Notes under the pieces: model-generated | What the model was told of the DNA's origin: nothing | The model's database searches: none | Seen by the model: the letters and a program-made list of their open reading frames with translations, nothing else | Made by a program: the position numbers and the translations under genes | Assembly: GCA_001897435.1 (NCBI GenBank) | Contig: MKSV01000007.1 | Coordinates: 248,001 to 312,000 of the forward strand | DNA length: 64,000 nucleotides | Direction of reading: 5' to 3' | DNA from: Acidobacteriales bacterium 59-55 | GTDB taxonomy: Bacteria > Acidobacteriota > Terriglobia > Terriglobales > Acidobacteriaceae | Shown: piece by piece, positions 1 through 64,000 of the stretch | How the letters are laid out: each line of letters opens with the position of its first letter | Position numbering within the stretch: the first letter of the stretch is position 1

Positions 1-1
1 A

Positions 2-82
2 ACCTTTGGTCAGGTTACCGGAAAGGGCGGTACCTACTCGTCTGAACGGCAACTACAGTTCAGCCTGCGGTATGCGTTCTAA
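2..82 (+). CDS. C-terminal end of a TonB-dependent (Oar-like) receptor, partial
   Basis: Only the last 26 codons are in the window; the gene enters from the left edge and stops with TAA at 80-82. The end reads ...SERQLQFSLRYAF. It closely resembles the ends of the two complete Oar-like TonB-dependent receptors in this window (RQIQFSLKLIY and RQIQFALKLYY), which carry the amphipathic last beta-strand with a terminal aromatic residue needed for outer-membrane insertion. The family call therefore rests on a short but characteristic tail. A strong intrinsic terminator follows 13 bases after the stop, so this is the end of a transcription unit. Confidence 0.7.
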   Translation, partial: TFGQVTGKGGTYSSERQLQFSLRYAF

Positions 83-94
83 CGTCATACTCCG

Positions 95-131
95 ATGCGG
101 CTTGCCTGATGCTAGGCAAGCCGCATTTTTT
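95..131 (+). terminator. Rho-independent terminator after the TonB receptor
   Basis: A perfect 12-bp stem (95-106 with 115-126, arm ATGCGGCTTGCC) encloses an 8-base loop and runs into six T residues (126-131). It lies 13 bases after the partial receptor gene. Confidence 0.92.
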
Positions 132-397
132 CTGAATGATGAGATTCCACACAAGCCTGAATGTGTGGATTTTTTCTTTTAAGACTGTTGTTTGCGTAGA
201 TATCCGAAAGAACGATTCGTGTCATTTTGTTTCATGCGTGGGTTCAGCCCAAACTCAGGGGGAATGGCGACTTCTTGACCCCTCCATGTCCGATAGTGAG
301 TCACAGCATCGCAGTGTCTCGCAGGAGTAGGGACGTGGCCTTCCGATTACGAGGAAAATAAGGCACACTGGTACACCACAGGGAAAAGGAGACTGCC
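132..397. other. Intergenic stretch with no convincing gene
   Basis: About 265 bases lie between the terminator and the SMP-30-like gene. A 64-codon open frame at 136-330 has no ribosome binding site, no family resemblance and an ordinary random composition, so I do not call it. The promoter of the next gene should lie here but I cannot place it. A good Shine-Dalgarno (AAGGAG, 386-391) sits before the start at 398. Confidence 0.6.
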
Positions 398-1507
398 ATG
401 GTCTACGGGAGAGGGATGTTACTGCTGGGCGCTGCCTCGATACTGCTGGCGGGCGGAGGAGGTAGGAGCCTGCACCTATCTACGGAAAACGGCTTGAGTG
501 CCGCGCAAGTGCATTCGGCCTCCAGCATGTCGGCTGTGCCGCTCAAGGTGGAGAAACTGGACCCGGCGCTGGATCAGATCATTCCCGCCGACGCGAGACT
601 GCAACAGGTCGCCGACGGCTTCAAATGGACCGAAGGCCCTGTCTGGATTTCCTCCGGGTATCTTCTCTTTGCGGAGATTTCGAGCAACAGCATCCGCAAG
701 CTGACTCCGGATGGCCATGTCAGCATCTTCATGCAGCCCAGCGGATACAAAGGGACTGCACCCTACGGCGGACCCGAGCCGGGATCGAACGGGATGACCC
801 TCGACCGGCGCGGTCGCCTCACGGTGGCCGGCCATGCGCAGCGTGACGTGTGGCGGTTAGAGTCGCTCGATCCCCATGCCCAGGTCACGATTCTGGCCGA
901 CAGCTATCAGGGCAAAAAGCTCAATAGCCCGAACGATCTCGTGTACAGGTCTGACGGGTCGCTTTATTTCACCGATCCCCCCTACGGTCTGCGCACCCAG
1001 AGCGATAAAGATCCGGCAAAGGAGTTGAACTTTAATGGTGTCTACCGGATACCCGGAGCAGCAGCGCAGAAGCCGGGGAGTGAACCGCATCGTTCGCAGC
1101 TCCAGCTTTTAATTAAAGATCTCCCGCGGCCCAACGGTATCGCTTTCTCGCCGGATGAGAAGTTTCTCTATGTCGATAGCTCAGGGCCTGAAAAGCTATG
1201 GATGCGCTATCCGGTTAGGACGGACGGTTCTCTTGGCGCGGGCAAGGTTTTCTTTGACGCAAGCTCCGATACCAGGCCAGGTGGCCCGGACGGAATCAAG
1301 ATCGATGTAAAGGGAAATGTCTATAGCACCGGCCCCGGAGGGATCTGGATCTTTTCTCCTAACGGCAAGCACCTGGGGACGATTTTGCTGCCGGCAGTCG
1401 CTGGGAACTTTGCCTGGGGCGGAGCCGATCACCGAACGCTCTACATCACGATGGGGAGCAGCGTGCAACGGGTTCAATTGAAGATCGCGGGCCTTCGCGC
1501 ACGCTAG
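398..1507 (+). CDS. Exported SMP-30/gluconolactonase/LRE family protein
   Basis: This 369-residue protein has an N-terminal signal-like hydrophobic stretch (about residues 6-20) and then a six-bladed SMP-30/gluconolactonase-type beta-propeller. Family metal-site residues are visible: Glu79 in WTEGPVW, Asn179 in NSPND and Asp298 in GPDGIKID. Known members hydrolyse sugar lactones or related esters using a divalent metal. The export signal implies a periplasmic or secreted role, and the true substrate cannot be read from sequence. The ATG start is supported by AAGGAG seven bases upstream. It stands alone or leads the small exported gene at 1553, 45 bases downstream. Confidence 0.85.
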   Translation: MVYGRGMLLLGAASILLAGGGGRSLHLSTENGLSAAQVHSASSMSAVPLKVEKLDPALDQIIPADARLQQVADGFKWTEGPVWISSGYLLFAEISSNSIRKLTPDGHVSIFMQPSGYKGTAPYGGPEPGSNGMTLDRRGRLTVAGHAQRDVWRLESLDPHAQVTILADSYQGKKLNSPNDLVYRSDGSLYFTDPPYGLRTQSDKDPAKELNFNGVYRIPGAAAQKPGSEPHRSQLQLLIKDLPRPNGIAFSPDEKFLYVDSSGPEKLWMRYPVRTDGSLGAGKVFFDASSDTRPGGPDGIKIDVKGNVYSTGPGGIWIFSPNGKHLGTILLPAVAGNFAWGGADHRTLYITMGSSVQRVQLKIAGLRAR

Positions 1508-1552
1508 GCGCGCTCGAAACCGATTCTCGTTTGAGTAAGCCTTGGAGGGAAT

Positions 1553-1993
1553 ATGAGTCGAATCAGATTTGAGACATGGGTATTGTTTGCGGCCTTTTTG
1601 GGCAGCACGCTGGCCCTGGCTGCCGGTCCCCGTCAGTGGCAGAGCGGCAAGCTGATGGATACCGAGCAGCAGAAGGTGACGGAAGGAAGCACCACAACCT
1701 ACCATACGGACAGCGAAACAAAGTACAAAAATGGCAAGACCAATCATTCTAAGGATGCAACGGCGAGGACGACCGACGATGTGGATACCTATGAGGTCTA
1801 TACCATCCTGGGACCGGACAAGACCTATGTCGCTCGCGAAAAGCTTCTGTTTCCATGGTCAAAGCCGGCGAATGTCACGGTCGGGGCCGAGATCAAATTT
1901 GCCGTTGAAGGCAAGCGTCTTTATATCCTGGGCGACGATCAGAAAGAGCACAAGGCCTCCGTTGTAAAGATTAGCGTCAACCAGAAGGAATAG
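1553..1993 (+). CDS. Small exported protein of unknown function
   Basis: This 146-residue protein begins with a clear signal peptide (positively charged MSRIRF, hydrophobic core, cleavage probably after LALAAG near residue 25). The mature part is hydrophilic, rich in Lys, Thr and Asp, and looks like a small beta-rich domain; I recognise no catalytic motif. The start is well supported by GGAGGG at 1544-1549. It follows the SMP-30-like gene on the same strand with a 45-base gap, so the two may be co-transcribed. Similar small exported proteins are common in Acidobacteriota, but I cannot name a family. Confidence 0.75.
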   Translation: MSRIRFETWVLFAAFLGSTLALAAGPRQWQSGKLMDTEQQKVTEGSTTTYHTDSETKYKNGKTNHSKDATARTTDDVDTYEVYTILGPDKTYVAREKLLFPWSKPANVTVGAEIKFAVEGKRLYILGDDQKEHKASVVKISVNQKE

Positions 1994-2095
1994 GTCGTAG
2001 CGTTCCCCCGGCGCGAGAATTGAATCTGGAGTTCGGGGATTTACCTGCGAACGCGGTATACCGTCCGGACTTCGGTTCGGTGGTAGAAAGGAGAC

Positions 2096-2602
2096 ATGTC
2101 CGATTCGAGCCTCACGCCGGAGATGGCTTCGATCCTCACTGAGGTTCGCCGGTTGGCCGTCACCGCTTCGTCGCTCGAATCTCTGCAGAAGGGGATTGCG
2201 GAAATCATCTCCCAGCGACTTTCTTATTACAGTTGGACCGGGTTTTACATGCTGGACGCGAACGATCCCGGCATGCTGCTCCTCGGGCCCTTCGTCGGCG
2301 ATCCAACTCCGCATGTGCGTATTCCCGTGAGTGAAGGCATCTGCGGAGCGGCAGTTGCCTCGGGAGAGACGGTGGTCGTTGATGACGTCAACGCAGATCC
2401 CCGCTATCTCTCATGCTCCATCGAGACCAAATCCGAGATTGTCGTCCCCATCTATGCGCATGACACCGTGGTCGGCGAGATCGATATCGACAGTCACCGC
2501 ATCGCCGCATTCGGTCAAGTGGATCGCTCCTTCCTCGAAGAGGTAGCTCGGGTAATTGGGAGCTATATGGAACGACATTTCGGTAAGGTTCTCAAGGGCT
2601 GA
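2096..2602 (+). CDS. GAF-domain protein, free methionine-(R)-sulfoxide reductase-like
   Basis: A single GAF domain fills this 168-residue cytoplasmic protein. The block HVRIPVSEGICGAAVA...LSCSIETKSEIVVPI matches the free methionine-R-sulfoxide reductase (fRMsr/YebR) subgroup, which repairs oxidised free methionine. Characterised fRMsr enzymes have three cysteines. Here the second and third are kept (Cys83 in GICG, Cys107 in LSCS), while the first is His73 (HVRIP where the family has CVRIP). The two retained cysteines include the pair I recall as catalytic and resolving, so activity is plausible but not certain. It could instead be a ligand-sensing GAF protein. An AAAGGAG-like site precedes the ATG. 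Confidence 0.75.
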   Translation: MSDSSLTPEMASILTEVRRLAVTASSLESLQKGIAEIISQRLSYYSWTGFYMLDANDPGMLLLGPFVGDPTPHVRIPVSEGICGAAVASGETVVVDDVNADPRYLSCSIETKSEIVVPIYAHDTVVGEIDIDSHRIAAFGQVDRSFLEEVARVIGSYMERHFGKVLKG

Positions 2603-2661
2603 ACGAGATACTGTCCACCGGGCTTCGCAGCCGGGTCTCTTCCCGATTCTTGATATAATTT

Positions 2662-2739
2662 TGGCGTCCCTGACAAGATTCGAACTTGTGTTCTCGCCCT
2701 GAAAAGGCGGTGTCCTGGGCCGGTCTAGACGACAGGGAC
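2662..2739 (-). tRNA. tRNA-Glu (anticodon UUC), CCA encoded
   Basis: Read on the minus strand, a 7-bp acceptor stem (GTCCCTG with CAGGGAC), a D-arm starting GTCTAG, an anticodon stem-loop with loop TTTTCAG (anticodon TTC), a T-arm with GTTCGAATC and a terminal GCCA give a complete 78-base tRNA. The body closely resembles bacterial tRNA-Glu (AGGACACCGCC). The outermost anticodon-stem pair (C27-A43) is mismatched. No neighbouring tRNA is present. Confidence 0.95.
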
Positions 2740-2772
2740 GTTAATGATTGCTGGAGTCGCAACCTGCTTTCG

Positions 2773-2801
2773 ACGCTATCAATATAGATGGCTTGTGTCA
2801 A
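2773..2801 (-). promoter_or_regulatory. Probable sigma-70 promoter of tRNA-Glu
   Basis: On the minus strand a perfect -35 box TTGACA (2801 to 2796) is followed after 17 bases by TAGCGT (2778 to 2773), a weak -10. Transcription would start about 27 bases before the mature tRNA 5' end, a normal leader length. The -10 assignment is the weak part. Confidence 0.45.
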
Positions 2802-3101
2802 AAAAGCGCGACAGCGAATCGATGCCAGGATCGTGAGGCATTTTGCCGATCAGAAGCCCTCGATCTTTGCCTGAAGAGGTCGAGAGAAGTCCGAATGGGC
2901 CAGTTTGCTTACGGGTTATTTCGATCCGGATATGAGTTTAGTGAAGATTGAACCTTCGCGGACCATGGACTCATCTAAAATTGAACCTCATAGTGTTGTT
3001 GCCTAATCAAACACCTAACGCATCTGCGTTTATCAGCTTGGATGCGAGCCTTTTAGGCAGGCCTTTGCAATTGCCGTTTTTTAGATTGAAGGAGAAACAC
3101 T
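2802..3101. other. Intergenic leader region of the RND efflux genes
   Basis: About 300 bases carry no convincing gene; the open frame at 2748-2951 has no start signal and crosses the tRNA promoter. The region must hold the promoter of the efflux genes. A short inverted repeat (CGCATC...GATGCG) lies near 3017-3045 in the probable leader; I cannot give it a function. Confidence 0.5.
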
Positions 3102-4199
3102 GTGTCTTTGACTTTGAGTTCTCGCCGCATTCTGCGGCTCGCCATATGCGCGGGCATCTGCCTCTCTTTTGCAGGATGCAAATCCGCTCCGCCTCCTGCT
3201 GCCGCCGCTCCCCAGGCGATGCCGGTCAAGGTCGCTCCGGTAACCCTGGCCGCGGTTCCAAATACTGATACCTACGTTGCTACCATCAAGAGCCGCCGTT
3301 CGGCGACGATGCAGCCCCAGGTAGACGGGAATATCACCCGTATCTACGTCAAGTCGGGCGATGCCGTCAAAGCCGGCCAGGTGTTGATGCAGATCGACCC
3401 GCTCAAGCAGCTTGCCACGGTTCAGCAGCAGCAGGGAACCGAGGCGCAGAAGAAGGCGGTCTATCAGTACAACCAGGGAGAGGTAGAGCGGCAGCGCAAG
3501 CTGTTTGAGGCGGGAGTCACGTCCAAGCAGGCCTACGACCAGGCCGTGCAGGCGTATCAAAACTCCAAGGGAGATTTTGACTCTTCGGTGGCGCAGACCA
3601 ACACGCAGAAGCAACAACTGGCCTACTATCAGATTCGCGCTCCTTTCGCCGGCATCGTCGGCGACATCCCTGTGCATCTCGGAGATTATGTCTCCGCTAC
3701 AACGATGCTTACGACGGTAGACGAGAACGCCGACCTGGAAGCGTACATCTATGTTCCCGCCGAACGAGAGAGCGAGGTCAAGAGAGGCCTGCCCGTCGAG
3801 ATTCTCGACGCGGATGGAACCGCGATCGTCAAAACGTCCATCGACTTCCTCTCCCCGCAGGTTGACAACAGTTTGCAGGGCATTCTGGTCAAGGCCAGGG
3901 TGCCGCGGACGTCGCAGCGTCTCCGCAACGGTCAGTTGGTGAAAGCGCGGATCACATGGAACAGCAAGCCCGTTCCCACGGTTCCCGTGCTTGCGGTCAC
4001 GCGCGTCGGGGGCCAGGCTTTCGTCTATCTTGCCACCGCTAAGGGCGACGGGTACTCGGCCCACCAGGTTCCAGTCAGCCTGGGCGAGACCCAGGGTAAT
4101 ACCTATCCCGTACTCAGCGGCCTCAACCCCGGAGATCGCGTCATTATCTCCGGCCTGCAGTTTCTACAGGAAGGTGCCCCCGTCAAGCCCATGGGCTAA
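3102..4199 (+). CDS. RND efflux periplasmic adaptor (membrane fusion) lipoprotein
   Basis: This 365-residue AcrA/MexA-type adaptor links an inner-membrane RND pump to an outer-membrane channel. A signal peptide ends in a lipobox (LSFAGC, Cys26), predicting a lipid-anchored periplasmic protein. The order is typical: beta-barrel and lipoyl half-motifs (GNITRIYVKSGDAVKAGQVL), a short alpha-helical hairpin rich in Gln, the second lipoyl half (YQIRAPFAGIVGDIPVHLGD), then the barrel and membrane-proximal domains. The start is GTG with AAGGAG seven bases upstream. The permease gene follows after 98 bases. No TolC-like gene is adjacent, so the outer-membrane channel must be encoded elsewhere. Confidence 0.93.
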   Translation: MSLTLSSRRILRLAICAGICLSFAGCKSAPPPAAAAPQAMPVKVAPVTLAAVPNTDTYVATIKSRRSATMQPQVDGNITRIYVKSGDAVKAGQVLMQIDPLKQLATVQQQQGTEAQKKAVYQYNQGEVERQRKLFEAGVTSKQAYDQAVQAYQNSKGDFDSSVAQTNTQKQQLAYYQIRAPFAGIVGDIPVHLGDYVSATTMLTTVDENADLEAYIYVPAERESEVKRGLPVEILDADGTAIVKTSIDFLSPQVDNSLQGILVKARVPRTSQRLRNGQLVKARITWNSKPVPTVPVLAVTRVGGQAFVYLATAKGDGYSAHQVPVSLGETQGNTYPVLSGLNPGDRVIISGLQFLQEGAPVKPMG

Positions 4200-4297
4200 G
4201 GCGAGCGCTTGAAGTCTGTCATGATCCGGGCGCTCTCTTTGCGCGTCGCCCGGTCTCACGCTGCATCCCGGGCAGCAGCCCCGGCCAGAGGTAAACC

Positions 4298-7200
4298 TTG
4301 TTCGTTGACTTTTTCATTCGCCGCCCGATCTTCGCTACGGTTTGCGCTCTTCTGATCATCCTTGCCGGTGCTATCGTCATCCCGTCGTTGCCGATTGCGC
4401 TCTATCCGCAACTGGCGCCGCCGCAGGTCACGGTTTCGAGCGTCTACATTGGAGCCAACGCGCAGGCTGTCGAATCCGCCGTCACCATTCCGCTGGAAGA
4501 GTCCATCAACGGCGTCGAGGGAATGCGCTACATTACCTCGACGAGCGGCAACGATGGAAGCAGCACCATCACGGTCACCTTCCAGACAGGGTACGACCTG
4601 AACATTGCGGCGGTTGACGTTCAAAACAGAGTCGCCAGCGCCCAAGGCGTTCTTCCGCAGACCGTCAAGAACACCGGCGTCAGCATCATCAAGGCCAACC
4701 CCAGCTTCATCTTCGCCGCCGGCTTCTACTCGGACAACAACCGCTACTCGCAGGAGTTCATCTCCAACTACCTTGACCTCTATGTCAAGGATCCGATCAA
4801 GCGCATCAGCGGCGTCGGCGATGTCAGAATCTTCGGCGAACGCAAATATGCCATGCGGATCTGGCTCGACCCAGTCAAACTGGCAGCGCGCCAGCTTACC
4901 GCCTCCGATGTTGTCAGTGCATTGCAGGAGCAGAACGTCGAGGTCGCCGCCGGCGCCATCGGACAACAGCCTTCGGATCCGAAACAGAACTTCCAGATAG
5001 CGGTTCGCGTCGTCGGCCGTCTCAGTACACCGGAAGAGTTCAACAACATTATTCTCAAGAACACCTCTGCTGGTATCGTCCAACTTAAAGACGTAGGACG
5101 AGCCGAGATTGGGGCCGAAACTTACGCCAGTAGCCTTAAATACTCCGGCCAACCTGCTATTGGTATCGGTGTCCAGCAATTGACCAACGCCAACGCGCTT
5201 AGTGTCGATGAATTGGCCAAGGCTGAGCTGAAGAACCTGTCGAAATCGTTCCCACCCGGCCTGCATTATGTGATTGCCTTCGATTCAACCACGGTTGTCG
5301 GCGACTCGATTCACGAGGTGCTGGTCACTCTTGCCGAAGCCATCATCATTGTCATCATCGTTATCTTCCTCTTCCTGCTTGACTGGAGAGCCACCATCAT
5401 TCCCGCGGTTACCATTCCCGTGGCGCTGGTCGGAACCTTCTTTTTCATTAAGATCTTCGGCTTTTCCATCAATTCGCTAACTCTCTTTGGCATTACGCTG
5501 GCTACAGGCCTGGTCGTTGACGACGCTATCGTTGTGATCGAGAACGTGCAGCGCCATATCGGCGAGGGCGACAGCGACCCGCATCATGCCACCTCGAACG
5601 CTATGGCCGAAGTCACCAGCGCGGTCATCGCCACGTCCCTGGTGCTCATCTCCGTCTTTGTGCCGGTCAGCTTCTTCCCCGGCACCACGGGAATTCTCTA
5701 TAAGCAATTTTCGCTGACCATTGCTTTCTCCATTGCGATCTCGGCATTCAATGCGCTCACGCTTTCGCCCGCGCTCGCAGCAATCCTGCTTCGCGGCGAA
5801 GAGGCCAAATACAAGCTCTTCGAGTGGACACATATCCCGGCGTTGGCAAATGGTTACAGCCGGTTGGCCCACGGCATCGACCATTCGATCGATAGCGTGT
5901 CCAGGGCCTATGGCCGCGTCATTCATTACGGCCTGCGCATCCGCTATCTGCTTCTGCTGGTCTTTATCGCAGTGCTCGGCGCTACAGCCTACATGTATCA
6001 GCATGTTCCGACTGCCTTTGTCCCATCGGAGGATCAGGGCTATTTCATCATGCAGGTACTCGCTCCGCAGGGCGCGTCGCTGACGTATACGACGAAGCTG
6101 GCGGATCAGGCGCAGGCCATTCTTGCTCAGGATAAGGACGTTCAGGGCTCCTTCTCGGTGATGGGTTTCGGCTTCAGCGGAAATTCACCCAATCAGGGCC
6201 TCATCTTCGTGCCTCTCATTCCGCAGTCCAAGCGGCTCGAGAAAGGCCACGCCGTCACCGACGTGATTGCCCGGCTTACGCCAAAGCTTTATGGCATTCC
6301 CGGAGGCATCGTCGCCGCTTTCGAGCCTCCCGCCATCCAGGGTATCGGCAGCTTCGGCGGATTCCAGTTCGAGTTGCAGGACCAGGGCCGCAACACGCTG
6401 GCCGACCTTGACAATGTCGCGCACCAGATCGTCGGCGCCGGACGCGACCCGCACTCGGGGCTCACCGGTCTCTACACCTCATTTACAGCCAATGACCCTC
6501 AGCTTCTGGTGAAGATCGACCGCGAGAAGGCCAAGTCCATGGGCGTTCCCTTCAATCAGATCTCGGATGCGCTCGGCGTCTATATGGGATCGGCGTATGT
6601 CAACGACTTCGACTTCAATAACCGTTCCTATCGCGTCTATGTTCAGGCGGACGCGCCCTTCCGGCAGACAGCGGCTAATATTCACCAGTTCTACGTCCGC
6701 TCGAACACCGGGCAGATGATCTCGCTGGATAACCTGGTTTCGATTGAACAGAGTTCAGGCCCGCAGACGATCAGTCACTACAATCTCTTCCGCTCTGCCG
6801 AGATTCTGGGTTCATCCGCCCCGGGCCTCTCCTCGATGGAAGGCATCGAGGCCATGCAGAAGCTGGCCGAGAAACACATGCTGCAGGGCATGAAGTATGA
6901 GTGGTCAGGCCTTGCTCTTGAAGAGGTCGAGGCCAGCGGCAAAGCGGTAATCATCTTCGGCCTTGGCATTCTGGTGGTCTATCTCACCCTCGCGGCCCTG
7001 TATGAGAGCTTCGCGCTGCCCTTTATCATTCTGCTTGCCGTACCGACAGCAGTTCTCGGAGCCCTGGGCTTCATTGCCGCAAGGGGGTTGTCCGACGACG
7101 TCTATGTCCAGATTGGGCTGGTCATGCTGATCGGGCTTTCGGCGAAGAACTCGATTCTGATCGTCGAGTTTGCCGAGCAGATTCGCGCGAAGGGGGCCTC

Positions 7201-7489
7201 CATCACCGAGGCCGCCATCCAGGCCAGCGAACTGCGTCTGCGTCCGATCCTGATGACCAGCTTCGCCTTCATCCTCGGCGTTCTGCCGCTGGTCTTCGCT
7301 ACCGGCGCCGGCAAGTTGGGCCGCCACTCTGTAGGAACGGCGATCGTGGGTGGAATGTTCGTCTCTACAATCCTCAACCTCTTCTTCATCCCTGTGCTCT
7401 ATGTCATTCTACAGACGCTGCTTATTCGCTTCTCGAAACACAAGTCTCCGTCCGATGGCGAATTGCCTCCGCCTGAAGTTGCAGCCTGA
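4298..7489 (+). CDS. RND multidrug efflux permease (HAE1/AcrB type)
   Basis: This 1063-residue protein has the full AcrB-type layout: TM1, a large periplasmic loop, TM2-6, a second periplasmic loop and TM8-12. The N-terminus MFVDFFIRRPIFA is characteristic. The proton-relay pair is present in TM4 (VVDDAIVVIENV), and the TM10 lysine sits in SAKNSILIVEF. It exports hydrophobic compounds using the proton gradient together with the adaptor encoded just upstream. The reading frame opens with TTG at 4298, supported by the family N-terminus and AGAGG at 4286-4290; no in-frame ATG fits. The substrate is not predictable. Confidence 0.95.
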   Translation: MFVDFFIRRPIFATVCALLIILAGAIVIPSLPIALYPQLAPPQVTVSSVYIGANAQAVESAVTIPLEESINGVEGMRYITSTSGNDGSSTITVTFQTGYDLNIAAVDVQNRVASAQGVLPQTVKNTGVSIIKANPSFIFAAGFYSDNNRYSQEFISNYLDLYVKDPIKRISGVGDVRIFGERKYAMRIWLDPVKLAARQLTASDVVSALQEQNVEVAAGAIGQQPSDPKQNFQIAVRVVGRLSTPEEFNNIILKNTSAGIVQLKDVGRAEIGAETYASSLKYSGQPAIGIGVQQLTNANALSVDELAKAELKNLSKSFPPGLHYVIAFDSTTVVGDSIHEVLVTLAEAIIIVIIVIFLFLLDWRATIIPAVTIPVALVGTFFFIKIFGFSINSLTLFGITLATGLVVDDAIVVIENVQRHIGEGDSDPHHATSNAMAEVTSAVIATSLVLISVFVPVSFFPGTTGILYKQFSLTIAFSIAISAFNALTLSPALAAILLRGEEAKYKLFEWTHIPALANGYSRLAHGIDHSIDSVSRAYGRVIHYGLRIRYLLLLVFIAVLGATAYMYQHVPTAFVPSEDQGYFIMQVLAPQGASLTYTTKLADQAQAILAQDKDVQGSFSVMGFGFSGNSPNQGLIFVPLIPQSKRLEKGHAVTDVIARLTPKLYGIPGGIVAAFEPPAIQGIGSFGGFQFELQDQGRNTLADLDNVAHQIVGAGRDPHSGLTGLYTSFTANDPQLLVKIDREKAKSMGVPFNQISDALGVYMGSAYVNDFDFNNRSYRVYVQADAPFRQTAANIHQFYVRSNTGQMISLDNLVSIEQSSGPQTISHYNLFRSAEILGSSAPGLSSMEGIEAMQKLAEKHMLQGMKYEWSGLALEEVEASGKAVIIFGLGILVVYLTLAALYESFALPFIILLAVPTAVLGALGFIAARGLSDDVYVQIGLVMLIGLSAKNSILIVEFAEQIRAKGASITEAAIQASELRLRPILMTSFAFILGVLPLVFATGAGKLGRHSVGTAIVGGMFVSTILNLFFIPVLYVILQTLLIRFSKHKSPSDGELPPPEVAA

Positions 7490-7518
7490 TCCTGGATTTT
7501 CTGCAAGCAAGTGAATCC

Positions 7519-7556
7519 CCCCTGCGTCCTGTTTCCGAGACGCAGGGGATTCATTT
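7519..7556. terminator. Hairpin terminator between convergent genes
   Basis: A 10-bp stem (7519-7528 with 7539-7548, arm CCCCTGCGTC) and 10-base loop lie between the convergent RND permease and peroxiredoxin genes. The following T-run is weak (ATTCATTTG), so its strength is uncertain; by position it could serve both strands. Confidence 0.6.
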
Positions 7557-7607
7557 GCTCATCTGTAGAGGCAGGCCTGTTCGAGTTCCAGCAGATTTGC
7601 GGAGCGC

Positions 7608-8294
7608 CTAAAGCTTCGCCAGCGCTGCAAGCACATCGACCGGCTCAGGCCGGACGCGGAAGTCGGCGTACGCTTCCGCAAAGGCGATCGTCCCGTCCTG
7701 CCGGATGACGAAGACCGCAGGCAGCGGCAGCCGCCAGCTAGCCTCTGTGGCGTTGTGATAGCTGAGCCCGGCGTTGTTGTAGGGGATATTGACGAGGATG
7801 CTCTGGTAGTAGCGCCGGTGTTCCTGGGGGATGGTATAGGCAACGCCAAACTCTTCGGCCACCGTTGCATCCGGATCGGAGAGCAGAGGGAAGGGCAGTT
7901 CGTGCTGCTGAATCGTGAAATCGTTGTGGCGCAGCGTCTGCGGCGAAATAGCGACGAACAATGCGCCCAGCTTCCGAACTTCCGGATAAAGATCCCGCCA
8001 GGTTTCAAGTTCGGTGACGCAGTAGGGACACCATCGCCCGCGAAAAAAGTTGATAACCAGAGGCCCCAGCGCAAGCAGGTCGCTTGAGTTCAGAGGCTTG
8101 CGGCTGCGCGTGTCCTGCAGGGCGAAGCCGGGAGCGGGGCTGCCTGGCTTTAGGATGCGGTCTTCGATGCCGGTGTTGAAGAGGTCAGCGGTAGCCTTCT
8201 CCGAGATCGCAAGTCGTTCCGGCTGTACGAGCCTGCGGGTATTTTGCGTAATGTGATCGAGCTGGTCCTGAAGAGAGTTGGCCACAGAGTCCAT
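7608..8294 (-). CDS. Peroxiredoxin-like AhpC/TSA family protein with CPYC motif
   Basis: This 228-residue cytoplasmic protein has no signal peptide. A helical N-terminal extension (1-45) is followed by a thioredoxin-fold AhpC/TSA domain. The active-site strand reads NFFRGRWCPYC, with Cys89 and Cys92 forming a vicinal pair, unlike the single peroxidatic Cys with Thr in standard peroxiredoxins. A cis-proline-like segment (LPLPAVFVIRQDGTI) is present further on. It probably reduces peroxides or acts as a thiol oxidoreductase in stress defence. The dienelactone-hydrolase gene lies 24 bases upstream on the same strand, so the two may form an operon. Confidence 0.85.
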   Translation of the reverse strand: MDSVANSLQDQLDHITQNTRRLVQPERLAISEKATADLFNTGIEDRILKPGSPAPGFALQDTRSRKPLNSSDLLALGPLVINFFRGRWCPYCVTELETWRDLYPEVRKLGALFVAISPQTLRHNDFTIQQHELPFPLLSDPDATVAEEFGVAYTIPQEHRRYYQSILVNIPYNNAGLSYHNATEASWRLPLPAVFVIRQDGTIAFAEAYADFRVRPEPVDVLAALAKL

Positions 8295-8318
8295 TATCGC
8301 AGCCGCCGCTGCCGGGCG

Positions 8319-9113
8319 TCACATTGCGCCCAGCAGTTTGACCAGCCGCTCAAAGCCCTCTTCGCGCGCCTTTTTATTTGCCGGCGTCGGGTCCGGAGCC
8401 TCGCCCGCGCGCATGAAGCCGTGGCCTGCGCCGTCGTAGATGACGGGTTCATATTTTTTATGGGCTGCCTTCATCGCCTCGGTAGTGGCGGGAACGGTCG
8501 CGCTGATGCGGGCGTCGTTGCCTGCGTAGAATCCATAAACGGGTGCGGTGATGGCTGCGAGGTCAGATGGCGCTGGACCGTAGAAGACGAAAGCTGCGTT
8601 GAGGCCATGGCGATGGGCGGCGAAGGCAAAGGATTTGCCGCCTCCCCAGCAGAAGCCAGCCACTGCCAGCTTGCCGTTGGCTGAAGGAATCGTCTTTGCA
8701 TAGTCGGCTGCCGCGTCGAGGTCGGCATTGACCTCATCCGGATTAAGCCCGGAGACAGCCTTGGTCGCGTCGTTCTGGCTGGTAAACGAGCTGAAGTCGC
8801 CACCGTTGGGCCCGTGGCCGGAGAGCAGGTCGGGCGCGATGACGATGTATCCCGCGGCCGCGATCTCGTCGGCCATCTCTCTGGCCCAGTCGGTCAGGCC
8901 GAAGATCTCGTGGATAAGGATGACCACCGGAGCCTTCCGGCTCACCTCGGGATAGGCGACGAAGGCCTGAACCGTGCGCCCATCATGTTTCAGCGCGACG
9001 TATTCGTGATGGCGGGGGGAGGCGTCGAGGCGGGCTTTGGCCCAGTCCTGGGCCTGGGCGGCAAGGGGAAGCAGAAGGAGAACGGCGAAAATTTTAAACG
9101 CGGCATGTCGCAT
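8319..9113 (-). CDS. Exported dienelactone hydrolase family protein
   Basis: This 264-residue alpha/beta-hydrolase has a signal peptide (MRHAAFKIFAVLLLLPLAAQAQ), which suggests periplasmic location. The dienelactone-hydrolase triad is clear: nucleophile Cys155 in GFCWGG, Asp200 in YAGNDARI and His231 in GAGHGF; Glu69 in IHEIFG matches the usual activating glutamate. Characterised relatives open lactone rings in aromatic degradation, but exported versions are usually of unknown substrate. It lies between the fucosidase and peroxiredoxin genes on the same strand. Confidence 0.88.
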   Translation of the reverse strand: MRHAAFKIFAVLLLLPLAAQAQDWAKARLDASPRHHEYVALKHDGRTVQAFVAYPEVSRKAPVVILIHEIFGLTDWAREMADEIAAAGYIVIAPDLLSGHGPNGGDFSSFTSQNDATKAVSGLNPDEVNADLDAAADYAKTIPSANGKLAVAGFCWGGGKSFAFAAHRHGLNAAFVFYGPAPSDLAAITAPVYGFYAGNDARISATVPATTEAMKAAHKKYEPVIYDGAGHGFMRAGEAPDPTPANKKAREEGFERLVKLLGAM

Positions 9114-9215
9114 GGGGGGAGTGTAGCCCCCATCTCAATTGCCCGGCAAGACTTTAAGGCAAACGGCGGTGGGTCCGTATGAATTCAAACGGACCTACTG
9201 CCAGACAAGCCCCTC

Positions 9216-10793
9216 TCACACGGTAGTGAGCTTGAGAGTGATGCCGATATCGGCAGTCTGCGGACGGCTGGCCGGGAGGGTTACCCGAAGGCCGGATGCT
9301 TCCTGCCTGAACTTCATGTGGCCATCCCGTCCGAGCATCGAAACTCCGGTGATCTTTGCCGGATGCTGCGGGCTGGAGTTGCCGAGCGATGAAATCACGG
9401 CTTCTCCGTTCGGCCAGCCCTGAACAAACGCATAGATGACGGAGCCTTTGGTGGTGAAACGGACGTCTTCCGCCGTAAGGTCGGGCTTTTTGCCCTCGTT
9501 GGGATCGAATTCCTTGCCATTAGAGGCGATGACAACCTTGGTGGATGGGCCTTCGCCATAGATCTTCCAGGGCCGCGTCCCGTAGATGCCCTCGCTGTTG
9601 ACGGCCATCCAGCCGGTGATGCCGTTGAGAGTGACCATCTCCTCAGCGTCCAGTTCGCCCGAGTTGGGCAGCGGGAAGTTCAGCAGCAGGTTGCCGTTCT
9701 TGCTGACGATATCGACCATCAGGTCGATGACCTTTTTCGCGGTCTTGTACTTGATGCCGCGCTTGTAGTGCCACTGCCCGATGCAGGTGTCGGTCTGCCA
9801 TGGGGTGGGGGAGATGTCGTCGAGGACGCCGCGCTCGCGGTCAAGAGCGCAGGTTCCGGTCGTGCAGTCGCTGGCTGTCTTGCTGTTATAGACGGCTTCG
9901 ACCTTGCCGCCATGTTTGGAGGCGCTGAGGTTGTAGAGATTGGCGAGAAGGGATAGCCCATACTCGTCGAAGGGAATGCCGCCGTCGGTATAGAGCAGGT
10001 CGGGCTGGTGCTGATCGACCAGGTCCTTGATGCGGTTGAAGTATTGCTGCTTCCACCATGAGGGCGCGACGCGGCCCATGGCCTTTGCGGTCTTGGCGAA
10101 GTCGGCGGGCATGCCGGAGTAGTCGTGATAGAGGTCTTTGTACGCGGGAAGAACACCGTCGTACGCGACTCCGGCAAGAGGTCCGGTCGAGTCGCAGGTA
10201 TGGGACGGCGCGAGCCAGTCGAAGGAGTTCGACAGGTGCTCGCTTACGCCGAAGCGCAGACCACGCTTGCGCGCCGCAACCTTCCACTCGCCTACGATGT
10301 CGCGCCTGGGGCCGATAGCCTTGGCATTCCACCGAGGCTGGTATTTCGAGTTCCACATGTCGTAGTTGTCGTGGTGGACACCCATCGAGAAGAAATATTT
10401 AGCCCCGGCTTTGACGTAGAGATCCATCAGATGTTCGGGGTCCCAGCGTGCTCCCTTGAACTGGGGGATGAGATCCTTGTACCCGACCTTCGAGGGGTGG
10501 CCATAGGTTTCGACGTGGTAGTTGTATTGAGGAGAACCCTGGATATACATGTTGCGGGCGTACCAGTCGCCGTCTTCCACTCCCGACTGCGGCCCCCAAT
10601 GGGACCAGATGCCGAACTTGGCATCGGCAAACCAGGCGGGGATGCGGTAGCCGGCGAGCGACGCGCGCGCCCCTTTGAAGGGGCCGGAAGCGATGGGAAG
10701 GCTCGGAGCCGACTGCGCGAACGAAGGCCGTAAGGCCAGCGATGGAGCGGTGGCAGCAAGAAGTTGCAGGGCTCTGCGGCGGCTGATTTCCAT
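9216..10793 (-). CDS. Tat-exported alpha-L-fucosidase, GH29
   Basis: This 525-residue retaining alpha-L-fucosidase should release terminal L-fucose from glycans outside the cytoplasm. The N-terminus MEISRRRALQLLAATAPSL is a Tat-type signal. The GH29 (beta/alpha)8 barrel starts near residue 50 (AWFADAKFGIWSHWG), has the conserved paired histidines (GVHHDNYDMW, His140-His141) and the probable nucleophile Asp270 in DLLYTDGG. A C-terminal beta-sandwich follows. I prefer ATG at 10793 to an upstream in-frame TTG at 10802 because GGAG is too close to the TTG. The divergent gene is the HerA-like ATPase. Confidence 0.93.
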   Translation of the reverse strand: MEISRRRALQLLAATAPSLALRPSFAQSAPSLPIASGPFKGARASLAGYRIPAWFADAKFGIWSHWGPQSGVEDGDWYARNMYIQGSPQYNYHVETYGHPSKVGYKDLIPQFKGARWDPEHLMDLYVKAGAKYFFSMGVHHDNYDMWNSKYQPRWNAKAIGPRRDIVGEWKVAARKRGLRFGVSEHLSNSFDWLAPSHTCDSTGPLAGVAYDGVLPAYKDLYHDYSGMPADFAKTAKAMGRVAPSWWKQQYFNRIKDLVDQHQPDLLYTDGGIPFDEYGLSLLANLYNLSASKHGGKVEAVYNSKTASDCTTGTCALDRERGVLDDISPTPWQTDTCIGQWHYKRGIKYKTAKKVIDLMVDIVSKNGNLLLNFPLPNSGELDAEEMVTLNGITGWMAVNSEGIYGTRPWKIYGEGPSTKVVIASNGKEFDPNEGKKPDLTAEDVRFTTKGSVIYAFVQGWPNGEAVISSLGNSSPQHPAKITGVSMLGRDGHMKFRQEASGLRVTLPASRPQTADIGITLKLTTV

Positions 10794-10943
10794 AGAGGGC
10801 AATTCTCCAGGGGATTGGTTTACCGAGCAAAGTTAACGTTTTAGATTGAGAAATGCAAGCATCGGGCAGTAGAGAGTGGAAAAGTTATCTGCTTCGAAGG
10901 TCCATTTTGATAGGGTAGTCTTCAGGTCTGCTGGAGGGTGTGG

Positions 10944-12446
10944 ATGGTTGAGATGCCGATGATTGCGAAGGGTGACGACGAGCTTTATCTGTTGCCGGGA
11001 ATGGCGAATCGTCATGGGTTGGTGGCGGGTGCGACGGGGACGGGCAAGACTGTGACCTTGCAGGTAATGGCTGAGGCGTTGAGCTCGATCGGTGTACCGG
11101 TCTTCGCGGCGGATGTGAAGGGCGACCTTTCGGGGATCAGCCAGCCGGGGAAGAGTTCCCCAAAGTTCGACGAGCGGGTGAAGCTGTTGGGGCTGGGCGA
11201 GGTGAAGTTCGCCGGTTGCCCCGTGGTGTTCTGGGATGTCTTCGGCAAGCAGGGGCATCCGGTGAGAGCCACCGTGAGCGAGATGGGACCGCTGCTTCTC
11301 AGCCGGATTCTGAACCTGAACGACACGCAGTCGGGCGTGCTTACTCTGGTCTTCAAGATCGCCGACGACAGCGGCCTGCTGCTGCTCGACATGAAGGATC
11401 TACAGGCCATGTTGCGGCATGTGGGCGAAGCGGCAAAGGAGTACCAGACGCAGTACGGAAATATCTCGGCGGCCAGCATCGGAGCGATTCAGCGCGGGCT
11501 GGTCGCCCTGGAGCAGCAGGGTGGGGAAGCATTCTTTGGCGAGCCCGCGTTGAATATTGAAGACCTGTTGCAGGTAGACGCGAAGGGGCAGGGCGTGGTG
11601 AATATCCTCGCGGCGGACCAATTGATGCAGTCGCCCCAGCTTTATGCCACGTTCCTGCTCTGGCTGATGAGCGAACTGTTCGAGAAGCTGCCCGAGGTTG
11701 GCGATCTGGAGAAGCCGAAGCTGGTGTTCTTCTTCGACGAGGCGCACCTGCTGTTCAACGATCTGCCTTCTGTTTTGCAGAATAGGATTGAACAGGTGGT
11801 GCGGCTGATCCGGTCCAAAGGGGTAGGCGTGTATTTTGTGACGCAGAATCCGATCGACGTGCCCGATACGGTGCTGAGCCAGCTGGGGAATCGGGTGCAA
11901 CATGCGCTGCGCGCTTTTTCGCCGCGCGATCAGAAGGCAGTCAAGGCTGCGGCGCAGACCTTCAGGACGAATCCGAAGCTGGATGTCGAGACCGTAATCA
12001 CGCAACTCGGCGTGGGCGAGGCGCTGGTCTCCTTTCTGGAGGAGAAGGGAACGCCGGGAATCGTGGAGCGGGCGATGGTATGTCCCCCGCATAGCCAGAT
12101 CGGGCCGATTACACCGGAGCAGAGGGAGGCAATTATCAAAGGCTCTGTCGTGGCGGGAGTCTACGAGGCGGCGGTGGATCGCGAGTCGGCCTACGAGCGA
12201 TTGAAGAGCAAGGCTGCCGGGGCGGCAACTCCGGCTCAGGTGGCGGCTTCAGGCGGCGGATCTGGTTGGCTGGGTAGTTTAGAGGCAGCGGCAGGATCGG
12301 TGCTGGGTGGCTCGGGGAGCGGCCGTCGCGGAGATACGCTGGTTCAGGCGATGGCAAAGAGCGCGGCGCGAACGATGGGAAGTACCGTCGGGCGGCAGAT
12401 TATTCGGGGAGTTCTGGGATCATTACTGGGAAGTAGCAGAAGATAG
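10944..12446 (+). CDS. HerA-like ATPase (DUF853/YjgR family)
   Basis: This 500-residue P-loop ATPase is of the helicase-HerA-like DUF853 type. Walker A is GATGTGKT near residue 30 and Walker B is [10 protein letters not shown] in the middle; a sensor-like segment ([13 protein letters not shown]) follows. The C-terminus is a low-complexity Gly/Ser/Ala tail. The family is widespread (E. coli YjgR) but its role is not established, and no nurA partner is adjacent. ATG at 10944 is favoured over GTG at 10938 because GGAGG at 10933-10937 is then properly spaced. Confidence 0.88.
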
Positions 12447-12450
12447 GCTC

Positions 12451-12491
12451 TTAAGCCCATTCTTCGAACAGCGGTCGAAGAATGGGCCTAA
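12451..12491. terminator. Hairpin between convergent HerA-like and small membrane-protein genes
   Basis: A 13-bp perfect stem (12455-12467 with 12475-12487, arm GCCCATTCTTCGA) with a 7-base loop extends to about 17 bp with one mismatch. It starts just after the HerA-like stop and ends just before the stop of the minus-strand small gene. No T-run follows on either strand, so it may act as an RNA-end stabiliser or imperfect terminator. Confidence 0.6.
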
Positions 12492-12493
12492 GC

Positions 12494-12637
12494 TCATATA
12501 ACTTTGAGCAGAAGCAGGATGAGAACGATGAGCAGGATCAGGCTGATTCCGCCACCGCCGTAATAACCGAGTCCTGGGCCCAGACGATAGCCGCCAAAAC
12601 CGAACACCAGAATCAAGATAATCAGAATAATGAGCAT
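12494..12637 (-). CDS. 47-residue Gly-rich membrane protein (DUF3309-like)
   Basis: This short gene encodes two hydrophobic segments (MLIILIILILVFGFGG and ISLILLIVLILLLLKVI) separated by a Gly/Tyr-rich turn (RLGPGLGYYGGGG). The layout resembles the small DUF3309 family, which is common in Proteobacteria and Acidobacteria and has unknown function. A good Shine-Dalgarno (GGAG, six bases before the ATG) supports it as real. It lies between the truncated haemoglobin gene upstream and a hairpin directly after its stop. Confidence 0.75.
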   Translation of the reverse strand: MLIILIILILVFGFGGYRLGPGLGYYGGGGISLILLIVLILLLLKVI

Positions 12638-12718
12638 TGCACATCTCCGTGACGGCGAAGGTTCGCTCGCTGAAAGTGAGATGCAGTTTTTGCGGTATGT
12701 GCAACGAACGATTACAAA

Positions 12719-13120
12719 TTATCGATTGAGCAACTCTGCTTCCGCGAAGCTGGGCCGAGTGTAAGCGAGGCCTGCCTTGAAGTTGACGGCGATGCGCTCG
12801 GAGCGGGCGATGATGGAAGCAGCGTGTTCGGGTGTCATCACCTCATGTGCTGTTTCCGCGAAGAGACCCAGCCAAACGGTAAAGTGGCTGGGTTCGAGCG
12901 GAAGCGGAATCTGCAGGTGCGTCATCATCGGATCGCCCTTGTAGCGTCCGGTGGTAAGCATGACGGTCGACCAGAAGTTCTTGAGTTTGGCGAGGTGTTC
13001 GGGCCAGTCTTTGACGAGTGCGTTGAAGATGGGGCCAATCTCGGGATCGACCTGAACTTTGGCGTAAAAGCGGTCGACGAGATCGCTGATCTCTTCTTCG
13101 GTAACTTTCTCGGTGCTCAT
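12719..13120 (-). CDS. Group III truncated haemoglobin
   Basis: This 133-residue protein has the 2-on-2 globin fold of group III truncated haemoglobins. Recognisable blocks are LVDRFYAKVQVDPEIGPIF (helix A/B region with the conserved Phe-Tyr), NFWSTVMLTTGRYKGDP and THLQIPL, where His68 is the likely proximal haem ligand, followed by HFTVWLGLF. Known members bind oxygen or nitric oxide and are linked to microaerobic or nitrosative stress, as in Campylobacter Ctb. It is cytoplasmic. The gene precedes the small membrane-protein gene on the same strand with an 81-base gap. Confidence 0.92.
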   Translation of the reverse strand: MSTEKVTEEEISDLVDRFYAKVQVDPEIGPIFNALVKDWPEHLAKLKNFWSTVMLTTGRYKGDPMMTHLQIPLPLEPSHFTVWLGLFAETAHEVMTPEHAASIIARSERIAVNFKAGLAYTRPSFAEAELLNR

Positions 13121-13270
13121 GCTGTCTAGTTTAAAGGGGAGAGGCCGATTGCGCCTATGACTTAAGTTTGGAGGTGCCCCCTCCCCCCGTACTCAAGTCC
13201 TAAAGTATTCGAAGTAAATGCTTTAAGTCCGGACCTTGGGTATACCCGAAGAGGCGAGCTACGGCTCGCA

Positions 13271-13306
13271 CTTAACCATCCCCCCGGTGTCCGGAGGATG
13301 GTTAAG
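13271..13306. terminator. Hairpin downstream of the beta-helix protein gene
   Basis: A perfect 11-bp inverted repeat (CTTAACCATCC, 13271-13281 with 13296-13306) lies 20 bases beyond the stop of the minus-strand beta-helix gene. No T-run is visible. The same spacer also holds a pyrimidine-rich stretch (about 13170-13190) reported as a finding. Confidence 0.5.
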
Positions 13307-13325
13307 TCAAGTTTCGTGCGATGGA

Positions 13326-14438
13326 TTACTGCTCCTGAACGATGCCTGCGGCGTTGTCGTGCATGCGGTTGGTGGCGGCTGCGTCGGTGTTGAGTTGCGC
13401 GTTCTGCATGACGCGGATGGCGGCGGTGGCGCTGAAGGCAATCTCGGACGATTGAACCGTCGCCGCTGCTCCTGGGGCGAGCGCGACAGCGGCGTTGGCC
13501 AGACCGCCCTTGGTGCCGGCGTATTTGATGACAGTGTTCCGGAGAATGTTCTTCGGGCTCTTGGATTGGAAGTAGATGCCGTCCCAGAAGCCGGGGGCCT
13601 CTTCCCCGCCGGTAAAAGTGATGGGATGAGTTGCAGTGCCTTCAGCGGTGAGAGAGCCGTTCTCATTGACGTTGATGCCGAAGCCTTCGTGGAATTCGAG
13701 GCGAGCGCCGGGTTCGATGGTGAGGTGAGCCTTGATCTCGGGAGTGCCTTCGAGTCGGTAGGGAACGGCGAGAGCGTGCCAGGTGGCGTCTTCCTCGATC
13801 TCTGCGTCGTTGAAGTGGATCAGGACGTAATTGTGCGCGTTATTGGCGAAGGTGGTGGCGGCGTCCAGCGCCGCGGCATCGCCGGCCTTGATGCTGAGGG
13901 GAATATTGTCACCTTCGAAGTGGTTGGCTTCGAAGTGGCTGAGGGTGCCGCGCTGGAGGACATTGAGTCCGACGCTCGCCGCGTTGCGGATAGTGGTGTG
14001 GTCGATGGAGAGGCGGGCGCCGACGCCGACCTGAACGGCCCCTTCATCGCTGCTGCCCTTCTGTCCGGCATCTTCTACGGTGACATAACTGAGATGGTTT
14101 CGAGGACTGTTGGAGCCGATGCGCAGGCCGGTCCAATAACCGGGAGCGTGCTCCCTACCGCGGAGAACGATAGGCTTGTCGGCAGTGCCGACGGCGTTGA
14201 TGAAGCCTCCGTTTTCAAAGGAAAGCGCCGAGTCTTCGCCGAAGGAGATGGTGGTGCCGGGATTGATGGTGAGCGGCGCGGAGACGGAGGCGAAGGTGTT
14301 GATGATGTAGCAGGGCTCGGTAAGAATGAGCGGCTGGCGAAACTGCGCGTCGGTGAGGGTGTGGCAGGGAGGAGGGGTTCTGCGTGCGGCATGAGGAGGT
14401 GCAATGAGGAGAGCAATGGCGAAGAACGGTAAGAGCAT
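13326..14438 (-). CDS. Exported right-handed parallel beta-helix protein
   Basis: This 370-residue protein has a signal peptide (MLLPFFAIALLIAPPHAA) and then short beta-strand repeats typical of right-handed parallel beta-helices (pectate-lyase/NosD-like fold). Two halves repeat: GTADKPIVLRGREHAPGYW near residue 90 and GTATHPITFTGGEEAPGFW near residue 255, each followed by an NSPRNHLSYVTV- or SKSPKNILRNTV-like block. I see no catalytic residues of a known polysaccharide lyase, so substrate and activity are unknown; surface binding is an alternative. A long open frame on the opposite strand is a shadow of this gene. Confidence 0.72.
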   Translation of the reverse strand: MLLPFFAIALLIAPPHAARRTPPPCHTLTDAQFRQPLILTEPCYIINTFASVSAPLTINPGTTISFGEDSALSFENGGFINAVGTADKPIVLRGREHAPGYWTGLRIGSNSPRNHLSYVTVEDAGQKGSSDEGAVQVGVGARLSIDHTTIRNAASVGLNVLQRGTLSHFEANHFEGDNIPLSIKAGDAAALDAATTFANNAHNYVLIHFNDAEIEEDATWHALAVPYRLEGTPEIKAHLTIEPGARLEFHEGFGINVNENGSLTAEGTATHPITFTGGEEAPGFWDGIYFQSKSPKNILRNTVIKYAGTKGGLANAAVALAPGAAATVQSSEIAFSATAAIRVMQNAQLNTDAAATNRMHDNAAGIVQEQ

Positions 14439-14610
14439 GGACCCGCTTTCTGGTTTGGGATGAAAGGCTGCTGATGTTCAGCGCTCGATTATCTGATGAG
14501 GGAATTGCCGCTGGGTTTGTTTAGAGACGAGATTAAAACTCAGCTAAGTGAGGCGGCACCAGGATTTGATGGAAGGAATTTTCTAAGCGTGCATCTTCCC
14601 ATGAGATCAC

Positions 14611-15576
14611 TTACTTCGCCCGGGGATGTGTCTCGTCATAAACCCGCTGCACCTGTCCCACGGTCAACTGCGTATATCGCTGTGTCGTCGATAACCGCTC
14701 GTGACCCAGCATCTCCTGAATTGAGCGCAGATCGGCACCTTCCTCCAGCATGTGCGTGCCAAAGGCATGGCGTAGCGTATGCGGATGCACATCCGCTGCC
14801 AGCCCACGGCTCAGGGCGATGGCCTTCACGATTCTGCCCACGCTTCGCGTCGTCAACCGGCAATCTCCCCGCATGCGCAAATTCGTCAGCAACGGCCCAT
14901 CATGCACCAGACCACCTTTGCCTGCGGCTATCAGCTTCGCTTCGCGCAGCGGAAGATAAATTCTCAAAGCCGCGGCTGCTTCATCGCCCAGCGGAACCAG
15001 CCGCTCCTTCTTTCCCTTGCCTCGCACCAGCACAGCGTCGTCCCTCCACTTCACGCTGCCCATATTCAGACCCACCAGCTCCGAGTTGCGAATCCCGCAG
15101 CCATAGAGCAGCTCGAAGATCACCCGGTCACGCTCCGGCCACGCCGCCGCTTCAGCCGCCTCCTGCTTGCCCGGCTTTTCCAGGGAATCGAGCACACGGT
15201 TGACCTCTTCCATGCTCGGCACCCGGGGCAGATGCAGTGGCCGCTTCGGCGTGCTTACCAGCAGTGCCGGATTCTGCGCCACTTTTCCCTCCTTCGCCAG
15301 CCATTTGAACCACGACCGTATCGCCGCCAGTGCCCGCGCCGCACTCGCCTTGGTCAGCCCACGCTCATACAGCACGCCAAGGTACGCGCGAATATGCAGA
15401 TGCTCCACCGCCGCAATGCGCACATCCTTGCCCAGCGTCTCATTCAGATAAGCAGCAAACCCGCGCACCTCCCGCGCATACGCCCGCACCGTATGCTCCG
15501 ACGCGCCGCGCTCATTCGCGAGCATCGCCAGAAATCCCTCAGCTAGTCCATCGAAACTGAAGTTGTCTGTCTTCAC
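14611..15576 (-). CDS. xerC: Tyrosine recombinase XerC
   Basis: This 321-residue tyrosine recombinase has an N-terminal SAM-like core-binding domain (about 8-105) and a C-terminal catalytic domain. All six catalytic residues are present: Arg163 (GCGIRNSEL), Lys187 (VRGKGKKER), His266 and Arg269 (HTLRH), His292 ([10 protein letters not shown]) and Tyr301. The [13 protein letters not shown] block favours XerC over XerD. With XerD it should resolve chromosome dimers at dif. It is the last gene of an overlapping three-gene unit (xerD, small membrane protein, xerC); its ATG overlaps the preceding stop by four bases. Confidence 0.9.
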
Positions 15577-15869
15577 GCAATTGGCGCTCCTTTGCGACGT
15601 TTTCTAAACTTAGCAATGGCGATAGCCACTAGAGCAAAAAGAATCCAATTGAAAAGAACGATAAGTACTGGATTCGGATCATGAATATTTGACACCATGG
15701 CAGATAGGAGTGCCCCGCCAAATCCGATTAGCCCAAATACACCCAGAAACCAAGAGCAGGGCCCATCTTCATTGCAGATACCTATCCACGGCAAAACTGA
15801 CAGTACAGCCAGACAACCAGAGATGGCCCAGATCCAAATTAACGTCCTCGACTGAAGTTTAGGCGTCAA
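15573..15869 (-). CDS. 98-residue membrane protein between xerD and xerC
   Basis: The protein has three probable membrane segments (about residues 9-29, 38-60 and 67-86) and a basic C-terminal tail ([13 protein letters not shown]). It also has two cysteines in [12 protein letters not shown] do not recognise a family. Its start overlaps the end of xerD by 11 bases and its stop overlaps the xerC start (ATGA), so all three genes are probably translationally coupled. The base composition is visibly more AT-rich than either xer gene, which hints at later insertion. Its role in recombination, if any, is unknown. Confidence 0.65.
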
Positions 15870-16806
15870 CTCCCAGCCTCTTCTTCCCCCTCGGATGATG
15901 CTCCCGATGCACCGCTTTCAAATGCCCCAGCGCCACATGCGTATACACCTGAGTTGTCGCAATATCCGCATGCCCCAGCAGCGTCTGCACGCTTCTCAAA
16001 TCCGCGCCATGCTCTACCATGTGCGTCGCACAACTATGCCGCAGCATGTGCGGACTCGCCTTCGTCCCCACCACAGACGCGCTTCGCACCATCTCCCAAA
16101 CCCACTGCCGCGTCAGCGCCTTTCCCCGCACGCTCAAAAATAGCGCCCGCGATAACGTCCCGCGTCGCACCAACCCCGGTCGCCCCAGAGACAGATACCG
16201 CTCCAGCGCTTCCACCGCACTTCGCCCCAACGGAACGATCCGTTCCTTATCGCCCTTGCCGCGCACCTGCGCCCGAGCCTGATCGAGATGCAGGTCCTCC
16301 ACCCCCAGCGCGCAGATCTCTCCCACGCGCAGCCCACCCGCATACAGCAGCTCAAGAATCGCGTGATCGCGCAGCGCCAGTCCGTCCGCATCCGCGACCC
16401 TCGCAGCCGCGCCCGCCCGTTCCAGCATCTCGCCTACCTCGCCTTCGGCAAGCGACTTCGGCAGCACCTTCCAGCTCGCAGGAGTCTCGATATTGACAGT
16501 CGGATCATGATCGATCCGCTTATCCATTAATAGCCAGCGATAAAACCCCCGTAGCGCGCTCAACTTTCGGGCAATCGACCTCGACTCGACTCCATGGCTC
16601 CGCAGACTCTCCATGAATCCGCTCACGTCCCCTTGCGCGGCCGACACCAGTACCCCGTTTCGGCCTTCAAGGTGCTCCGCAAACTGCTCCAGATCGCGCT
16701 GGTAGGCCTCGCAGCTCGCAGGCCGCAGCCCTTTTTCGACACGCAGATACGCAACAAACTCCCGCACCGTCTGTGCGTTGCCCGCAACCTGAACCTCTGT
16801 TTGCAT
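15859..16806 (-). CDS. xerD: Tyrosine recombinase XerD
   Basis: This 315-residue recombinase starts at ATG 16806; an in-frame upstream extension to 16854 adds residues unlike the family. The core-binding domain (TVREFVAYLRVEKGLRPAS onwards) is followed by a catalytic domain with Arg160 (GGLRVGEI), Lys184 (VRGKGDKER), His253 and Arg256 (HMLRH), His279 (LGHADIATTQ) and Tyr288. The LRHSCATHMVEHGADLRSVQ block is XerD-like. It forms one operon with the small membrane-protein gene and xerC. XerD normally completes dimer resolution after activation by FtsK. Confidence 0.9.
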   Translation of the reverse strand: MQTEVQVAGNAQTVREFVAYLRVEKGLRPASCEAYQRDLEQFAEHLEGRNGVLVSAAQGDVSGFMESLRSHGVESRSIARKLSALRGFYRWLLMDKRIDHDPTVNIETPASWKVLPKSLAEGEVGEMLERAGAAARVADADGLALRDHAILELLYAGGLRVGEICALGVEDLHLDQARAQVRGKGDKERIVPLGRSAVEALERYLSLGRPGLVRRGTLSRALFLSVRGKALTRQWVWEMVRSASVVGTKASPHMLRHSCATHMVEHGADLRSVQTLLGHADIATTQVYTHVALGHLKAVHREHHPRGKKRLGVDA

Positions 16807-16987
16807 AGCCTCATTATCCCCCTGAAATCCCCTCCGAAATCCGCCGGAACCCACCTAGCCATCACCACCCTCGCCACTCCTCAAAATAGAAAGAATCCAG
16901 GCGAGTGCGCCATGCTTTGCATCCTTACCGCGAAGGTTGGGGTTGCACACTTTCACCGGTCTCCGCGCTGATAAACTCAAAGCAGTC

Positions 16988-18373
<1,386 letters not shown>

Positions 18374-18466
18374 GCCGATCACGGCAACTTCTGCTTCCTC
18401 TTACGTATCGCGCTAATAGAACTCCTATATATATACTTCATGGGTCCGTAATTGAGGGGCCAGAAG

Positions 18467-19615
18467 ATGGGAAGTTTTTGTTTTTTAATAGTTTTAGTAC
18501 TAATTAGCTTCTGCCAGCATTCCGTCGCTCAACCAGCTACAACCAATGATGCCTCCATGCGTCGCGTTGCAGAAGCAGGTCGATCGATAAAAGCCATAAG
18601 TGCGAATATCACGCTCTCCTGGAATACGAATGGAGAACTCAGAAAAACATCAGGACGCGTTCTGCTACAGAAGCCGAATTATGCTGTCCTAAAGCTTTCA
18701 GGTGACTACGAACTGCGCTTACTCGTGTCCGACGGGAAGAGTATCTATACATACAACAACGAGAAAACGTACACGAAAGGTAGTACGGCATCCGATGGAA
18801 ACAACATCGCCGCTCCGTGGTGGAGTTTGCCTATCCGCTTCTTCTTTACACAGACCTTCAATCCGTTTGGCAAAAACGATGACCCTGCAACGAAATTGCA
18901 TTGGGTTGGCATTCAAAAAATTAGTGGGAAAGCCTATAGCGTAGTCACAGTCAAGAGCGCGAACCCCATGCCTTACGAAGCGACACTCTTCTTCAGTCAG
19001 GACGGAGTTCTTGAACGCTCCACTGTAAGAGTGGTGTATAGCTCCTCTCGGACTACAACTTTTGACGCACAACTGAGCAACATTCAAATCAATCCATCTA
19101 TCAGTCGTAGTTCCTTTCTCATCGCTCCGACACCGAATACAATGCTCGAAACAAAACACCCCAAAAGCGACATCCTTGACATCGGCGACTTAGTCCCCGA
19201 GTTTCGACTACCAACGGAAACTGGTGTAGATTGGTCACTCTTAAAAGAAAGGAAGCATGCGAAGCTCACCTTGATCAACTTCTGGTACCTGAACTGCGCG
19301 CCTTGTATGCTCGAGTTTCCTGATCTTGAGAAGCTGTATCAACAAGCGCACGCACGAGGGTTTAATATAGTTGCCATCGACAAGTCTGACTCCGCCACCG
19401 CAATCGCCAAGTACGCCCAACGCGCTCATCTCACATTTCCTCTTGTAATGGGCGGGGAAGAACGCCGAGGTAGCATTTTCCAGCGATACCACGTTAGCGC
19501 CTTTCCAACCTCATACCTCATCGATGCGAAGGGTCGGATAGTCTGGAGAAGTTTGGGACCAAACAGCGAAGACCTTCGCGCAGAACTGATCAAACGCGGC
19601 ATGTTAAATAACTGA
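18467..19615 (+). CDS. Exported LolA/DUF2092-like plus TlpA-like thioredoxin fusion
   Basis: This 382-residue protein starts at ATG 18467, seven bases after AGGGG. A signal peptide (MGSFCFLIVLVLISFCQHSVAQ) leads to an N-terminal half resembling LolA/LppX-type lipoprotein-carrier folds (about 30-225: SIKAISANITLSW, KPNYAVLKLSG, YELRLLVSDGKSIYTY). The C-terminal half is a TlpA/ResA-like periplasmic thioredoxin domain with Cys277-Ala-Pro-Cys280 (WYLNCAPC) and cis-Pro (SAFPTSYLID). The order suggests a periplasmic thiol reductase attached to a hydrophobic-ligand-binding domain. The gene is noticeably AT-richer than ffh and has mixed codon use, which may mean transfer. It lies alone, next to repeat and transposase debris. 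Confidence 0.78.
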   Translation: MGSFCFLIVLVLISFCQHSVAQPATTNDASMRRVAEAGRSIKAISANITLSWNTNGELRKTSGRVLLQKPNYAVLKLSGDYELRLLVSDGKSIYTYNNEKTYTKGSTASDGNNIAAPWWSLPIRFFFTQTFNPFGKNDDPATKLHWVGIQKISGKAYSVVTVKSANPMPYEATLFFSQDGVLERSTVRVVYSSSRTTTFDAQLSNIQINPSISRSSFLIAPTPNTMLETKHPKSDILDIGDLVPEFRLPTETGVDWSLLKERKHAKLTLINFWYLNCAPCMLEFPDLEKLYQQAHARGFNIVAIDKSDSATAIAKYAQRAHLTFPLVMGGEERRGSIFQRYHVSAFPTSYLIDAKGRIVWRSLGPNSEDLRAELIKRGMLNN

Positions 19616-19620
19616 GCCTC

Positions 19621-19725
19621 AGCCCGAGTACCTATCCTCGCACCCGTGTACCCTCATTCCTCGCAGCCGGGTGCCCCCATATCTCGATTCTGAGATGTTG
19701 GCATTCGCGCCCCGCGCGAACCCGA
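19621..19725. repeat. REP-like repeat cluster upstream of the transposase remnant
   Basis: Two degenerate copies of a unit like GTACC..AT.CCTCGCA.CCGG lie in tandem (about 19628-19647 and 19648-19671). They are followed by two small hairpins: ATCTC/GAGAT (19681-19696) and a perfect TTCGCGC/GCGCGAA stem (19704-19720). Such palindromic intergenic repeats typically accompany RAYT transposases, and a RAYT remnant follows 18 bases later. Confidence 0.6.
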
Positions 19726-19742
19726 TATTCTAAAATCGCCCC

Positions 19743-19948
19743 ATGCCGCTCGGCCTAAAGCGATACCAACAAGAAGGCGACGACCACTTCATCACCTTCA
19801 GTTGCCACCACCGCAAACCCTACCTCAACACTCCGGCCTCAAGAGACATCTTCCTCGACTCTCTCGAGGGCATCCGCGTCCACTACTAATTCGAAGTCCT
19901 CGGCTACGTCGGCATGCCCAAACACATTCGCCTGCTCCCGGCGATCCA
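19743..19948 (+). pseudogene. REP-associated tyrosine transposase (IS200-like) remnant
   Basis: From ATG 19743 the frame reads MPLGLKRYQQEGDDHFITF, then SCHHRKPYLNTP, the hallmark N-terminus of REP-associated Y1 transposases. Codon 49 is a TAA (19887-19889); beyond it, in the same frame, FEVLGYVGMPKHIRLL continues the family sequence. The HUH metal site, normally MPEHVHLL, is decayed to MPKHIRLL. Similarity ends near 19948, leaving about 68 of an expected 180 or so residues, with no catalytic tyrosine. The element is dead. Confidence 0.85.
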
Positions 19949-19988
19949 CCTGTGTTGTAATCATCCGAGATCTAGCGAAGTGACATCC

Positions 19989-20594
19989 ATGGAACCTAAC
20001 GCGCACGCTCCACGGTCAACGACGCAGACGCTCCTGCTATCTTCCGGCTTTGGCGGCCTCCTCTTTGTCGCTGCCTTTCTGCTCCTCGGGAGCTTCGCGC
20101 ACCCTTACAATCCGGTACGAGACACCATCAGCGCGCTGGAACTTACCTCTCTCGGTCTGGCCCAGCGGCTCAACTTCGTCATCTTCGGCCTTCTGCTCGT
20201 CGCCTTCGCCTTCGCGCTGCGCACGGAGCTACATACGGGCCGCGGCGCGCGTCTCATCCCGCTCTTCCAGTTCATCTCGGGTATCGCCGTCATCGGCGAC
20301 GGCCTCTTTATCCACGATCCCCTTCATCTCATCTACGACCTGATCGCCTTCAACGCAACGCTTGTCTTCCTTTTGCTCTTTGCCTGGCGCTTCTGGCCTG
20401 ACGCTCGCTGGAAATCCTGGGCGTACTACTCCATTGCCACCGCGCTGCTGATGATGGCCTTTCTCACCGCCTTCGGACTCGCCAATCATCCCGGCGGCGG
20501 ACCGGCTGGAGTCATGGAAAAACTCGCTACCGTCACCCGGACATTATGGTCCGTACTCCTGACCTCCAAACTTCTTCGCGGCGCTCGCCTGTAG
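19989..20594 (+). CDS. DUF998 family membrane protein
   Basis: This 201-residue protein has about six membrane segments and the DUF998 signature: a first helix (GFGGLLFVAAFLLLGSFAHP), then YNPVRDTISALELTSLG and further helices ending in MEKLATVTRTLW. DUF998 proteins are integral membrane proteins of unknown function. I start at ATG 19989 (MEPNAHAPRS); the frame remains open upstream to 19914, but that part is the transposase remnant. The ribosome site is weak (GAAG). It is convergent with the MFS exporter gene. Confidence 0.78.
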   Translation: MEPNAHAPRSTTQTLLLSSGFGGLLFVAAFLLLGSFAHPYNPVRDTISALELTSLGLAQRLNFVIFGLLLVAFAFALRTELHTGRGARLIPLFQFISGIAVIGDGLFIHDPLHLIYDLIAFNATLVFLLLFAWRFWPDARWKSWAYYSIATALLMMAFLTAFGLANHPGGGPAGVMEKLATVTRTLWSVLLTSKLLRGARL

Positions 20595-20626
20595 CAGCGG
20601 ATGGGTAGCCAGCGTCCGGCTTGTTT

Positions 20627-22258
20627 CTAGTGTGCAGCCGAGGCTTTGCCGGGTGCGCGAACGTGGCGGATGAGGAGGACCAGCGGGGCAGCGGCGAGAG
20701 TGACCCAGCCGATGATGTGAAAGCAGTCCATGAACGCGAGGAGCTTCGTCTGGTGTTCGAGCTGGGTGTAGTAGTAGAGCGTGGCGGCGTGAGCCGCGTC
20801 GAAGGAAGAGTAGCCATGCTCGCGAAGGTAGTCGGTCATGGTGCGGATGGCCTGCTGCAAGGGGAAGGATGATGAAGTCAGATTGGCTCCGACGATGGTC
20901 TGGTGAAAGTTCTGCCGCCGCTCGCTCATCGCGGTGACAAACGCGATGCCGAAGCTGCCGCCCCAGTTGCGAAAGAAGTTGGTAAGGCTGGAGGCGCGGT
21001 TGTTCTGGCCCGGCTGGAGTTGGGAGTAGGCGATGACGCTGAGGGGGACGAAGAAGAATGCATAGCCGAGCCCCTGAAAGCCGCGGGCCAGCGCATAGTG
21101 CGCGTAGTTGGTCTGAAGGTTGAAGCCGCTGTAGAAGAACATCGATGCGGCTACGGTGACGACGCTGATGCCGAGCAGAATGCGCGGATGAACGATGCCG
21201 CGCTGTACGAGTTGAGCGCCGGCCGGCGCAAGCAGCGTGATGACGAAAGCTCCGGGCCCGAGAACCAGCCCGGCGTCGATCGCACGATAGCCATAGAGCG
21301 ATTGCAGCAACTGTGGAATCATGGTGGTGGTGGCGAAGAGACCGAAGCCGAAGAGAAAGTAGAAGCCCGATGCGATGCCAAAGTTGCGGTTGGCCAGCAG
21401 GTGAAGGTCGATGATGGGATCGTCGTGGTGGAGCTCCCAATAGATGGCGAACGACCACGCGACGACGCCGATGGCGAACATCCAGCAGATGAAGCTGCTT
21501 CCGAACCAGTCGTCGATCTGGCCGCGGTCGAGCATGATCTCAAGCGCCATGGAGCCGATACCGATCAGCAGGATGCCGATGGCGTCGATGCGGAGTTTGC
21601 CGCCCCGGCGCGCGGTGGCGCGCTCGGCTTTGAACTCCGGGGGATCGTGGACGAAGCGGCTGGTGAGATAGAGCGAGAGCAAGCCGATAGGGATGTTGAT
21701 GAAAAAGATCCAGCGCCAGTTGTAGTTGTCCGTGATCCAACCGCCGAGGACGGGGCCGATTGCGGGCGCGGTGACGATCGCGACCGTGTAGAGAGCGAAG
21801 GCAGAGGCTCGCTGGGCCGGCGGAAAGGTGTCGACAAGGATGGCCTGCTCGACCGGAGCCAAACCGCCGCCGCCGATACCTTGCAGGATGCGGGCGATGA
21901 GGATGATGCCGAGGCTGGGCGCGATGCCGCAGAAGAAAGAGGTGAGGGTAAACAGCGCGACGCAGGCCATGTAGTAGTTCTTGCGGCCAAAGACCCGGCT
22001 GAGCCACGCGGACATGGGAAGGACGACGGCGTTGGCGACGAGATAGGTGGTCAGAATCCAGGTGACCTCGTCGAAGCTGCGGCCGAGGCCGCCGGCGATA
22101 TAGGGCAGCGAGACATTGGCGATGGAGGTATCGAGCAACTCCATGAAGGTCGCCAGCGTAACCGTCAGCGCGATTACCCAGGGATTAATGGTCTTGGGGG
22201 AGCGGCGCGGGGAGCGCTTCAGTACGGCCGGTTCGGGAATCGCAGTGAGGGTAGCCAT
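20627..22258 (-). CDS. MFS drug exporter, DHA2 (EmrB/QacA) family, 14 TM
   Basis: This 543-residue proton-driven exporter has about 14 membrane helices. Family motifs are clear: LDTSIANVSLPYIAGGLG in TM1 (motif D1) and GPVLGGWITDNYNWRWIFF across TM5 (motif C and following loop), with WLSRVFGRKNYY as motif A. It likely exports toxic hydrophobic compounds. The ATG at 22258 is chosen; an in-frame TTG lies at 22270. It sits 64 bases downstream of a TetR regulator gene on the same strand, and a copy of the regulator's probable operator lies directly before the start. No EmrA-like adaptor is adjacent. Confidence 0.92.
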   Translation of the reverse strand: MATLTAIPEPAVLKRSPRRSPKTINPWVIALTVTLATFMELLDTSIANVSLPYIAGGLGRSFDEVTWILTTYLVANAVVLPMSAWLSRVFGRKNYYMACVALFTLTSFFCGIAPSLGIILIARILQGIGGGGLAPVEQAILVDTFPPAQRASAFALYTVAIVTAPAIGPVLGGWITDNYNWRWIFFINIPIGLLSLYLTSRFVHDPPEFKAERATARRGGKLRIDAIGILLIGIGSMALEIMLDRGQIDDWFGSSFICWMFAIGVVAWSFAIYWELHHDDPIIDLHLLANRNFGIASGFYFLFGFGLFATTTMIPQLLQSLYGYRAIDAGLVLGPGAFVITLLAPAGAQLVQRGIVHPRILLGISVVTVAASMFFYSGFNLQTNYAHYALARGFQGLGYAFFFVPLSVIAYSQLQPGQNNRASSLTNFFRNWGGSFGIAFVTAMSERRQNFHQTIVGANLTSSSFPLQQAIRTMTDYLREHGYSSFDAAHAATLYYYTQLEHQTKLLAFMDCFHIIGWVTLAAAPLVLLIRHVRAPGKASAAH

Positions 22259-22262
22259 AAAT

Positions 22263-22278
22263 GAGACCAATCGGTTTC
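22263..22278 (-). promoter_or_regulatory. Probable TetR operator before the MFS exporter gene
   Basis: On the minus strand the site reads GAAACCGATTGGTCTC, an imperfect palindrome of form GARACC-N4-GGTYTC. It ends four bases before the exporter ATG and differs by two central bases from the site before tetR (22982-22997). Such pairs usually mark autoregulation and joint control. Confidence 0.75.
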
Positions 22279-22322
22279 ATTTATTTCGATGCGAAGGGTA
22301 TGAAAAAGAACCAAAAGGTCTC

Positions 22323-22964
22323 TTATTTTCTATTGCGGCGGGGCGGGAGTTTTGCGGAGCGCATTTTTTCGGAGTCCGGAACCCTGCGGACCTGGGTTTC
22401 GAGGTAGGTTTCGAGGTGATTGCGAGCGTTGCGCAAGGCGGTATCGTTGCGCTCAATGCGGCTGAGGACCATCCCGCCTTCGAGACTGCCTATAATGTGG
22501 CTGGCGACGGCTTCGGGATCGAGATGGGGGTTGATCGTGCCCTGCGCGATCCCTTCCTCAACGATTTTGCGGAGCATAGCCTGCCAGTCGCGAAGGGCCT
22601 TGAAGACGCGCTCGCGCAGAATCGGATTGCCGTCGTCTGAGTCGACGGCTGTGTTGAGCAGAGGACAACCGCCGGCGATGGTGGAGCGCGTTCCGAATCG
22701 ATCTATATGCTGTTTGAGCCGGTCGACAGGGTCGGCGATGGCGCCCAGGCCATAGTTGCGGAACGCGGAGGCAGTAGCCCAGGCGAAGTCGAAGGCCTCG
22801 GCGGCCAACTCTTCCTTGCTCTCGAAGTGGCGGTAGATGCCGCCTTTTTCGAGCCCGGTGGCCTCCATAATGTCATTGAGGGAGCAGCCGCTGTAGCCAT
22901 GCTGGTTGAACAAGGGGGCGGATTGGGCGATGATGCGCTGCCGGGTTGCTTCGCCTTTGCTCAT
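22323..22964 (-). CDS. TetR/AcrR family transcriptional regulator
   Basis: This 213-residue regulator has an N-terminal TetR helix-turn-helix (residues 8-55: TRQRIIAQSAPLFNQHGYSG, then SLNDIMEATGLEKGGIYRHF) and an all-helical ligand-binding C-terminal domain. It is probably a repressor released by the exporter's substrate. GGAGG lies four bases before the ATG. The gene precedes the MFS exporter on the same strand, and matching imperfect palindromes lie 18 bases upstream of its own start and directly before the exporter start, indicating autoregulation and control of the exporter. Confidence 0.93.
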   Translation of the reverse strand: MSKGEATRQRIIAQSAPLFNQHGYSGCSLNDIMEATGLEKGGIYRHFESKEELAAEAFDFAWATASAFRNYGLGAIADPVDRLKQHIDRFGTRSTIAGGCPLLNTAVDSDDGNPILRERVFKALRDWQAMLRKIVEEGIAQGTINPHLDPEAVASHIIGSLEGGMVLSRIERNDTALRNARNHLETYLETQVRRVPDSEKMRSAKLPPRRNRK

Positions 22965-22981
22965 GGGGCCTCCGCGCGATT

Positions 22982-22997
22982 GAAACCGTATGGTCTC
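22982..22997 (-). promoter_or_regulatory. Probable TetR operator before tetR
   Basis: The plus-strand sequence GAAACCGTATGGTCTC has the form GARACC-N4-GGTYTC. It matches the site in front of the MFS gene at 14 of 16 positions in the same sense, and lies 18 bases upstream of the regulator's start codon. Confidence 0.75.
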
Positions 22998-23025
22998 TAA
23001 AGCGTAGCATTAAGGATGGTCCGGC

Positions 23026-24081
23026 TTAGCGGTTGGATTCACCGGGCTCAAGACGGATGTGGGTAGGCTGATTGCGATCCACGGTGAGGATGCCGTCCTT
23101 CCAGTGAAGTTCGGCTACCTGAATGACCGTGCGGGAGCTGGAGTGGGGAAGGGACGCATCGTTGTCCGGGCCGGACTGGTGAGTGAAATAGAAGAGATAG
23201 CCGCGCTGCCCGCTAAGGATGACATCGGCATGATGGCCGAGGGTGCGGTCGGTGGGCAGGGTTCCCGGGGTGCCGAGAAGATTGTCGGGCTGGCGCTGCC
23301 AATGGGTTGCATCGGTGGAGTGGTAGACGCCGAGGCCATGCCAGGCATCGACGATCATCCAGTATTCGTTATGCCAGCGGAAGACGATGGGGCCTTCGCT
23401 GGAACGGTCGGTGATGGCGGCTCCGCGGGGTGTCCAGGTGTTGAGGTCGGGGCTGTCGGCGAAGTGGATGTGGCTATGGTCGCGCTCGTCCTTGTACCAG
23501 AGCCGCCAGGTGCCGTCTGGGAGATGGAAGACGCAGGGGTCGATGACGCGATCGGAGGCGAGATCGAGCTTTGAGACGAACTTCCAGTGCTCGAGGTCGG
23601 GGCTGGTGAGGTGGATGATAAAGCGAGGCGCGTTCCAGTCGTGGAAGGTTCCGGGCACGATGGTGAGGAACATGTGGTAGGCGCCCTTTATGTGGATGAT
23701 GGCGGGCGCCCATTGGGTATAGTCGGGCTTTCCGTAGGGAATGTCGGCGATGCCATGATATTTCCACGTGGCGCCATGATCGCTGGAGGTGGCGATGCCG
23801 ATGCGGGTCTGGTGGAGCCACGAGACGTCTTTGGGATCGGCCGGGGTCTGATCGGCGCGGCGGTTGGTATAGAACATCCACCATTGCTTCTTAGCCTGGT
23901 TCCAGATTAGGGTGGGGTCGGCGGCACCGTCGTGGACAGGATCGCGAAAGAGGGGCTTAGGGGCTACGTCTCCCTGCGACGTCTGGGCATGGGTGGGGAG
24001 AGCGGCGCAGAAAGCGAAGAGGATCGCGAACACAAAAGTCCGGGGGATGGCTTTGGCGATGGCGGGGCGAGAAATGAGCAT
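23026..24081 (-). CDS. Exported GH43-like five-bladed propeller glycosidase
   Basis: This 351-residue protein starts at ATG 24081 with a signal peptide (MLISRPAIAKAIPRTFVFAILF region, ending at THAQ). The mature part resembles the GH43/GH117 five-bladed beta-propeller group: FRDPVHDGAADPTLIWN with the first conserved Asp, ITRIG-like strand HQTRIGIATSSDHG, DYTQWAPAII, RVIDPCVFHLPDGTW with the second Asp, and SEGPIVFRW with the probable Glu acid. It probably removes arabinose, xylose or galactose-type residues from plant or algal glycans. Exact specificity cannot be read. A rhodanese gene lies upstream on the same strand. Confidence 0.8.
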   Translation of the reverse strand: MLISRPAIAKAIPRTFVFAILFAFCAALPTHAQTSQGDVAPKPLFRDPVHDGAADPTLIWNQAKKQWWMFYTNRRADQTPADPKDVSWLHQTRIGIATSSDHGATWKYHGIADIPYGKPDYTQWAPAIIHIKGAYHMFLTIVPGTFHDWNAPRFIIHLTSPDLEHWKFVSKLDLASDRVIDPCVFHLPDGTWRLWYKDERDHSHIHFADSPDLNTWTPRGAAITDRSSEGPIVFRWHNEYWMIVDAWHGLGVYHSTDATHWQRQPDNLLGTPGTLPTDRTLGHHADVILSGQRGYLFYFTHQSGPDNDASLPHSSSRTVIQVAELHWKDGILTVDRNQPTHIRLEPGESNR

Positions 24082-24129
24082 GGAAGACCACTCTAGCATC
24101 GCGTTACGGTCATCGGCACAGAGCTGATG

Positions 24130-24468
24130 CTAGTAGAGGGGAATGGCAGGGTCGATGGCGCGAGACCAGTAGTCGATGCCTCCGGCGAGGGATTGGGCGT
24201 GGTCGAAGCCCTGGTTGCGCAGCCACATGGTTACGTTCAGAGAGCGCGCTCCGTGATGGCAGAGGACTACGATAGGTGCGTCGGGGTCGAGTTCCCGATG
24301 AGCGCGGGAGGTGACTTCCCCCATGGGCATCAGCAGCGAGTTGGGCAGGCTGGCGGTCTCAAACTCCCACGGCTCGCGGACGTCGAGCAGGACGGGCGGG
24401 TTGGGCTGCTGGAGCCGCTGGGCGAAGGCTTCGGCGGAGATCTCGGGTTCAAGCATACTTCCAAGCAT
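24130..24468 (-). CDS. Single-domain rhodanese-like protein
   Basis: This 112-residue protein is one rhodanese domain: PVLLDVREPWEFETASLPNS is the conserved CH2A-like start, and the active-site loop reads VVLCHHGARS with Cys70 as the persulfide-carrying nucleophile. Such GlpE-like proteins transfer sulfane sulfur. I choose ATG 24468; ATG 24456 is nearly as good, and the open frame further upstream (to 24630) does not look like protein of this family. It is cytoplasmic and lies just upstream of the GH43-like gene with a 48-base gap. Confidence 0.87.
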   Translation of the reverse strand: MLGSMLEPEISAEAFAQRLQQPNPPVLLDVREPWEFETASLPNSLLMPMGEVTSRAHRELDPDAPIVVLCHHGARSLNVTMWLRNQGFDHAQSLAGGIDYWSRAIDPAIPLY

Positions 24469-24570
24469 AGCTTTTATCCGGATTTCAGGAGAGGGCGGAA
24501 CCAGCGATGCCTGCACGTAAGCTCGGAGTTCTTTGGAGGTTACCCAAGTTTTGCCGGAAACAGGGGAGTT

Positions 24571-24587
24571 TTGGGGTAAGACCCCAA
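24571..24587. other. Short perfect hairpin in the rhodanese/NtrC spacer
   Basis: A TTGGGGT/ACCCCAA stem of 7 bp with a 3-base loop lies in the divergent region between the rhodanese and response-regulator genes. It has no T-run. It may be a small repeat or transcript hairpin. Confidence 0.35.
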
Positions 24588-24677
24588 CTTTGTTAGGGCT
24601 GAGGCAGATACACTGAGGGGTGGCGTGCATCCAAGAACTTATCGATGCAAGAGATGAAAGCGCGTGAAAGGTCGGGT

Positions 24678-26135
24678 ATGAGTTCGGAAAAAGTGTTGAT
24701 TGTTGAGGATGAGGTTCATGCGCGAACCGGCCTGACGGAGTTGATCGAGAGTTGGGGCTACCGGGCGGAGTGCGCGGCGGACGGCATGGAAGGCCTGGAG
24801 AGGGCCATGGAGTGGGCTCCGGCGATTATCGTGACGGATCTGAAGATGCCGCGGATGGATGGCATGGAACTGCTGAACCGCATTGGCGAACTGCCGCAGC
24901 GGATCGCGGTAGTGATGCTGACGGCGCAGGGCTCGATTGAGTCGGCCGTGGAAGCGATGCGGATGGGCGCGTACGACTACATCCCCAAGCCGGTCGATCC
25001 GGTGCGGTTGAGAACGATTCTGCATAACGCGACGCGGCAGCGCGAGGCGGATGTGGAACTGGAGGCGACGCGGCGGCAGTTGCGGGATACCGGGGTGCTG
25101 GGGCCGCTGGTGGGATCGTCTCCGCAGATGAAGGATATCTTCACGATGATCGAGCGGGTGGCGCCGTCCAATGTCTCGGTGCTGGTGACGGGTGAGAGCG
25201 GGACGGGCAAGGAGCTGGTGGCGCGGGCGCTGCACGATCTCAGCTCCCGGCGGCTCAAGCCGTTTGTGGCGGTCAACTGCGCGGCGATTCCTGAGACGCT
25301 GATCGAGAGCGAGATCTTCGGGCACGAGAAGGGCGCGTTTACAGGCGCGCTGGAGCGCAGGTCAGGATGTTTTGAGTTGGCCGAAGAGGGAACGCTGCTG
25401 CTTGATGAGATTGGCGAGATGCCGGCGGGGACGCAGGCGAAGCTGCTGCGGGTGCTCGAAGACAGAAAGTTGCGACGTCTGGGCAGCAAGGTCGAGACGC
25501 CGGTGGACGTGCGGGTGGTGGCGGCGACGAACAAGGATCCGGAGAAGGCGGTAGCGAACGGGGAGTTGCGCGGCGATCTCTATTACCGGCTGAATGTCTT
25601 CAATATCCAGATGCCTCCGTTGCGGGACCATCTGATGGACGTTTCGGCGATTGCCGAGAAGATGATCGACGACATGAATGAGCGGCACCACTGCACGGTT
25701 GCCGGCCTGAAGGATGCGCTGATCAACAAGATGGAGGGATACCAATGGCCCGGCAATGTGCGCGAACTGCGCAACACGATCGAGCGGGCGGTGATTCTGG
25801 CGGGCACCGGGATGCTGGGCGTCGAGCATCTGCCGCCGCACTTCGGCGAGCCTGGGTTTGCACCGCCGCCGAACAAGGTGGTTCGCAGCGTTCCTGGTGA
25901 AGTGGGAGAGGCCGGCGCTTCGAGCGAGGTGCAGCGGTACCTGGAGGAGAAGAATACGGTGCGGGTCGAGGTGGGGACGACGGTCGACGAAGCGGAGCGA
26001 CAGCTGATTCTGAAGACGCTCTCTTCGACGCACAATAATAAGACCAAGGCCGCGGAGATTCTGGGCATCAGTTCGAAGACGTTGCAGAACAAGTTGAAGG
26101 AATATCAGAATACGGCTGCGGTGGTCACGGAGTAA
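24678..26135 (+). CDS. NtrC-family sigma-54-dependent response regulator
   Basis: This 485-residue activator has three domains: a receiver (1-120, phospho-acceptor Asp54 in VTDLKMPRMDG, with acidic EDE at the start), an AAA+ sigma-54-interaction domain (Walker A GESGTGKE at 172-179, the sigma-54-contacting GAFTGA loop at 219-224, Walker B LLLDEIG), and a C-terminal Fis-type DNA-binding helix-turn-helix (TKAAEILGISSKTLQNKLKE). Phosphorylation should trigger ATP-driven opening of sigma-54 promoters. The start at ATG 24678 follows AAAGG. The sensor kinase gene begins three bases after its stop, so the two form a cognate pair. Confidence 0.95.
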   Translation: MSSEKVLIVEDEVHARTGLTELIESWGYRAECAADGMEGLERAMEWAPAIIVTDLKMPRMDGMELLNRIGELPQRIAVVMLTAQGSIESAVEAMRMGAYDYIPKPVDPVRLRTILHNATRQREADVELEATRRQLRDTGVLGPLVGSSPQMKDIFTMIERVAPSNVSVLVTGESGTGKELVARALHDLSSRRLKPFVAVNCAAIPETLIESEIFGHEKGAFTGALERRSGCFELAEEGTLLLDEIGEMPAGTQAKLLRVLEDRKLRRLGSKVETPVDVRVVAATNKDPEKAVANGELRGDLYYRLNVFNIQMPPLRDHLMDVSAIAEKMIDDMNERHHCTVAGLKDALINKMEGYQWPGNVRELRNTIERAVILAGTGMLGVEHLPPHFGEPGFAPPPNKVVRSVPGEVGEAGASSEVQRYLEEKNTVRVEVGTTVDEAERQLILKTLSSTHNNKTKAAEILGISSKTLQNKLKEYQNTAAVVTE

Positions 26136-26137
26136 GG

Positions 26138-28081
26138 ATGCGGCTGAAGACGAAGCTGGTGGTATCGGCTACCGGGTTGACGTTCGCGATCGTTGTAGTG
26201 TTGTCGGGGCTGTTTGTCAGCGAGTTGCTGCGGCAGAGGGTGGAGCAGACGGCGGCGGCGAACGACATGCTGGCGCGCGAGGTTGTGCTGATGACACGGC
26301 AGGCGGTAGAGGCCGGGCTACACGCGAATCCTCCGCTGGACCGGACCGACGAGGCGCTTCATGCGGCAGTGACCGGCGCTTTGCAGAGCCAGAAGGCGCT
26401 GGCCGACGTGATGAATGCAATCGTCCGCTACTCGCCCACGGTGCAAGATGTCAGCGTAACGGACGCGCAGGGGCTGACGCTGGTAAGCACGGATCCGGAT
26501 GCGCTGAACGAACCGGCGCCCTATAGGATGAGCCTGCAGAGCGTGCAGCAGGGAAGTATCGCTCACCAGACGAAGGTGGTGTTCGGCCAGCCGCGCGTGC
26601 TCGACATCAAGCAATCGCTGGACCGGAACGGGGCGCCGTTTTTGATCGTGCATGTCGGAGTGCGGTCCACCTTTCTGCGGGCTTCTTACGAGCCGTGGCT
26701 GCGGGCGGCGCTGATCTTCGCTCTGCTGGCGGCGCTTGCGGCGATGATCGCGGCAGCTTTGCTGGCAAACCTGGCATTGCAGCCGATCGAGGTGATCAGC
26801 CGGCGGCTGGAGAGTTTGACGAGCGCCGACCGCGATGCTTCGCCACGAGCGCTGGAGAAGGGCGAGGGAAACGATGCGGTGGTGCGGGTGACCAGGACCA
26901 TCGATCGGCTGGGGCAGCAGATTCGCATCACGGAGGAGGGATACACAGCGTTACAGGCGAATCTGGCCCAGATGCTGGATACGCTGCGGGATGGAGTGCT
27001 GATGTTTACCGCCGATGAACGGGCAGTCATGGTCTCGGACGCGGTCGCATACTTCCTCAACAAGTCTGAAAGCGAACTGGTGGGCAAGCGGCTGGAAGAG
27101 ATCTTCGATCAGGAGACTGCGCTGGGAGCGGCGGTGCTGCGGGCATTTGCGAGCGGCGGACAGGTGAGCGCCGCGAATGTCACGCTCGAAGACGGGCGGC
27201 AGGTGCAGATCTCGCTGGACAGGATTGATGATGGCCTGGGCGGGGGCAGCAACATGGGAACGCTGCTGACGCTGCGGGATACGGAGTCCGCGGTGCAACT
27301 GGGGCAGGAACTGGAGGTAGCGCGGAGGCTGGCGGCGATTGGACGGCTGACTGCGGGAGTCGGGCACGAGGTAAAGAATCCGATCAATGCAATGGTGGTT
27401 CACCTGGAGTTGCTGCGAGGCAAGCTGGCCGGCGGAGATGTTGCGGCGCTGGCCGGAGCGCAGCGTCATGTGGATATTCTGGCGGGAGAGATGCAGCGGC
27501 TGGACCGGGTTGTGCAAACACTTGCAGATTTTTCGCGGCCCATGGAACTTCATCTGAGCGAAAAGGATCTGCGACAGGTAGTCGGCGCGGTCACCGAGTT
27601 GACAGCGGCAGAGATGCAGGAGAATGGGGTGCAGGTGGTGGTGCAAACTCCGGCCGAGCCGGTGGTGGTGCGGGTCGATGCGGAGTTGATGCGGCAGGCG
27701 TTATTGAACTTGATGCTGAATGGGATGCAGGCGATGACTTCCGGGGGTAGGATGCAAGTGACGATACGTCGAGAGCATCCGTTTGCAGTGGTCGAGGTGG
27801 CGGATGAAGGAGAAGGTATACCTGCGGAGCTGTTACCGCGTATCTTCGAACTATACTTCACCACAAAAGCGAAGGGCAGTGGAATCGGTCTGGCAACGAC
27901 GTATCGCATTCTGCAGATGCATGGCGGAGCGATGGACGTGAAGTCGATTGCCGATGCCAGTTCACCGGAGCGGGGCACGACGTTTACGTTGCGATTGCCG
28001 ATTGCGTCGGGAGCAGGGGTGGAGGGACGCAAGGCTGTCACCACGGGAGCCAGTCAAAAAGGAATGGGAGAGCGCGTTTGA
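26138..28081 (+). CDS. Membrane sensor histidine kinase paired with the NtrC-type regulator
   Basis: This 647-residue kinase has two membrane helices (about 8-30 and 188-212) around a periplasmic sensor domain of about 155 residues, then a HAMP-like linker (about 212-265), a PAS-like domain (270-385), the dimerisation helix with phospho-accepting His410 (GVGHEVKNPIN) and a HATPase domain (N-box LLNLMLNGMQAM, then VADEGEGIP and GSGIGLATTYRILQMHGG). It should phosphorylate the response regulator encoded three bases upstream. The signal sensed is unknown. The lipoprotein gene follows within 15 bases and is a candidate accessory component. Confidence 0.94.
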   Translation: MRLKTKLVVSATGLTFAIVVVLSGLFVSELLRQRVEQTAAANDMLAREVVLMTRQAVEAGLHANPPLDRTDEALHAAVTGALQSQKALADVMNAIVRYSPTVQDVSVTDAQGLTLVSTDPDALNEPAPYRMSLQSVQQGSIAHQTKVVFGQPRVLDIKQSLDRNGAPFLIVHVGVRSTFLRASYEPWLRAALIFALLAALAAMIAAALLANLALQPIEVISRRLESLTSADRDASPRALEKGEGNDAVVRVTRTIDRLGQQIRITEEGYTALQANLAQMLDTLRDGVLMFTADERAVMVSDAVAYFLNKSESELVGKRLEEIFDQETALGAAVLRAFASGGQVSAANVTLEDGRQVQISLDRIDDGLGGGSNMGTLLTLRDTESAVQLGQELEVARRLAAIGRLTAGVGHEVKNPINAMVVHLELLRGKLAGGDVAALAGAQRHVDILAGEMQRLDRVVQTLADFSRPMELHLSEKDLRQVVGAVTELTAAEMQENGVQVVVQTPAEPVVVRVDAELMRQALLNLMLNGMQAMTSGGRMQVTIRREHPFAVVEVADEGEGIPAELLPRIFELYFTTKAKGSGIGLATTYRILQMHGGAMDVKSIADASSPERGTTFTLRLPIASGAGVEGRKAVTTGASQKGMGERV

Positions 28082-28095
28082 AAGGGCACGGTTAC

Positions 28096-28665
28096 ATGGC
28101 GCGAAGACTGGCCGCAGCGGTGGTGTGCATCGCGTTGACGTGCGGATTGAGCGGCTGTCTGCATTCACGCAAGAGGCCGAAGGTCCCTGTGTTGCCGGCT
28201 GTGCTGGTGCCCATCGCACTGGAGGCCTTGCCTCCTTCGGCGGAGCCGCCAATGATTGCGCCATCGGAGGTGACGTTGCCGCCAACTCCCATTGCTGCTG
28301 CTGCGGCGTCTCCCCGGCGGGAGCGGCGGCGAATTGCGCCAAAGCCTGCGACCACGCCTGAAGAGGCAACTCCGGAGCCGATGCCGGATACTGTTGCGAT
28401 CGGGGAACTGACGGCTGGAGGAGCGACGAATCCGCAGGCCCAGCAGGAAGCGACGGAATTGATTGGCTCCATTCAGAAGCGACTGAATGCTCTTTCGGCG
28501 CAGACGGTGCGCCGGCAGCGGGCACAGGTCAACAGGGTGCGTAACTTCTGGAGCCAGGCGAAGGATGCTCTGAACTCCGGCGACACCGAAGGCGCGAAGA
28601 CACTGGCGACCAAGGCGAAGCTGCTTCTGGACGACATGGAGAAGCTGGGCGGCCGGGGAGAGTAA
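28096..28665 (+). CDS. Proline-rich lipoprotein downstream of the two-component genes
   Basis: This 189-residue protein starts at ATG 28096, with AAAGGG overlapping the kinase stop. A lipoprotein signal (CIALTCGLSGC, Cys21) is followed by a Pro/Ala-rich linker of about 85 residues and a helical C-terminal domain (about 115-185) with a coiled-coil look (QKRLNALSAQTVRRQRAQVN). I recognise no family. The linker could span the periplasm while the helical end contacts peptidoglycan or a partner. Position suggests co-transcription with the NtrC/kinase pair, and it may be an accessory sensor or a regulated product. Confidence 0.78.
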   Translation: MARRLAAAVVCIALTCGLSGCLHSRKRPKVPVLPAVLVPIALEALPPSAEPPMIAPSEVTLPPTPIAAAAASPRRERRRIAPKPATTPEEATPEPMPDTVAIGELTAGGATNPQAQQEATELIGSIQKRLNALSAQTVRRQRAQVNRVRNFWSQAKDALNSGDTEGAKTLATKAKLLLDDMEKLGGRGE

Positions 28666-28690
28666 TCTTCCCCGGCGCCGCCTTTGGATT
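28652..28690 (+). terminator. Terminator overlapping the lipoprotein stop codon
   Basis: An 8-bp GC-only-but-one stem (GCCGGGGA, 28652-28659, with TCCCCGGC, 28669-28676) has the TAA stop (28663-28665) in its loop. A T-containing stretch (CTTTGGATTTT) follows at a distance, so it is a moderate candidate ending the two-component operon. Confidence 0.5.
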
Positions 28691-28746
28691 TTAGCTCTGC
28701 ATCATCATTAACTTCAGGCGGGGTGATTCCGGGGAGTCTCTTTGCC

Positions 28747-31737
<2,991 letters not shown>

Positions 31738-31818
31738 ACTAGTGTCCTTCGGGGTACATTTTTCCCCTAATGACTAGTGTAAATGGTTCGTGTGCGATGT
31801 TGGGCCGGAGACGCCCGC

Positions 31819-32703
31819 TTACCTGCCTTTAAGGTAGGCTGCCAACGGAGAGTGAGCGTCGCGCAGCGCGATGGCCACGGACTGGGCGTTGAGTTCGGCA
31901 CCCTCCGCGCTGGTGTGGGTGTGGTCGATGGGGAAGAGCAGGGCGGTCTTCTCCGGGCCCTCGGCTTCGAGCCGGTCGGCCTCGACGGTGGCCATGTCCA
32001 CAAAGGCAACGTGCTCGGTGGCGGCCAACTGGCGAAGTTCGGCGTCGTAGCCCATGTCGCGCTCGATATGAGGCTTGCCGTCGGGACCGTTCTTCCAGAT
32101 ATTCCGGATGGTGAGGGAGAGCAGGATCGGCGTAGCCTTTTTGGCCCGGATATCGGCGATGTATTTGCGCATATACCAGCCGTACGTGTGGACCGTTTCG
32201 CTATGGCCGTCGGGGAGGGTAACGTCCCTGGTTTCTTCGCCGAGTCCCTTGAGGGAGCCGCGGGCCTTGGGCCCGTGGAGGCTGCCGCCATCGTTGTGCC
32301 CCATCTGCAGAAGAACATAATCGCCTGGCTTGATCTCGGTGAGCACATGGTCCCAGGAGCCTTCGTTGATGAAGGTGCGGCTGCTGCGGCCGGCGCGAGC
32401 GCGGTTGGCGACGTTGATCCGGGTGGTGTCGAAGTAGTGGGCGAAGTGGTCTCCCCAGCCGAGGTCGGCCTGATTGCGGGCGGTGGAGTCGCCGACGATG
32501 AAGACAGTGGGGAGAGCAGGATTGAGAGGAACGGCCTGCGCAGCGGAGGTCTGGGGAGGCGTAATGGGCGGCTGGGTCGAAGTCTGGGCGAAGACGGTGG
32601 CGGCGGCGAGCAGCAGAATGGCGGAGTAGCGATTTCGCGCGAATTGGAGCGACTTGATCTGGAGCATGGCGGTAAGACTGTAGGACGACACCCAAAGTTT
32701 CAA
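31819..32703 (-). CDS. Exported SGNH esterase, rhamnogalacturonan acetylesterase-like
   Basis: This 294-residue GDSL/SGNH hydrolase has an N-terminal signal (hydrophobic SAILLLAAATVFAQ). Block I is FIVGDSTARNQ with Ser73, block II is NRARAGRSSRTF with the oxyanion Gly, block III is LLQMGHNDGG with Asn, and block V is FPIDHTHTS with Asp and His. This set matches rhamnogalacturonan acetylesterases (CE12), which remove acetyl groups from pectin side regions. An alternative ATG lies at 32667 and would shorten the signal region. It follows secA's upstream end on the same strand after 81 bases and probably is a separate unit. Confidence 0.88.
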   Translation of the reverse strand: MKLWVSSYSLTAMLQIKSLQFARNRYSAILLLAAATVFAQTSTQPPITPPQTSAAQAVPLNPALPTVFIVGDSTARNQADLGWGDHFAHYFDTTRINVANRARAGRSSRTFINEGSWDHVLTEIKPGDYVLLQMGHNDGGSLHGPKARGSLKGLGEETRDVTLPDGHSETVHTYGWYMRKYIADIRAKKATPILLSLTIRNIWKNGPDGKPHIERDMGYDAELRQLAATEHVAFVDMATVEADRLEAEGPEKTALLFPIDHTHTSAEGAELNAQSVAIALRDAHSPLAAYLKGR

Positions 32704-32816
32704 TAGGAATAGAGTTTTTATGGGCTATTGGTTGTTCCGCCGAGATTGTGAGATGGATTTGGCCTGAAATGGCGTACGCTGGCGATGCCTTCAAGCTCAT
32801 TCCATAGGACGTGACG

Positions 32817-33587
32817 ATGTTGAGTTATGTACAAAGCACCCTGCTGATCCTTGTCTCGGTTGCCATGGCGCTGTTTCTGGTGGCGGTTCTCAACCGCGTC
32901 TGGCCGATGGAGAATCGCAAGATTATCAACGACGTCAATGCATGGCAGATGGGGGTTCTGGGAACGACCTACGGCGTGATCCTGGGCTTCATGCTCTTTA
33001 CGGTGTGGTCGGACTTTCGGATGGCAGAGGTCGATGTGGCGCTGGAGGCGGCTTCACTGCTGAATGTGCACCATATCGCAGCGGGATTGCCAGGGGCGCA
33101 GAGAGAAGCGATGGCGGATCTTACGCTGAAATATGCCAATGCGGCGGTAAGCGAAGAGTGGCCGGCGATGCAAATGCAGCGCGAGAGCCACGCAGGAGGA
33201 GCGATATTGGAGCAGATGTGGCAGGTGATGATCGCGGCTCAGGCGAAGACTTCCAACGAAACTACCGCGATTGATCACCTGACCAGCGCGTTGGCCAGTC
33301 TGGCTGAGCGGCGGAGACTACGCCAGGAACAATATGAGAACCGGTTGCCGGGCATCCTTTGGGTTCTGTTGATTGTGGGCGGAATGGCGACGGTAATCTC
33401 TTCGTGCCTGCTCGGCAACGACAAGAAGTGGCTGCATTATTGCCAGGTCATGGCGTTGTCCTTTGTCATCGTCGCCACGCTTGCCGCCATCGCGGATCTT
33501 GCCCGGCCATTTGAAGGCGCGGTCTCCGTCTCGCCCGCTCCCATGCAACGATTGGTGACGATTATGCAGGCCGGGGATATCCGATAG
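32817..33587 (+). CDS. DUF4239-like membrane protein
   Basis: This 256-residue protein has two membrane helices at the N-terminus (about 7-25 and 45-65), a central helical soluble part (70-180) and two C-terminal helices (about 185-205 and 215-235). Blocks such as NDVNAWQMGVLGTTYGVILGFML and RLPGILWVLLIVGG resemble the bestrophin-like DUF4239 family, which has no established function. ATG 32817 fits AGGA seven bases upstream; GTG 32811 is also in frame. It is convergent with the methyltransferase gene. Confidence 0.72.
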   Translation: MLSYVQSTLLILVSVAMALFLVAVLNRVWPMENRKIINDVNAWQMGVLGTTYGVILGFMLFTVWSDFRMAEVDVALEAASLLNVHHIAAGLPGAQREAMADLTLKYANAAVSEEWPAMQMQRESHAGGAILEQMWQVMIAAQAKTSNETTAIDHLTSALASLAERRRLRQEQYENRLPGILWVLLIVGGMATVISSCLLGNDKKWLHYCQVMALSFVIVATLAAIADLARPFEGAVSVSPAPMQRLVTIMQAGDIR

Positions 33588-33611
33588 GCAGAGTTCAGTC
33601 TGGCAGGGGGA

Positions 33612-34391
33612 TCAGTCTCGCGTAGCGTGGAAGCGAAGCCGGATATAGTCCGCACTCCAGTTGCCGTCGGCGTCGCGGAGAATCGGCGACAGCAGAGCAA
33701 TGGTTCGGCTGAGGGCGGTGGCCCGGTCCGACGGATTCAGCCGGTCGAGAATCCCATTGCGAAAGGTGTTGAGCCAGGAGTCCATGCCGTTGGGCAAAGG
33801 GGTGGGGCGGGGAATGAGGTCGATCGACTGTACGGTGAAGCCGACGGCTTGAAGCCGGCGGCGGTAGACGGCGGGCGACGGGAAGAAGCTGGCCGCCGCT
33901 GCCTCGGCATCAATATCAAAGCTGGCGAGGACGGACTGGAGCGCGGTGCGGATGGCGGCGATGTTGCCCTGGCCGCCCATCTCGGCGACGAAGCGTCCGC
34001 CGGTGCGCAGGGCTTGATAGACGCGGGCTAGGCTGGCGCGCTGGTTGTCCGCGGGTATCCAGTGGAGGGCAGCATTTGAGAAGACGGCGTCGAACTGGCC
34101 GTCGTAGGGCAGCGCGTCGGCGGTATGGAGGTCGACGTTGAGCCCTCGCCGGCGAGCGGCTGCGACCATCGAGGGAGAGGCATCGACTCCCGTAACATGG
34201 GCGCCGGTGGCTGCAAGCTGCTCGGTGAGAGCGCCATCGCCGCAGCCGAGGTCAAGGATGCGCTCGCCGGGCTGGGGAGCCAGCAACTCGACGACTCCCG
34301 CGGCGAGGGTGGCGACGAAGCGTCCGTTGGCGGCGTAGGCAGCGGTATTCCATGTTTGGCCGGTGGCAGGCGGTGCGGGCTGGTTGCTCAT
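33612..34391 (-). CDS. Class I SAM-dependent methyltransferase (Tam-like)
   Basis: This 259-residue cytoplasmic protein has the Rossmann-type methyltransferase fold: motif I ILDLGCGDGALTEQLA, acidic motif II VTGVDASPSM, motif III TADALPYDGQFDAVFSN and LHWIP. The overall pattern resembles trans-aconitate 2-methyltransferase and related small-molecule methyltransferases. Substrate is uncertain. I start at ATG 34391 (MSNQPAPPATGQTW); the frame extends further upstream, but that part overlaps the divergent promoter region and is not family-like. The ribosome site is weak. Confidence 0.85.
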   Translation of the reverse strand: MSNQPAPPATGQTWNTAAYAANGRFVATLAAGVVELLAPQPGERILDLGCGDGALTEQLAATGAHVTGVDASPSMVAAARRRGLNVDLHTADALPYDGQFDAVFSNAALHWIPADNQRASLARVYQALRTGGRFVAEMGGQGNIAAIRTALQSVLASFDIDAEAAAASFFPSPAVYRRRLQAVGFTVQSIDLIPRPTPLPNGMDSWLNTFRNGILDRLNPSDRATALSRTIALLSPILRDADGNWSADYIRLRFHATRD

Positions 34392-34565
34392 GTATATATT
34401 GTTCAACATTTTGTGTTTCAGGTGTTGGCTTTGAACAGGGAGGTGGGGGGACAGCTTGATCTCTGCCAAGGGCAATCCTCGAAGACGATTGCGCTTCAAT
34501 ATACTTATGCTTTGCTCTGCCCTTTGGAGGGCAGAGAAAGAAGCAGCGGATCGGGAGGATGTGGG

Positions 34566-35984
34566 ATGGCGGATCAAGCAAAGGCGGCAGTTGAGTTTGC
34601 TCAGAAAAATGGAGAGCGCTTTGTCGAGGAGTTGAAGGCGTTATTGCGGATACCTTCGATCTCCACGCTACCGGAACATGCGGGCGATGTACGGCGGGCG
34701 GCTGAGTTTGTTGCCGCAGAGCTGAAACGCATCGGCATGGAGCACGTTCGACTGATCGAGACCGCCACTGCGGAGCGTCCCGGTGGGCATCCGCTGGTCT
34801 ACGCAGACTGGTTGAACGGAGCGCCTGCAGCCGATGGAAAGCCTGCGCCGACAGTGCTTTGCTATGGGCACTACGATGTGCAGCCGCCTGATCCTCTCGA
34901 CGAGTGGAAGTCACCGCCGTTTGAACCGGCGGAGCGGGAGGGGAATCTCTATGCCCGCGGTGCTGTCGACGATAAAGGCCAGATGTGGATGCATGTAAAG
35001 GCGCTGGAGGCTCTGATGGAGACCGGCGGAGGGAAGCTGCCGGTCAACGTGCGGGTCATCGTCGAAGGAGAAGAAGAGGTTGGCGGAGAGGGAATCGCGG
35101 ATTTTGTACGGGAGCATGGCGACCAGTTGCGGGCGGACGTGGCGCTGGTCTCCGATACGGAGATGTTCGCAGCCGATCTGCCGACGCTGTGTGTGGGATT
35201 GCGGGGAATGATCTATACAGAGATCGAGGCGCGGGGAGCGCGGACGGACCTGCACTCCGGGATGTACGGCGGGGCGGCGCCGAATCCTTTCGTGGCTCTG
35301 GCGCAGGTGATTGCGAAGCTGAAGGATGCGGATGGAAAGATTCTCATTCCGGGCTTCTACGACAAGGTGCAGAAGCCTTCTGATGCCGAGTTGACGGCAT
35401 GGAAGGCGCTGCCGTTCGACGAGGAGCACTACCGCGAGACCGAGGTGGGATCCATTGCGCTGACTGGGGAGCCGGGATACAGCGTTCTGGAGCGAACCTG
35501 GGCGCGGCCGACGCTGGACGTGCATGGGATGCCAGGCGGGTTTACCGGCGCGGGGGCGAAGACCGTGATTCCGGCCAGGGCAGTAGCGAAGGTGAGCATG
35601 CGGCTGGTTCCGGATATGACGCCGGCGGAGAGCTTTGCGCAATATAGGGCTTATGTGGAGTCGATCTGTCCGAAGGGGATTGTGCTTGAGGTCCGGCTGA
35701 TTCATTCCGGTGACGCTATCGTGGTGAGCACGGATAATCGGTATATTCAGGCAGCCACGGGGGCGATGCATGAGGTCTTCGGCAAGGAGACCGTCTTCGT
35801 GCGCGGGGGCGGCTCCATCCCGATTGTGGGGGACTTCGAGCGCGAGCTGAAGATTCCCACGGTGATGATGGGGTTCGGACTGCCGGACGACAATCTGCAT
35901 GCACCGAATGAAAAGTTTCACCTGGCCAACTTTCATCGCGGGATCGAGTCGATTGTGCGATTCTTTGTACGGCTGGGAGGCTGA
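34566..35984 (+). CDS. M20 family metallo-dipeptidase
   Basis: This 472-residue zinc peptidase belongs to the M20 family, dipeptidase/CNDP-like branch. Metal-site residues are His102 (CYGHYDVQPPDPLDEW), the bridging Asp135 (YARGAVDDKGQ) and Glu169 or Glu170 (VEGEEEVGG), with LHSGMYGG in the lid-domain boundary. A dimerisation (lid) domain spans about residues 210-370. It should hydrolyse small peptides in the cytoplasm. Start ATG 34566 has GGGAGG seven bases upstream. Its stop overlaps the start of the mobA-like gene by one base, so both are coupled. Confidence 0.92.
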   Translation: MADQAKAAVEFAQKNGERFVEELKALLRIPSISTLPEHAGDVRRAAEFVAAELKRIGMEHVRLIETATAERPGGHPLVYADWLNGAPAADGKPAPTVLCYGHYDVQPPDPLDEWKSPPFEPAEREGNLYARGAVDDKGQMWMHVKALEALMETGGGKLPVNVRVIVEGEEEVGGEGIADFVREHGDQLRADVALVSDTEMFAADLPTLCVGLRGMIYTEIEARGARTDLHSGMYGGAAPNPFVALAQVIAKLKDADGKILIPGFYDKVQKPSDAELTAWKALPFDEEHYRETEVGSIALTGEPGYSVLERTWARPTLDVHGMPGGFTGAGAKTVIPARAVAKVSMRLVPDMTPAESFAQYRAYVESICPKGIVLEVRLIHSGDAIVVSTDNRYIQAATGAMHEVFGKETVFVRGGGSIPIVGDFERELKIPTVMMGFGLPDDNLHAPNEKFHLANFHRGIESIVRFFVRLGG

Positions 35985-36703
35985 TGAAAGCTCAAACTGC
36001 TCCCGACCTGAACGGCTATGTGCTGGCGGGAGGAAAAAGCTCGCGTATGGGAGAGGACAAGGCCCTGTTGAAGCTGGCTGGCAAGCCTCTGGTGCTGCGT
36101 GCGGTGCAGAAGCTGCAACTCGTCTGCCAGGAAGTCAATATTCTCGGAAGTCGCCAGGAATTAGAAATTTATGCCCCCTTAGTTCGAGACTTACATGAGG
36201 GTTGTGGTCCTCTGGGCGGGATGGAGGCGGCGTTTGTTCACTCATCTGAGGATCGCTCATCGACGGACTGGAATCTCTTTATGGCGGTCGACATGCCGTT
36301 CCTGCCGACGAGGTTTCTGGAAGGGTGGGTACGGACGGTGACCGTGCAGAAGAGTGCGAGGTTGGCTATGTTCATTGTGGATGGCAGACCGCAACCCGCT
36401 CTTTGTCTGCTACATAGGGATGTTGCGCCGTATGTATGCGATGCTGTGGCGAGAGGGGAGTTCAAGCTGCTCCGGGTGCTGGAGTCAGCGGCGAAGGATC
36501 TGGCTTTGGAGCAACAAACCGAGTTGGAGGCAGTTTTTCTCAATTCATCGCTGGAAACGGAAGTTTTTTTGGACCAGGGCGGGTCATGGATGGGATGGAC
36601 GCCGACGGAAGAGCAATGGGCGACACGGCATCTCTGGTTTGCGAATCTTAATACGCCGGAAGACTTCGCGGCGGCTCAGGCGCTTGAAGGGGCGTTGGAG
36701 TAA
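35984..36703 (+). CDS. mobA: Molybdenum cofactor guanylyltransferase (MobA-like)
   Basis: This 239-residue nucleotidyltransferase has the MobA N-terminal signature LAGGKSSRMGEDKALLKLAG, then CGPLGGMEAAF and the metal-site region MAVDMPFLPTRFL. MobA adds GMP to molybdopterin in the cytoplasm, producing the guanine-dinucleotide form used by many molybdoenzymes. It begins at the A of the upstream dipeptidase stop (TGATG), indicating coupling, though no biochemical link between the two is evident. The C-terminus is slightly extended relative to the usual 190-200 residues. No other cofactor genes are nearby. Confidence 0.85.
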   Translation: MKAQTAPDLNGYVLAGGKSSRMGEDKALLKLAGKPLVLRAVQKLQLVCQEVNILGSRQELEIYAPLVRDLHEGCGPLGGMEAAFVHSSEDRSSTDWNLFMAVDMPFLPTRFLEGWVRTVTVQKSARLAMFIVDGRPQPALCLLHRDVAPYVCDAVARGEFKLLRVLESAAKDLALEQQTELEAVFLNSSLETEVFLDQGGSWMGWTPTEEQWATRHLWFANLNTPEDFAAAQALEGALE

Positions 36704-36813
36704 CAAAAAATACGAGGCCGATGCATAGCAATGGCGCAGACACGCATCAGATGGGTAGATGAGAACCTGAAGGTAAGGATGACGTGGCCGGAATTTGAGG
36801 GCAGAGAGCACGA

Positions 36814-37806
36814 ATGGCGGAAGCAGAACTGGGAAGCGAACAGGATCCAAGAAAAAAGGAACCGAGAGCGGTCGAGAAGACTGATCGGGACGGGTCTGCG
36901 CATGTGTCCGATTCCGGAGATGAGGAGACTTCGGAGGAGGAGTTGTTGACCTCTGAGGTGTCGGCCGATGTGGCGCCGGTCGTCGAAGAGTTTATGGAGC
37001 AGGCGGCGCAGCAGAATGAGGCTGCCGCGGATGCTGTGCCAGATATCAGAAACAAGCCAGGTTCCTATATCTCTTTCGAGCATGTGCACAAATCGTTTGG
37101 CGACTTCGTGGTGCTGGATGACGTCAGCTTCTGCGTGAACCCGGGCGAGACGCTGTGCATTATGGGACGCAGCGGCGTGGGTAAGTCGGTGTCGCTGCAA
37201 CTGCTGCTGGGCTTTCTCAAACCGGACAAGGGAATTATTCGCGTGGCGGGAGAGGACATCTGCGGGCTCAACGAGCGAGAGTTGCAGGAGGTTCGGCGCA
37301 AGGTGACGATGGTATTTCAAAATGGGGCGCTCTTCGACTCGATCACGGTGGGAGAGAATGTGGCTTTTCCACTGCGGGAGCGCGGGGAACTAGCCGAGGA
37401 GCAGATCTTACAGGTTGTAAAGGGGTTATTGGAGATGGTCGGGGTCGCCGGGATGGAGGATCTGTTGCCTTCCGATCTATCGACGGGGATGAAGCGCTCG
37501 GTGGCGATTGCCCGGGCACTGGCAGCCCAGCCGGAGGCCGTCCTCTACGACGAGCCGACGACGATGGTCGATCCATTGATGGCGCACTTGTTAGGAAATT
37601 TGATCGAGCGACTGAAGCAGCAATTGCATCTCACCAGTATCGTGGTGACCCACGATACAAGGTTCGCAAAGAAACTTGCCGACCGGGTTGTCCTGTTGCA
37701 CGGTGGCAAAGCTCACTTTTTTGGAACGATGGAGGAGATGGAGCAGAGCCATGATCCGATATTGCAGGAGTTTCTTGCCCTGGACGAACTGACGGTGCCG
37801 GTTTGA
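36814..37806 (+). CDS. MlaF-like ABC transporter ATPase with acidic N-terminal extension
   Basis: This 330-residue protein has an acidic, probably disordered N-terminal tail (1-84) and then an ABC ATPase domain (85-320). Walker A is GRSGVGKS (118-125), the Q-loop is [13 protein letters not shown], the signature is LSTGMKRS (family usually LSGGM), Walker B is [13 protein letters not shown] and the switch is VTHD. The FQNGALFDS...PL block is typical of MlaF/Ttg2A-type ATPases that power phospholipid or substrate transport with MlaE and MlaD. No permease or MCE gene is adjacent, so partners are elsewhere. The gene follows mobA after 110 bases. Confidence 0.85.
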
Positions 37807-38121
37807 TCATCGGGATTGTTTCAGTCCGGAGATTTATTCAATGATATGAGCAATTTAGCTTAATGATGTTGCAAAATTTTGCAAGTTTTTCATTGCTATG
37901 TGATGCATTGCCAAGTATGCTTAAAGATGTAGCCTTTTCTCCAACCAGCGTCTGCTTCCTTATGAATCTATTTGGTTTATCTGGAACCTGGCGTTTTGAT
38001 CCTGTTTTTTCTTCTATTGGGATTGGATATTCATTCGCTTGTAAAACTGCCTTAGGGGATTTCTGGCATCTTACCCACTGTGACTCCCCAGAAGTTTGTT
38101 CACAGTAGAGAGACGCTTGTA
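37807..38121. other. AT-rich intergenic region with a 16-bp perfect palindrome
   Basis: These 315 bases are much more AT-rich than the flanking genes and hold no convincing gene; an 81-codon open frame (37863-38108) has no ribosome site or family resemblance. The perfect palindrome TTGCAAAATTTTGCAA lies at 37869-37884, and a 7-bp inverted repeat (ACTGTGA/TCACAGT, 38077-38106) lies just before the sugar-transferase gene. It is probably the promoter and control region of that gene. Confidence 0.6.
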
Positions 38122-39636
38122 ATGGCGACACCAGATTATTTACAACAGGTTATTGTTTCGGCGAGAGCTCGGGCTACGCGTGACAAACGTGTGTACTCCA
38201 CCCGTTTTGGAATATTCCGCCGCCCTTCGATGACCAGTGCCGTTTGGGCATCGCTGGACATTCTGACTGTAGCCGTGGCGACGGTACTGGCATTGCGCAT
38301 CCGTGTGTCGCTGCCGCATGGCATTGCCGCGCTCCATGTTGTTCCCTACCTGATTACGGCTGAACCACGGTCCATATTTCTGTATATCGGCTGGTTTCTT
38401 GCTTGCCTTATCTTCCTGACACGATCGTACGGGCTCTATGGTCCCATCCAGAACCGCAGTGGGTTGCACGAGATGAGAATGACGGTTCAGGCAGCTTTGA
38501 CCTCGGGGTTGCTCCTGTGCGGCGCGTTGTATTTGTTCAGCGGGGTGGCCATCTCCCGGATCGTCGTTGCACTGGTGGTGGTTTTCTCGGCCATATTGCT
38601 GACGGTACGCCGAGGCATCTGGCGATGGATGGCCTATAACCGGTTTCGGGATGGGATTGAGACCCGGAATGTGCTGATCGTGGGTGCCGGGAGAGTCGGA
38701 TATGCCCTGCGCAACCACCTCGAATCCCTGCGGCACCTGGGATTTCGGTTTAAGGGGTTTGTAGCTCTCACTGAACGCGAGGCCGAGTCGGGCGACGCTG
38801 AGATGATTGGGGACGTCCGCAATTGCCTGTCGCTGGCTCGCTCGCTCTTCGTGGATGAGATCTTCTTCTCCGTGCCTGCCGACAAGAAGTTGGTGATCGG
38901 AATGGTGGAAGAGGCGCGAGCGGCGGGAATCGATGTCCGCGTGGTTCCGGATATGTATGACGGTCTGGCGTGGAATGCCCCGGTCGAGTATATCGGCCAG
39001 TTTCCAACGATCCCGCTGCATCGGCGAGACTTCCCGATGGGAGCGTTCCTGCTGAAGCGTGGTCTGGATATTGCGCTGGCTTCGTTTGCGCTGCTGATAA
39101 CCTCGCCCATTATGCTGGCCATTGCTATCGCGGTCCGCTTGGACTCCAAGGGGTCCATCTTCTACGGAGCGGAGCGGATCGGACGGAAGGGAAGGACGTT
39201 TTCCTGCTACAAGTTCCGTACGATGGTGCAGAATGCCGACCAGTTGAAGGCCGATCTGGCTCATATGAACGAGCGGGACGGCATTCTCTTCAAGATCGCC
39301 AACGATCCGCGGATTACCCGGGTCGGGGGGATTTTGCGGAAGTACTCTTTAGATGAACTACCCCAGTTTTATAACGTATTACGTGGCGACATGAGCCTGG
39401 TAGGGCCCCGGCCTCCGATGGCAGCCGAGGTGGAGCAGTATGACCTGGCACATCTGCGCCGGCTGGATGTGCTGCCGGGCATTACCGGGCTGTGGCAGGT
39501 AGAGGCGCGGCAGGACCCGTCGTTCGACAGTTACATCTCACTGGACACAGCTTATGTGGAAAACTGGACACTTTGGCTCGACCTGAAGATTCTGGCGCGG
39601 ACGGTGCACGTCGTATTGAGCGGAACGGGAACCTAG
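38122..39636 (+). CDS. Polyprenyl-phosphate sugar-1-phosphate transferase (WcaJ/exopolysaccharide type)
   Basis: This 504-residue membrane enzyme starts exopolysaccharide or O-antigen repeat assembly by moving a sugar-1-phosphate from a nucleotide sugar to undecaprenyl phosphate. It has four N-terminal membrane helices (about 35-140), a CoA-binding-like Rossmann domain (NVLIVGAGRVGYALRNHL, about 170-290), a membrane re-entrant helix (KRGLDIALASFALLITSPIM) and the catalytic domain with YKFRTMVQNAD, DELPQFYNVLRGDMSLVGPR and LPGITGLWQVEAR. ATG 38122 gives a family-like start; ATG 38080 would add 14 residues. nadE begins 13 bases downstream. Confidence 0.92.
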   Translation: MATPDYLQQVIVSARARATRDKRVYSTRFGIFRRPSMTSAVWASLDILTVAVATVLALRIRVSLPHGIAALHVVPYLITAEPRSIFLYIGWFLACLIFLTRSYGLYGPIQNRSGLHEMRMTVQAALTSGLLLCGALYLFSGVAISRIVVALVVVFSAILLTVRRGIWRWMAYNRFRDGIETRNVLIVGAGRVGYALRNHLESLRHLGFRFKGFVALTEREAESGDAEMIGDVRNCLSLARSLFVDEIFFSVPADKKLVIGMVEEARAAGIDVRVVPDMYDGLAWNAPVEYIGQFPTIPLHRRDFPMGAFLLKRGLDIALASFALLITSPIMLAIAIAVRLDSKGSIFYGAERIGRKGRTFSCYKFRTMVQNADQLKADLAHMNERDGILFKIANDPRITRVGGILRKYSLDELPQFYNVLRGDMSLVGPRPPMAAEVEQYDLAHLRRLDVLPGITGLWQVEARQDPSFDSYISLDTAYVENWTLWLDLKILARTVHVVLSGTGT

Positions 39637-39649
39637 TAGACTAAAGGCC

Positions 39650-41341
39650 GTGAAGATAGCTCTCGCGCAGATTAATCCGACGGTCGGAGACTTCTCCGGA
39701 AACGCAAAAAAGATTGTTGAATATGCTGCTCGTGCCCAGTATGAGGGCGCGGATGTTGTGGTTTTCCCGGAGCTTGCGGTGTGCGGGTACCCTCCGGCCG
39801 ATCTTCTGGAGAAGGACTCTTTTATCGCCAGGGCTGAGCGGACGGTGGATGAGATCGCGGGATGGACGGCGGAGAGCGGGCGTCCGGCGATACTTTTAGG
39901 CACGGTGATGAAGACTGCGGCATCCGTGGGCAAACGGGTGCGGAACGTGGCGGTCTTGCTGCGTGATGGCCGGGTGAGTTTCACACAGCAGAAGATGTTG
40001 CTGCCGTTTTATGACGTCTTCGACGAGCAACGTTATTTTGAGCCTGCCGCCGAACAGACCCTGACGAGTCTGGGGGGACAGCCGCTGGCGATTACGATCT
40101 GTGAGGATGCCTGGAACGACAAGGGCTTCTGGGCGCGTCCGATGTACCAGGTTGATCCGGTAGAGACTTTGATGGGGGAGTGGGGAGCCCAGGAAGAGGG
40201 TTTGGCCGGGCGGCAGCGGATCATACTGAATATCTCGGCGTCGCCATACTGGCAGGGCAAGTCGCAGGTGCGGCAGAAGATGCTGTCCGCGCTGGCGGTG
40301 CGGCATGGCGCGTATGTTGCCATGGTCAATCAGGTTGGCGGCAACGATGGCCTGGTGTTCGATGGGGCGTCGCTGGTGATTGGGCCGAAGGGAAATGTAG
40401 CGGTGTGGGGCGCTTCGTTTGCCGAGGATCTGCTGGTTTTTGATACGGATACCGATGCGCAGGTGGGAAGTGGTGCTGCGAGCGGTCCGGTGCTTGACGA
40501 GGTGGAGGAGGTCTGGAAGGCACTCGTCCTGGGAACGCGCGATTACGTGCAGAAGTGCGGGTTCTCGAAGGTGATGGTTGGGCTTAGCGGTGGAATCGAT
40601 TCGGCACTGGTGGCGGCGATTGCGGTCGAGGCGCTGGGGGCGGAAAACGTGCTTGGCGTGGGGATGCCGAGCGAATACTCGTCGCTGGGGTCGATTGGGG
40701 ATGCGCGGGCACTGGCGAAGAATCTAGGGGTGAGATTCGAACTGCTGCCGATCCATGATGTTTTTGCGCAGTATCAGAGCGTGTTGCGGCCTCTATTTGA
40801 GGGGACTCCCTTTGGGCTGGCTGAAGAGAACCTGCAGGCGCGTATTCGGGGGGCGCTCCTGATGGCGCTGTCGAACAAGTTCGGTTCACTGGTGCTGACG
40901 ACGGGCAACAAGAGCGAGATGTCGACGGGATACTGCACGCTCTATGGCGACATGGTGGGCGGCCTGGCGGTGATTGGCGACGTGATGAAGACGAAGGTCT
41001 ATGCGCTGAGCCGGTATGTGAATCGGAAGCGCGAGGTGATTCCGTGGGCGACGATCGAGAAGCCGCCTTCAGCGGAGCTGCGGCCGGAGCAGCAGGATAC
41101 GGACTCTCTGCCGCCGTACGAGGTGCTGGATCCGATCCTCGAAGCGTATGTGGAACGGTATTGCTCCGCGGAGCAGATTGCTGACGAGCAGGACGTAGAC
41201 GTTGCCCTGGTGCGGTCAGTCTTACAATTGGTGGAGCGCAGCGAATACAAGCGGCAGCAGGCGGCGCCGGTGCTGAAGGTGACGAAAAAATCGTTTGGGA
41301 CCGGGCGTCGGTTTCCCATAGCGGTCAAGGTTCAGGTGTAA
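39650..41341 (+). CDS. nadE: Glutamine-dependent NAD+ synthetase
   Basis: This 563-residue enzyme converts deamido-NAD+ to NAD+ using ammonia from glutamine. The N-terminal nitrilase-type glutaminase domain carries the triad Glu41 (VVFPELAVCGYPP), Lys115 (FTQQKMLLPFYDVFDE) and Cys151 (ITICEDAWND). The C-terminal synthetase domain has the PP-loop GLSGGIDSALVAA and TTGNKSEMSTGYCTLYGDM. The start is GTG at 39650, giving the standard N-terminus KIALAQINPTVGD; AAAGG is close upstream. It lies 13 bases after the sugar-transferase gene and may be co-transcribed with it. Confidence 0.97.
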   Translation: MKIALAQINPTVGDFSGNAKKIVEYAARAQYEGADVVVFPELAVCGYPPADLLEKDSFIARAERTVDEIAGWTAESGRPAILLGTVMKTAASVGKRVRNVAVLLRDGRVSFTQQKMLLPFYDVFDEQRYFEPAAEQTLTSLGGQPLAITICEDAWNDKGFWARPMYQVDPVETLMGEWGAQEEGLAGRQRIILNISASPYWQGKSQVRQKMLSALAVRHGAYVAMVNQVGGNDGLVFDGASLVIGPKGNVAVWGASFAEDLLVFDTDTDAQVGSGAASGPVLDEVEEVWKALVLGTRDYVQKCGFSKVMVGLSGGIDSALVAAIAVEALGAENVLGVGMPSEYSSLGSIGDARALAKNLGVRFELLPIHDVFAQYQSVLRPLFEGTPFGLAEENLQARIRGALLMALSNKFGSLVLTTGNKSEMSTGYCTLYGDMVGGLAVIGDVMKTKVYALSRYVNRKREVIPWATIEKPPSAELRPEQQDTDSLPPYEVLDPILEAYVERYCSAEQIADEQDVDVALVRSVLQLVERSEYKRQQAAPVLKVTKKSFGTGRRFPIAVKVQV

Positions 41342-41385
41342 TAGAAATGCTGCGCGCGTAGAGCGGCGGCGGAGGAAGGGATTCT

Positions 41386-42474
41386 TTGAAGATTTCAAAA
41401 CTCATGTTGGCAGGATTGGCGTCGGTGCTCAGCGTTGCGGTAGCCGCGGGAGCGCAGACAGGGACGACAGGTACAGCGGCGACGCCGGCTCAGACGGGTA
41501 CGACCGCGCCCAAAGCGGCAGCGCCCGCGCCTGCGCAGAAGGCGACGACGCCGGCTCCGCTGCATTTGAATGACCTGGGACAGATGAGCAGGCCGGATCC
41601 GTTCCCTCCGGTGAATCCCAAATACTTTACCGCGGCCACGCCCACGGTGGATACGGTGAATTCCTTTTTGAAGTCGCTCTGGGGGTATGACTCCAATCGT
41701 ATCTGGCGGGTAGAGGCCATCCAGAAGACCCAAGCACCGGGCGTAAGCAAGGTCATCGTCTTTGTGTCGGACAAGACGGCGAATGCGAAGGTTCAGTCAT
41801 CGGCATTTTTTGTGACGCCGGATGGCACCCACGCCATCGCCGGAGACGGGGTCATTCCGTTTGGCGCGAATCCCTTTGCTGAAATTCGCAAGACGCTGGA
41901 GACGAGGGCTGACGGAGCAGCGCGGGGCGCGGCCGGCAAGGATTTCCTGATGGTTGAGTTTGCCGACCTGCAGTGCCCGCACTGCAAGGAAGCGCAGGGC
42001 ACGATGGATCAGCTGATGAAGGACTTCCCCAATGCGCGATTCGTCTTCCAGAGCTTCCCGTTGACGCAACTGCACCCGTTCGCGTTCAAGGCGGCGGCGT
42101 ATGGATATTGCGTCGAGAAGCAGAAGAACGGCGCCTTCTTTACCTATGCCGCTGCTGTGTTCGATAAGCAGGAGGCTCTGACGGCGGAGACGGGCGACGC
42201 GACGTTGAAGGACGCCGTAACCAAGGCGGGCCTCGATCCGGCGGCGATCGACGCCTGCGCGGCGACCCAGGCGACCAAGGACGAGGTGAATAATTCCATC
42301 AAGCTGGCAGAAGAAATCGGCGTGAACGAGACGCCGATGCTAGCGGTGAACGGGCATTTGTTGCCGATTGGAAATACCAAGCTGTCCTACGAGACGCTGA
42401 AGAAGATCGTGGAGTATCAGGCACAGATGGATGGTGTGAATCCAGGAACACCGACTGCTTCAGTTGCCAAGTAG
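41386..42474 (+). CDS. Exported DsbA-like thioredoxin-fold protein
   Basis: This 362-residue protein has a signal peptide (MKISKLMLAGLASVLSVAVAAGAQ), an Ala/Thr/Pro-rich linker (25-58), an unrecognised domain (about 65-175) and a DsbA-like thioredoxin domain (180-350). The active site is Cys197-Pro-His-Cys200 (DLQCPHC), the typical oxidant CPHC, and ETPMLAVNG carries the cis-Pro. It is probably a periplasmic thiol-disulfide oxidoreductase. The start codon is TTG at 41386, chosen because GGAGGAAGGG lies five bases upstream and the signal peptide starts there. Two hairpin terminators follow. Confidence 0.87.
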   Translation: MKISKLMLAGLASVLSVAVAAGAQTGTTGTAATPAQTGTTAPKAAAPAPAQKATTPAPLHLNDLGQMSRPDPFPPVNPKYFTAATPTVDTVNSFLKSLWGYDSNRIWRVEAIQKTQAPGVSKVIVFVSDKTANAKVQSSAFFVTPDGTHAIAGDGVIPFGANPFAEIRKTLETRADGAARGAAGKDFLMVEFADLQCPHCKEAQGTMDQLMKDFPNARFVFQSFPLTQLHPFAFKAAAYGYCVEKQKNGAFFTYAAAVFDKQEALTAETGDATLKDAVTKAGLDPAAIDACAATQATKDEVNNSIKLAEEIGVNETPMLAVNGHLLPIGNTKLSYETLKKIVEYQAQMDGVNPGTPTASVAK

Positions 42475-42492
42475 TCTCAGAACCGAATCACA

Positions 42493-42532
42493 GAAGAAGC
42501 GCACCTCGCTGCTGGAGGTGCGTTCTTCATTT
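42493..42532 (+). terminator. Hairpin terminator after the DsbA-like gene
   Basis: The inverted repeat GCACCTC/GAGGTGC (42501-42507 with 42515-42521) extends outward with one bulge to GAAGAA/TTCTTC, with a 7-base loop, and is followed by ATTT. It lies 18 bases after the stop. Confidence 0.75.
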
Positions 42533-42613
42533 AACGTGGTTCTTCTCCAGAGGTAGCCTTGGTGATGTGAAAAACCACAGATTCTCTTCGGAAACAAGGG
42601 GAGCTACACCTGA

Positions 42614-42654
42614 GAGAAAAACGCATCCCGCTCTGGGGTGCGTTCTTCTTTTCT
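42614..42654. terminator. Bidirectional hairpin terminator between DsbA-like and purU genes
   Basis: A 10-bp stem AACGCATCCC/GGGGTGCGTT (42620-42629 with 42635-42644, one G-T pair) has a T-rich tail on the plus strand (CTTCTTTTCT) and GTTTTTCTC on the minus strand. It can end both convergent genes. Its sequence resembles the preceding hairpin. Confidence 0.8.
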
Positions 42655-42669
42655 AAAGACAAGCTTCAA

Positions 42670-43527
42670 TCAGGCGAAGATCACGGTCTTGTTGGCGTAG
42701 GAGAGGATGCGGTAGCCGAGGTGCCAGCGGACGGCGCGAGAGAGCACAAGGCGCTCAAGGTCGCGGCCCTTCTGGATGAGATCGGGAAGCTGGTCGTTTT
42801 GTGAGATGCGGGTGACGTCCTGCTCGATGATGGGGCCTTCATCGAGAGCCTCGGTGACGTAGTGGCTGGTGGCCCCGATCAGCTTGACTCCGCGGGCGAA
42901 GGCGGCGTGGTAGGGACGGGCTCCGGTAAATGCGGGCAGGAAGGAGTGATGCACATTGATGATGCGCTGGGGGTAGGTGCGCACGAACTTTGGCGACAGA
43001 ACCTGCATGTAGCGCGCAAGCACGACGACGTCGATTGAATTCTCTGCCAATAGCGCAAGTTGGCTCGTCTCCACCTGGTTCTTGTTGGAGGCGTTGACGG
43101 GAAGGTAGTGGAAGGGAATCTTGTAAAAATCGGCAAGGGGCCTGGCGGCTTCGTGATTGCTGACGATGAACGAGAGATTGCAGGGCAACTCCCCGGTCTG
43201 GTGACGGTGAAGCAGGTCGGCCAGGCAGTGGAGATAGTGCGAGACGAAGATGGCGACGTTCTGGGGCGGATTGGCAAAGGTGAGGCGCCAGTTCATCTTC
43301 AACTGTTCGGCGAGGGGAGCGAAGGCTGCGTGAAAGCGCGCCTCGTCGCAGCAGGCCTCGTCGGTGGCGAACTCAATACGCATGAAAAAGAGGCCAAGCT
43401 CGACGTCCTGATGTTGGTCGGCATTGAGGATGTTGGCGTCGTATTGCTGAACGAGGAAGTTGGCGATGGCGGCGACGAGGCCTTTGCGATCGGGGCAGTC
43501 GATGAGAAGAACGGCGGTCTTGGACAT
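42670..43527 (-). CDS. purU: Formyltetrahydrofolate deformylase PurU
   Basis: This 285-residue enzyme hydrolyses 10-formyl-tetrahydrofolate to formate and tetrahydrofolate, balancing one-carbon pools and purine synthesis. An N-terminal ACT domain (AVLLIDCPDRKGLVAAIANF, 1-85) precedes the formyl-transferase-like catalytic domain with IINVHHSFLPAFTGARPYH and TSHYVTEALDEGPIIEQD, containing the catalytic Asn, His and Asp. I start at ATG 43527 (MSKTAVLL), the family N-terminus, not the longer frame to 43584. A bidirectional terminator lies just after its stop. Confidence 0.95.
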   Translation of the reverse strand: MSKTAVLLIDCPDRKGLVAAIANFLVQQYDANILNADQHQDVELGLFFMRIEFATDEACCDEARFHAAFAPLAEQLKMNWRLTFANPPQNVAIFVSHYLHCLADLLHRHQTGELPCNLSFIVSNHEAARPLADFYKIPFHYLPVNASNKNQVETSQLALLAENSIDVVVLARYMQVLSPKFVRTYPQRIINVHHSFLPAFTGARPYHAAFARGVKLIGATSHYVTEALDEGPIIEQDVTRISQNDQLPDLIQKGRDLERLVLSRAVRWHLGYRILSYANKTVIFA

Positions 43528-43638
43528 GGCGCTGATATCAATTAGAGCATCTTTTCGGTCGACGCCGGGCACGGTCCTTCCCATGCTGCTGGCGGCACCG
43601 GTCTTCTGCCGAACGATACCGCCGCTGCATTGGAGTTG

Positions 43639-44142
43639 CTATTTGTGTGACTTGACAGGCTTCTTCATCTTGAGTGCCGCGGCATCGAACGTGGTGACCT
43701 GGGCGGCCATCAGGCCGTCGTGAGTCTCGTAGGCGTCGGCGCCGCGATACGGCTCGGCGAGGAAGGGAGCTTCCGCGCGCCATTGAACGTTGATGGTGTC
43801 GCCGACGATGAAGATATGCTCCGCAGTGATCTTGAGGCCGCAGGTGCCGCCTTCCGAAGGAGGTTTGACGACCTGGGCAAACATTCTGCCGAGAGCTGCG
43901 CGGCCGCGGACGACCTGGCCGTTAGGACCGAAGAACTCGACGTTCTCCGGAAACTGCGCCATCAGGCGCGGCCAGTTACAGGAACTGAAGGCGGCCATGT
44001 GTTCTTCAACGACCTTTGCGGGAGTGGGCTGCCGTTTGAGCGGCGGCATGGATTGAGCCAGCATCGGCGCAGCGGTCGCAAGGGCAAGCCCGAGCAGGCC
44101 GGAGGTGCGGAGAAAAGAGGGAAGAGTCGGTGTGCGGTTCAT
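43639..44142 (-). CDS. Exported NTF2-like (SnoaL/DUF4440-type) protein
   Basis: This 167-residue protein has a signal peptide (MNRTPTLPSFLRTSGLLGLALATAAPMLAQ) and an NTF2-like cone-shaped domain: VVEEHMAAFSSCNWPRLMAQF at the start, then NVEFFGPNGQVVRGRAALGRMF and strands such as DTINVQWRAEAPFL. Such domains bind small ligands or act as isomerase or hydrolase; no catalytic set is obvious. ATG 44142 is chosen because the signal peptide begins there. The short Lys-rich C-terminus (KMKKPVKSHK) is unusual. It lies 111 bases upstream of purU on the same strand. Confidence 0.75.
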   Translation of the reverse strand: MNRTPTLPSFLRTSGLLGLALATAAPMLAQSMPPLKRQPTPAKVVEEHMAAFSSCNWPRLMAQFPENVEFFGPNGQVVRGRAALGRMFAQVVKPPSEGGTCGLKITAEHIFIVGDTINVQWRAEAPFLAEPYRGADAYETHDGLMAAQVTTFDAAALKMKKPVKSHK

Positions 44143-44260
44143 GCGAGCCAGAATATCGCAGAGTGGGATTATTGGGGAAACCTGGGGCAGGGCCGGAATT
44201 GTCGCGCAGGCAGGCAGACCAACTTTCATGGAACTGAAACGGAATAGTTGAATTGCTTCC

Positions 44261-45730
44261 TTAGCCCACCTGCAAAATCGCTGCCGAATAGCCCGGTACT
44301 GTTGTCTCTTGCACTGTCTTAGCCAACTCTTCTCTTTCGAATCGAACGCCTTCCTTTGCGCTGAGAGAGGGGCCGCGAAGCGTCCATCGTTGCGTCGGCT
44401 GCGACGATTGCAGTCGTTGCGGCAACTCGATAGATATTTGCCGAGCGCTCTTGTTCACGATTGCCAGCTTTGCCTGTTTGCCTCTTGTTCCCAGATATGC
44501 TGTGACATTCGCGCTGGTCTTCAGCGCGCAGGGCGCGACCCTGAATCCGGCAAACTGCTGGGCGAACTGCATGCCGTAGTACATCGGTCTCGGCTTTGCA
44601 GGCGAATTGTCGCTGCTCTCGATCGGCGTATAAAAACCTGTTCCGCCGCCATGCAGATTGACTCCCACAAATCCCGCACAGGCGACATGCAGCATGTAAT
44701 CGGCTACCCATAGGGCCGAGGCGTAAGCGTTGCTTACACCATCCTTGCCACCTCCGAAGCATGAGTTGCCCTCATCCATGCGATAGGGCGTTCCCCCGGC
44801 TGCCTCGCTGGCGACTCTTACCCCTGCAATCTGTTCTTCGAGGCTCGGATTGACCTTCTGCAGCAGGCGCTCTGCTGTCATGCTCGGATCGCTCGCAGGT
44901 CCCATCGCATAGAAGTGGCTGGTCAGCATCACGGCATCGCCCTTCGTGCGCCGGGCGTACTCCCGGACCCATGTATCCACGTTGCCTTCGGTATCCGGGC
45001 CTGCGAACGGCGCATGGGGCACGCTTGCCCTTACAGTTTTGACCCATGTCTCATACTCGGTGAAGTATCGGTTGAAGTCATATCCCTTCGCACGAAAGAA
45101 CGGGTCTTCGCCAAAGCCATCCGCTTCGTTGCCGACGACAAACGCCATCAGCCTGTCGCCTATCGCAGCAGACACAGCCGCGGCTTCATCTGCTGCACGC
45201 GCCGCACTGCCGCATGCGAAGTTGAATCCGTAGATCAGATTCCAGTTCACCGCATCGAGAAAGCCGCGAAGATTCGTAATAGCCTTCCTCGTAATCATGC
45301 CCTTTTTGTTCCGCTGAACCGTTGGGTCCACCAAGGGCCACTCCCAGTAGTCTTCAATGCCATGGCGCACGCCGCGCATCTGCTTCGGATCGTTAAGCCC
45401 GACGCCCTCCCAGGGAGTGATATTGCTCAGGTGGCCGCCCAACCTTAGGACACCGTGCGAACTAAGCTCACGAAATCGGCGAATCAACTCTGTATTGCGC
45501 GGGGAGAAATACTCAGCGTTGTAAAGCTGGCCCATCTCGTAGCTCAAGCCGGTAAAGTCCAGAGGCATGAGGCGAGGCTTTACGAGCGGCTCTCCGATTC
45601 GTATCGCAGTTGCGGACTGTGCTCGGCCCGTTCGCCCCAGGGCTAATTCCATAGCGGCGGTAGAGGCTGCGAGAGAGACAAAGCTGCGTCGATTCAATAT
45701 CTCCTCCAGTCCGGTCACGAGAGATGTCAA
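44261..45730 (-). CDS. Tat-exported GH79-like glycoside hydrolase
   Basis: This 489-residue protein has a Tat-like signal (LNRRSFVSLAASTAAMELAL) and a (beta/alpha)8 clan-A glycosidase domain similar to GH79 beta-glucuronidases. The acid/base is probably Glu202 (FVVGNEADGF) and the nucleophile Glu320 (YRMDEGNSCF), both at the ends of predicted strands; a C-terminal beta-sandwich starts near 400. It probably cleaves beta-glucuronide or related linkages in exported or imported glycans. Its ATG overlaps the stop of the upstream TonB receptor gene (ATGA), so the two are translationally coupled and likely handle the same substrate. Confidence 0.82.
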   Translation of the reverse strand: MTSLVTGLEEILNRRSFVSLAASTAAMELALGRTGRAQSATAIRIGEPLVKPRLMPLDFTGLSYEMGQLYNAEYFSPRNTELIRRFRELSSHGVLRLGGHLSNITPWEGVGLNDPKQMRGVRHGIEDYWEWPLVDPTVQRNKKGMITRKAITNLRGFLDAVNWNLIYGFNFACGSAARAADEAAAVSAAIGDRLMAFVVGNEADGFGEDPFFRAKGYDFNRYFTEYETWVKTVRASVPHAPFAGPDTEGNVDTWVREYARRTKGDAVMLTSHFYAMGPASDPSMTAERLLQKVNPSLEEQIAGVRVASEAAGGTPYRMDEGNSCFGGGKDGVSNAYASALWVADYMLHVACAGFVGVNLHGGGTGFYTPIESSDNSPAKPRPMYYGMQFAQQFAGFRVAPCALKTSANVTAYLGTRGKQAKLAIVNKSARQISIELPQRLQSSQPTQRWTLRGPSLSAKEGVRFEREELAKTVQETTVPGYSAAILQVG

Positions 45731-48700
45731 TAGATCAGTTTCAATGAAAATTGGATCTGGCGCGAGTTTCCTGCGGTTTTGCTGATGATGCCGAACCCGG
45801 CGCCTTCGAGCGTATTTGCGGGAAGTCCCATGGTCACGATGTTGAAGAGGTTGAAGAACTCCGAACGAAACTGTACGTTGATGAGTTCCGATCCGCTCTT
45901 TCGCCTGCCAAATGGCGTGTCCTTGATGAAGGCGAAGTCATAGTTATAGAAGGCCGGCCCGCGAAATGTGTTTCTGCCAAGAGTGCCGAAGCGGCCTTTG
46001 TTCGGCCCCGTGCCATTGGGCAGATTGATGGGGATCGAGAAGTAAGAGGCATTGTTCTCGCCCAGGCCGAAGTAGTCTTCCCGGATCTTTCTTGAGGTGG
46101 AGAGGTGAGGTTTCGCGATCTGATCGGGGCGATCGGCGCCGTTTGAGCCCGCGCCTGTCTGTTGAACACCGGAGTAGACCGTGAACGGTGAGCCACTTGT
46201 GAGCGTTGCGATGCCGAGGATCTGCCATCCGGCGGTTGCCTTGCGATTGGCTCTGCTGAGAAGCCCCCAGTATTCGACATGGAGATCCTGAACCGCGCTC
46301 AGGGTGAATGCCTGTCCTACATCGAACGTTGCCGGGCCTTTTTCGGGATGAGTGTCGAAGGGGTTCTGCGGGTAGGCCTGGGCCACCGCGCCGGTTGCTC
46401 CGAGGCCACCGGAGACGGAACTGGTGTCGTCGATCGCCTTACCCCAGGTGTAGCTGGCCTGAAGGGCGGGGCCGCCGTGGGCTACGTTTCCGGAGAGAGA
46501 GGCCTGCAGCGCGTGATAGGTCGAGTGGGCCGTCGCCGTGATGACGTTCTCGAGCCCGAAACCGCCGATTACATTGCCGGAAGAATCGAACTCCGTATGG
46601 CGGGCGAATTCAGGGCCCGCGCCGGGATAAGCATTGGGAAAGCTTGTGCGCGGCAGCTTGACTCCCGCCGTTCCGACATAGTTCACATCCGCGGTTAGCG
46701 TCCCGAACGCCTTCTCCAGCCCGGCCGTCCAAGTATACAGAGAGGCATTTCCGAAAGACCGATCAATCCCGCTCAGGCCGAGAGGGCTCACAACGTGGCT
46801 TGGAGTCAGCGCTGCAACGTCCTTCTGGTAGCGATCGATATCGAGCACTGTGTTCGGCGCGACATCCTTGGTATTGCCGCCGGCAAAGATGTCCACGCCT
46901 GCCGGCGTGTATGCGCGGGGTAACTGTGACGGCATAATCTGAAAGCCGAACGGCACCGGCGCGCCCTTTGCCGCAGTTAGCCGGGGATAGACGGTAAAAG
47001 GCGTGGAGCCAGTCAGGAAATTGTCCTGCCAGATGTTTGGCGGAATGACCGTGATCGCGCCGCCCGCATGAAACTGCAACAGTTGCGAGGCGCGCCACGT
47101 CAACTGCACCCGCGGCCCCCAGCCATTGAGATTTGTCTTGTAGCCCGGCTGCGGGTTAACGACGTATTGCTGCGTATCGCCTGTATTCAGAAAGCCTGCT
47201 GTTCGCTTTGCACGCTCGGCGATCGGCGTATAGATCTCCCAGCGGATGCCATAGTCGAGGAGAAAATGGTCGTTCAGCTTCCAGCTATCCTGCGCGTAGA
47301 TCGCTCCCGCGTTGCGATTGATGGCCGCCACTCCGATGTGTTCTCCGTTGGAGAAATAGCTTGGCGCAATGGCAACGGTGTAGACGAAGGGGCTTCCCGA
47401 GAGCAGCCCCGTCAGCGTATCCGGCAGGGGATCGCCGATGTGGATGTCGTGAGTGCCGCTTAGCGATGCAATATCCGACCTGGCGTAGGCTGTACCGCCG
47501 CCGAAGTCGTATTCGCCGTTCGGACTGGTGCCGTAGTAAGTCGTGTCCCGGTTCAAGCGAACTTCGCCGCCAAATTTAAGGTTATGACGTGCCGATGTTA
47601 TCGTGAAGTGCTGTTGAGCCTGGAACAGGTTGCCGTACGCCGTCATGACCGATCCGCCGGGGGAATTGAACGCTTCAAAGGATCCGTCGCTGAATTTCAA
47701 GGCCGGATCGGTCCGGTTCGGTGTGGGGAAAGAGGGCGTGCTGCGCGTGACGCTCACGGACGATTCCATTGTGAAGTGAGGCGATACGGTGCGGGTAAAG
47801 TTGATCGCCAGATTTCTTTGCTTGTCGATGTACTGCACTCCAAAGGAGGGATCGATGGCAGTCTGGTCAGGATTCGTTGTAGGTCCTGTCAGGTTGTTGA
47901 AGTTGAACCTCACAAAGAGGTGGTTTCTGTCGGAGAGATTGTGATCCAGCCGGATAGAGAACTGATCCGCATTGGTAACAACCTTCGACGAAGTCGCATA
48001 GGTATGCGCCCCAAAAGAACCCGTTGGGAGATTGGGCAATGGATACCGTGCCAGAATTTTGGCGATGCCGGGATCAACCGGAACGATCAACGTATCGCCG
48101 GGATATGCCGTCGTGTCTCTACCATCGCGCTCCTCCGCTGTCGGCACTGGAAAGACCTGGGTTGTTCCGAGAACCTGCCGAAATCCCTGATATTGTCCGA
48201 AGTAGTATGTCTTTCCGCGCCCATCGTACAGGCCGGGTATTCGCACCGGACCGCCGTTGGTGAAGCCGAACTCGTTGCGGCGAAATGGCGGAATCCGTTC
48301 CGGATGCTCCGCCGACGCGTGGTCAAAGTAGTTGCGAGCATCGAACGCAGAGTTTCTGACAAACTCGAAGATCGACCCATGAAATCCGCTGCTGCCTGAC
48401 CGGGTGATGATGTTTGTGAAGCCAGCCGCGCCTCGGCCGATCTCGGCGGGCATCCAGCCGGAACTGGAGCGAATCTCTTCAACCGCGTCGACGTTGAAGT
48501 TAGAGAAAGTCGAGCCGCCCATCTCGGGATCGCTGATATCTGCTCCATCCATTGCAAACACGGCTTCGACGCCGCGCTGCCCATTAATGGCAAACTGTTG
48601 CGTGAAGTTGGTGGCGCCGTTCGTATCTGTCATGGTTCCAGCGGCGAGCAGCAACAACTGACTGAAGTCGCGTTTGTTTAATGGAAGCTCGCTCACGGTT

Positions 48701-49143
48701 TGACTTGAGAGCGCCTCGCCGCCAGTTGCCGCATGTTGTTCCGTCAGCGGGCCGACGGAGAGGGTTTGCTGATCGGAGAGCGTAAGGACAACGGCCGATG
48801 CAGCGCCCGACAGGTTCATGGGCTGAGCGTATCGGACGGTGTGACGATCTACTTCGACCGAGAGATGGTAAAGTCCGGCAGGGATTCCTTCGAATCGAAA
48901 GTGCCCGTCGTCGCCCGTGGTGGCATCGATGTCTTCGTTCTTTCCTTTGAGATGAACGATAGCACCATGCAGCGGCGCACCTGAGGTATTACGCAAGATT
49001 CCTCGCCAAATGATTGGTACAGCGCCTTGTGCCATGGTGCGCGTCGGAACCAAGAAAAAAGCGGATAAGAACGCTATCGTCAGGCCTCTGGAGGGCCATC
49101 GAAACCAGAAATGTGTAATGACCAGTCTTCGCGCTTGCAGCAT
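45727..49143 (-). CDS. TonB-dependent receptor, Oar-like, coupled to GH79-like gene
   Basis: This 1138-residue outer-membrane receptor has a signal peptide (ending near TRTMAQ), a carboxypeptidase-type regulatory beta-sandwich (about 45-130: GILRNTSGAPLHGAIVHLKG), a plug domain (about 145-260, with LPLNKRDFSQLLLLAAG and QFAINGQRGVEAVFAMDGAD) and a long 22-strand-type barrel ending RQIQFSLKLIY. Such Oar/SusC-like receptors import oligosaccharides or other large nutrients by TonB energy. The overlapping GH79-like gene suggests a glucuronide-containing glycan. Its Shine-Dalgarno (GAAGGA) lies inside a small hairpin directly before the ATG. Confidence 0.92.
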   Translation of the reverse strand: MLQARRLVITHFWFRWPSRGLTIAFLSAFFLVPTRTMAQGAVPIIWRGILRNTSGAPLHGAIVHLKGKNEDIDATTGDDGHFRFEGIPAGLYHLSVEVDRHTVRYAQPMNLSGAASAVVLTLSDQQTLSVGPLTEQHAATGGEALSSQTVSELPLNKRDFSQLLLLAAGTMTDTNGATNFTQQFAINGQRGVEAVFAMDGADISDPEMGGSTFSNFNVDAVEEIRSSSGWMPAEIGRGAAGFTNIITRSGSSGFHGSIFEFVRNSAFDARNYFDHASAEHPERIPPFRRNEFGFTNGGPVRIPGLYDGRGKTYYFGQYQGFRQVLGTTQVFPVPTAEERDGRDTTAYPGDTLIVPVDPGIAKILARYPLPNLPTGSFGAHTYATSSKVVTNADQFSIRLDHNLSDRNHLFVRFNFNNLTGPTTNPDQTAIDPSFGVQYIDKQRNLAINFTRTVSPHFTMESSVSVTRSTPSFPTPNRTDPALKFSDGSFEAFNSPGGSVMTAYGNLFQAQQHFTITSARHNLKFGGEVRLNRDTTYYGTSPNGEYDFGGGTAYARSDIASLSGTHDIHIGDPLPDTLTGLLSGSPFVYTVAIAPSYFSNGEHIGVAAINRNAGAIYAQDSWKLNDHFLLDYGIRWEIYTPIAERAKRTAGFLNTGDTQQYVVNPQPGYKTNLNGWGPRVQLTWRASQLLQFHAGGAITVIPPNIWQDNFLTGSTPFTVYPRLTAAKGAPVPFGFQIMPSQLPRAYTPAGVDIFAGGNTKDVAPNTVLDIDRYQKDVAALTPSHVVSPLGLSGIDRSFGNASLYTWTAGLEKAFGTLTADVNYVGTAGVKLPRTSFPNAYPGAGPEFARHTEFDSSGNVIGGFGLENVITATAHSTYHALQASLSGNVAHGGPALQASYTWGKAIDDTSSVSGGLGATGAVAQAYPQNPFDTHPEKGPATFDVGQAFTLSAVQDLHVEYWGLLSRANRKATAGWQILGIATLTSGSPFTVYSGVQQTGAGSNGADRPDQIAKPHLSTSRKIREDYFGLGENNASYFSIPINLPNGTGPNKGRFGTLGRNTFRGPAFYNYDFAFIKDTPFGRRKSGSELINVQFRSEFFNLFNIVTMGLPANTLEGAGFGIISKTAGNSRQIQFSLKLIY

Positions 49144-49160
49144 TACGAAGTGTCCTTCGT
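49144..49160 (-). promoter_or_regulatory. Hairpin enclosing the Shine-Dalgarno of the TonB receptor gene
   Basis: On the minus strand ACGAAG-GACA-CTTCGT forms a 6-bp stem and 4-base loop (49145-49160) ending one base before the ATG. The probable Shine-Dalgarno GAAGGA (49158 to 49153) is partly in the stem, nine bases from the start. It could dampen translation. Confidence 0.4.
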
Positions 49161-49260
49161 TTGGAAGTATTTTAGTTGTTCTATATTACCTATCCCTTGT
49201 AACACTTAATTCGAGGTGCGTTCGCCATCACGCGTGGAGACTTAGGCGAGCGGCCTTACA

Positions 49261-51069
49261 ATGAAATTGTCTGAGCGGAGGGCCGACAGCGGCCGCAGCA
49301 AAGGTATAGTGGCATTCAGGAATATGAATAACCGATCTGCCAACATTCCCTATTTAGCCGACATTGCGACATCTGCCGCTCTTGATGCCTGCGAGATGCG
49401 CTCGTTGCAGATGAGAATCGGCAAGCAATTTTGCAGAGTGCTGGCTGCCGCCATGGTCCTTGTGATCTTGCTGCTTCCGGCAGCGGTCGCGCAGCAAGTA
49501 TCTCCAAAGTATTTTGGCGGAGCACACATACAAGGGACGGTTATTAGCGTCGACGGAAAGCCGGTAAGCGAAGCCACAGTTAGTCTCGAAAAGAAGGGCT
49601 CTCCGGATATTGTCGAGACAAAGACGAATGCCACTGGTGGCTTTGAGTTTTCGTCGCTCTCAAGCGGAAGCTATCGGTTAAGCGCAAAGAAATCGGGATT
49701 GCATAGCCACCCCGCTGAGGTGATGGCCTCCGCGGGAAAGAGTTCAGAAAAGGTCAGCCTGGTCCTCCAGGATACTGAGTCGCCTCCGGGTTCCGGTGCG
49801 TCTTCGGCAACTGGAGCGCCAGTCATGGAATTCACCGACAAGCCGAACTTTACCATTGCGGGTGTTACCGACTGGACCGCAGTCGGTGGCCATGGATCGG
49901 ATTCCGCGTTGCGAACGAGTGAATCACTCGCCAGCGAGACTGCTGCGCTTAAGCCTGAAGACGCCGGTCAAAAGGCAGCAGGCAGTTCCGAGGAAAAGAA
50001 ATCTGAGAGACAACTGCGTGCGGGACTCGCGAGCGATCCCCACAGCTTCAATGCAAATCATCTGCTTGGAAGATTTTATCTCCGTACCGATCGATATTCA
50101 GAAGCTATTCCGCTGTTGGAGAGTGCCTATCGGATTGATCCGTCCGATGGGGGGAATCAATATGATCTGGCGCTGGCATACGAAGGAAGCGGTGACCTCG
50201 TGCAGGCTCGCAAGCGCGTTAGTGAATTATTAGCAAAGCATCCCAGCGCCGATTTGCATCGACTTGCGGGTAAGTTGGACGAGAAGTCAGGCGATCCTCT
50301 GTCCGCTGTCAACGAATATGCGATGGCGGCAGAACTTGATCCGAGCGAGCAGAACTACTTTGAATGGGGCTCTGAGTTACTTCTCCATCGTGCTGTCTGG
50401 CAGGCGCAGGAGGTCTTTCGCAAGGGAGCGAATGCCTATCCCAAATCTGAGAGAATGCTGATGGCGCTCGGCACCGCACTCTTTGCCGGCGCTCGCTATG
50501 AAGAGGCGGCCCTTCGCCTGTGCGACGCTTCTGACCTGAATCCCGCGGACTCCAATCCCTACATCTTTTTGGGAAAGATCGAGATGGCTGCGCCTAATGC
50601 TTTAGCATGCGTTCAGCCCAGGCTGTATCGCTTTGTGCAGGAACAGCCCGGAAGTTCCACCGCCAACTACTTGTACGCGATGTCAATCCTGAAGCATCAG
50701 GAACAGTCGCCTGACAAACAGGCGGTGCAACACGCAGTAGCTTTGCTGACGAAGGCGGTGACGATTGATTCCAAGTGCAGTGAGGCCTACCTGCAACTCG
50801 GAATTATTTCTGCATCGCAGAGCGACCAGGACAAGGCAATTGGTTTTTACGAGAAGGCAATCGAAGCGAATCCCCAACTTGCCGATGCCTACTACCGGCT
50901 GGGAGCGGCTTATGACCGGACCGGTCAATCGGCAAAGGCAAAACGAGAGTTCGGGCTTCACGACCAAATTAAGCGACAACAAGCAGAAGACACTGAACGG
51001 CAGCGGCGAGAGATCAAACAGTTTCTGATCGTTCAGCCGGGAAAGACTGCCGGCCAAGGAGTTAAGTGA
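49261..51069 (+). CDS. Exported protein with carboxypeptidase-type regulatory domain and TPRs
   Basis: The 602-residue frame contains an internal signal sequence (FCRVLAAAMVLVILLLPAAVAQQ, about residues 57-79), so the true start may be ATG 49396 or 49411; none has a strong ribosome site and I give the longest frame. A carboxypeptidase-type regulatory domain follows (about 88-165: IQGTVISVDGKPVSEATVSL), then a linker and about nine TPR units (250-590). The regulatory domain matches those at the N-terminus of the Oar-like receptors. It probably acts in the periplasm as a scaffold. It is divergent from the TonB/GH79 operon and convergent with the CRTAC1 gene. Confidence 0.78.
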   Translation: MKLSERRADSGRSKGIVAFRNMNNRSANIPYLADIATSAALDACEMRSLQMRIGKQFCRVLAAAMVLVILLLPAAVAQQVSPKYFGGAHIQGTVISVDGKPVSEATVSLEKKGSPDIVETKTNATGGFEFSSLSSGSYRLSAKKSGLHSHPAEVMASAGKSSEKVSLVLQDTESPPGSGASSATGAPVMEFTDKPNFTIAGVTDWTAVGGHGSDSALRTSESLASETAALKPEDAGQKAAGSSEEKKSERQLRAGLASDPHSFNANHLLGRFYLRTDRYSEAIPLLESAYRIDPSDGGNQYDLALAYEGSGDLVQARKRVSELLAKHPSADLHRLAGKLDEKSGDPLSAVNEYAMAAELDPSEQNYFEWGSELLLHRAVWQAQEVFRKGANAYPKSERMLMALGTALFAGARYEEAALRLCDASDLNPADSNPYIFLGKIEMAAPNALACVQPRLYRFVQEQPGSSTANYLYAMSILKHQEQSPDKQAVQHAVALLTKAVTIDSKCSEAYLQLGIISASQSDQDKAIGFYEKAIEANPQLADAYYRLGAAYDRTGQSAKAKREFGLHDQIKRQQAEDTERQRREIKQFLIVQPGKTAGQGVK

Positions 51070-51105
51070 GAGAACAAGCCGGTTCGCCCGCTCGGCAGAG
51101 GAACG

Positions 51106-52887
51106 CTACGTCGATTTTGGCTTGAAGGAAGCAACGATGCCATCGCCTTCGCGAATCGTGAGTATCTGGTTTGCCTTGACCTTGGCGAATTTTTCGACCT
51201 TTTGTGTCGTTGGCCACTTCACTTCAATCAGGTCCACGATCTCCGCCTTTCCAATGCCGAAGTGAAGCCGCAAGTCGCTTTGTGACATGACGCTGGTGCC
51301 GCTGTGCACCTCGTCCATCTGGATATGTTTTCCGGTGATGACCCTCGCGCGCGCGCCGATCGCCGTGCGATTGCATTTAGTCCCGACCAGCTTGATCTTG
51401 ATCCAGTTCTGCTTATTGCCTCCGTCATTGCGAAGAAGCGAGGGCAGATCGTTCAGATTGAGCACCAGCGCATCCATATTGCCGTTGTTGTTGTAGTCTC
51501 CAAAGGCCGCGCCACGGCTGGAAAAATGCTCGCTGATTCCCGGACCCATCTCCGCGGAGACATCCTTGAAGGTGCCATTGCCAAGATTTTTGTACACTAG
51601 TCGCGGATTTTTGAATGACTCGCCGAAGTTATAGCGATCGACCTCCGGGTATACGTGTCCATTGACCTGAAGGATGTCCTTCCATCCGTCGTTGTCGTAG
51701 TCGATGAATCCGCACCCCCATGCCACATAGCGGTTGTTGACTGCAATGCCTGAAGGAGAGGTTACATCGGTAAAAGTCCCGTCGCCGTTGTTGTGGTACA
51801 GGTTGCAGGTGTCATCCACGAAGTTGGTCTTGAAGATGTCGAACCATCCGTCGCAATCATAGTCGGCCACAGCGACACCCATGCCGGCCTGCTCGTGCCC
51901 ATCGTTGTTGTAGGCGCAACCTGCCATCACCGCAATATCGGTGAAGGTGCCGTCGTGATTGTTCTTGAAGAGAATGCTCGGCTCCGAGTCGACGGCAATG
52001 TAAATGTCGGGCCATCCATCGTTGTCAAAATCGTAGGACACGGGCGTGATCGAGTAGCGCGGACCGGGTTTCAAAATCCCCGATCGCTCGGAGACATCGG
52101 TAAAAGTTCCGTCGCCATTGTTGTGATAGAGAAGGTTGTCGCCGCCCGGAAGACCTCGTGGTCCGCACATGATCGGGACGCCCTTCCACTGGCAGTAACT
52201 CGTCTCGTTTGCAGGAGGGATCGTATTTGGATCCAGCTTGATGTAGTTGCATACGAACAGATCGAGATGGCCGTCGCGGTCATAGTCGAGAAAAGTGCAG
52301 CCTGATCCCCAACGCCCTTTTTCCTGGTAGAGTCCGGCCTTACGGGTCACATCCGTGAAGGTGCCGTTTCCGTTGTTGCGAAAGAGGATGTTGTGTCCCC
52401 AGAAGCAGCAGAACAAGTCGTCCCATCCATCGTTGTCATAGTCGCCCACGCAGACGCCGGTCTGCCATCCGGTAATCCCCAGCCCTGACTTCTCTGTTAC
52501 ATCGCTAAATGTGCCGTCGCGATTGTTCTTGTACAGGTGCGATATTGGCGCTTTCCCAGGCGGCCATGTCGTATCGAGCCGGTTGCCATTCGTGAGATAG
52601 ATATCCAGCCACCCATCGTTGTCGTAGTCGAAGAAAGCCACCCCGCTTCCTTTAGTCTCGATGATGGACCGCTTGTGCTCAATGCCACCCCAGACGTTGG
52701 GGACGTTGAGACCGGCTTGCTGAGCCACATCCACAAAATGAACCTCGGATCCAGTTGATGCCGAAGTCGCCGCTTCCACTGTTAGCGGGTACTTCCATCT
52801 CCACAGCGGAGTTGTCAGTGCATCCGTCAATGCACCGCCAAGTACAAAGAGGGAAGACCCAAGGAAGCGCCGGCGCGGAAAGATCAT
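51106..52887 (-). CDS. Tat-exported CRTAC1 family protein (FG-GAP propeller plus ASPIC/UnbV)
   Basis: This 593-residue protein starts with a Tat-like signal (MIFPRRRFLGSSLFVLGGAL). Seven calcium-loop motifs of the DYDNDGWLDIYLTN type are spread over about residues 80-480, fitting a seven-bladed FG-GAP/VCBS propeller. The C-terminal ASPIC/UnbV domain follows (about 495-585: NWIKIKLVGTKCNRTAIGAR, then LHFGIGKAEIVDLIEVKWP). Proteins of this architecture are exported; their molecular function is not established. It lies 171 bases after the 854-residue TPR gene and is probably the last gene of that unit. Confidence 0.9.
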   Translation of the reverse strand: MIFPRRRFLGSSLFVLGGALTDALTTPLWRWKYPLTVEAATSASTGSEVHFVDVAQQAGLNVPNVWGGIEHKRSIIETKGSGVAFFDYDNDGWLDIYLTNGNRLDTTWPPGKAPISHLYKNNRDGTFSDVTEKSGLGITGWQTGVCVGDYDNDGWDDLFCCFWGHNILFRNNGNGTFTDVTRKAGLYQEKGRWGSGCTFLDYDRDGHLDLFVCNYIKLDPNTIPPANETSYCQWKGVPIMCGPRGLPGGDNLLYHNNGDGTFTDVSERSGILKPGPRYSITPVSYDFDNDGWPDIYIAVDSEPSILFKNNHDGTFTDIAVMAGCAYNNDGHEQAGMGVAVADYDCDGWFDIFKTNFVDDTCNLYHNNGDGTFTDVTSPSGIAVNNRYVAWGCGFIDYDNDGWKDILQVNGHVYPEVDRYNFGESFKNPRLVYKNLGNGTFKDVSAEMGPGISEHFSSRGAAFGDYNNNGNMDALVLNLNDLPSLLRNDGGNKQNWIKIKLVGTKCNRTAIGARARVITGKHIQMDEVHSGTSVMSQSDLRLHFGIGKAEIVDLIEVKWPTTQKVEKFAKVKANQILTIREGDGIVASFKPKST

Positions 52888-53058
52888 AGGTGAGAGCCAT
52901 TATAGCGACAGAATTCCGTTTCGCAGAAGACGCCTCGAGTTCAACGATTCATGGCAATTCTGTTCCGGCGGGGAGCTGCTGACGTCGGTTTTTCTTCAGA
53001 GCCCCGAGAGCAAGTTGCGGCGTTCGTTTGCGCCAGACTCACCATTCAGTGGAGTCTT

Positions 53059-55623
53059 TTATAGCGTTTTGTCGGCAAGATAGAGTGCAATTTGAAGCAA
53101 TTGCATCTTCTTCGAATTCGACAACGGTTCGTCGCCGGTTGGAGCAGTTACAGGAGCTTGCGCCAGGGTCTCTTCAATCCGGGTTACATTCAGACCTCTT
53201 CGTGCGCTGCTGTTCTTGAATCGATCCAATACCTCTTTGGCCTTGGCTATCTGACCGGTTTGATAGTAGAAAACGCCCAGCGTCGAATAGCTTCCCGGCC
53301 ACTCCGGCAACATCTCCACGGCGCGCTCCAATTGAGTGGCCGCGTCCGAAGTATTGCCTTCCAGCGCCGAAGTCAATCCCAGTCCCCATATGATCTTTCC
53401 CGATCCCGGGATACGGGTTTGACCTTTCAAAAGCGTTTGCTTCGCGGCCGCGATATTATTTTCGCGAAACTGCAGAAGCGCCAGCGAAAGATAGTCCCGG
53501 TCATTGTCAGGATTGCGGGCGATGGCACTGCGGTATATCTCCTCGGCTCGCGCAGAATCGCCCTGACGGGCGTAAATATCTCCCAGCAAAGCAAGGTAGG
53601 AGTCGTCCTTCTGACCTTGCGGTGAAACCTGCATGGCAGCATCCAGCGCATTCTTATAAAGCCCTTTGTGGAAGTATGCATTCGCAAGATCGAAACTGAT
53701 ATCGTCCGATCCAGGTGTGGCCTGCTGTGCTGCCTGGAAGTGCTGTATAGCAGCGTCATAGAAGCCGTATCGAGCTAACAGAACGCCGGTCCCCGTCAGG
53801 GTTCGGGAGTCTCCTGGCCGCGCTTTGTCGAGCTGCGCGATTGTGCTTTCGGCGTCTTCAACTTTGCCGGCCTTTAGATAGGCCTCAGCCAGCGCGTACA
53901 AGACTTCAGGCTGATCGGGATGCAACTTGAGCTGCGCGACTAATTCAGTGATGTCCTGTTGAGCGCGCGCCTTTGGAGCCAGCGCCGAGCGGCTATTTAG
54001 GTAATCGAAGAGGTGCTCATAAGGATGCGACGTGGCGGAAGCGTCTTTGGAGAGAGCTTGAAACTGGGCCATGTCCCGCTCCGCTGCTGCGGTCTGATGC
54101 AGGCTCTTTTCTGCCATCGCCAACTTGTAGTATCCGGTCGCCGGGCTGCTGCTCACTTTCACATATCGTCTCAGCAACACTGCCGCTTCAGAAAATTTCT
54201 TGCTTTCCATGCGAAGGTTCGCCAGTTCCAGCAGCGCCTCGGGATAGTCAGGATCGGACCGGAGAACCTTGAGGAAGATGGCTTCCGCTCCCACAGAATT
54301 TCCCTGCAACTTTGCGATATAGCCGAGTTGGAATGAACAGAAATTATTGTGGGGCTCCAGCTTGAGCCCATTTTGGAAATCCTGTCTGGCATCGTCAAAC
54401 CTTCCCAGACGAATGTTTGAAAGTCCGAGAAAGGAATTGGCCCGCGCCGAAGGCTCGGCTTTAATCAGCTTGTTGAAGGTCTCGATGGATTTGTTGATTT
54501 TTTCTGACCTGAAATAACTCTCGCCCAGAGCTGAGAGAAGATCGGAGCGGTCCGGTGCCACTTTCAGGGCCTCTTCCAACAGCGGTATCGCATCTTCGTA
54601 ATATTTTTGCGACATGCTGATCTCGGCCATGAGATAGAGGATGTTCGGATTTCCGGGCGTCGCCTTATTGGCTCGAACCAACAAATCCAGCGCATCCAGA
54701 GGCCGCGATTCATTTCTGTAAACCTGCGCCAGCAGATATTGCGTCTCCGTGGATTCGGGCTTCAGTTTGAGTGCGCGGGCTAGCGCAAGCTCTGCCTTGG
54801 CATTGTCGCCACCCAGGAGCGATGCCTCCCCGAGATTGAAGAGGATCTCAAAGGTTTGCGGCTTCAATGCATCTGCTTTTTCCAACTCAAGCTGGGCGGC
54901 CTTGTACTGTTTTTCCGAGGCAAGCAGGACGCCAAGGGAAAAATGCAGCTGAACGTCATCTTTGTTCTCCGCTGACAAGCGAGTTGCCAGCCGCAGCGCC
55001 TCTGCCGTTCGCTTACTTTGCAGGTAGGCCCGAATCAGATTGAGATTTGTTTCGAGGCTGGCGGGGTGGACACGCTCAAACCGTACAATCGCCTCGGCCG
55101 GCGATCCCTTATCCAACAGAAGCAGGCCGAGATTGTAGTTTGCATCCCGATTTTCCGGGTCGAGCCGCAGAACCGTCCGGAACTCTTTCTCGGCCAGGCT
55201 AAGCTGCTTGTCGGCCAGGTAGACATTGCCGAGGTTATTGTGGGTCTTGGTGGAGTTGGGAGCAAGCTTTAGCGCTTTGTGAAATGCATCGAGAGCATTT
55301 GGATAATTGCGCTCTTCGCTCTCGATAATGCCCAGCAGATTGTAGCCTTCAACGGAGGGGCTGTGCTGAAGCTCGTCGAGCGTCATGGCCTTCGCCTCTT
55401 CAAGACGGCCCTGATGGACGAGTGCTTCCTCCTGTTGCAGACTTGCAGGAGGCTGTGAAGAGGGTCGCTGTGCCACGCACGCGATGGGAACCAAGAAGGC
55501 TAGAAAGAGGGCGAGCGTGCCGGTTGCACGCCTTAACTCTATGGCGACTGTCGGCTCGCTCGGAGCTGCGGCGTGAAGCTCCTGCTGTCTTCGTAGCTTC
55601 GAATAATCAGACAGCATGGTCAT
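53059..55623 (-). CDS. Large exported or membrane-anchored TPR protein
   Basis: This 854-residue protein has an N-terminal hydrophobic helix (GTLALFLAFLVPIACVAQ, about 35-52) that can serve as signal or anchor. The rest is an almost continuous series of about twenty TPR-type helical repeats, for example HNNLGNVYLADKQLSLAEKE and NYNLGLLLLDKGSPAEAIVR. No enzymatic domain is visible, so it is likely a periplasmic interaction scaffold. The ATG at 55623 overlaps the stop of the upstream CRTAC1-thioredoxin-TPR gene (ATGA), which decides the start and shows translational coupling; a second ATG lies at 55617. Confidence 0.88.
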   Translation of the reverse strand: MTMLSDYSKLRRQQELHAAAPSEPTVAIELRRATGTLALFLAFLVPIACVAQRPSSQPPASLQQEEALVHQGRLEEAKAMTLDELQHSPSVEGYNLLGIIESEERNYPNALDAFHKALKLAPNSTKTHNNLGNVYLADKQLSLAEKEFRTVLRLDPENRDANYNLGLLLLDKGSPAEAIVRFERVHPASLETNLNLIRAYLQSKRTAEALRLATRLSAENKDDVQLHFSLGVLLASEKQYKAAQLELEKADALKPQTFEILFNLGEASLLGGDNAKAELALARALKLKPESTETQYLLAQVYRNESRPLDALDLLVRANKATPGNPNILYLMAEISMSQKYYEDAIPLLEEALKVAPDRSDLLSALGESYFRSEKINKSIETFNKLIKAEPSARANSFLGLSNIRLGRFDDARQDFQNGLKLEPHNNFCSFQLGYIAKLQGNSVGAEAIFLKVLRSDPDYPEALLELANLRMESKKFSEAAVLLRRYVKVSSSPATGYYKLAMAEKSLHQTAAAERDMAQFQALSKDASATSHPYEHLFDYLNSRSALAPKARAQQDITELVAQLKLHPDQPEVLYALAEAYLKAGKVEDAESTIAQLDKARPGDSRTLTGTGVLLARYGFYDAAIQHFQAAQQATPGSDDISFDLANAYFHKGLYKNALDAAMQVSPQGQKDDSYLALLGDIYARQGDSARAEEIYRSAIARNPDNDRDYLSLALLQFRENNIAAAKQTLLKGQTRIPGSGKIIWGLGLTSALEGNTSDAATQLERAVEMLPEWPGSYSTLGVFYYQTGQIAKAKEVLDRFKNSSARRGLNVTRIEETLAQAPVTAPTGDEPLSNSKKMQLLQIALYLADKTL

Positions 55624-58600
55624 CGCAATATATCCATTGCCTGTTTTGCCCGCAAATTCTGAGGCTGTACGCGCAGCAGGCCCACTAAAACCCCTCTCGC
55701 TTTGTCCTTGTTGCCTTGTATCGCATAGAGGCGGGCAAGGTTGAGGTAGGCCTGATCATTATTTGGTACAAGCCTGATTCCGGTCTTGAACTGCTCTTCA
55801 GCCTTTTCGTAGTTCTGTAGCCGCACGTAGACAATGCCAAGATTGTTCAAGGCTTCGGAATATGCTGGGCGAAGCTCGATTGCTTTCTGCAAATAGCCTG
55901 CTGCGCGCGGTAGTTGATTCTGTTGAGCGTAAAGCATGCCGAGGCTGTAATTCACTTCGGGATCATCGGGTTGAATTCCGAGCGCCTGACTCAGGCACTC
56001 CTCTGCCTTCGTGAAATCTCCCTTCCGTCGATAGACATTGCCTAGATTCAAGAGAGCGATCTCATAACCCGGTCGAAGCTGCAGGGCCCGCTGAAAATTT
56101 TCTACGGCCTGGTCGGGATGGCCTTCCTGCGCAGAGATCATTCCCAGGTTATTCCATGCTTCCGGGTAGTTGGGGCGAAGCTTCAAGGTCTGTTCCAGAT
56201 AGCGGCGCGCCTGTTCGAGATCGTTCCTGCGCAGGTTGAGCGTCCCCAGGTTGTAGTACCCCTCCGGGTCATCGGGTTTGGAGGCAATCACCTGCTGGAA
56301 AGACTCTGCCGCCTGATCGAGATAACCATGCTGGAACAGCGCCACGCCATAGGTAAAGTCGTTGCGTTGGAAGGAGCCCTGGTAGAGTTGGCCCTTGAAT
56401 GGAATCGCCCGCTGCACTCGTTCGGCAACCGTTGTGGGAGCGGTTCTCACATCCTCCAGCACACGCGCAGGATCGATGGAGCCCTGGTAAATCTTGACGA
56501 TCATCCCGTCCTTGTCCAACAGGAGGGACGTAGGTAGTGCCAGATCTCTGCGGCGGTCGAATAGATAGCGATAGATGATGTTGTAGATGCCGGCGATCTC
56601 TTCCGTTGCGAAGACAACAGGAAAGGAAAGCCGCTCCCCGGTTGCCATCGACCGCGCGGCAGCAATATCGGCCGGGTCGTCGATGTTCACCGCAACAATA
56701 TCCAGATAGCCAGCCGTAAACGCAGATCGATGTTGGTGGAGTTGTCTCAACTGCTCGCGGCAGAGGGGCGCTGTCGTAGCCCAGAAGTTGAGCAGGACGA
56801 AGCCGCCTTTAAACTGGCGAAGCTCCCGTGTATTGCCTGCAAGGTCCGGCAATGAAAAGTCGGGGGCTTTCAATGGTGCAATCAGCCACGTCTCGGCATG
56901 AGCCGGTAGGGGATCCAGCGTCGGCGGTGGCTCCGCTTGCGCATAGGACTTAGGCGCCGAAGCGAAGGCTTTGGCCACGAACAAGTGGTTGCCTTCTTCA
57001 ATCTCAATACGGTGATTCGCGGGCAGCGACTCAAATTGTTGCGTAAGCCCGCTTGGCCAGCGCACCGTTGCCTTCAATGTGCCTTCCGGCTTGCCCAATC
57101 CGAAGAAGACTTCCTTGGAGTGTTGCGCCAGAAAACCGGAGCCCGCCTGTAGATATTTTGTCTGGCGAAGAGTGCCCGCCTCTACCGTGATGGCGGCTCC
57201 GATCGCATCGCGATTGCTCTTGTGTCCCCGCAATCGGAATGCGATGGAGTCGCCCAGATGTTTCATCGCATTGTGCAGAATTCTCAACTGAGGAGCATTC
57301 CGGCTTTTGAGAATCACCTCCAGCCGTCCATCATGGTCGATATCGGCGAGCGCAAAGGAGCGGCTGTCCTCAAGAAAATCCAGCCCCGTAACGCCGGAGA
57401 CCTCGGAAAAGGTGCCATCGCGATTGTTCGCGAGCATGACATTCCTTTCGTAGGCGTTCCATGAACTGTCCGATCGGATCAACTCATTGATGGCATTCCA
57501 TCCGTGCTCGTAGGCCAGTGAAGCCGTGCCGTCCTCGGGCGATTTTGCTACCACCTGCCGCCAGAAAAAGCTCGCGATATCGTTCCGGTCGACAGCAGAG
57601 ATGTATCCGTTTGTGACATAGAGGTCGGAGTAGCCGTCATGATCGAAGTCCCAGAAGTCCGCGGACCACGACCATCGGCCCATCGCCACTCCAGCCTGCT
57701 GACCGATGTTCTGAAACTTTCCATTACCATCGTTGCGATAGAGGGCATTCCCTCGTGCGTGCCGCTGGTAGAGTGCGCGGATGTTCTGCGGTGCAGCCTG
57801 GTGAAACTGCGCCTGCTCCGAAACCCTCTGTCCGGCGGCCTCCCACATGCTTGTGATGTAGATGTCCTGCCGTCCGTCGTTATTGAAGTCAGACCAGCAG
57901 GCGCTCATTCCGGCGCCCACATCTTCGATGCGAGACTCCTTTGAAGCGACGGTAAATGTTCCATCTCCGTTGTTGCGATACAACTGAGAGCTGCCGAAGT
58001 CGTTCGCGATGGTCAGATCGGGGTGACCGTTGGAGTTTGAGTCTCCCCAGGCGCACGCAAAACTGTACCGGTCGTTTTCTACGTTCAAACCCGCGGCATC
58101 AGTCTTTTCTACAAAGTGCCCATTGCCTTCGTTATGCAAGAGGCAATTCGGGGGTCCATTGCGGGCATCGTAATAGGGAACCGGATAGTGATACTGGTCC
58201 AGCCCCAGATAGTACATATACGTGCAGAAGAAGATGTCGAGACGACCGTCGCCATCGTAGTCGGCGATTGCTGCATGAGTGAACGTTCCTTGAGGCGCGC
58301 GCGCAAATTTGAAGGCATCGCGCTTGAGCGAAAAGGTCCCGTCTCCCTGATTCACAAAGAGCAGGGGACCACTGCCGCAGACGACCAGAAGGTCTTGGAG
58401 TCCTCTGTTGTCGAAGTCGGCAAACAGGGCGCACGCCGCATTATCGAGCGCGCCCACACCGGCCTTCTCGGTGACATCCTCAAAGGTGCCATCGCCACGG
58501 TTGCGGTAAAGGCGGTTCGGCAGCCCCGCCGGCTGACAGACGTAGAAATCATCGAACCCATCGTTGTCATAATCGCCTGCTGCTACGCCGTTATTGCCGT

Positions 58601-59462
58601 AGACATCCATTCCGCAGGCACCGTCCAGAACGGTTCGCCAATAGTCCACGCCGCGAAGCATCTGGCTCTTGTACGACTCGGTCCCACCCAGGGCTTGAGC
58701 AGTTACGTCAAGAAATGTAGTTTGATCCCCGACGCTGAGTATTTCTTCGCTCGCCTCCCATCTCTGAACCTTCCAGTTTTCCGATTCCTTTTCCTTGCGT
58801 GTCCATTCGGTTCGCCAGGATCCCACGCGCTCCTCCCGCCGGGCGTCGCTACGGAGAGCGACGATATCGTATCGAATCTGCAGTTCGACTGTCAGGGGAG
58901 TACTGGCGATCTCATTGATCGCATAGATCTCGAACTCCGCGGTTTCAACCTTTGAGACGGGTCCCAGCCAGGTTTGAAACTCCTTGAGAAATTGCTCGAC
59001 CCCTGAAGGCGTTGCTGCGCCGAACTGCCTTTTGGTAACGTCGATGCCGTATCCGGAGCGTACCGGGACTTCCTTGACAGGGCGGAGCGATGAGGCTTCG
59101 AGCGTGGTGGAGACCAGCTTCGACAAGTCTGAATGGTCGTGGGCGGATCGTCGGAGAGACTGACTCCATTGGCTCAGGAGCGAATCGATCTCGAAGGCAT
59201 ATTTCTCGGTCTGGTAACTATCCGAGCCGGGAGCTACCAGACGAAGGACATCGGCCAAAGAAGACTGAGCTGGATAGTGAGGCTTGAAACGGATGTCGTT
59301 GTATAGAAAGGTGGACTGTTCGGCCGAGAGACCCCGGGAAGACGCAAACAGGAAGCTGGACCCGAAAAGAGGAGCCGAACGGAGCAGGAGAGGGGCAAAT
59401 CCAATGCTCTTGAGGAGCGCCCGTCGGGACAGCAGCGACTTTTCATTGCTTTGATCTGACAT
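55620..59462 (-). CDS. Tat-exported CRTAC1-thioredoxin-TPR fusion protein
   Basis: This 1280-residue protein starts at ATG 59462 with a Tat-type signal (LLSRRALLKSIGFAPLLLRS). Order: a 200-residue N-terminal part with a possible NTF2-like section, a seven-motif FG-GAP propeller (first DYDNDGFDDFYVC near 297, last DIDHDGRLEVILK near 700), ASPIC/UnbV (about 750-840: DAIGAAITVEAG, VFFGLGKPEGTLKATVRWP), a TlpA/AhpC-like thioredoxin domain (about 870-1030) and five or six C-terminal TPRs. The thioredoxin active site reads WATTAPLCREQL, keeping one cysteine where relatives have CxxC. Function is unknown. It overlaps the TPR gene downstream and diverges from an Oar-like receptor. Confidence 0.88.
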   Translation of the reverse strand: MSDQSNEKSLLSRRALLKSIGFAPLLLRSAPLFGSSFLFASSRGLSAEQSTFLYNDIRFKPHYPAQSSLADVLRLVAPGSDSYQTEKYAFEIDSLLSQWSQSLRRSAHDHSDLSKLVSTTLEASSLRPVKEVPVRSGYGIDVTKRQFGAATPSGVEQFLKEFQTWLGPVSKVETAEFEIYAINEIASTPLTVELQIRYDIVALRSDARREERVGSWRTEWTRKEKESENWKVQRWEASEEILSVGDQTTFLDVTAQALGGTESYKSQMLRGVDYWRTVLDGACGMDVYGNNGVAAGDYDNDGFDDFYVCQPAGLPNRLYRNRGDGTFEDVTEKAGVGALDNAACALFADFDNRGLQDLLVVCGSGPLLFVNQGDGTFSLKRDAFKFARAPQGTFTHAAIADYDGDGRLDIFFCTYMYYLGLDQYHYPVPYYDARNGPPNCLLHNEGNGHFVEKTDAAGLNVENDRYSFACAWGDSNSNGHPDLTIANDFGSSQLYRNNGDGTFTVASKESRIEDVGAGMSACWSDFNNDGRQDIYITSMWEAAGQRVSEQAQFHQAAPQNIRALYQRHARGNALYRNDGNGKFQNIGQQAGVAMGRWSWSADFWDFDHDGYSDLYVTNGYISAVDRNDIASFFWRQVVAKSPEDGTASLAYEHGWNAINELIRSDSSWNAYERNVMLANNRDGTFSEVSGVTGLDFLEDSRSFALADIDHDGRLEVILKSRNAPQLRILHNAMKHLGDSIAFRLRGHKSNRDAIGAAITVEAGTLRQTKYLQAGSGFLAQHSKEVFFGLGKPEGTLKATVRWPSGLTQQFESLPANHRIEIEEGNHLFVAKAFASAPKSYAQAEPPPTLDPLPAHAETWLIAPLKAPDFSLPDLAGNTRELRQFKGGFVLLNFWATTAPLCREQLRQLHQHRSAFTAGYLDIVAVNIDDPADIAAARSMATGERLSFPVVFATEEIAGIYNIIYRYLFDRRRDLALPTSLLLDKDGMIVKIYQGSIDPARVLEDVRTAPTTVAERVQRAIPFKGQLYQGSFQRNDFTYGVALFQHGYLDQAAESFQQVIASKPDDPEGYYNLGTLNLRRNDLEQARRYLEQTLKLRPNYPEAWNNLGMISAQEGHPDQAVENFQRALQLRPGYEIALLNLGNVYRRKGDFTKAEECLSQALGIQPDDPEVNYSLGMLYAQQNQLPRAAGYLQKAIELRPAYSEALNNLGIVYVRLQNYEKAEEQFKTGIRLVPNNDQAYLNLARLYAIQGNKDKARGVLVGLLRVQPQNLRAKQAMDILR

Positions 59463-59623
59463 GGACTCTTCAAGAGATCGGGAAGAAGGAGAGTTTTCGC
59501 AGAATATCACCTGCTGTATACCGGCAGATGCTCATGAGTTGCTTGGCGGTAACTGCTTGTACAGGCTGTCTTAGTAGGTGGGTTGGCGATCTAGGACATT
59601 TAATGGGGTCTGGACTCAAACTT

Positions 59624-59654
59624 TTGATTGACTTGGATTTCGTTATGTACTAAT
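59624..59654 (+). promoter_or_regulatory. Candidate promoter of the Oar-like receptor gene
   Basis: TTGATT (59624-59629) and overlapping TTGACT (59628-59633) can serve as -35 boxes; an extended -10 TG-T-ACTAAT lies at 59646-59654. Spacing is 19 or 15 bases, so neither pairing is ideal. The predicted start lies about 12 bases before the LacI-type operator. Confidence 0.3.
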
Positions 59655-59672
59655 GTTTGCAATCGTCGAAGC

Positions 59673-59686
59673 TGTAACCGATTACA
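59673..59686. promoter_or_regulatory. LacI-family-type operator in the divergent promoter region
   Basis: TGTAACCGATTACA is a 14-bp near-perfect palindrome (TGTAA/TTACA arms around a CCGA centre with the central CG typical of LacI/GalR/CcpA sites). It lies 62-75 bases before the receptor frame and just after a candidate promoter, where binding would block transcription. No LacI-family gene is present in the window. Confidence 0.6.
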
Positions 59687-59747
59687 CCGTATTCAAACGT
59701 TGAAGTGAACCTCCCGGCATGAAAGATCTGATTAGAAGAAGAATGGG

Positions 59748-62700
59748 TTGGACGGAAGAAAGGTGACGAAATTGAAGAATATTTGGATGGCTATGGATCG
59801 CAACGCTCTCGGTTGGCTAAGAAAATATGGGTGCCTCTCGCTTGCATGTTTGTGCTTTCTCCTCGTCTCGTCAGAATATGCGGCAGCGCAGGTAGATCAA
59901 GGAGCGATCACCGGAACTGTTTCAGATACCACCGGCGCTGTTGTGCCTGGTGCGGTCGTTACCCTGGTGAATACGGACGTGGGTCTGAGCCTCAAGAACA
60001 CAACGGACAGCGGCGGTGTGTACACCTTTTCCCCCATCAGAATTGGACACTATTCGGTTACCGTCACCGCCCCCGGCTTTGCGAAGACGACCCAGCAGAA
60101 CATCTCGGTCAACGTCGCGCAGCGTCTTCAGGTAAACGTTGAGCTCAAGCTGGGCTCCGAGAACGAAACCGTCGAAGTAACCACGGCTCCGCCGCAACTA
60201 CAGACGGCAGACGCGGCTGTGGGGCAGGTCATCACCGAGCGCAGCGTCAACAACCTTCCACTCAATGGCCGCAACTTTACCTTTCTCGCCCAACTCGGCG
60301 CTGGTACGCAGACGCCCCAGGCGGATACGCGGGGCAATGCGGCTTCCGGCGCCTTCTCAGCGAACGGCCTGCGTCCTTCGCAGAATAACTACCTGCTCGA
60401 CGGTATCGACAACAACTCCAATGCAGTTGACTTCCTGAACGGCACGAACTTCATCGTTCTTCCCCCGGTGGACGCGATTCAGGAGTTCAAGGTTCAGACC
60501 GCGGACTTCAGCGCGGAACTGGGCCGTTCCGCCGGCGCTGTTCTCAATGCGACCATCAAGTCCGGCACCAACAGTTTCCACGGCGCCGCATGGGAGTTCT
60601 TCCGTAACGACAAGCTTGACGCTGCTGACTGGTTTGAAAAGCAGAAAAAGGGCATCCTGCGTCAGAATCAGTTTGGCGCTTCAATTGGCGGTCCAATCAT
60701 CAGGAACAAGATCTTCTTCTTCGGCGACTATGAGGGTACCCGGCGCGTCCAAGGCACGGTCTCAAATGGAACAGTTCCGACTCTGAGGGAGGTGAACAGC
60801 AATTTTCAGGACCTTTCCGACTTAATCACAGCGCAAAACGGTAAGACGCAAGCAGACAATCTTGGTCGAATTATCCCGCAAGGGACGGTTCTCGATCCTG
60901 CAACGACGAGGTTGGTTACAGTCGGCACTGTCGATCCCGTGAGCGGAATTACACCGGACCCGGCAAAAGGGGGAAAGACTGGCTATGTGCGCGATCCATT
61001 CGGAACCTGTCCTGCAAGTAGCCTAACTTTCGTCGGTGGCACCTGCGGCTTGAATCAACTTCCATCTGGCCGGCTAGATCCCGTTGCCCTCAAACTGCTC
61101 AGCCTCTATCCAAAACCGACCGACACCTCGCTCACTTCGAACTTTACATCGAGCCCTCATTTGTTCGAGCATCGCAATGCATTTGATACTCGCGTTGACG
61201 TTAACCCCACTCAGAAAGACCAGGTATTTTTCCGCTTCAGCTATGTAGACGATCCGCAATATATACCTGGCATCTTTGGAGGCATCGCCGACGGAGGCGG
61301 ATTCCAGCAGGGCATCCAGACCGCTAAGTCGAATCAGTCAGCCTTTGGATACACGCACGTCTTCACGCCGACGACGATTAATGTATTGCGCGTCGGCTTC
61401 AATCATCTTCACACCACCCGCTTTGGACCTGAGGGCAATACGAACGGTATTCCGGACCAGTTCGGAATTCAAGGTATTCCACAGTTTGCTGGAAACGGTG
61501 GCCTTCCTACGATGACAATTGGTGGACTGGCGACTCTCGGAAGCAACTCCTTCCTGCCCTCCGACGAGATCAGTCAGACGCTCCAGATCACGGATGACTT
61601 TACCAAGATCTGGCACTCCCACAGCTTCAAGGGGGGGATCGAATCCCAGCATGTAAAGTTCTCGACTCTTCAGCCCGGCTATTCGCGTGGCAGCTTTGAC
61701 TTCAACGGTCAATATACCGATATTCCTCAGAAAAACAATGGCGGAACAGGAATCGCGCAGTTCTTGATTCTCCCGCAAGCGGCAACCGTTCCCAATGGAG
61801 TCGATTACTCCGGCGGCTCCAACTCGATCAATGCTTCCAATGTCAACAAGACCTATGACGCGCGAATATACTTCGCGTCGTACCTTCAGGATGACTGGAA
61901 GGTCACTCCCAAGTTGACACTCAATCTCGGCCTGCGCTGGGATTACTTCGGCCCGATCAACGAGACCAACGGCGGTCAGGCTAACTTTGTCCCATCAGGG
62001 CCTCCCAACGGAGTTCCGACTTTCCTCATTCCTGCCACGGGCAAGGACGACAGGACTCTGTCAACCAGCTTCGTTACTTTGTTGGCGAAGGATGGGATTA
62101 AACTGGAGCAGACCGACAAATACGGTCAGGGACTGGTGCAGACACAAAAGAGCAACTTTGCACCGCGTGTCGGTTTCGCATATCAGGTCAATCCGAAGGT
62201 GGTTGTACGCGGCGGTGTTGGTCTCTTCTACAACGCATTTGAAAATCAGGGATATGGCCCGAACATTGGGGAAAACTATCCCTTCGTCTTCAATTTCGGT
62301 TATACGCCAGTGGCTCCTACCGGTAGCCCCAATGGCCTGTCAGATGTTTTGCCAATCAGCTATAACACCCCATGGGCTGGTTGCTCCACTGCGGGACCTG
62401 GTAACACCGCAACTATGAGTGCGGGTCTCTCCTGCGTGGCATTTACGCCTTCGGCGGTAAACGCTTCAAACCTGGGACTACAGGGTCTTCAATTCGCCTA
62501 TCAAACCCCGCTTACTTTGAGCACAAATATTACGGTCCAATACGCGCTGACGCATAGCCTGTCTCTCCAGGCGGCCTATGTAATGACTCAGGGCAGTAAC
62601 CTTCAGCAGGGGCTCGGCGCAAACAACGTGACCGCTATCCTGCCCGCAGGCACGAATACAAAAGATCCGACGATCGCAGGGACAGTACCTTTCCCCGATT

Positions 62701-63605
62701 TCTCAGGTGGAAGTTACCAGGCAACGGTCGGGCAGAGTAACTATAACGGGTTGCAGACGAAGATCGAACAACAGTACTCGAACGGTCTCTCCTTCCTGTT
62801 CGCCTATACCTACTCCAAGACACTCTCGGACGCGGGCGACCTGCTGAATGGAGGAAGCGTAAGCGGGCTTCGCGCGGCTTCCGTGCCTGGTCTGGGGCCC
62901 ATGTTCGATTGGGGCCTGGCTAACTTCGATATCCGGCAAGTACTGCACTTCAGCGGAGGATACGAACTTCCGATTGGCAAGAACAAGCGCTTCCTCGGGA
63001 CCTCCAGCAGGGCGGTCGATGCCGTTGTTGGAGGATGGTCTGCAAACTGGATTGCCACGCTTCAGGGCGGCCAACCTCTCAGCCTTAGCAACTGTCCCAC
63101 TGCGACAACTGCGGGAACCACATGCCGCGACGTCCGTGTCGCAGGTCAGGATCCGAAACTTGGCCGTTACATGGACTCGCAAAATAAGCCGAACTGGATT
63201 GGGAATGCCAAGGCTTTCAATCAACCGTGCCAGATCGGAACAGATCCTGATACTAAGAAGCTAATTGTTCTTCCTACTCCGGAAGGCTGCATCCCTTATG
63301 GAACAGGTAGTGCGGCCCTTGGATTCGCGGGACCGGTCACAACAGGACCCGGATTCCGCCGCCTGGACTTCTCGTTGTTCAAGGCAATTCAGCTCAATGA
63401 CCGGTTCTCCATGCAGTTCCGGACCGAGTTCTTCAATATCCTCAACCATCCGAACTTCAATGCTCCGAACTTCGGCGGCAATGGAGTAGTAGCGGTCTCC
63501 GGTTCCGGTAACTTCAACAGTAATAGTTTCGGTGAGATTGGGTCCACGCGCGATGCTCCCTACGACCCGCGGCAGATTCAGTTCGCACTCAAGCTGTATT
63601 ACTAA
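59748..63605 (+). CDS. TonB-dependent receptor, Oar-like
   Basis: This up to 1285-residue outer-membrane receptor has a signal peptide (GCLSLACLCFLLVSSEYAAAQ), a carboxypeptidase-type regulatory domain (about 50-140: GAITGTVSDTTGAVVPGAVV), a plug (about 150-260: LPLNGRNFTFLAQLGAG and FSANGLRPSQNNYLLDGIDN) and a long beta-barrel ending RQIQFALKLYY. The frame begins with TTG 59748; ATG 59787 or 59793, right before the signal peptide, are equally possible starts. It probably imports a complex nutrient. It is divergent from the CRTAC1-thioredoxin-TPR unit, with a shared control region holding a LacI-type operator. Confidence 0.94.
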   Translation: MDGRKVTKLKNIWMAMDRNALGWLRKYGCLSLACLCFLLVSSEYAAAQVDQGAITGTVSDTTGAVVPGAVVTLVNTDVGLSLKNTTDSGGVYTFSPIRIGHYSVTVTAPGFAKTTQQNISVNVAQRLQVNVELKLGSENETVEVTTAPPQLQTADAAVGQVITERSVNNLPLNGRNFTFLAQLGAGTQTPQADTRGNAASGAFSANGLRPSQNNYLLDGIDNNSNAVDFLNGTNFIVLPPVDAIQEFKVQTADFSAELGRSAGAVLNATIKSGTNSFHGAAWEFFRNDKLDAADWFEKQKKGILRQNQFGASIGGPIIRNKIFFFGDYEGTRRVQGTVSNGTVPTLREVNSNFQDLSDLITAQNGKTQADNLGRIIPQGTVLDPATTRLVTVGTVDPVSGITPDPAKGGKTGYVRDPFGTCPASSLTFVGGTCGLNQLPSGRLDPVALKLLSLYPKPTDTSLTSNFTSSPHLFEHRNAFDTRVDVNPTQKDQVFFRFSYVDDPQYIPGIFGGIADGGGFQQGIQTAKSNQSAFGYTHVFTPTTINVLRVGFNHLHTTRFGPEGNTNGIPDQFGIQGIPQFAGNGGLPTMTIGGLATLGSNSFLPSDEISQTLQITDDFTKIWHSHSFKGGIESQHVKFSTLQPGYSRGSFDFNGQYTDIPQKNNGGTGIAQFLILPQAATVPNGVDYSGGSNSINASNVNKTYDARIYFASYLQDDWKVTPKLTLNLGLRWDYFGPINETNGGQANFVPSGPPNGVPTFLIPATGKDDRTLSTSFVTLLAKDGIKLEQTDKYGQGLVQTQKSNFAPRVGFAYQVNPKVVVRGGVGLFYNAFENQGYGPNIGENYPFVFNFGYTPVAPTGSPNGLSDVLPISYNTPWAGCSTAGPGNTATMSAGLSCVAFTPSAVNASNLGLQGLQFAYQTPLTLSTNITVQYALTHSLSLQAAYVMTQGSNLQQGLGANNVTAILPAGTNTKDPTIAGTVPFPDFSGGSYQATVGQSNYNGLQTKIEQQYSNGLSFLFAYTYSKTLSDAGDLLNGGSVSGLRAASVPGLGPMFDWGLANFDIRQVLHFSGGYELPIGKNKRFLGTSSRAVDAVVGGWSANWIATLQGGQPLSLSNCPTATTAGTTCRDVRVAGQDPKLGRYMDSQNKPNWIGNAKAFNQPCQIGTDPDTKKLIVLPTPEGCIPYGTGSAALGFAGPVTTGPGFRRLDFSLFKAIQLNDRFSMQFRTEFFNILNHPNFNAPNFGGNGVVAVSGSGNFNSNSFGEIGSTRDAPYDPRQIQFALKLYY

Positions 63606-63619
63606 GGCAGGATGAAGAC

Positions 63620-63668
63620 GCCCCGGAAAGGCACACTCGCAAGGTGCCTCTCCGGGGCTTATCATTTT
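63620..63668 (+). terminator. Hairpin terminator after the Oar-like receptor gene
   Basis: A 15-bp stem with one mismatch (GCCCCGGAAAGGCAC, 63620-63634, with 63644-63658) and a 9-base loop is followed by TTATCATTTT. It lies 14 bases after the stop. Confidence 0.85.
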
Positions 63669-63708
63669 GTAGATCGCTTTCTTTACGCGGCGATCCCGGA
63701 GGCGAACT

Positions 63709-64000
63709 GTGAGCAGGAGGGCTTGGTGTCGGCGCGCGATGCTTTGTTCTTTATTGGCCTGGGCAGCATTTGCGGCGGCTGAAGGCAGTCCACAGCAAAA
63801 GCTGGATCGTCAATTTCAATCTGCAGTGGCGCAGTACAACGCAGGACAGTTCGCAGAGGCGGCAACTCAACTCGAAGGTCTATTGCCTCACGTCCCCAAC
63901 AACTTTGAAGTTCAGGAACTTCTCGGTATGGTCTACGCCTCAATGTCGCAAGATGCAAAGGCTGTCATCCATCTCGAAGCGGCGGTGCGATTGAAGCCAG
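63709..64000 (+). CDS. Exported TPR protein, N-terminal part (runs off the right edge)
   Basis: The first 97 codons are present. The start is GTG 63709, with GGAGG six bases upstream; an internal ATG at 63739 lacks such a site. A signal peptide (RRAMLCSLLAWAAFAAAEG region) leads into TPR-like helices: QFQSAVAQYNAGQFAEAATQ, then ELLGMVYASMSQDAKAVIHL and EAAVRLKP. It is thus another exported TPR protein following the Oar-like receptor, 104 bases after its stop and beyond a terminator. The rest of the gene and its domains are outside the window. Confidence 0.8.
   Translation, partial: MSRRAWCRRAMLCSLLAWAAFAAAEGSPQQKLDRQFQSAVAQYNAGQFAEAATQLEGLLPHVPNNFEVQELLGMVYASMSQDAKAVIHLEAAVRLKP

Follow-up and report, generated by a model that had tools for sequence, protein, structure and literature searches.

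The window analysed here, a 64,000-nucleotide stretch of contig MKSV01000007.1 from Acidobacteriales bacterium 59-55, ends in a cluster of envelope genes (Table 1), whose open reading frames and Pfam domains agree with the gene content described in an earlier note on this DNA. Export signals were called by eye, from twin-arginine or hydrophobic stretches at the N-terminus. The unit comprises two divergent operons, OarB-TPR471-ALKP-UNK402 and FUS-TPR854-(CRTAC2)-CRTAC, together with a convergent CPDTPR gene; the start of TPR854 and the stop of FUS overlap by 4 bases, and 237 bases separate FUS from OarB.

Table 1. Features of the cluster, in window positions except where a genome and contig (G000, the window's own genome; C7) are given.
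Feature	Position	Strand	Basis or remark
CPDTPR, carboxypeptidase-regulatory domain and TPR; convergent end of the conserved block	49261-51069	+	ORF, Pfam
CRTAC, Tat-type CRTAC1 protein, FG-GAP and UnbV_ASPIC	51106-52887	-	ORF, Pfam
TPR854, 854-aa TPR protein	53059-55623	-	ORF, Pfam
FUS, CRTAC1 / AhpC-TSA / TPR fusion	55620-59510	-	ORF, Pfam
FUS residues 914-917, APLC, where a thioredoxin domain would have its CxxC; first Cys gone	56760..56771	-	
Ala codon GCG, residue 646 of FUS, motif NDI-A-SFFWRQVV; aligns with the TGA of distant relatives	57573..57575	-	
Predicted LacI-type operator TAACCGATTA	59675..59684	none	FUS-OarB gap
OarB, Oar-like outer-membrane receptor; first gene of the divergent operon	59748-63605	+	PF25183, E 1.1e-204
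TPR471, exported TPR protein	63709-64000, on to ~65124 in window numbering	+	Crosses the window edge
ALKP then UNK402, past the window edge after TPR471	G000:C7:313198-315611		AlkP-superfamily folds by model

The OarB operon extends past the window to ALKP, with a Tat-type N-terminus by eye, and to UNK402, a second gene with an AlkP fold, both of which were modelled with AlphaFold. The ALKP model resembles alkaline phosphatases/sulphatases. UNK402 was considered as a fold without relatives, a reading rejected on a VIA-align Z score of 13.6 to a sulphatase over residues 136-402; Foldseek gave it an E-value of only 1.8e-3. Sequence searches of the PDB returned best E-values of 0.048 for ALKP and 0.22 for UNK402, and neither Pfam (E 0.01) nor NCBIfam (E 0.001) gave a match for the ALKP copy in one related locus (L023).

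Judged by gene order, the cluster is a real, conserved locus in a group of soil Acidobacteriota. Our scan recovered 74 loci with FUS orthologues. Of the 46 loci long enough to judge, 43 had OarB upstream of FUS at a distance of up to 9.5 kb; relatives of CRTAC (mostly 72-90% identical), CPDTPR and TPR854 were found within 8 kb of FUS in 48, 43 and 35 of 55 loci, respectively, that of CRTAC downstream. The earlier note had named the lack of a conserved neighbourhood as one outcome that would count against it; when tested, the same order recurred in related loci. The second Oar gene, OarA, and a GH79-like gene (44261-49143) were considered as members of the unit and rejected, as they do not belong to the part that is conserved: L073 was the only one of the 74 loci in which a gene at least 35% identical to OarA was labelled.

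A LacI-type palindrome lies between the two operons, and TAANCGNTTA occurs nowhere else in the window. The palindrome is present in 38 of 58 shared divergent promoter regions, including 13 of the 13 regions that hold a lacI gene, and is absent from 19 of the 42 regions directly facing FUS. Across the 58 intergenic regions we counted 45 operator sites, where Markov resampling predicts 0.26 and never gave more than 2 in 200 rounds; the whole 1.45 Mb of loci held 51. Enrichment across the window's entire genome was also tried and rejected, a longer version of the pattern occurring 3 times and its reversed control 6 times, and a scan for sigma-70-type promoters at 59400-59850 found none, with 0.5 expected. 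Because the palindrome lies in a promoter region common to the two divergent operons, it argues that both are regulated together through this predicted operator.

The cluster might nevertheless be an ordinary Oar-type neighbourhood, one of dozens in Acidobacteriota in which Oar receptors adjoin CRTAC1/TPR genes with no dedicated joint function. Some Oar/ASPIC adjacency is to be expected, because the window's genome has 47 near-full-length Oar-type receptors (weaker matches excluded from the count) and 13 ASPIC matches; eight of the latter lie within 6 kb of an Oar receptor, in zones that make up 11% of that genome. However, the same orthologous order recurs in other Acidobacteriota whose FUS is 48-77% identical to the window copy, so that the cluster is more than chance; the operator recurs in the shared promoter regions, and ALKP/UNK402 have a paralogous pair, B411/B434, of which each member was seen in 7 of 46 loci. 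We therefore think it unlikely that a dedicated joint function is missing, and prefer the reading of a conserved locus of two operons.

FUS consists of a Tat-type N-terminus, a stretch without a listed Pfam match, a CRTAC1 propeller with ASPIC, a TlpA-like thioredoxin fold and a TPR tail, and its FG-GAP repeats and ASPIC/UnbV domain, above the curated cut-off, place it in the CRTAC1 family. The CxxC of a thioredoxin/TlpA oxidoreductase is missing from FUS and from all 59 orthologues aligned: the first cysteine occurs in 0/59 and the second in 30/59, and none of the 59 has any C..C within the stretch aligned to residues 900-930. This absence rules out a redox role of the domain by way of CxxC. 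A functional thioredoxin in the fusion is not supported, and the selenocysteine (Sec) of its distant relatives, described below, is likewise missing. At the Sec place FUS has alanine instead of UGA, and across the 59 orthologues the residue is Ala in 34, Ser in 13, Gly in 10, and Asn and Asp in one each. In the window's genome we found no selA, no selB over cut-off and a best tRNA-Sec score of 45 bits; within FUS's own family, three of the 15 genomes tested had a tRNA-Sec of at least 60 bits, and the window's is not one of these.

Could FUS remain catalytic by some other route, for example with Ser or Ala at the Sec place and substrate-assisted chemistry, and hence be no relic? The near-invariance of its SFFWRQVV motif, with D644, F648, F649, W650 and R651 each kept in 59/59 orthologues, would suit such an enzyme, but the variability of residue 646 and the loss of the partner CxxC make this quite improbable, and we continue to read FUS as a protein that has lost its presumed active sites.

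The comparison with distant relatives drew on a set of 90 genes, after removal of 13 duplicate loci and one partial match (L152, second frame); of the candidate rows, the second copy in one genome (G094:C1:155699) is not included, and that of G000 is the window itself. Fifty-one of these genes, from 44 genomes, carry an in-frame TGA with coding sequence beyond it, in every case in one alignment column at a propeller position, within the motif D[LT]U-S-x-FWR. Three homologues have cysteine in that column, nine have glutamate and no FWR motif, and five do not cover it; the in-frame stops in the matched stretches of those five, and of the six glutamate genes examined, fall close to where the stretch ends. 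Apart from the TGA of the 51 genes, the in-frame stops in the matched regions comprised 13 close to the end and, in L190, a TAG upstream. CxxC was present in every one of the 50 Sec genes whose thioredoxin domain was matched, compared with 1 of 20 others. Sec-form loci mostly lack the window's neighbourhood.

After the TGA stands a hairpin resembling a bacterial SECIS element, with its stem from 11 nt and its loop from 17 nt. In 13 genes, 76 of 78 pairings could form, against 49.0 ± 3.4 (maximum 60) in 2000 random synonymous recodings, and two pairs had changed on both sides; two of five hairpin measures did not clearly beat shuffles (32 and 135 of 500). All six pairs are present in 43 of the 51 TGA genes, four in seven and two in one, and all six in 2 of 25 non-Sec genes. 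The hosts mostly possess Sec machinery: tRNA-Sec of at least 60 bits in 39 of 44 TGA genomes (not found in five), selB above its cut-off in 11 of the 12 tested and a selA match in 22 of 25 tested (below cut-off in G392; not found in G080, G140 and G266), selA in one genome (G001) lying some 460 bases after the Sec-form gene. On these sequence features, the in-frame UGA of the distant relatives is most probably selenocysteine. Read-through of the codon, reassignment of the code or an error in sequencing would fit the genomes in which selA or tRNA-Sec was not found, but is made extremely improbable by the use of one codon in one column throughout, the compensatory changes in the hairpin, the termination of some TGA genes at TGA, the machinery in most hosts tested and the cysteine homologues; a TGA that merely ends the gene, or an error, was rejected as unlikely on the column, the hairpin and the pattern of in-frame stops.

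In a tree that omits rows without FWR, 20 near-duplicate rows and L192, the window clade, with mostly Ala, Ser or Gly at the Sec place, is nested among Sec rows; its placement as sister to a single Sec row has a support of only 92/65. The joint loss of Sec and CxxC is a single event on this tree (one independent pair, no significance). L188 shows a possible second co-loss, its reading frame stopping after ASPIC. FUS thus looks like the relic of a selenocysteine oxidoreductase. Its ancestor would have been a CRTAC1-thioredoxin protein whose propeller motif contained an in-frame UGA; the selenocysteine encoded there was probably the reactive group, and the TlpA-like CxxC domain fused to it would have recycled it. 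Comparison shows that the window lineage lost selenocysteine first and CxxC afterwards; FUS was presumably retained without a redox role, for scaffolding or binding.

The surroundings of the locus bear on its substrate. Among flanking genes picked by length, 10 of the 13 listed were scanned, and seven of these 10 large genes, from nine loci, encode glycosidases (GH36, GH2, GH3); in the window's own genome, a GH92 gene is located downstream. Such neighbours fit glycan capture and uptake. They agree with the part of the earlier note that proposed capture of an imported substrate. The receptor and operator recur, and the flanking glycosidases vary between loci. Most likely the locus takes up a glycan-derived ligand through OarB, which would capture and import it, the propeller and TPR proteins presumably serving as exported binding or scaffolding parts.

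Taken as a whole, we consider it reasonably probable that this is a conserved two-operon envelope locus for glycan uptake, with a FUS descended from a Sec CRTAC1-thioredoxin protein and now non-redox. The chances seem about even for a broader proposal: that CRTAC1/ASPIC propellers include exported selenocysteine oxidoreductases, with Sec in the propeller and recycling by TlpA, and that the window copy lost Sec, then CxxC, and was recruited as a scaffold into an Oar-type uptake machine under LacI control. What was a vague 'envelope cluster' becomes a defined locus for which an operator is predicted, open directly to knock-out and induction tests. The Sec form of CRTAC1 is an added selenoprotein candidate, and, as CRTAC1-type propellers also occur in humans, a reactive selenium residue in a bacterial propeller would offer the family a testable chemistry.

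The top sequence match of the Sec-form profile to a solved chain is human cartilage acidic protein 1 (CRTAC1; PDB 9etn, E 1.8e-35), of the FG-GAP propeller family; the best matched stretch lies within the propeller, and the human chain has no named thioredoxin or TPR part. The Sec form's thioredoxin-fold domain matches the thiol-disulphide oxidoreductases TlpA and ResA (1jfu, 2f9s; E ~1e-20) and keeps CxxC, whereas in the window's family the CxxC is lost and a propeller precedes the domain in the fusion.

With known prokaryotic selenoproteins the TGA relatives share a UGA followed by a bacterial SECIS-like hairpin, and Sec machinery in most hosts tested, but their UGA lies outside the thioredoxin fold. 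Table 1 of a 2026 paper (PMC13188914) includes no CRTAC1, FG-GAP, ASPIC or propeller family among its 119 selenoprotein families/subfamilies. A statement in the Deep-Sep paper holds that the method may not identify selenoproteins without Cys homologues (PMC12013277). Methods reliant on such homologues may miss the Sec form, because most of its non-Sec relatives have Ala, Ser or Gly and only three genes have Cys.

With its Tat-type N-terminus (by eye) and its AlkP/sulphatase-like model, ALKP resembles the DUF1501-type proteins of the AlkP superfamily. Polysaccharide utilisation loci of the SusC/SusD type bring together a receptor in the outer membrane, exported components for binding, glycosidases close by and a regulator of the sugar type. 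SusD was not among the listed Pfam matches of the locus and flanking genes scanned, a subset of the neighbours. The window locus likewise has a receptor, exported proteins, flanking glycosidases that vary between loci and a predicted LacI-type operator; it differs in having propeller and TPR proteins instead of SusD, and a receptor that is Oar-like.

ORF and domain scans recovered the genes and domains of the envelope cluster at the positions reported in the earlier note, with export signals and gene starts in the window assigned by eye. FUS, a Tat-type fusion of a CRTAC1 propeller and ASPIC with thioredoxin and TPR domains, overlaps the downstream gene TPR854 by four bases; OarB, an Oar-like receptor gene, diverges from it. 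By our count, this 4.9 Mb genome encodes 47 near-full-length Oar-type receptors, and of its 13 ASPIC matches, 8 have such a receptor within 6 kb. Coordinates and gene order are collected in the table.

Features in the window, beyond its edge and in related genomes
Feature	Location	Strand	Remarks
GH79-like gene and second Oar receptor	window 44261-49143		four-base overlap
FUS	window 55620-59510	-	fusion gene
Palindrome TAANCGNTTA	window 59675-59684		single site, in the 237-base gap separating the divergent operons
OarB	window 59748-63605	+	Oar-like receptor
TPR471, remainder	past window edge, first		
ALKP	past window edge, second		Tat-type
UNK402	past window edge, third		5 bases after ALKP
Oar receptor	past window edge, fourth		
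GH92 glycosidase	past window edge, fifth		
Multihaem cytochrome-TPR gene	after GH92	opposite	
Paralogous Oar-CRTAC1 locus	G000:C6:36056-42479		own genome
LacI-type operator site, GTAANCGNTTAC	C6:39965		within that paralogous locus, between a different Oar receptor and a different ASPIC gene
L120	G163:C1:2709000-2728000		diverged second FUS copy
L170	G001:C1:1154127-1158321		Sec-form CRTAC1 gene upstream of selA
L192	G059:C1:3997900-4002600		CRTAC1 protein of another subfamily

The locus is conserved and its operator recurrent. One scan of genome contigs with FUS as query yielded 77 loci, of which 74 (L005-L078, fragments among them) hold FUS orthologues, while the match in L079-L081 was confined to TPR repeats or the adjoining stretch. 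Going by their labels, we take the orthologue loci to be Acidobacteriota, all except L027, a metagenome bin labelled Rhodanobacteraceae. Where at least 8 kb of upstream sequence was available (46 loci), genes within 9.5 kb and at ≥35% identity comprised OarB (43/46), TPR471 (38/46), UNK402 (35/46) and ALKP (32/46); two of the three loci lacking an upstream OarB (L017 and L054) have it downstream instead. Within 8 kb on the other side, in the 55 loci with at least 6.5 kb downstream, we found CRTAC (48/55), the convergent CPDTPR (43/55), TPR854 (35/55) and a second CRTAC1 gene, CRTAC2 (25/55). L120 lies about 48 kb from the first FUS copy of its genome, is 44% identical to FUS and has Oar and TPR genes of its own.

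The palindrome occurred at 45 sites in 58 OarB-FUS intergenic regions (0.26 expected) and at 51 sites across all loci (1.45 Mb); chance alone would place 0.25 sites in the entire window. OarB is faced by a lacI gene in 13 of the intergenic regions, all 13 with the palindrome, which was also present in 23/42 regions where OarB faces FUS directly and 2/3 where it faces B411. The closest LacI relative in the window's own genome shows 43% identity, and the operator is not enriched across that genome, since the longer form GTAANCGNTTAC has three sites there against six for the reversed control.

Seven of ten large flanking genes from nine loci were glycosidases (three GH36, three GH2 and one GH3), the remaining three comprising a molybdopterin-binding protein, a carboxylesterase and a gene that gave no match; as these were chosen by length and 10 of 13 candidates scanned, the result is a lead rather than a statistic. 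These glycosidases, the GH92 gene and the LacI link make plant glycan uptake the likeliest use of the locus. The GH79-like gene and second Oar receptor in the window, the former with a weak, below-cut-off GH79 Pfam match, are possibly a separate glycan uptake pair.

ALKP and UNK402-type genes seem to move as a pair, because the paralogous B411 and B434 (34% and 26% identity, respectively) occur in 7/46 loci each. The ALKP model (pLDDT 74) matched lipoteichoic acid synthases and sulphatases in fold (best E 2.6e-9); residues 136-402 of the UNK402 model (pLDDT 89) aligned with sulphatases (best Z 13.6, 198 residues, 3.9 Å), Foldseek alone giving a weak match. Pfam scans of the ALKP/UNK402 copies of L023 and the B411/B434 copies of L063 returned zero matches, as did an NCBIfam scan of the L023 copies. 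Searched against 297 Acidobacteriota genomes chosen as a spread sample, the UNK402/B434 profile matched 22, 20 of them from the window's own family.

A FUS profile searched against 297 Acidobacteriota genomes retrieved distant CRTAC1-thioredoxin genes, mostly with one in-frame TGA. It fell at an identical position (the Sec place) in 13/16 fetched loci, within the motif D(L/T)-TGA-(S/T/P)-x-(F/L)WR; the other three have Asp (L108), Gln (L120) and Asn (L121). With these 13 forms as queries, a wider search of 396 genomes gave matches in 77, from which 90 distinct genes were tabulated. The FWR motif was present in 76/90, with TGA in 51, Cys in 3 and another residue in 22; TGA genes span 44 genomes and, by our count, 16 family codes. 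The remaining in-frame stops in their matched regions comprise 13 close to the end and a single upstream TAG (L190). In the natural Cys forms, CRTAC1 proteins with DYCTxFWRH (L196, L197 and L199, from G277 and G253), no thioredoxin domain was matched, nor was one in L192, which has an in-frame TGA followed by T-C (U-T-C) and lacks the main-family hairpin.

That hairpin has six pairs, its stem starting 11 bases and its loop 17 bases 3' of the TGA. Across 13 TGA genes, 97.4% of hairpin cells were paired (slid controls ≤68%) and two pairs had changed on both sides. The pairing and the covariation score were each reached by 0/500 shuffles, and the count of doubly changed cells by 3/500; changed pairs (32/500) and pair types (135/500) were less clear. 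Random synonymous recoding, with third positions weighted 75% G/C, gave 49.0 ± 3.4 pairs (maximum 60 in 2000) against the observed 76/78. Six pairs formed in 43 of 51 TGA genes, four in seven and two in one (L192), against all six in 2/25 non-TGA genes of the same table; in the first set, 1/70 distinct non-TGA sequences had six, and the window sequence has two.

Selenocysteine machinery was widespread in TGA genomes: tRNA-Sec scored ≥60 bits in 11/12 (first test) and 28/32 (second), selB exceeded its cut-off in 11/12, and selA matched in 22/25 (G392 under cut-off), with zero matches in G080, G140 and G266. Four of the five TGA genomes without tRNA-Sec (G310, G090, G110 and G271) have selA; the fifth, G266, is 72% complete and has selB only in pieces. 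In G001, selA begins about 460 bases 3' of the stop codon of L170 on the same strand, an adjacency that may tie the Sec-form protein to Sec supply; in G031, selA follows the Sec-form match by 3.8 kb. On sequence grounds, selenocysteine is a strongly supported reading of the relatives' in-frame TGA.

FUS itself is nested within this TGA-bearing family and has lost both presumed reactive sites. In an alignment of 59 FUS proteins, none has the first cysteine of CxxC, 30 have the second, and the CxxC stretch of the thioredoxin domain never contains C..C; conservation of the rest of FUS is good (mean column identity 62%). We infer that FUS acts as a scaffold and that its ancestor would have performed redox chemistry.

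A tree of 65 propeller rows, with the Cys forms as root, places the window's non-Sec clade (29 rows, 100/98) within Sec rows, its sister (92/65) and the next row out (96/95) both being Sec. Three changes suffice for the Sec label and at least two are needed for CxxC, counts that on the tree alone cannot separate gain from loss; the nesting and outgroup lead us to favour loss of Sec in the window lineage. CxxC is retained in 50/50 TGA genes against 1/20 non-TGA genes with a matched thioredoxin domain, a link not significant by an independent-pair test because the tree holds just one independent Sec/no-Sec pair. A possible second case of joint absence is L188, with Glu at the Sec place and a reading frame that stops after ASPIC, without thioredoxin. 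Sec was probably lost before CxxC, since L121, within the window clade, has Asn yet retains CxxC.

No tRNA-Sec of ≥60 bits was found in 12/15 own-family genomes tested, the window's included, and none of the three genomes tested from the window's genus (G000, G163 and G103) has selA; scores of 47.6 in G103 and 47.5 in G112, just at the gathering score of 47, probably come from a different tRNA. Loss of the residue was independent of the machinery, because own-family genomes G023, G084 and G210 keep selB and tRNA-Sec despite Ser or Asn in their FUS.

Our search of the open-access literature turned up no account of a selenoprotein of this kind and none of this locus. A review from May 2026 (PMC13188914) lists 119 prokaryotic selenoprotein families or subfamilies in its Table 1, with no CRTAC1, FG-GAP or propeller entry among them; in NCBIfam, the two TGA forms scanned gave matches of thioredoxin type only.
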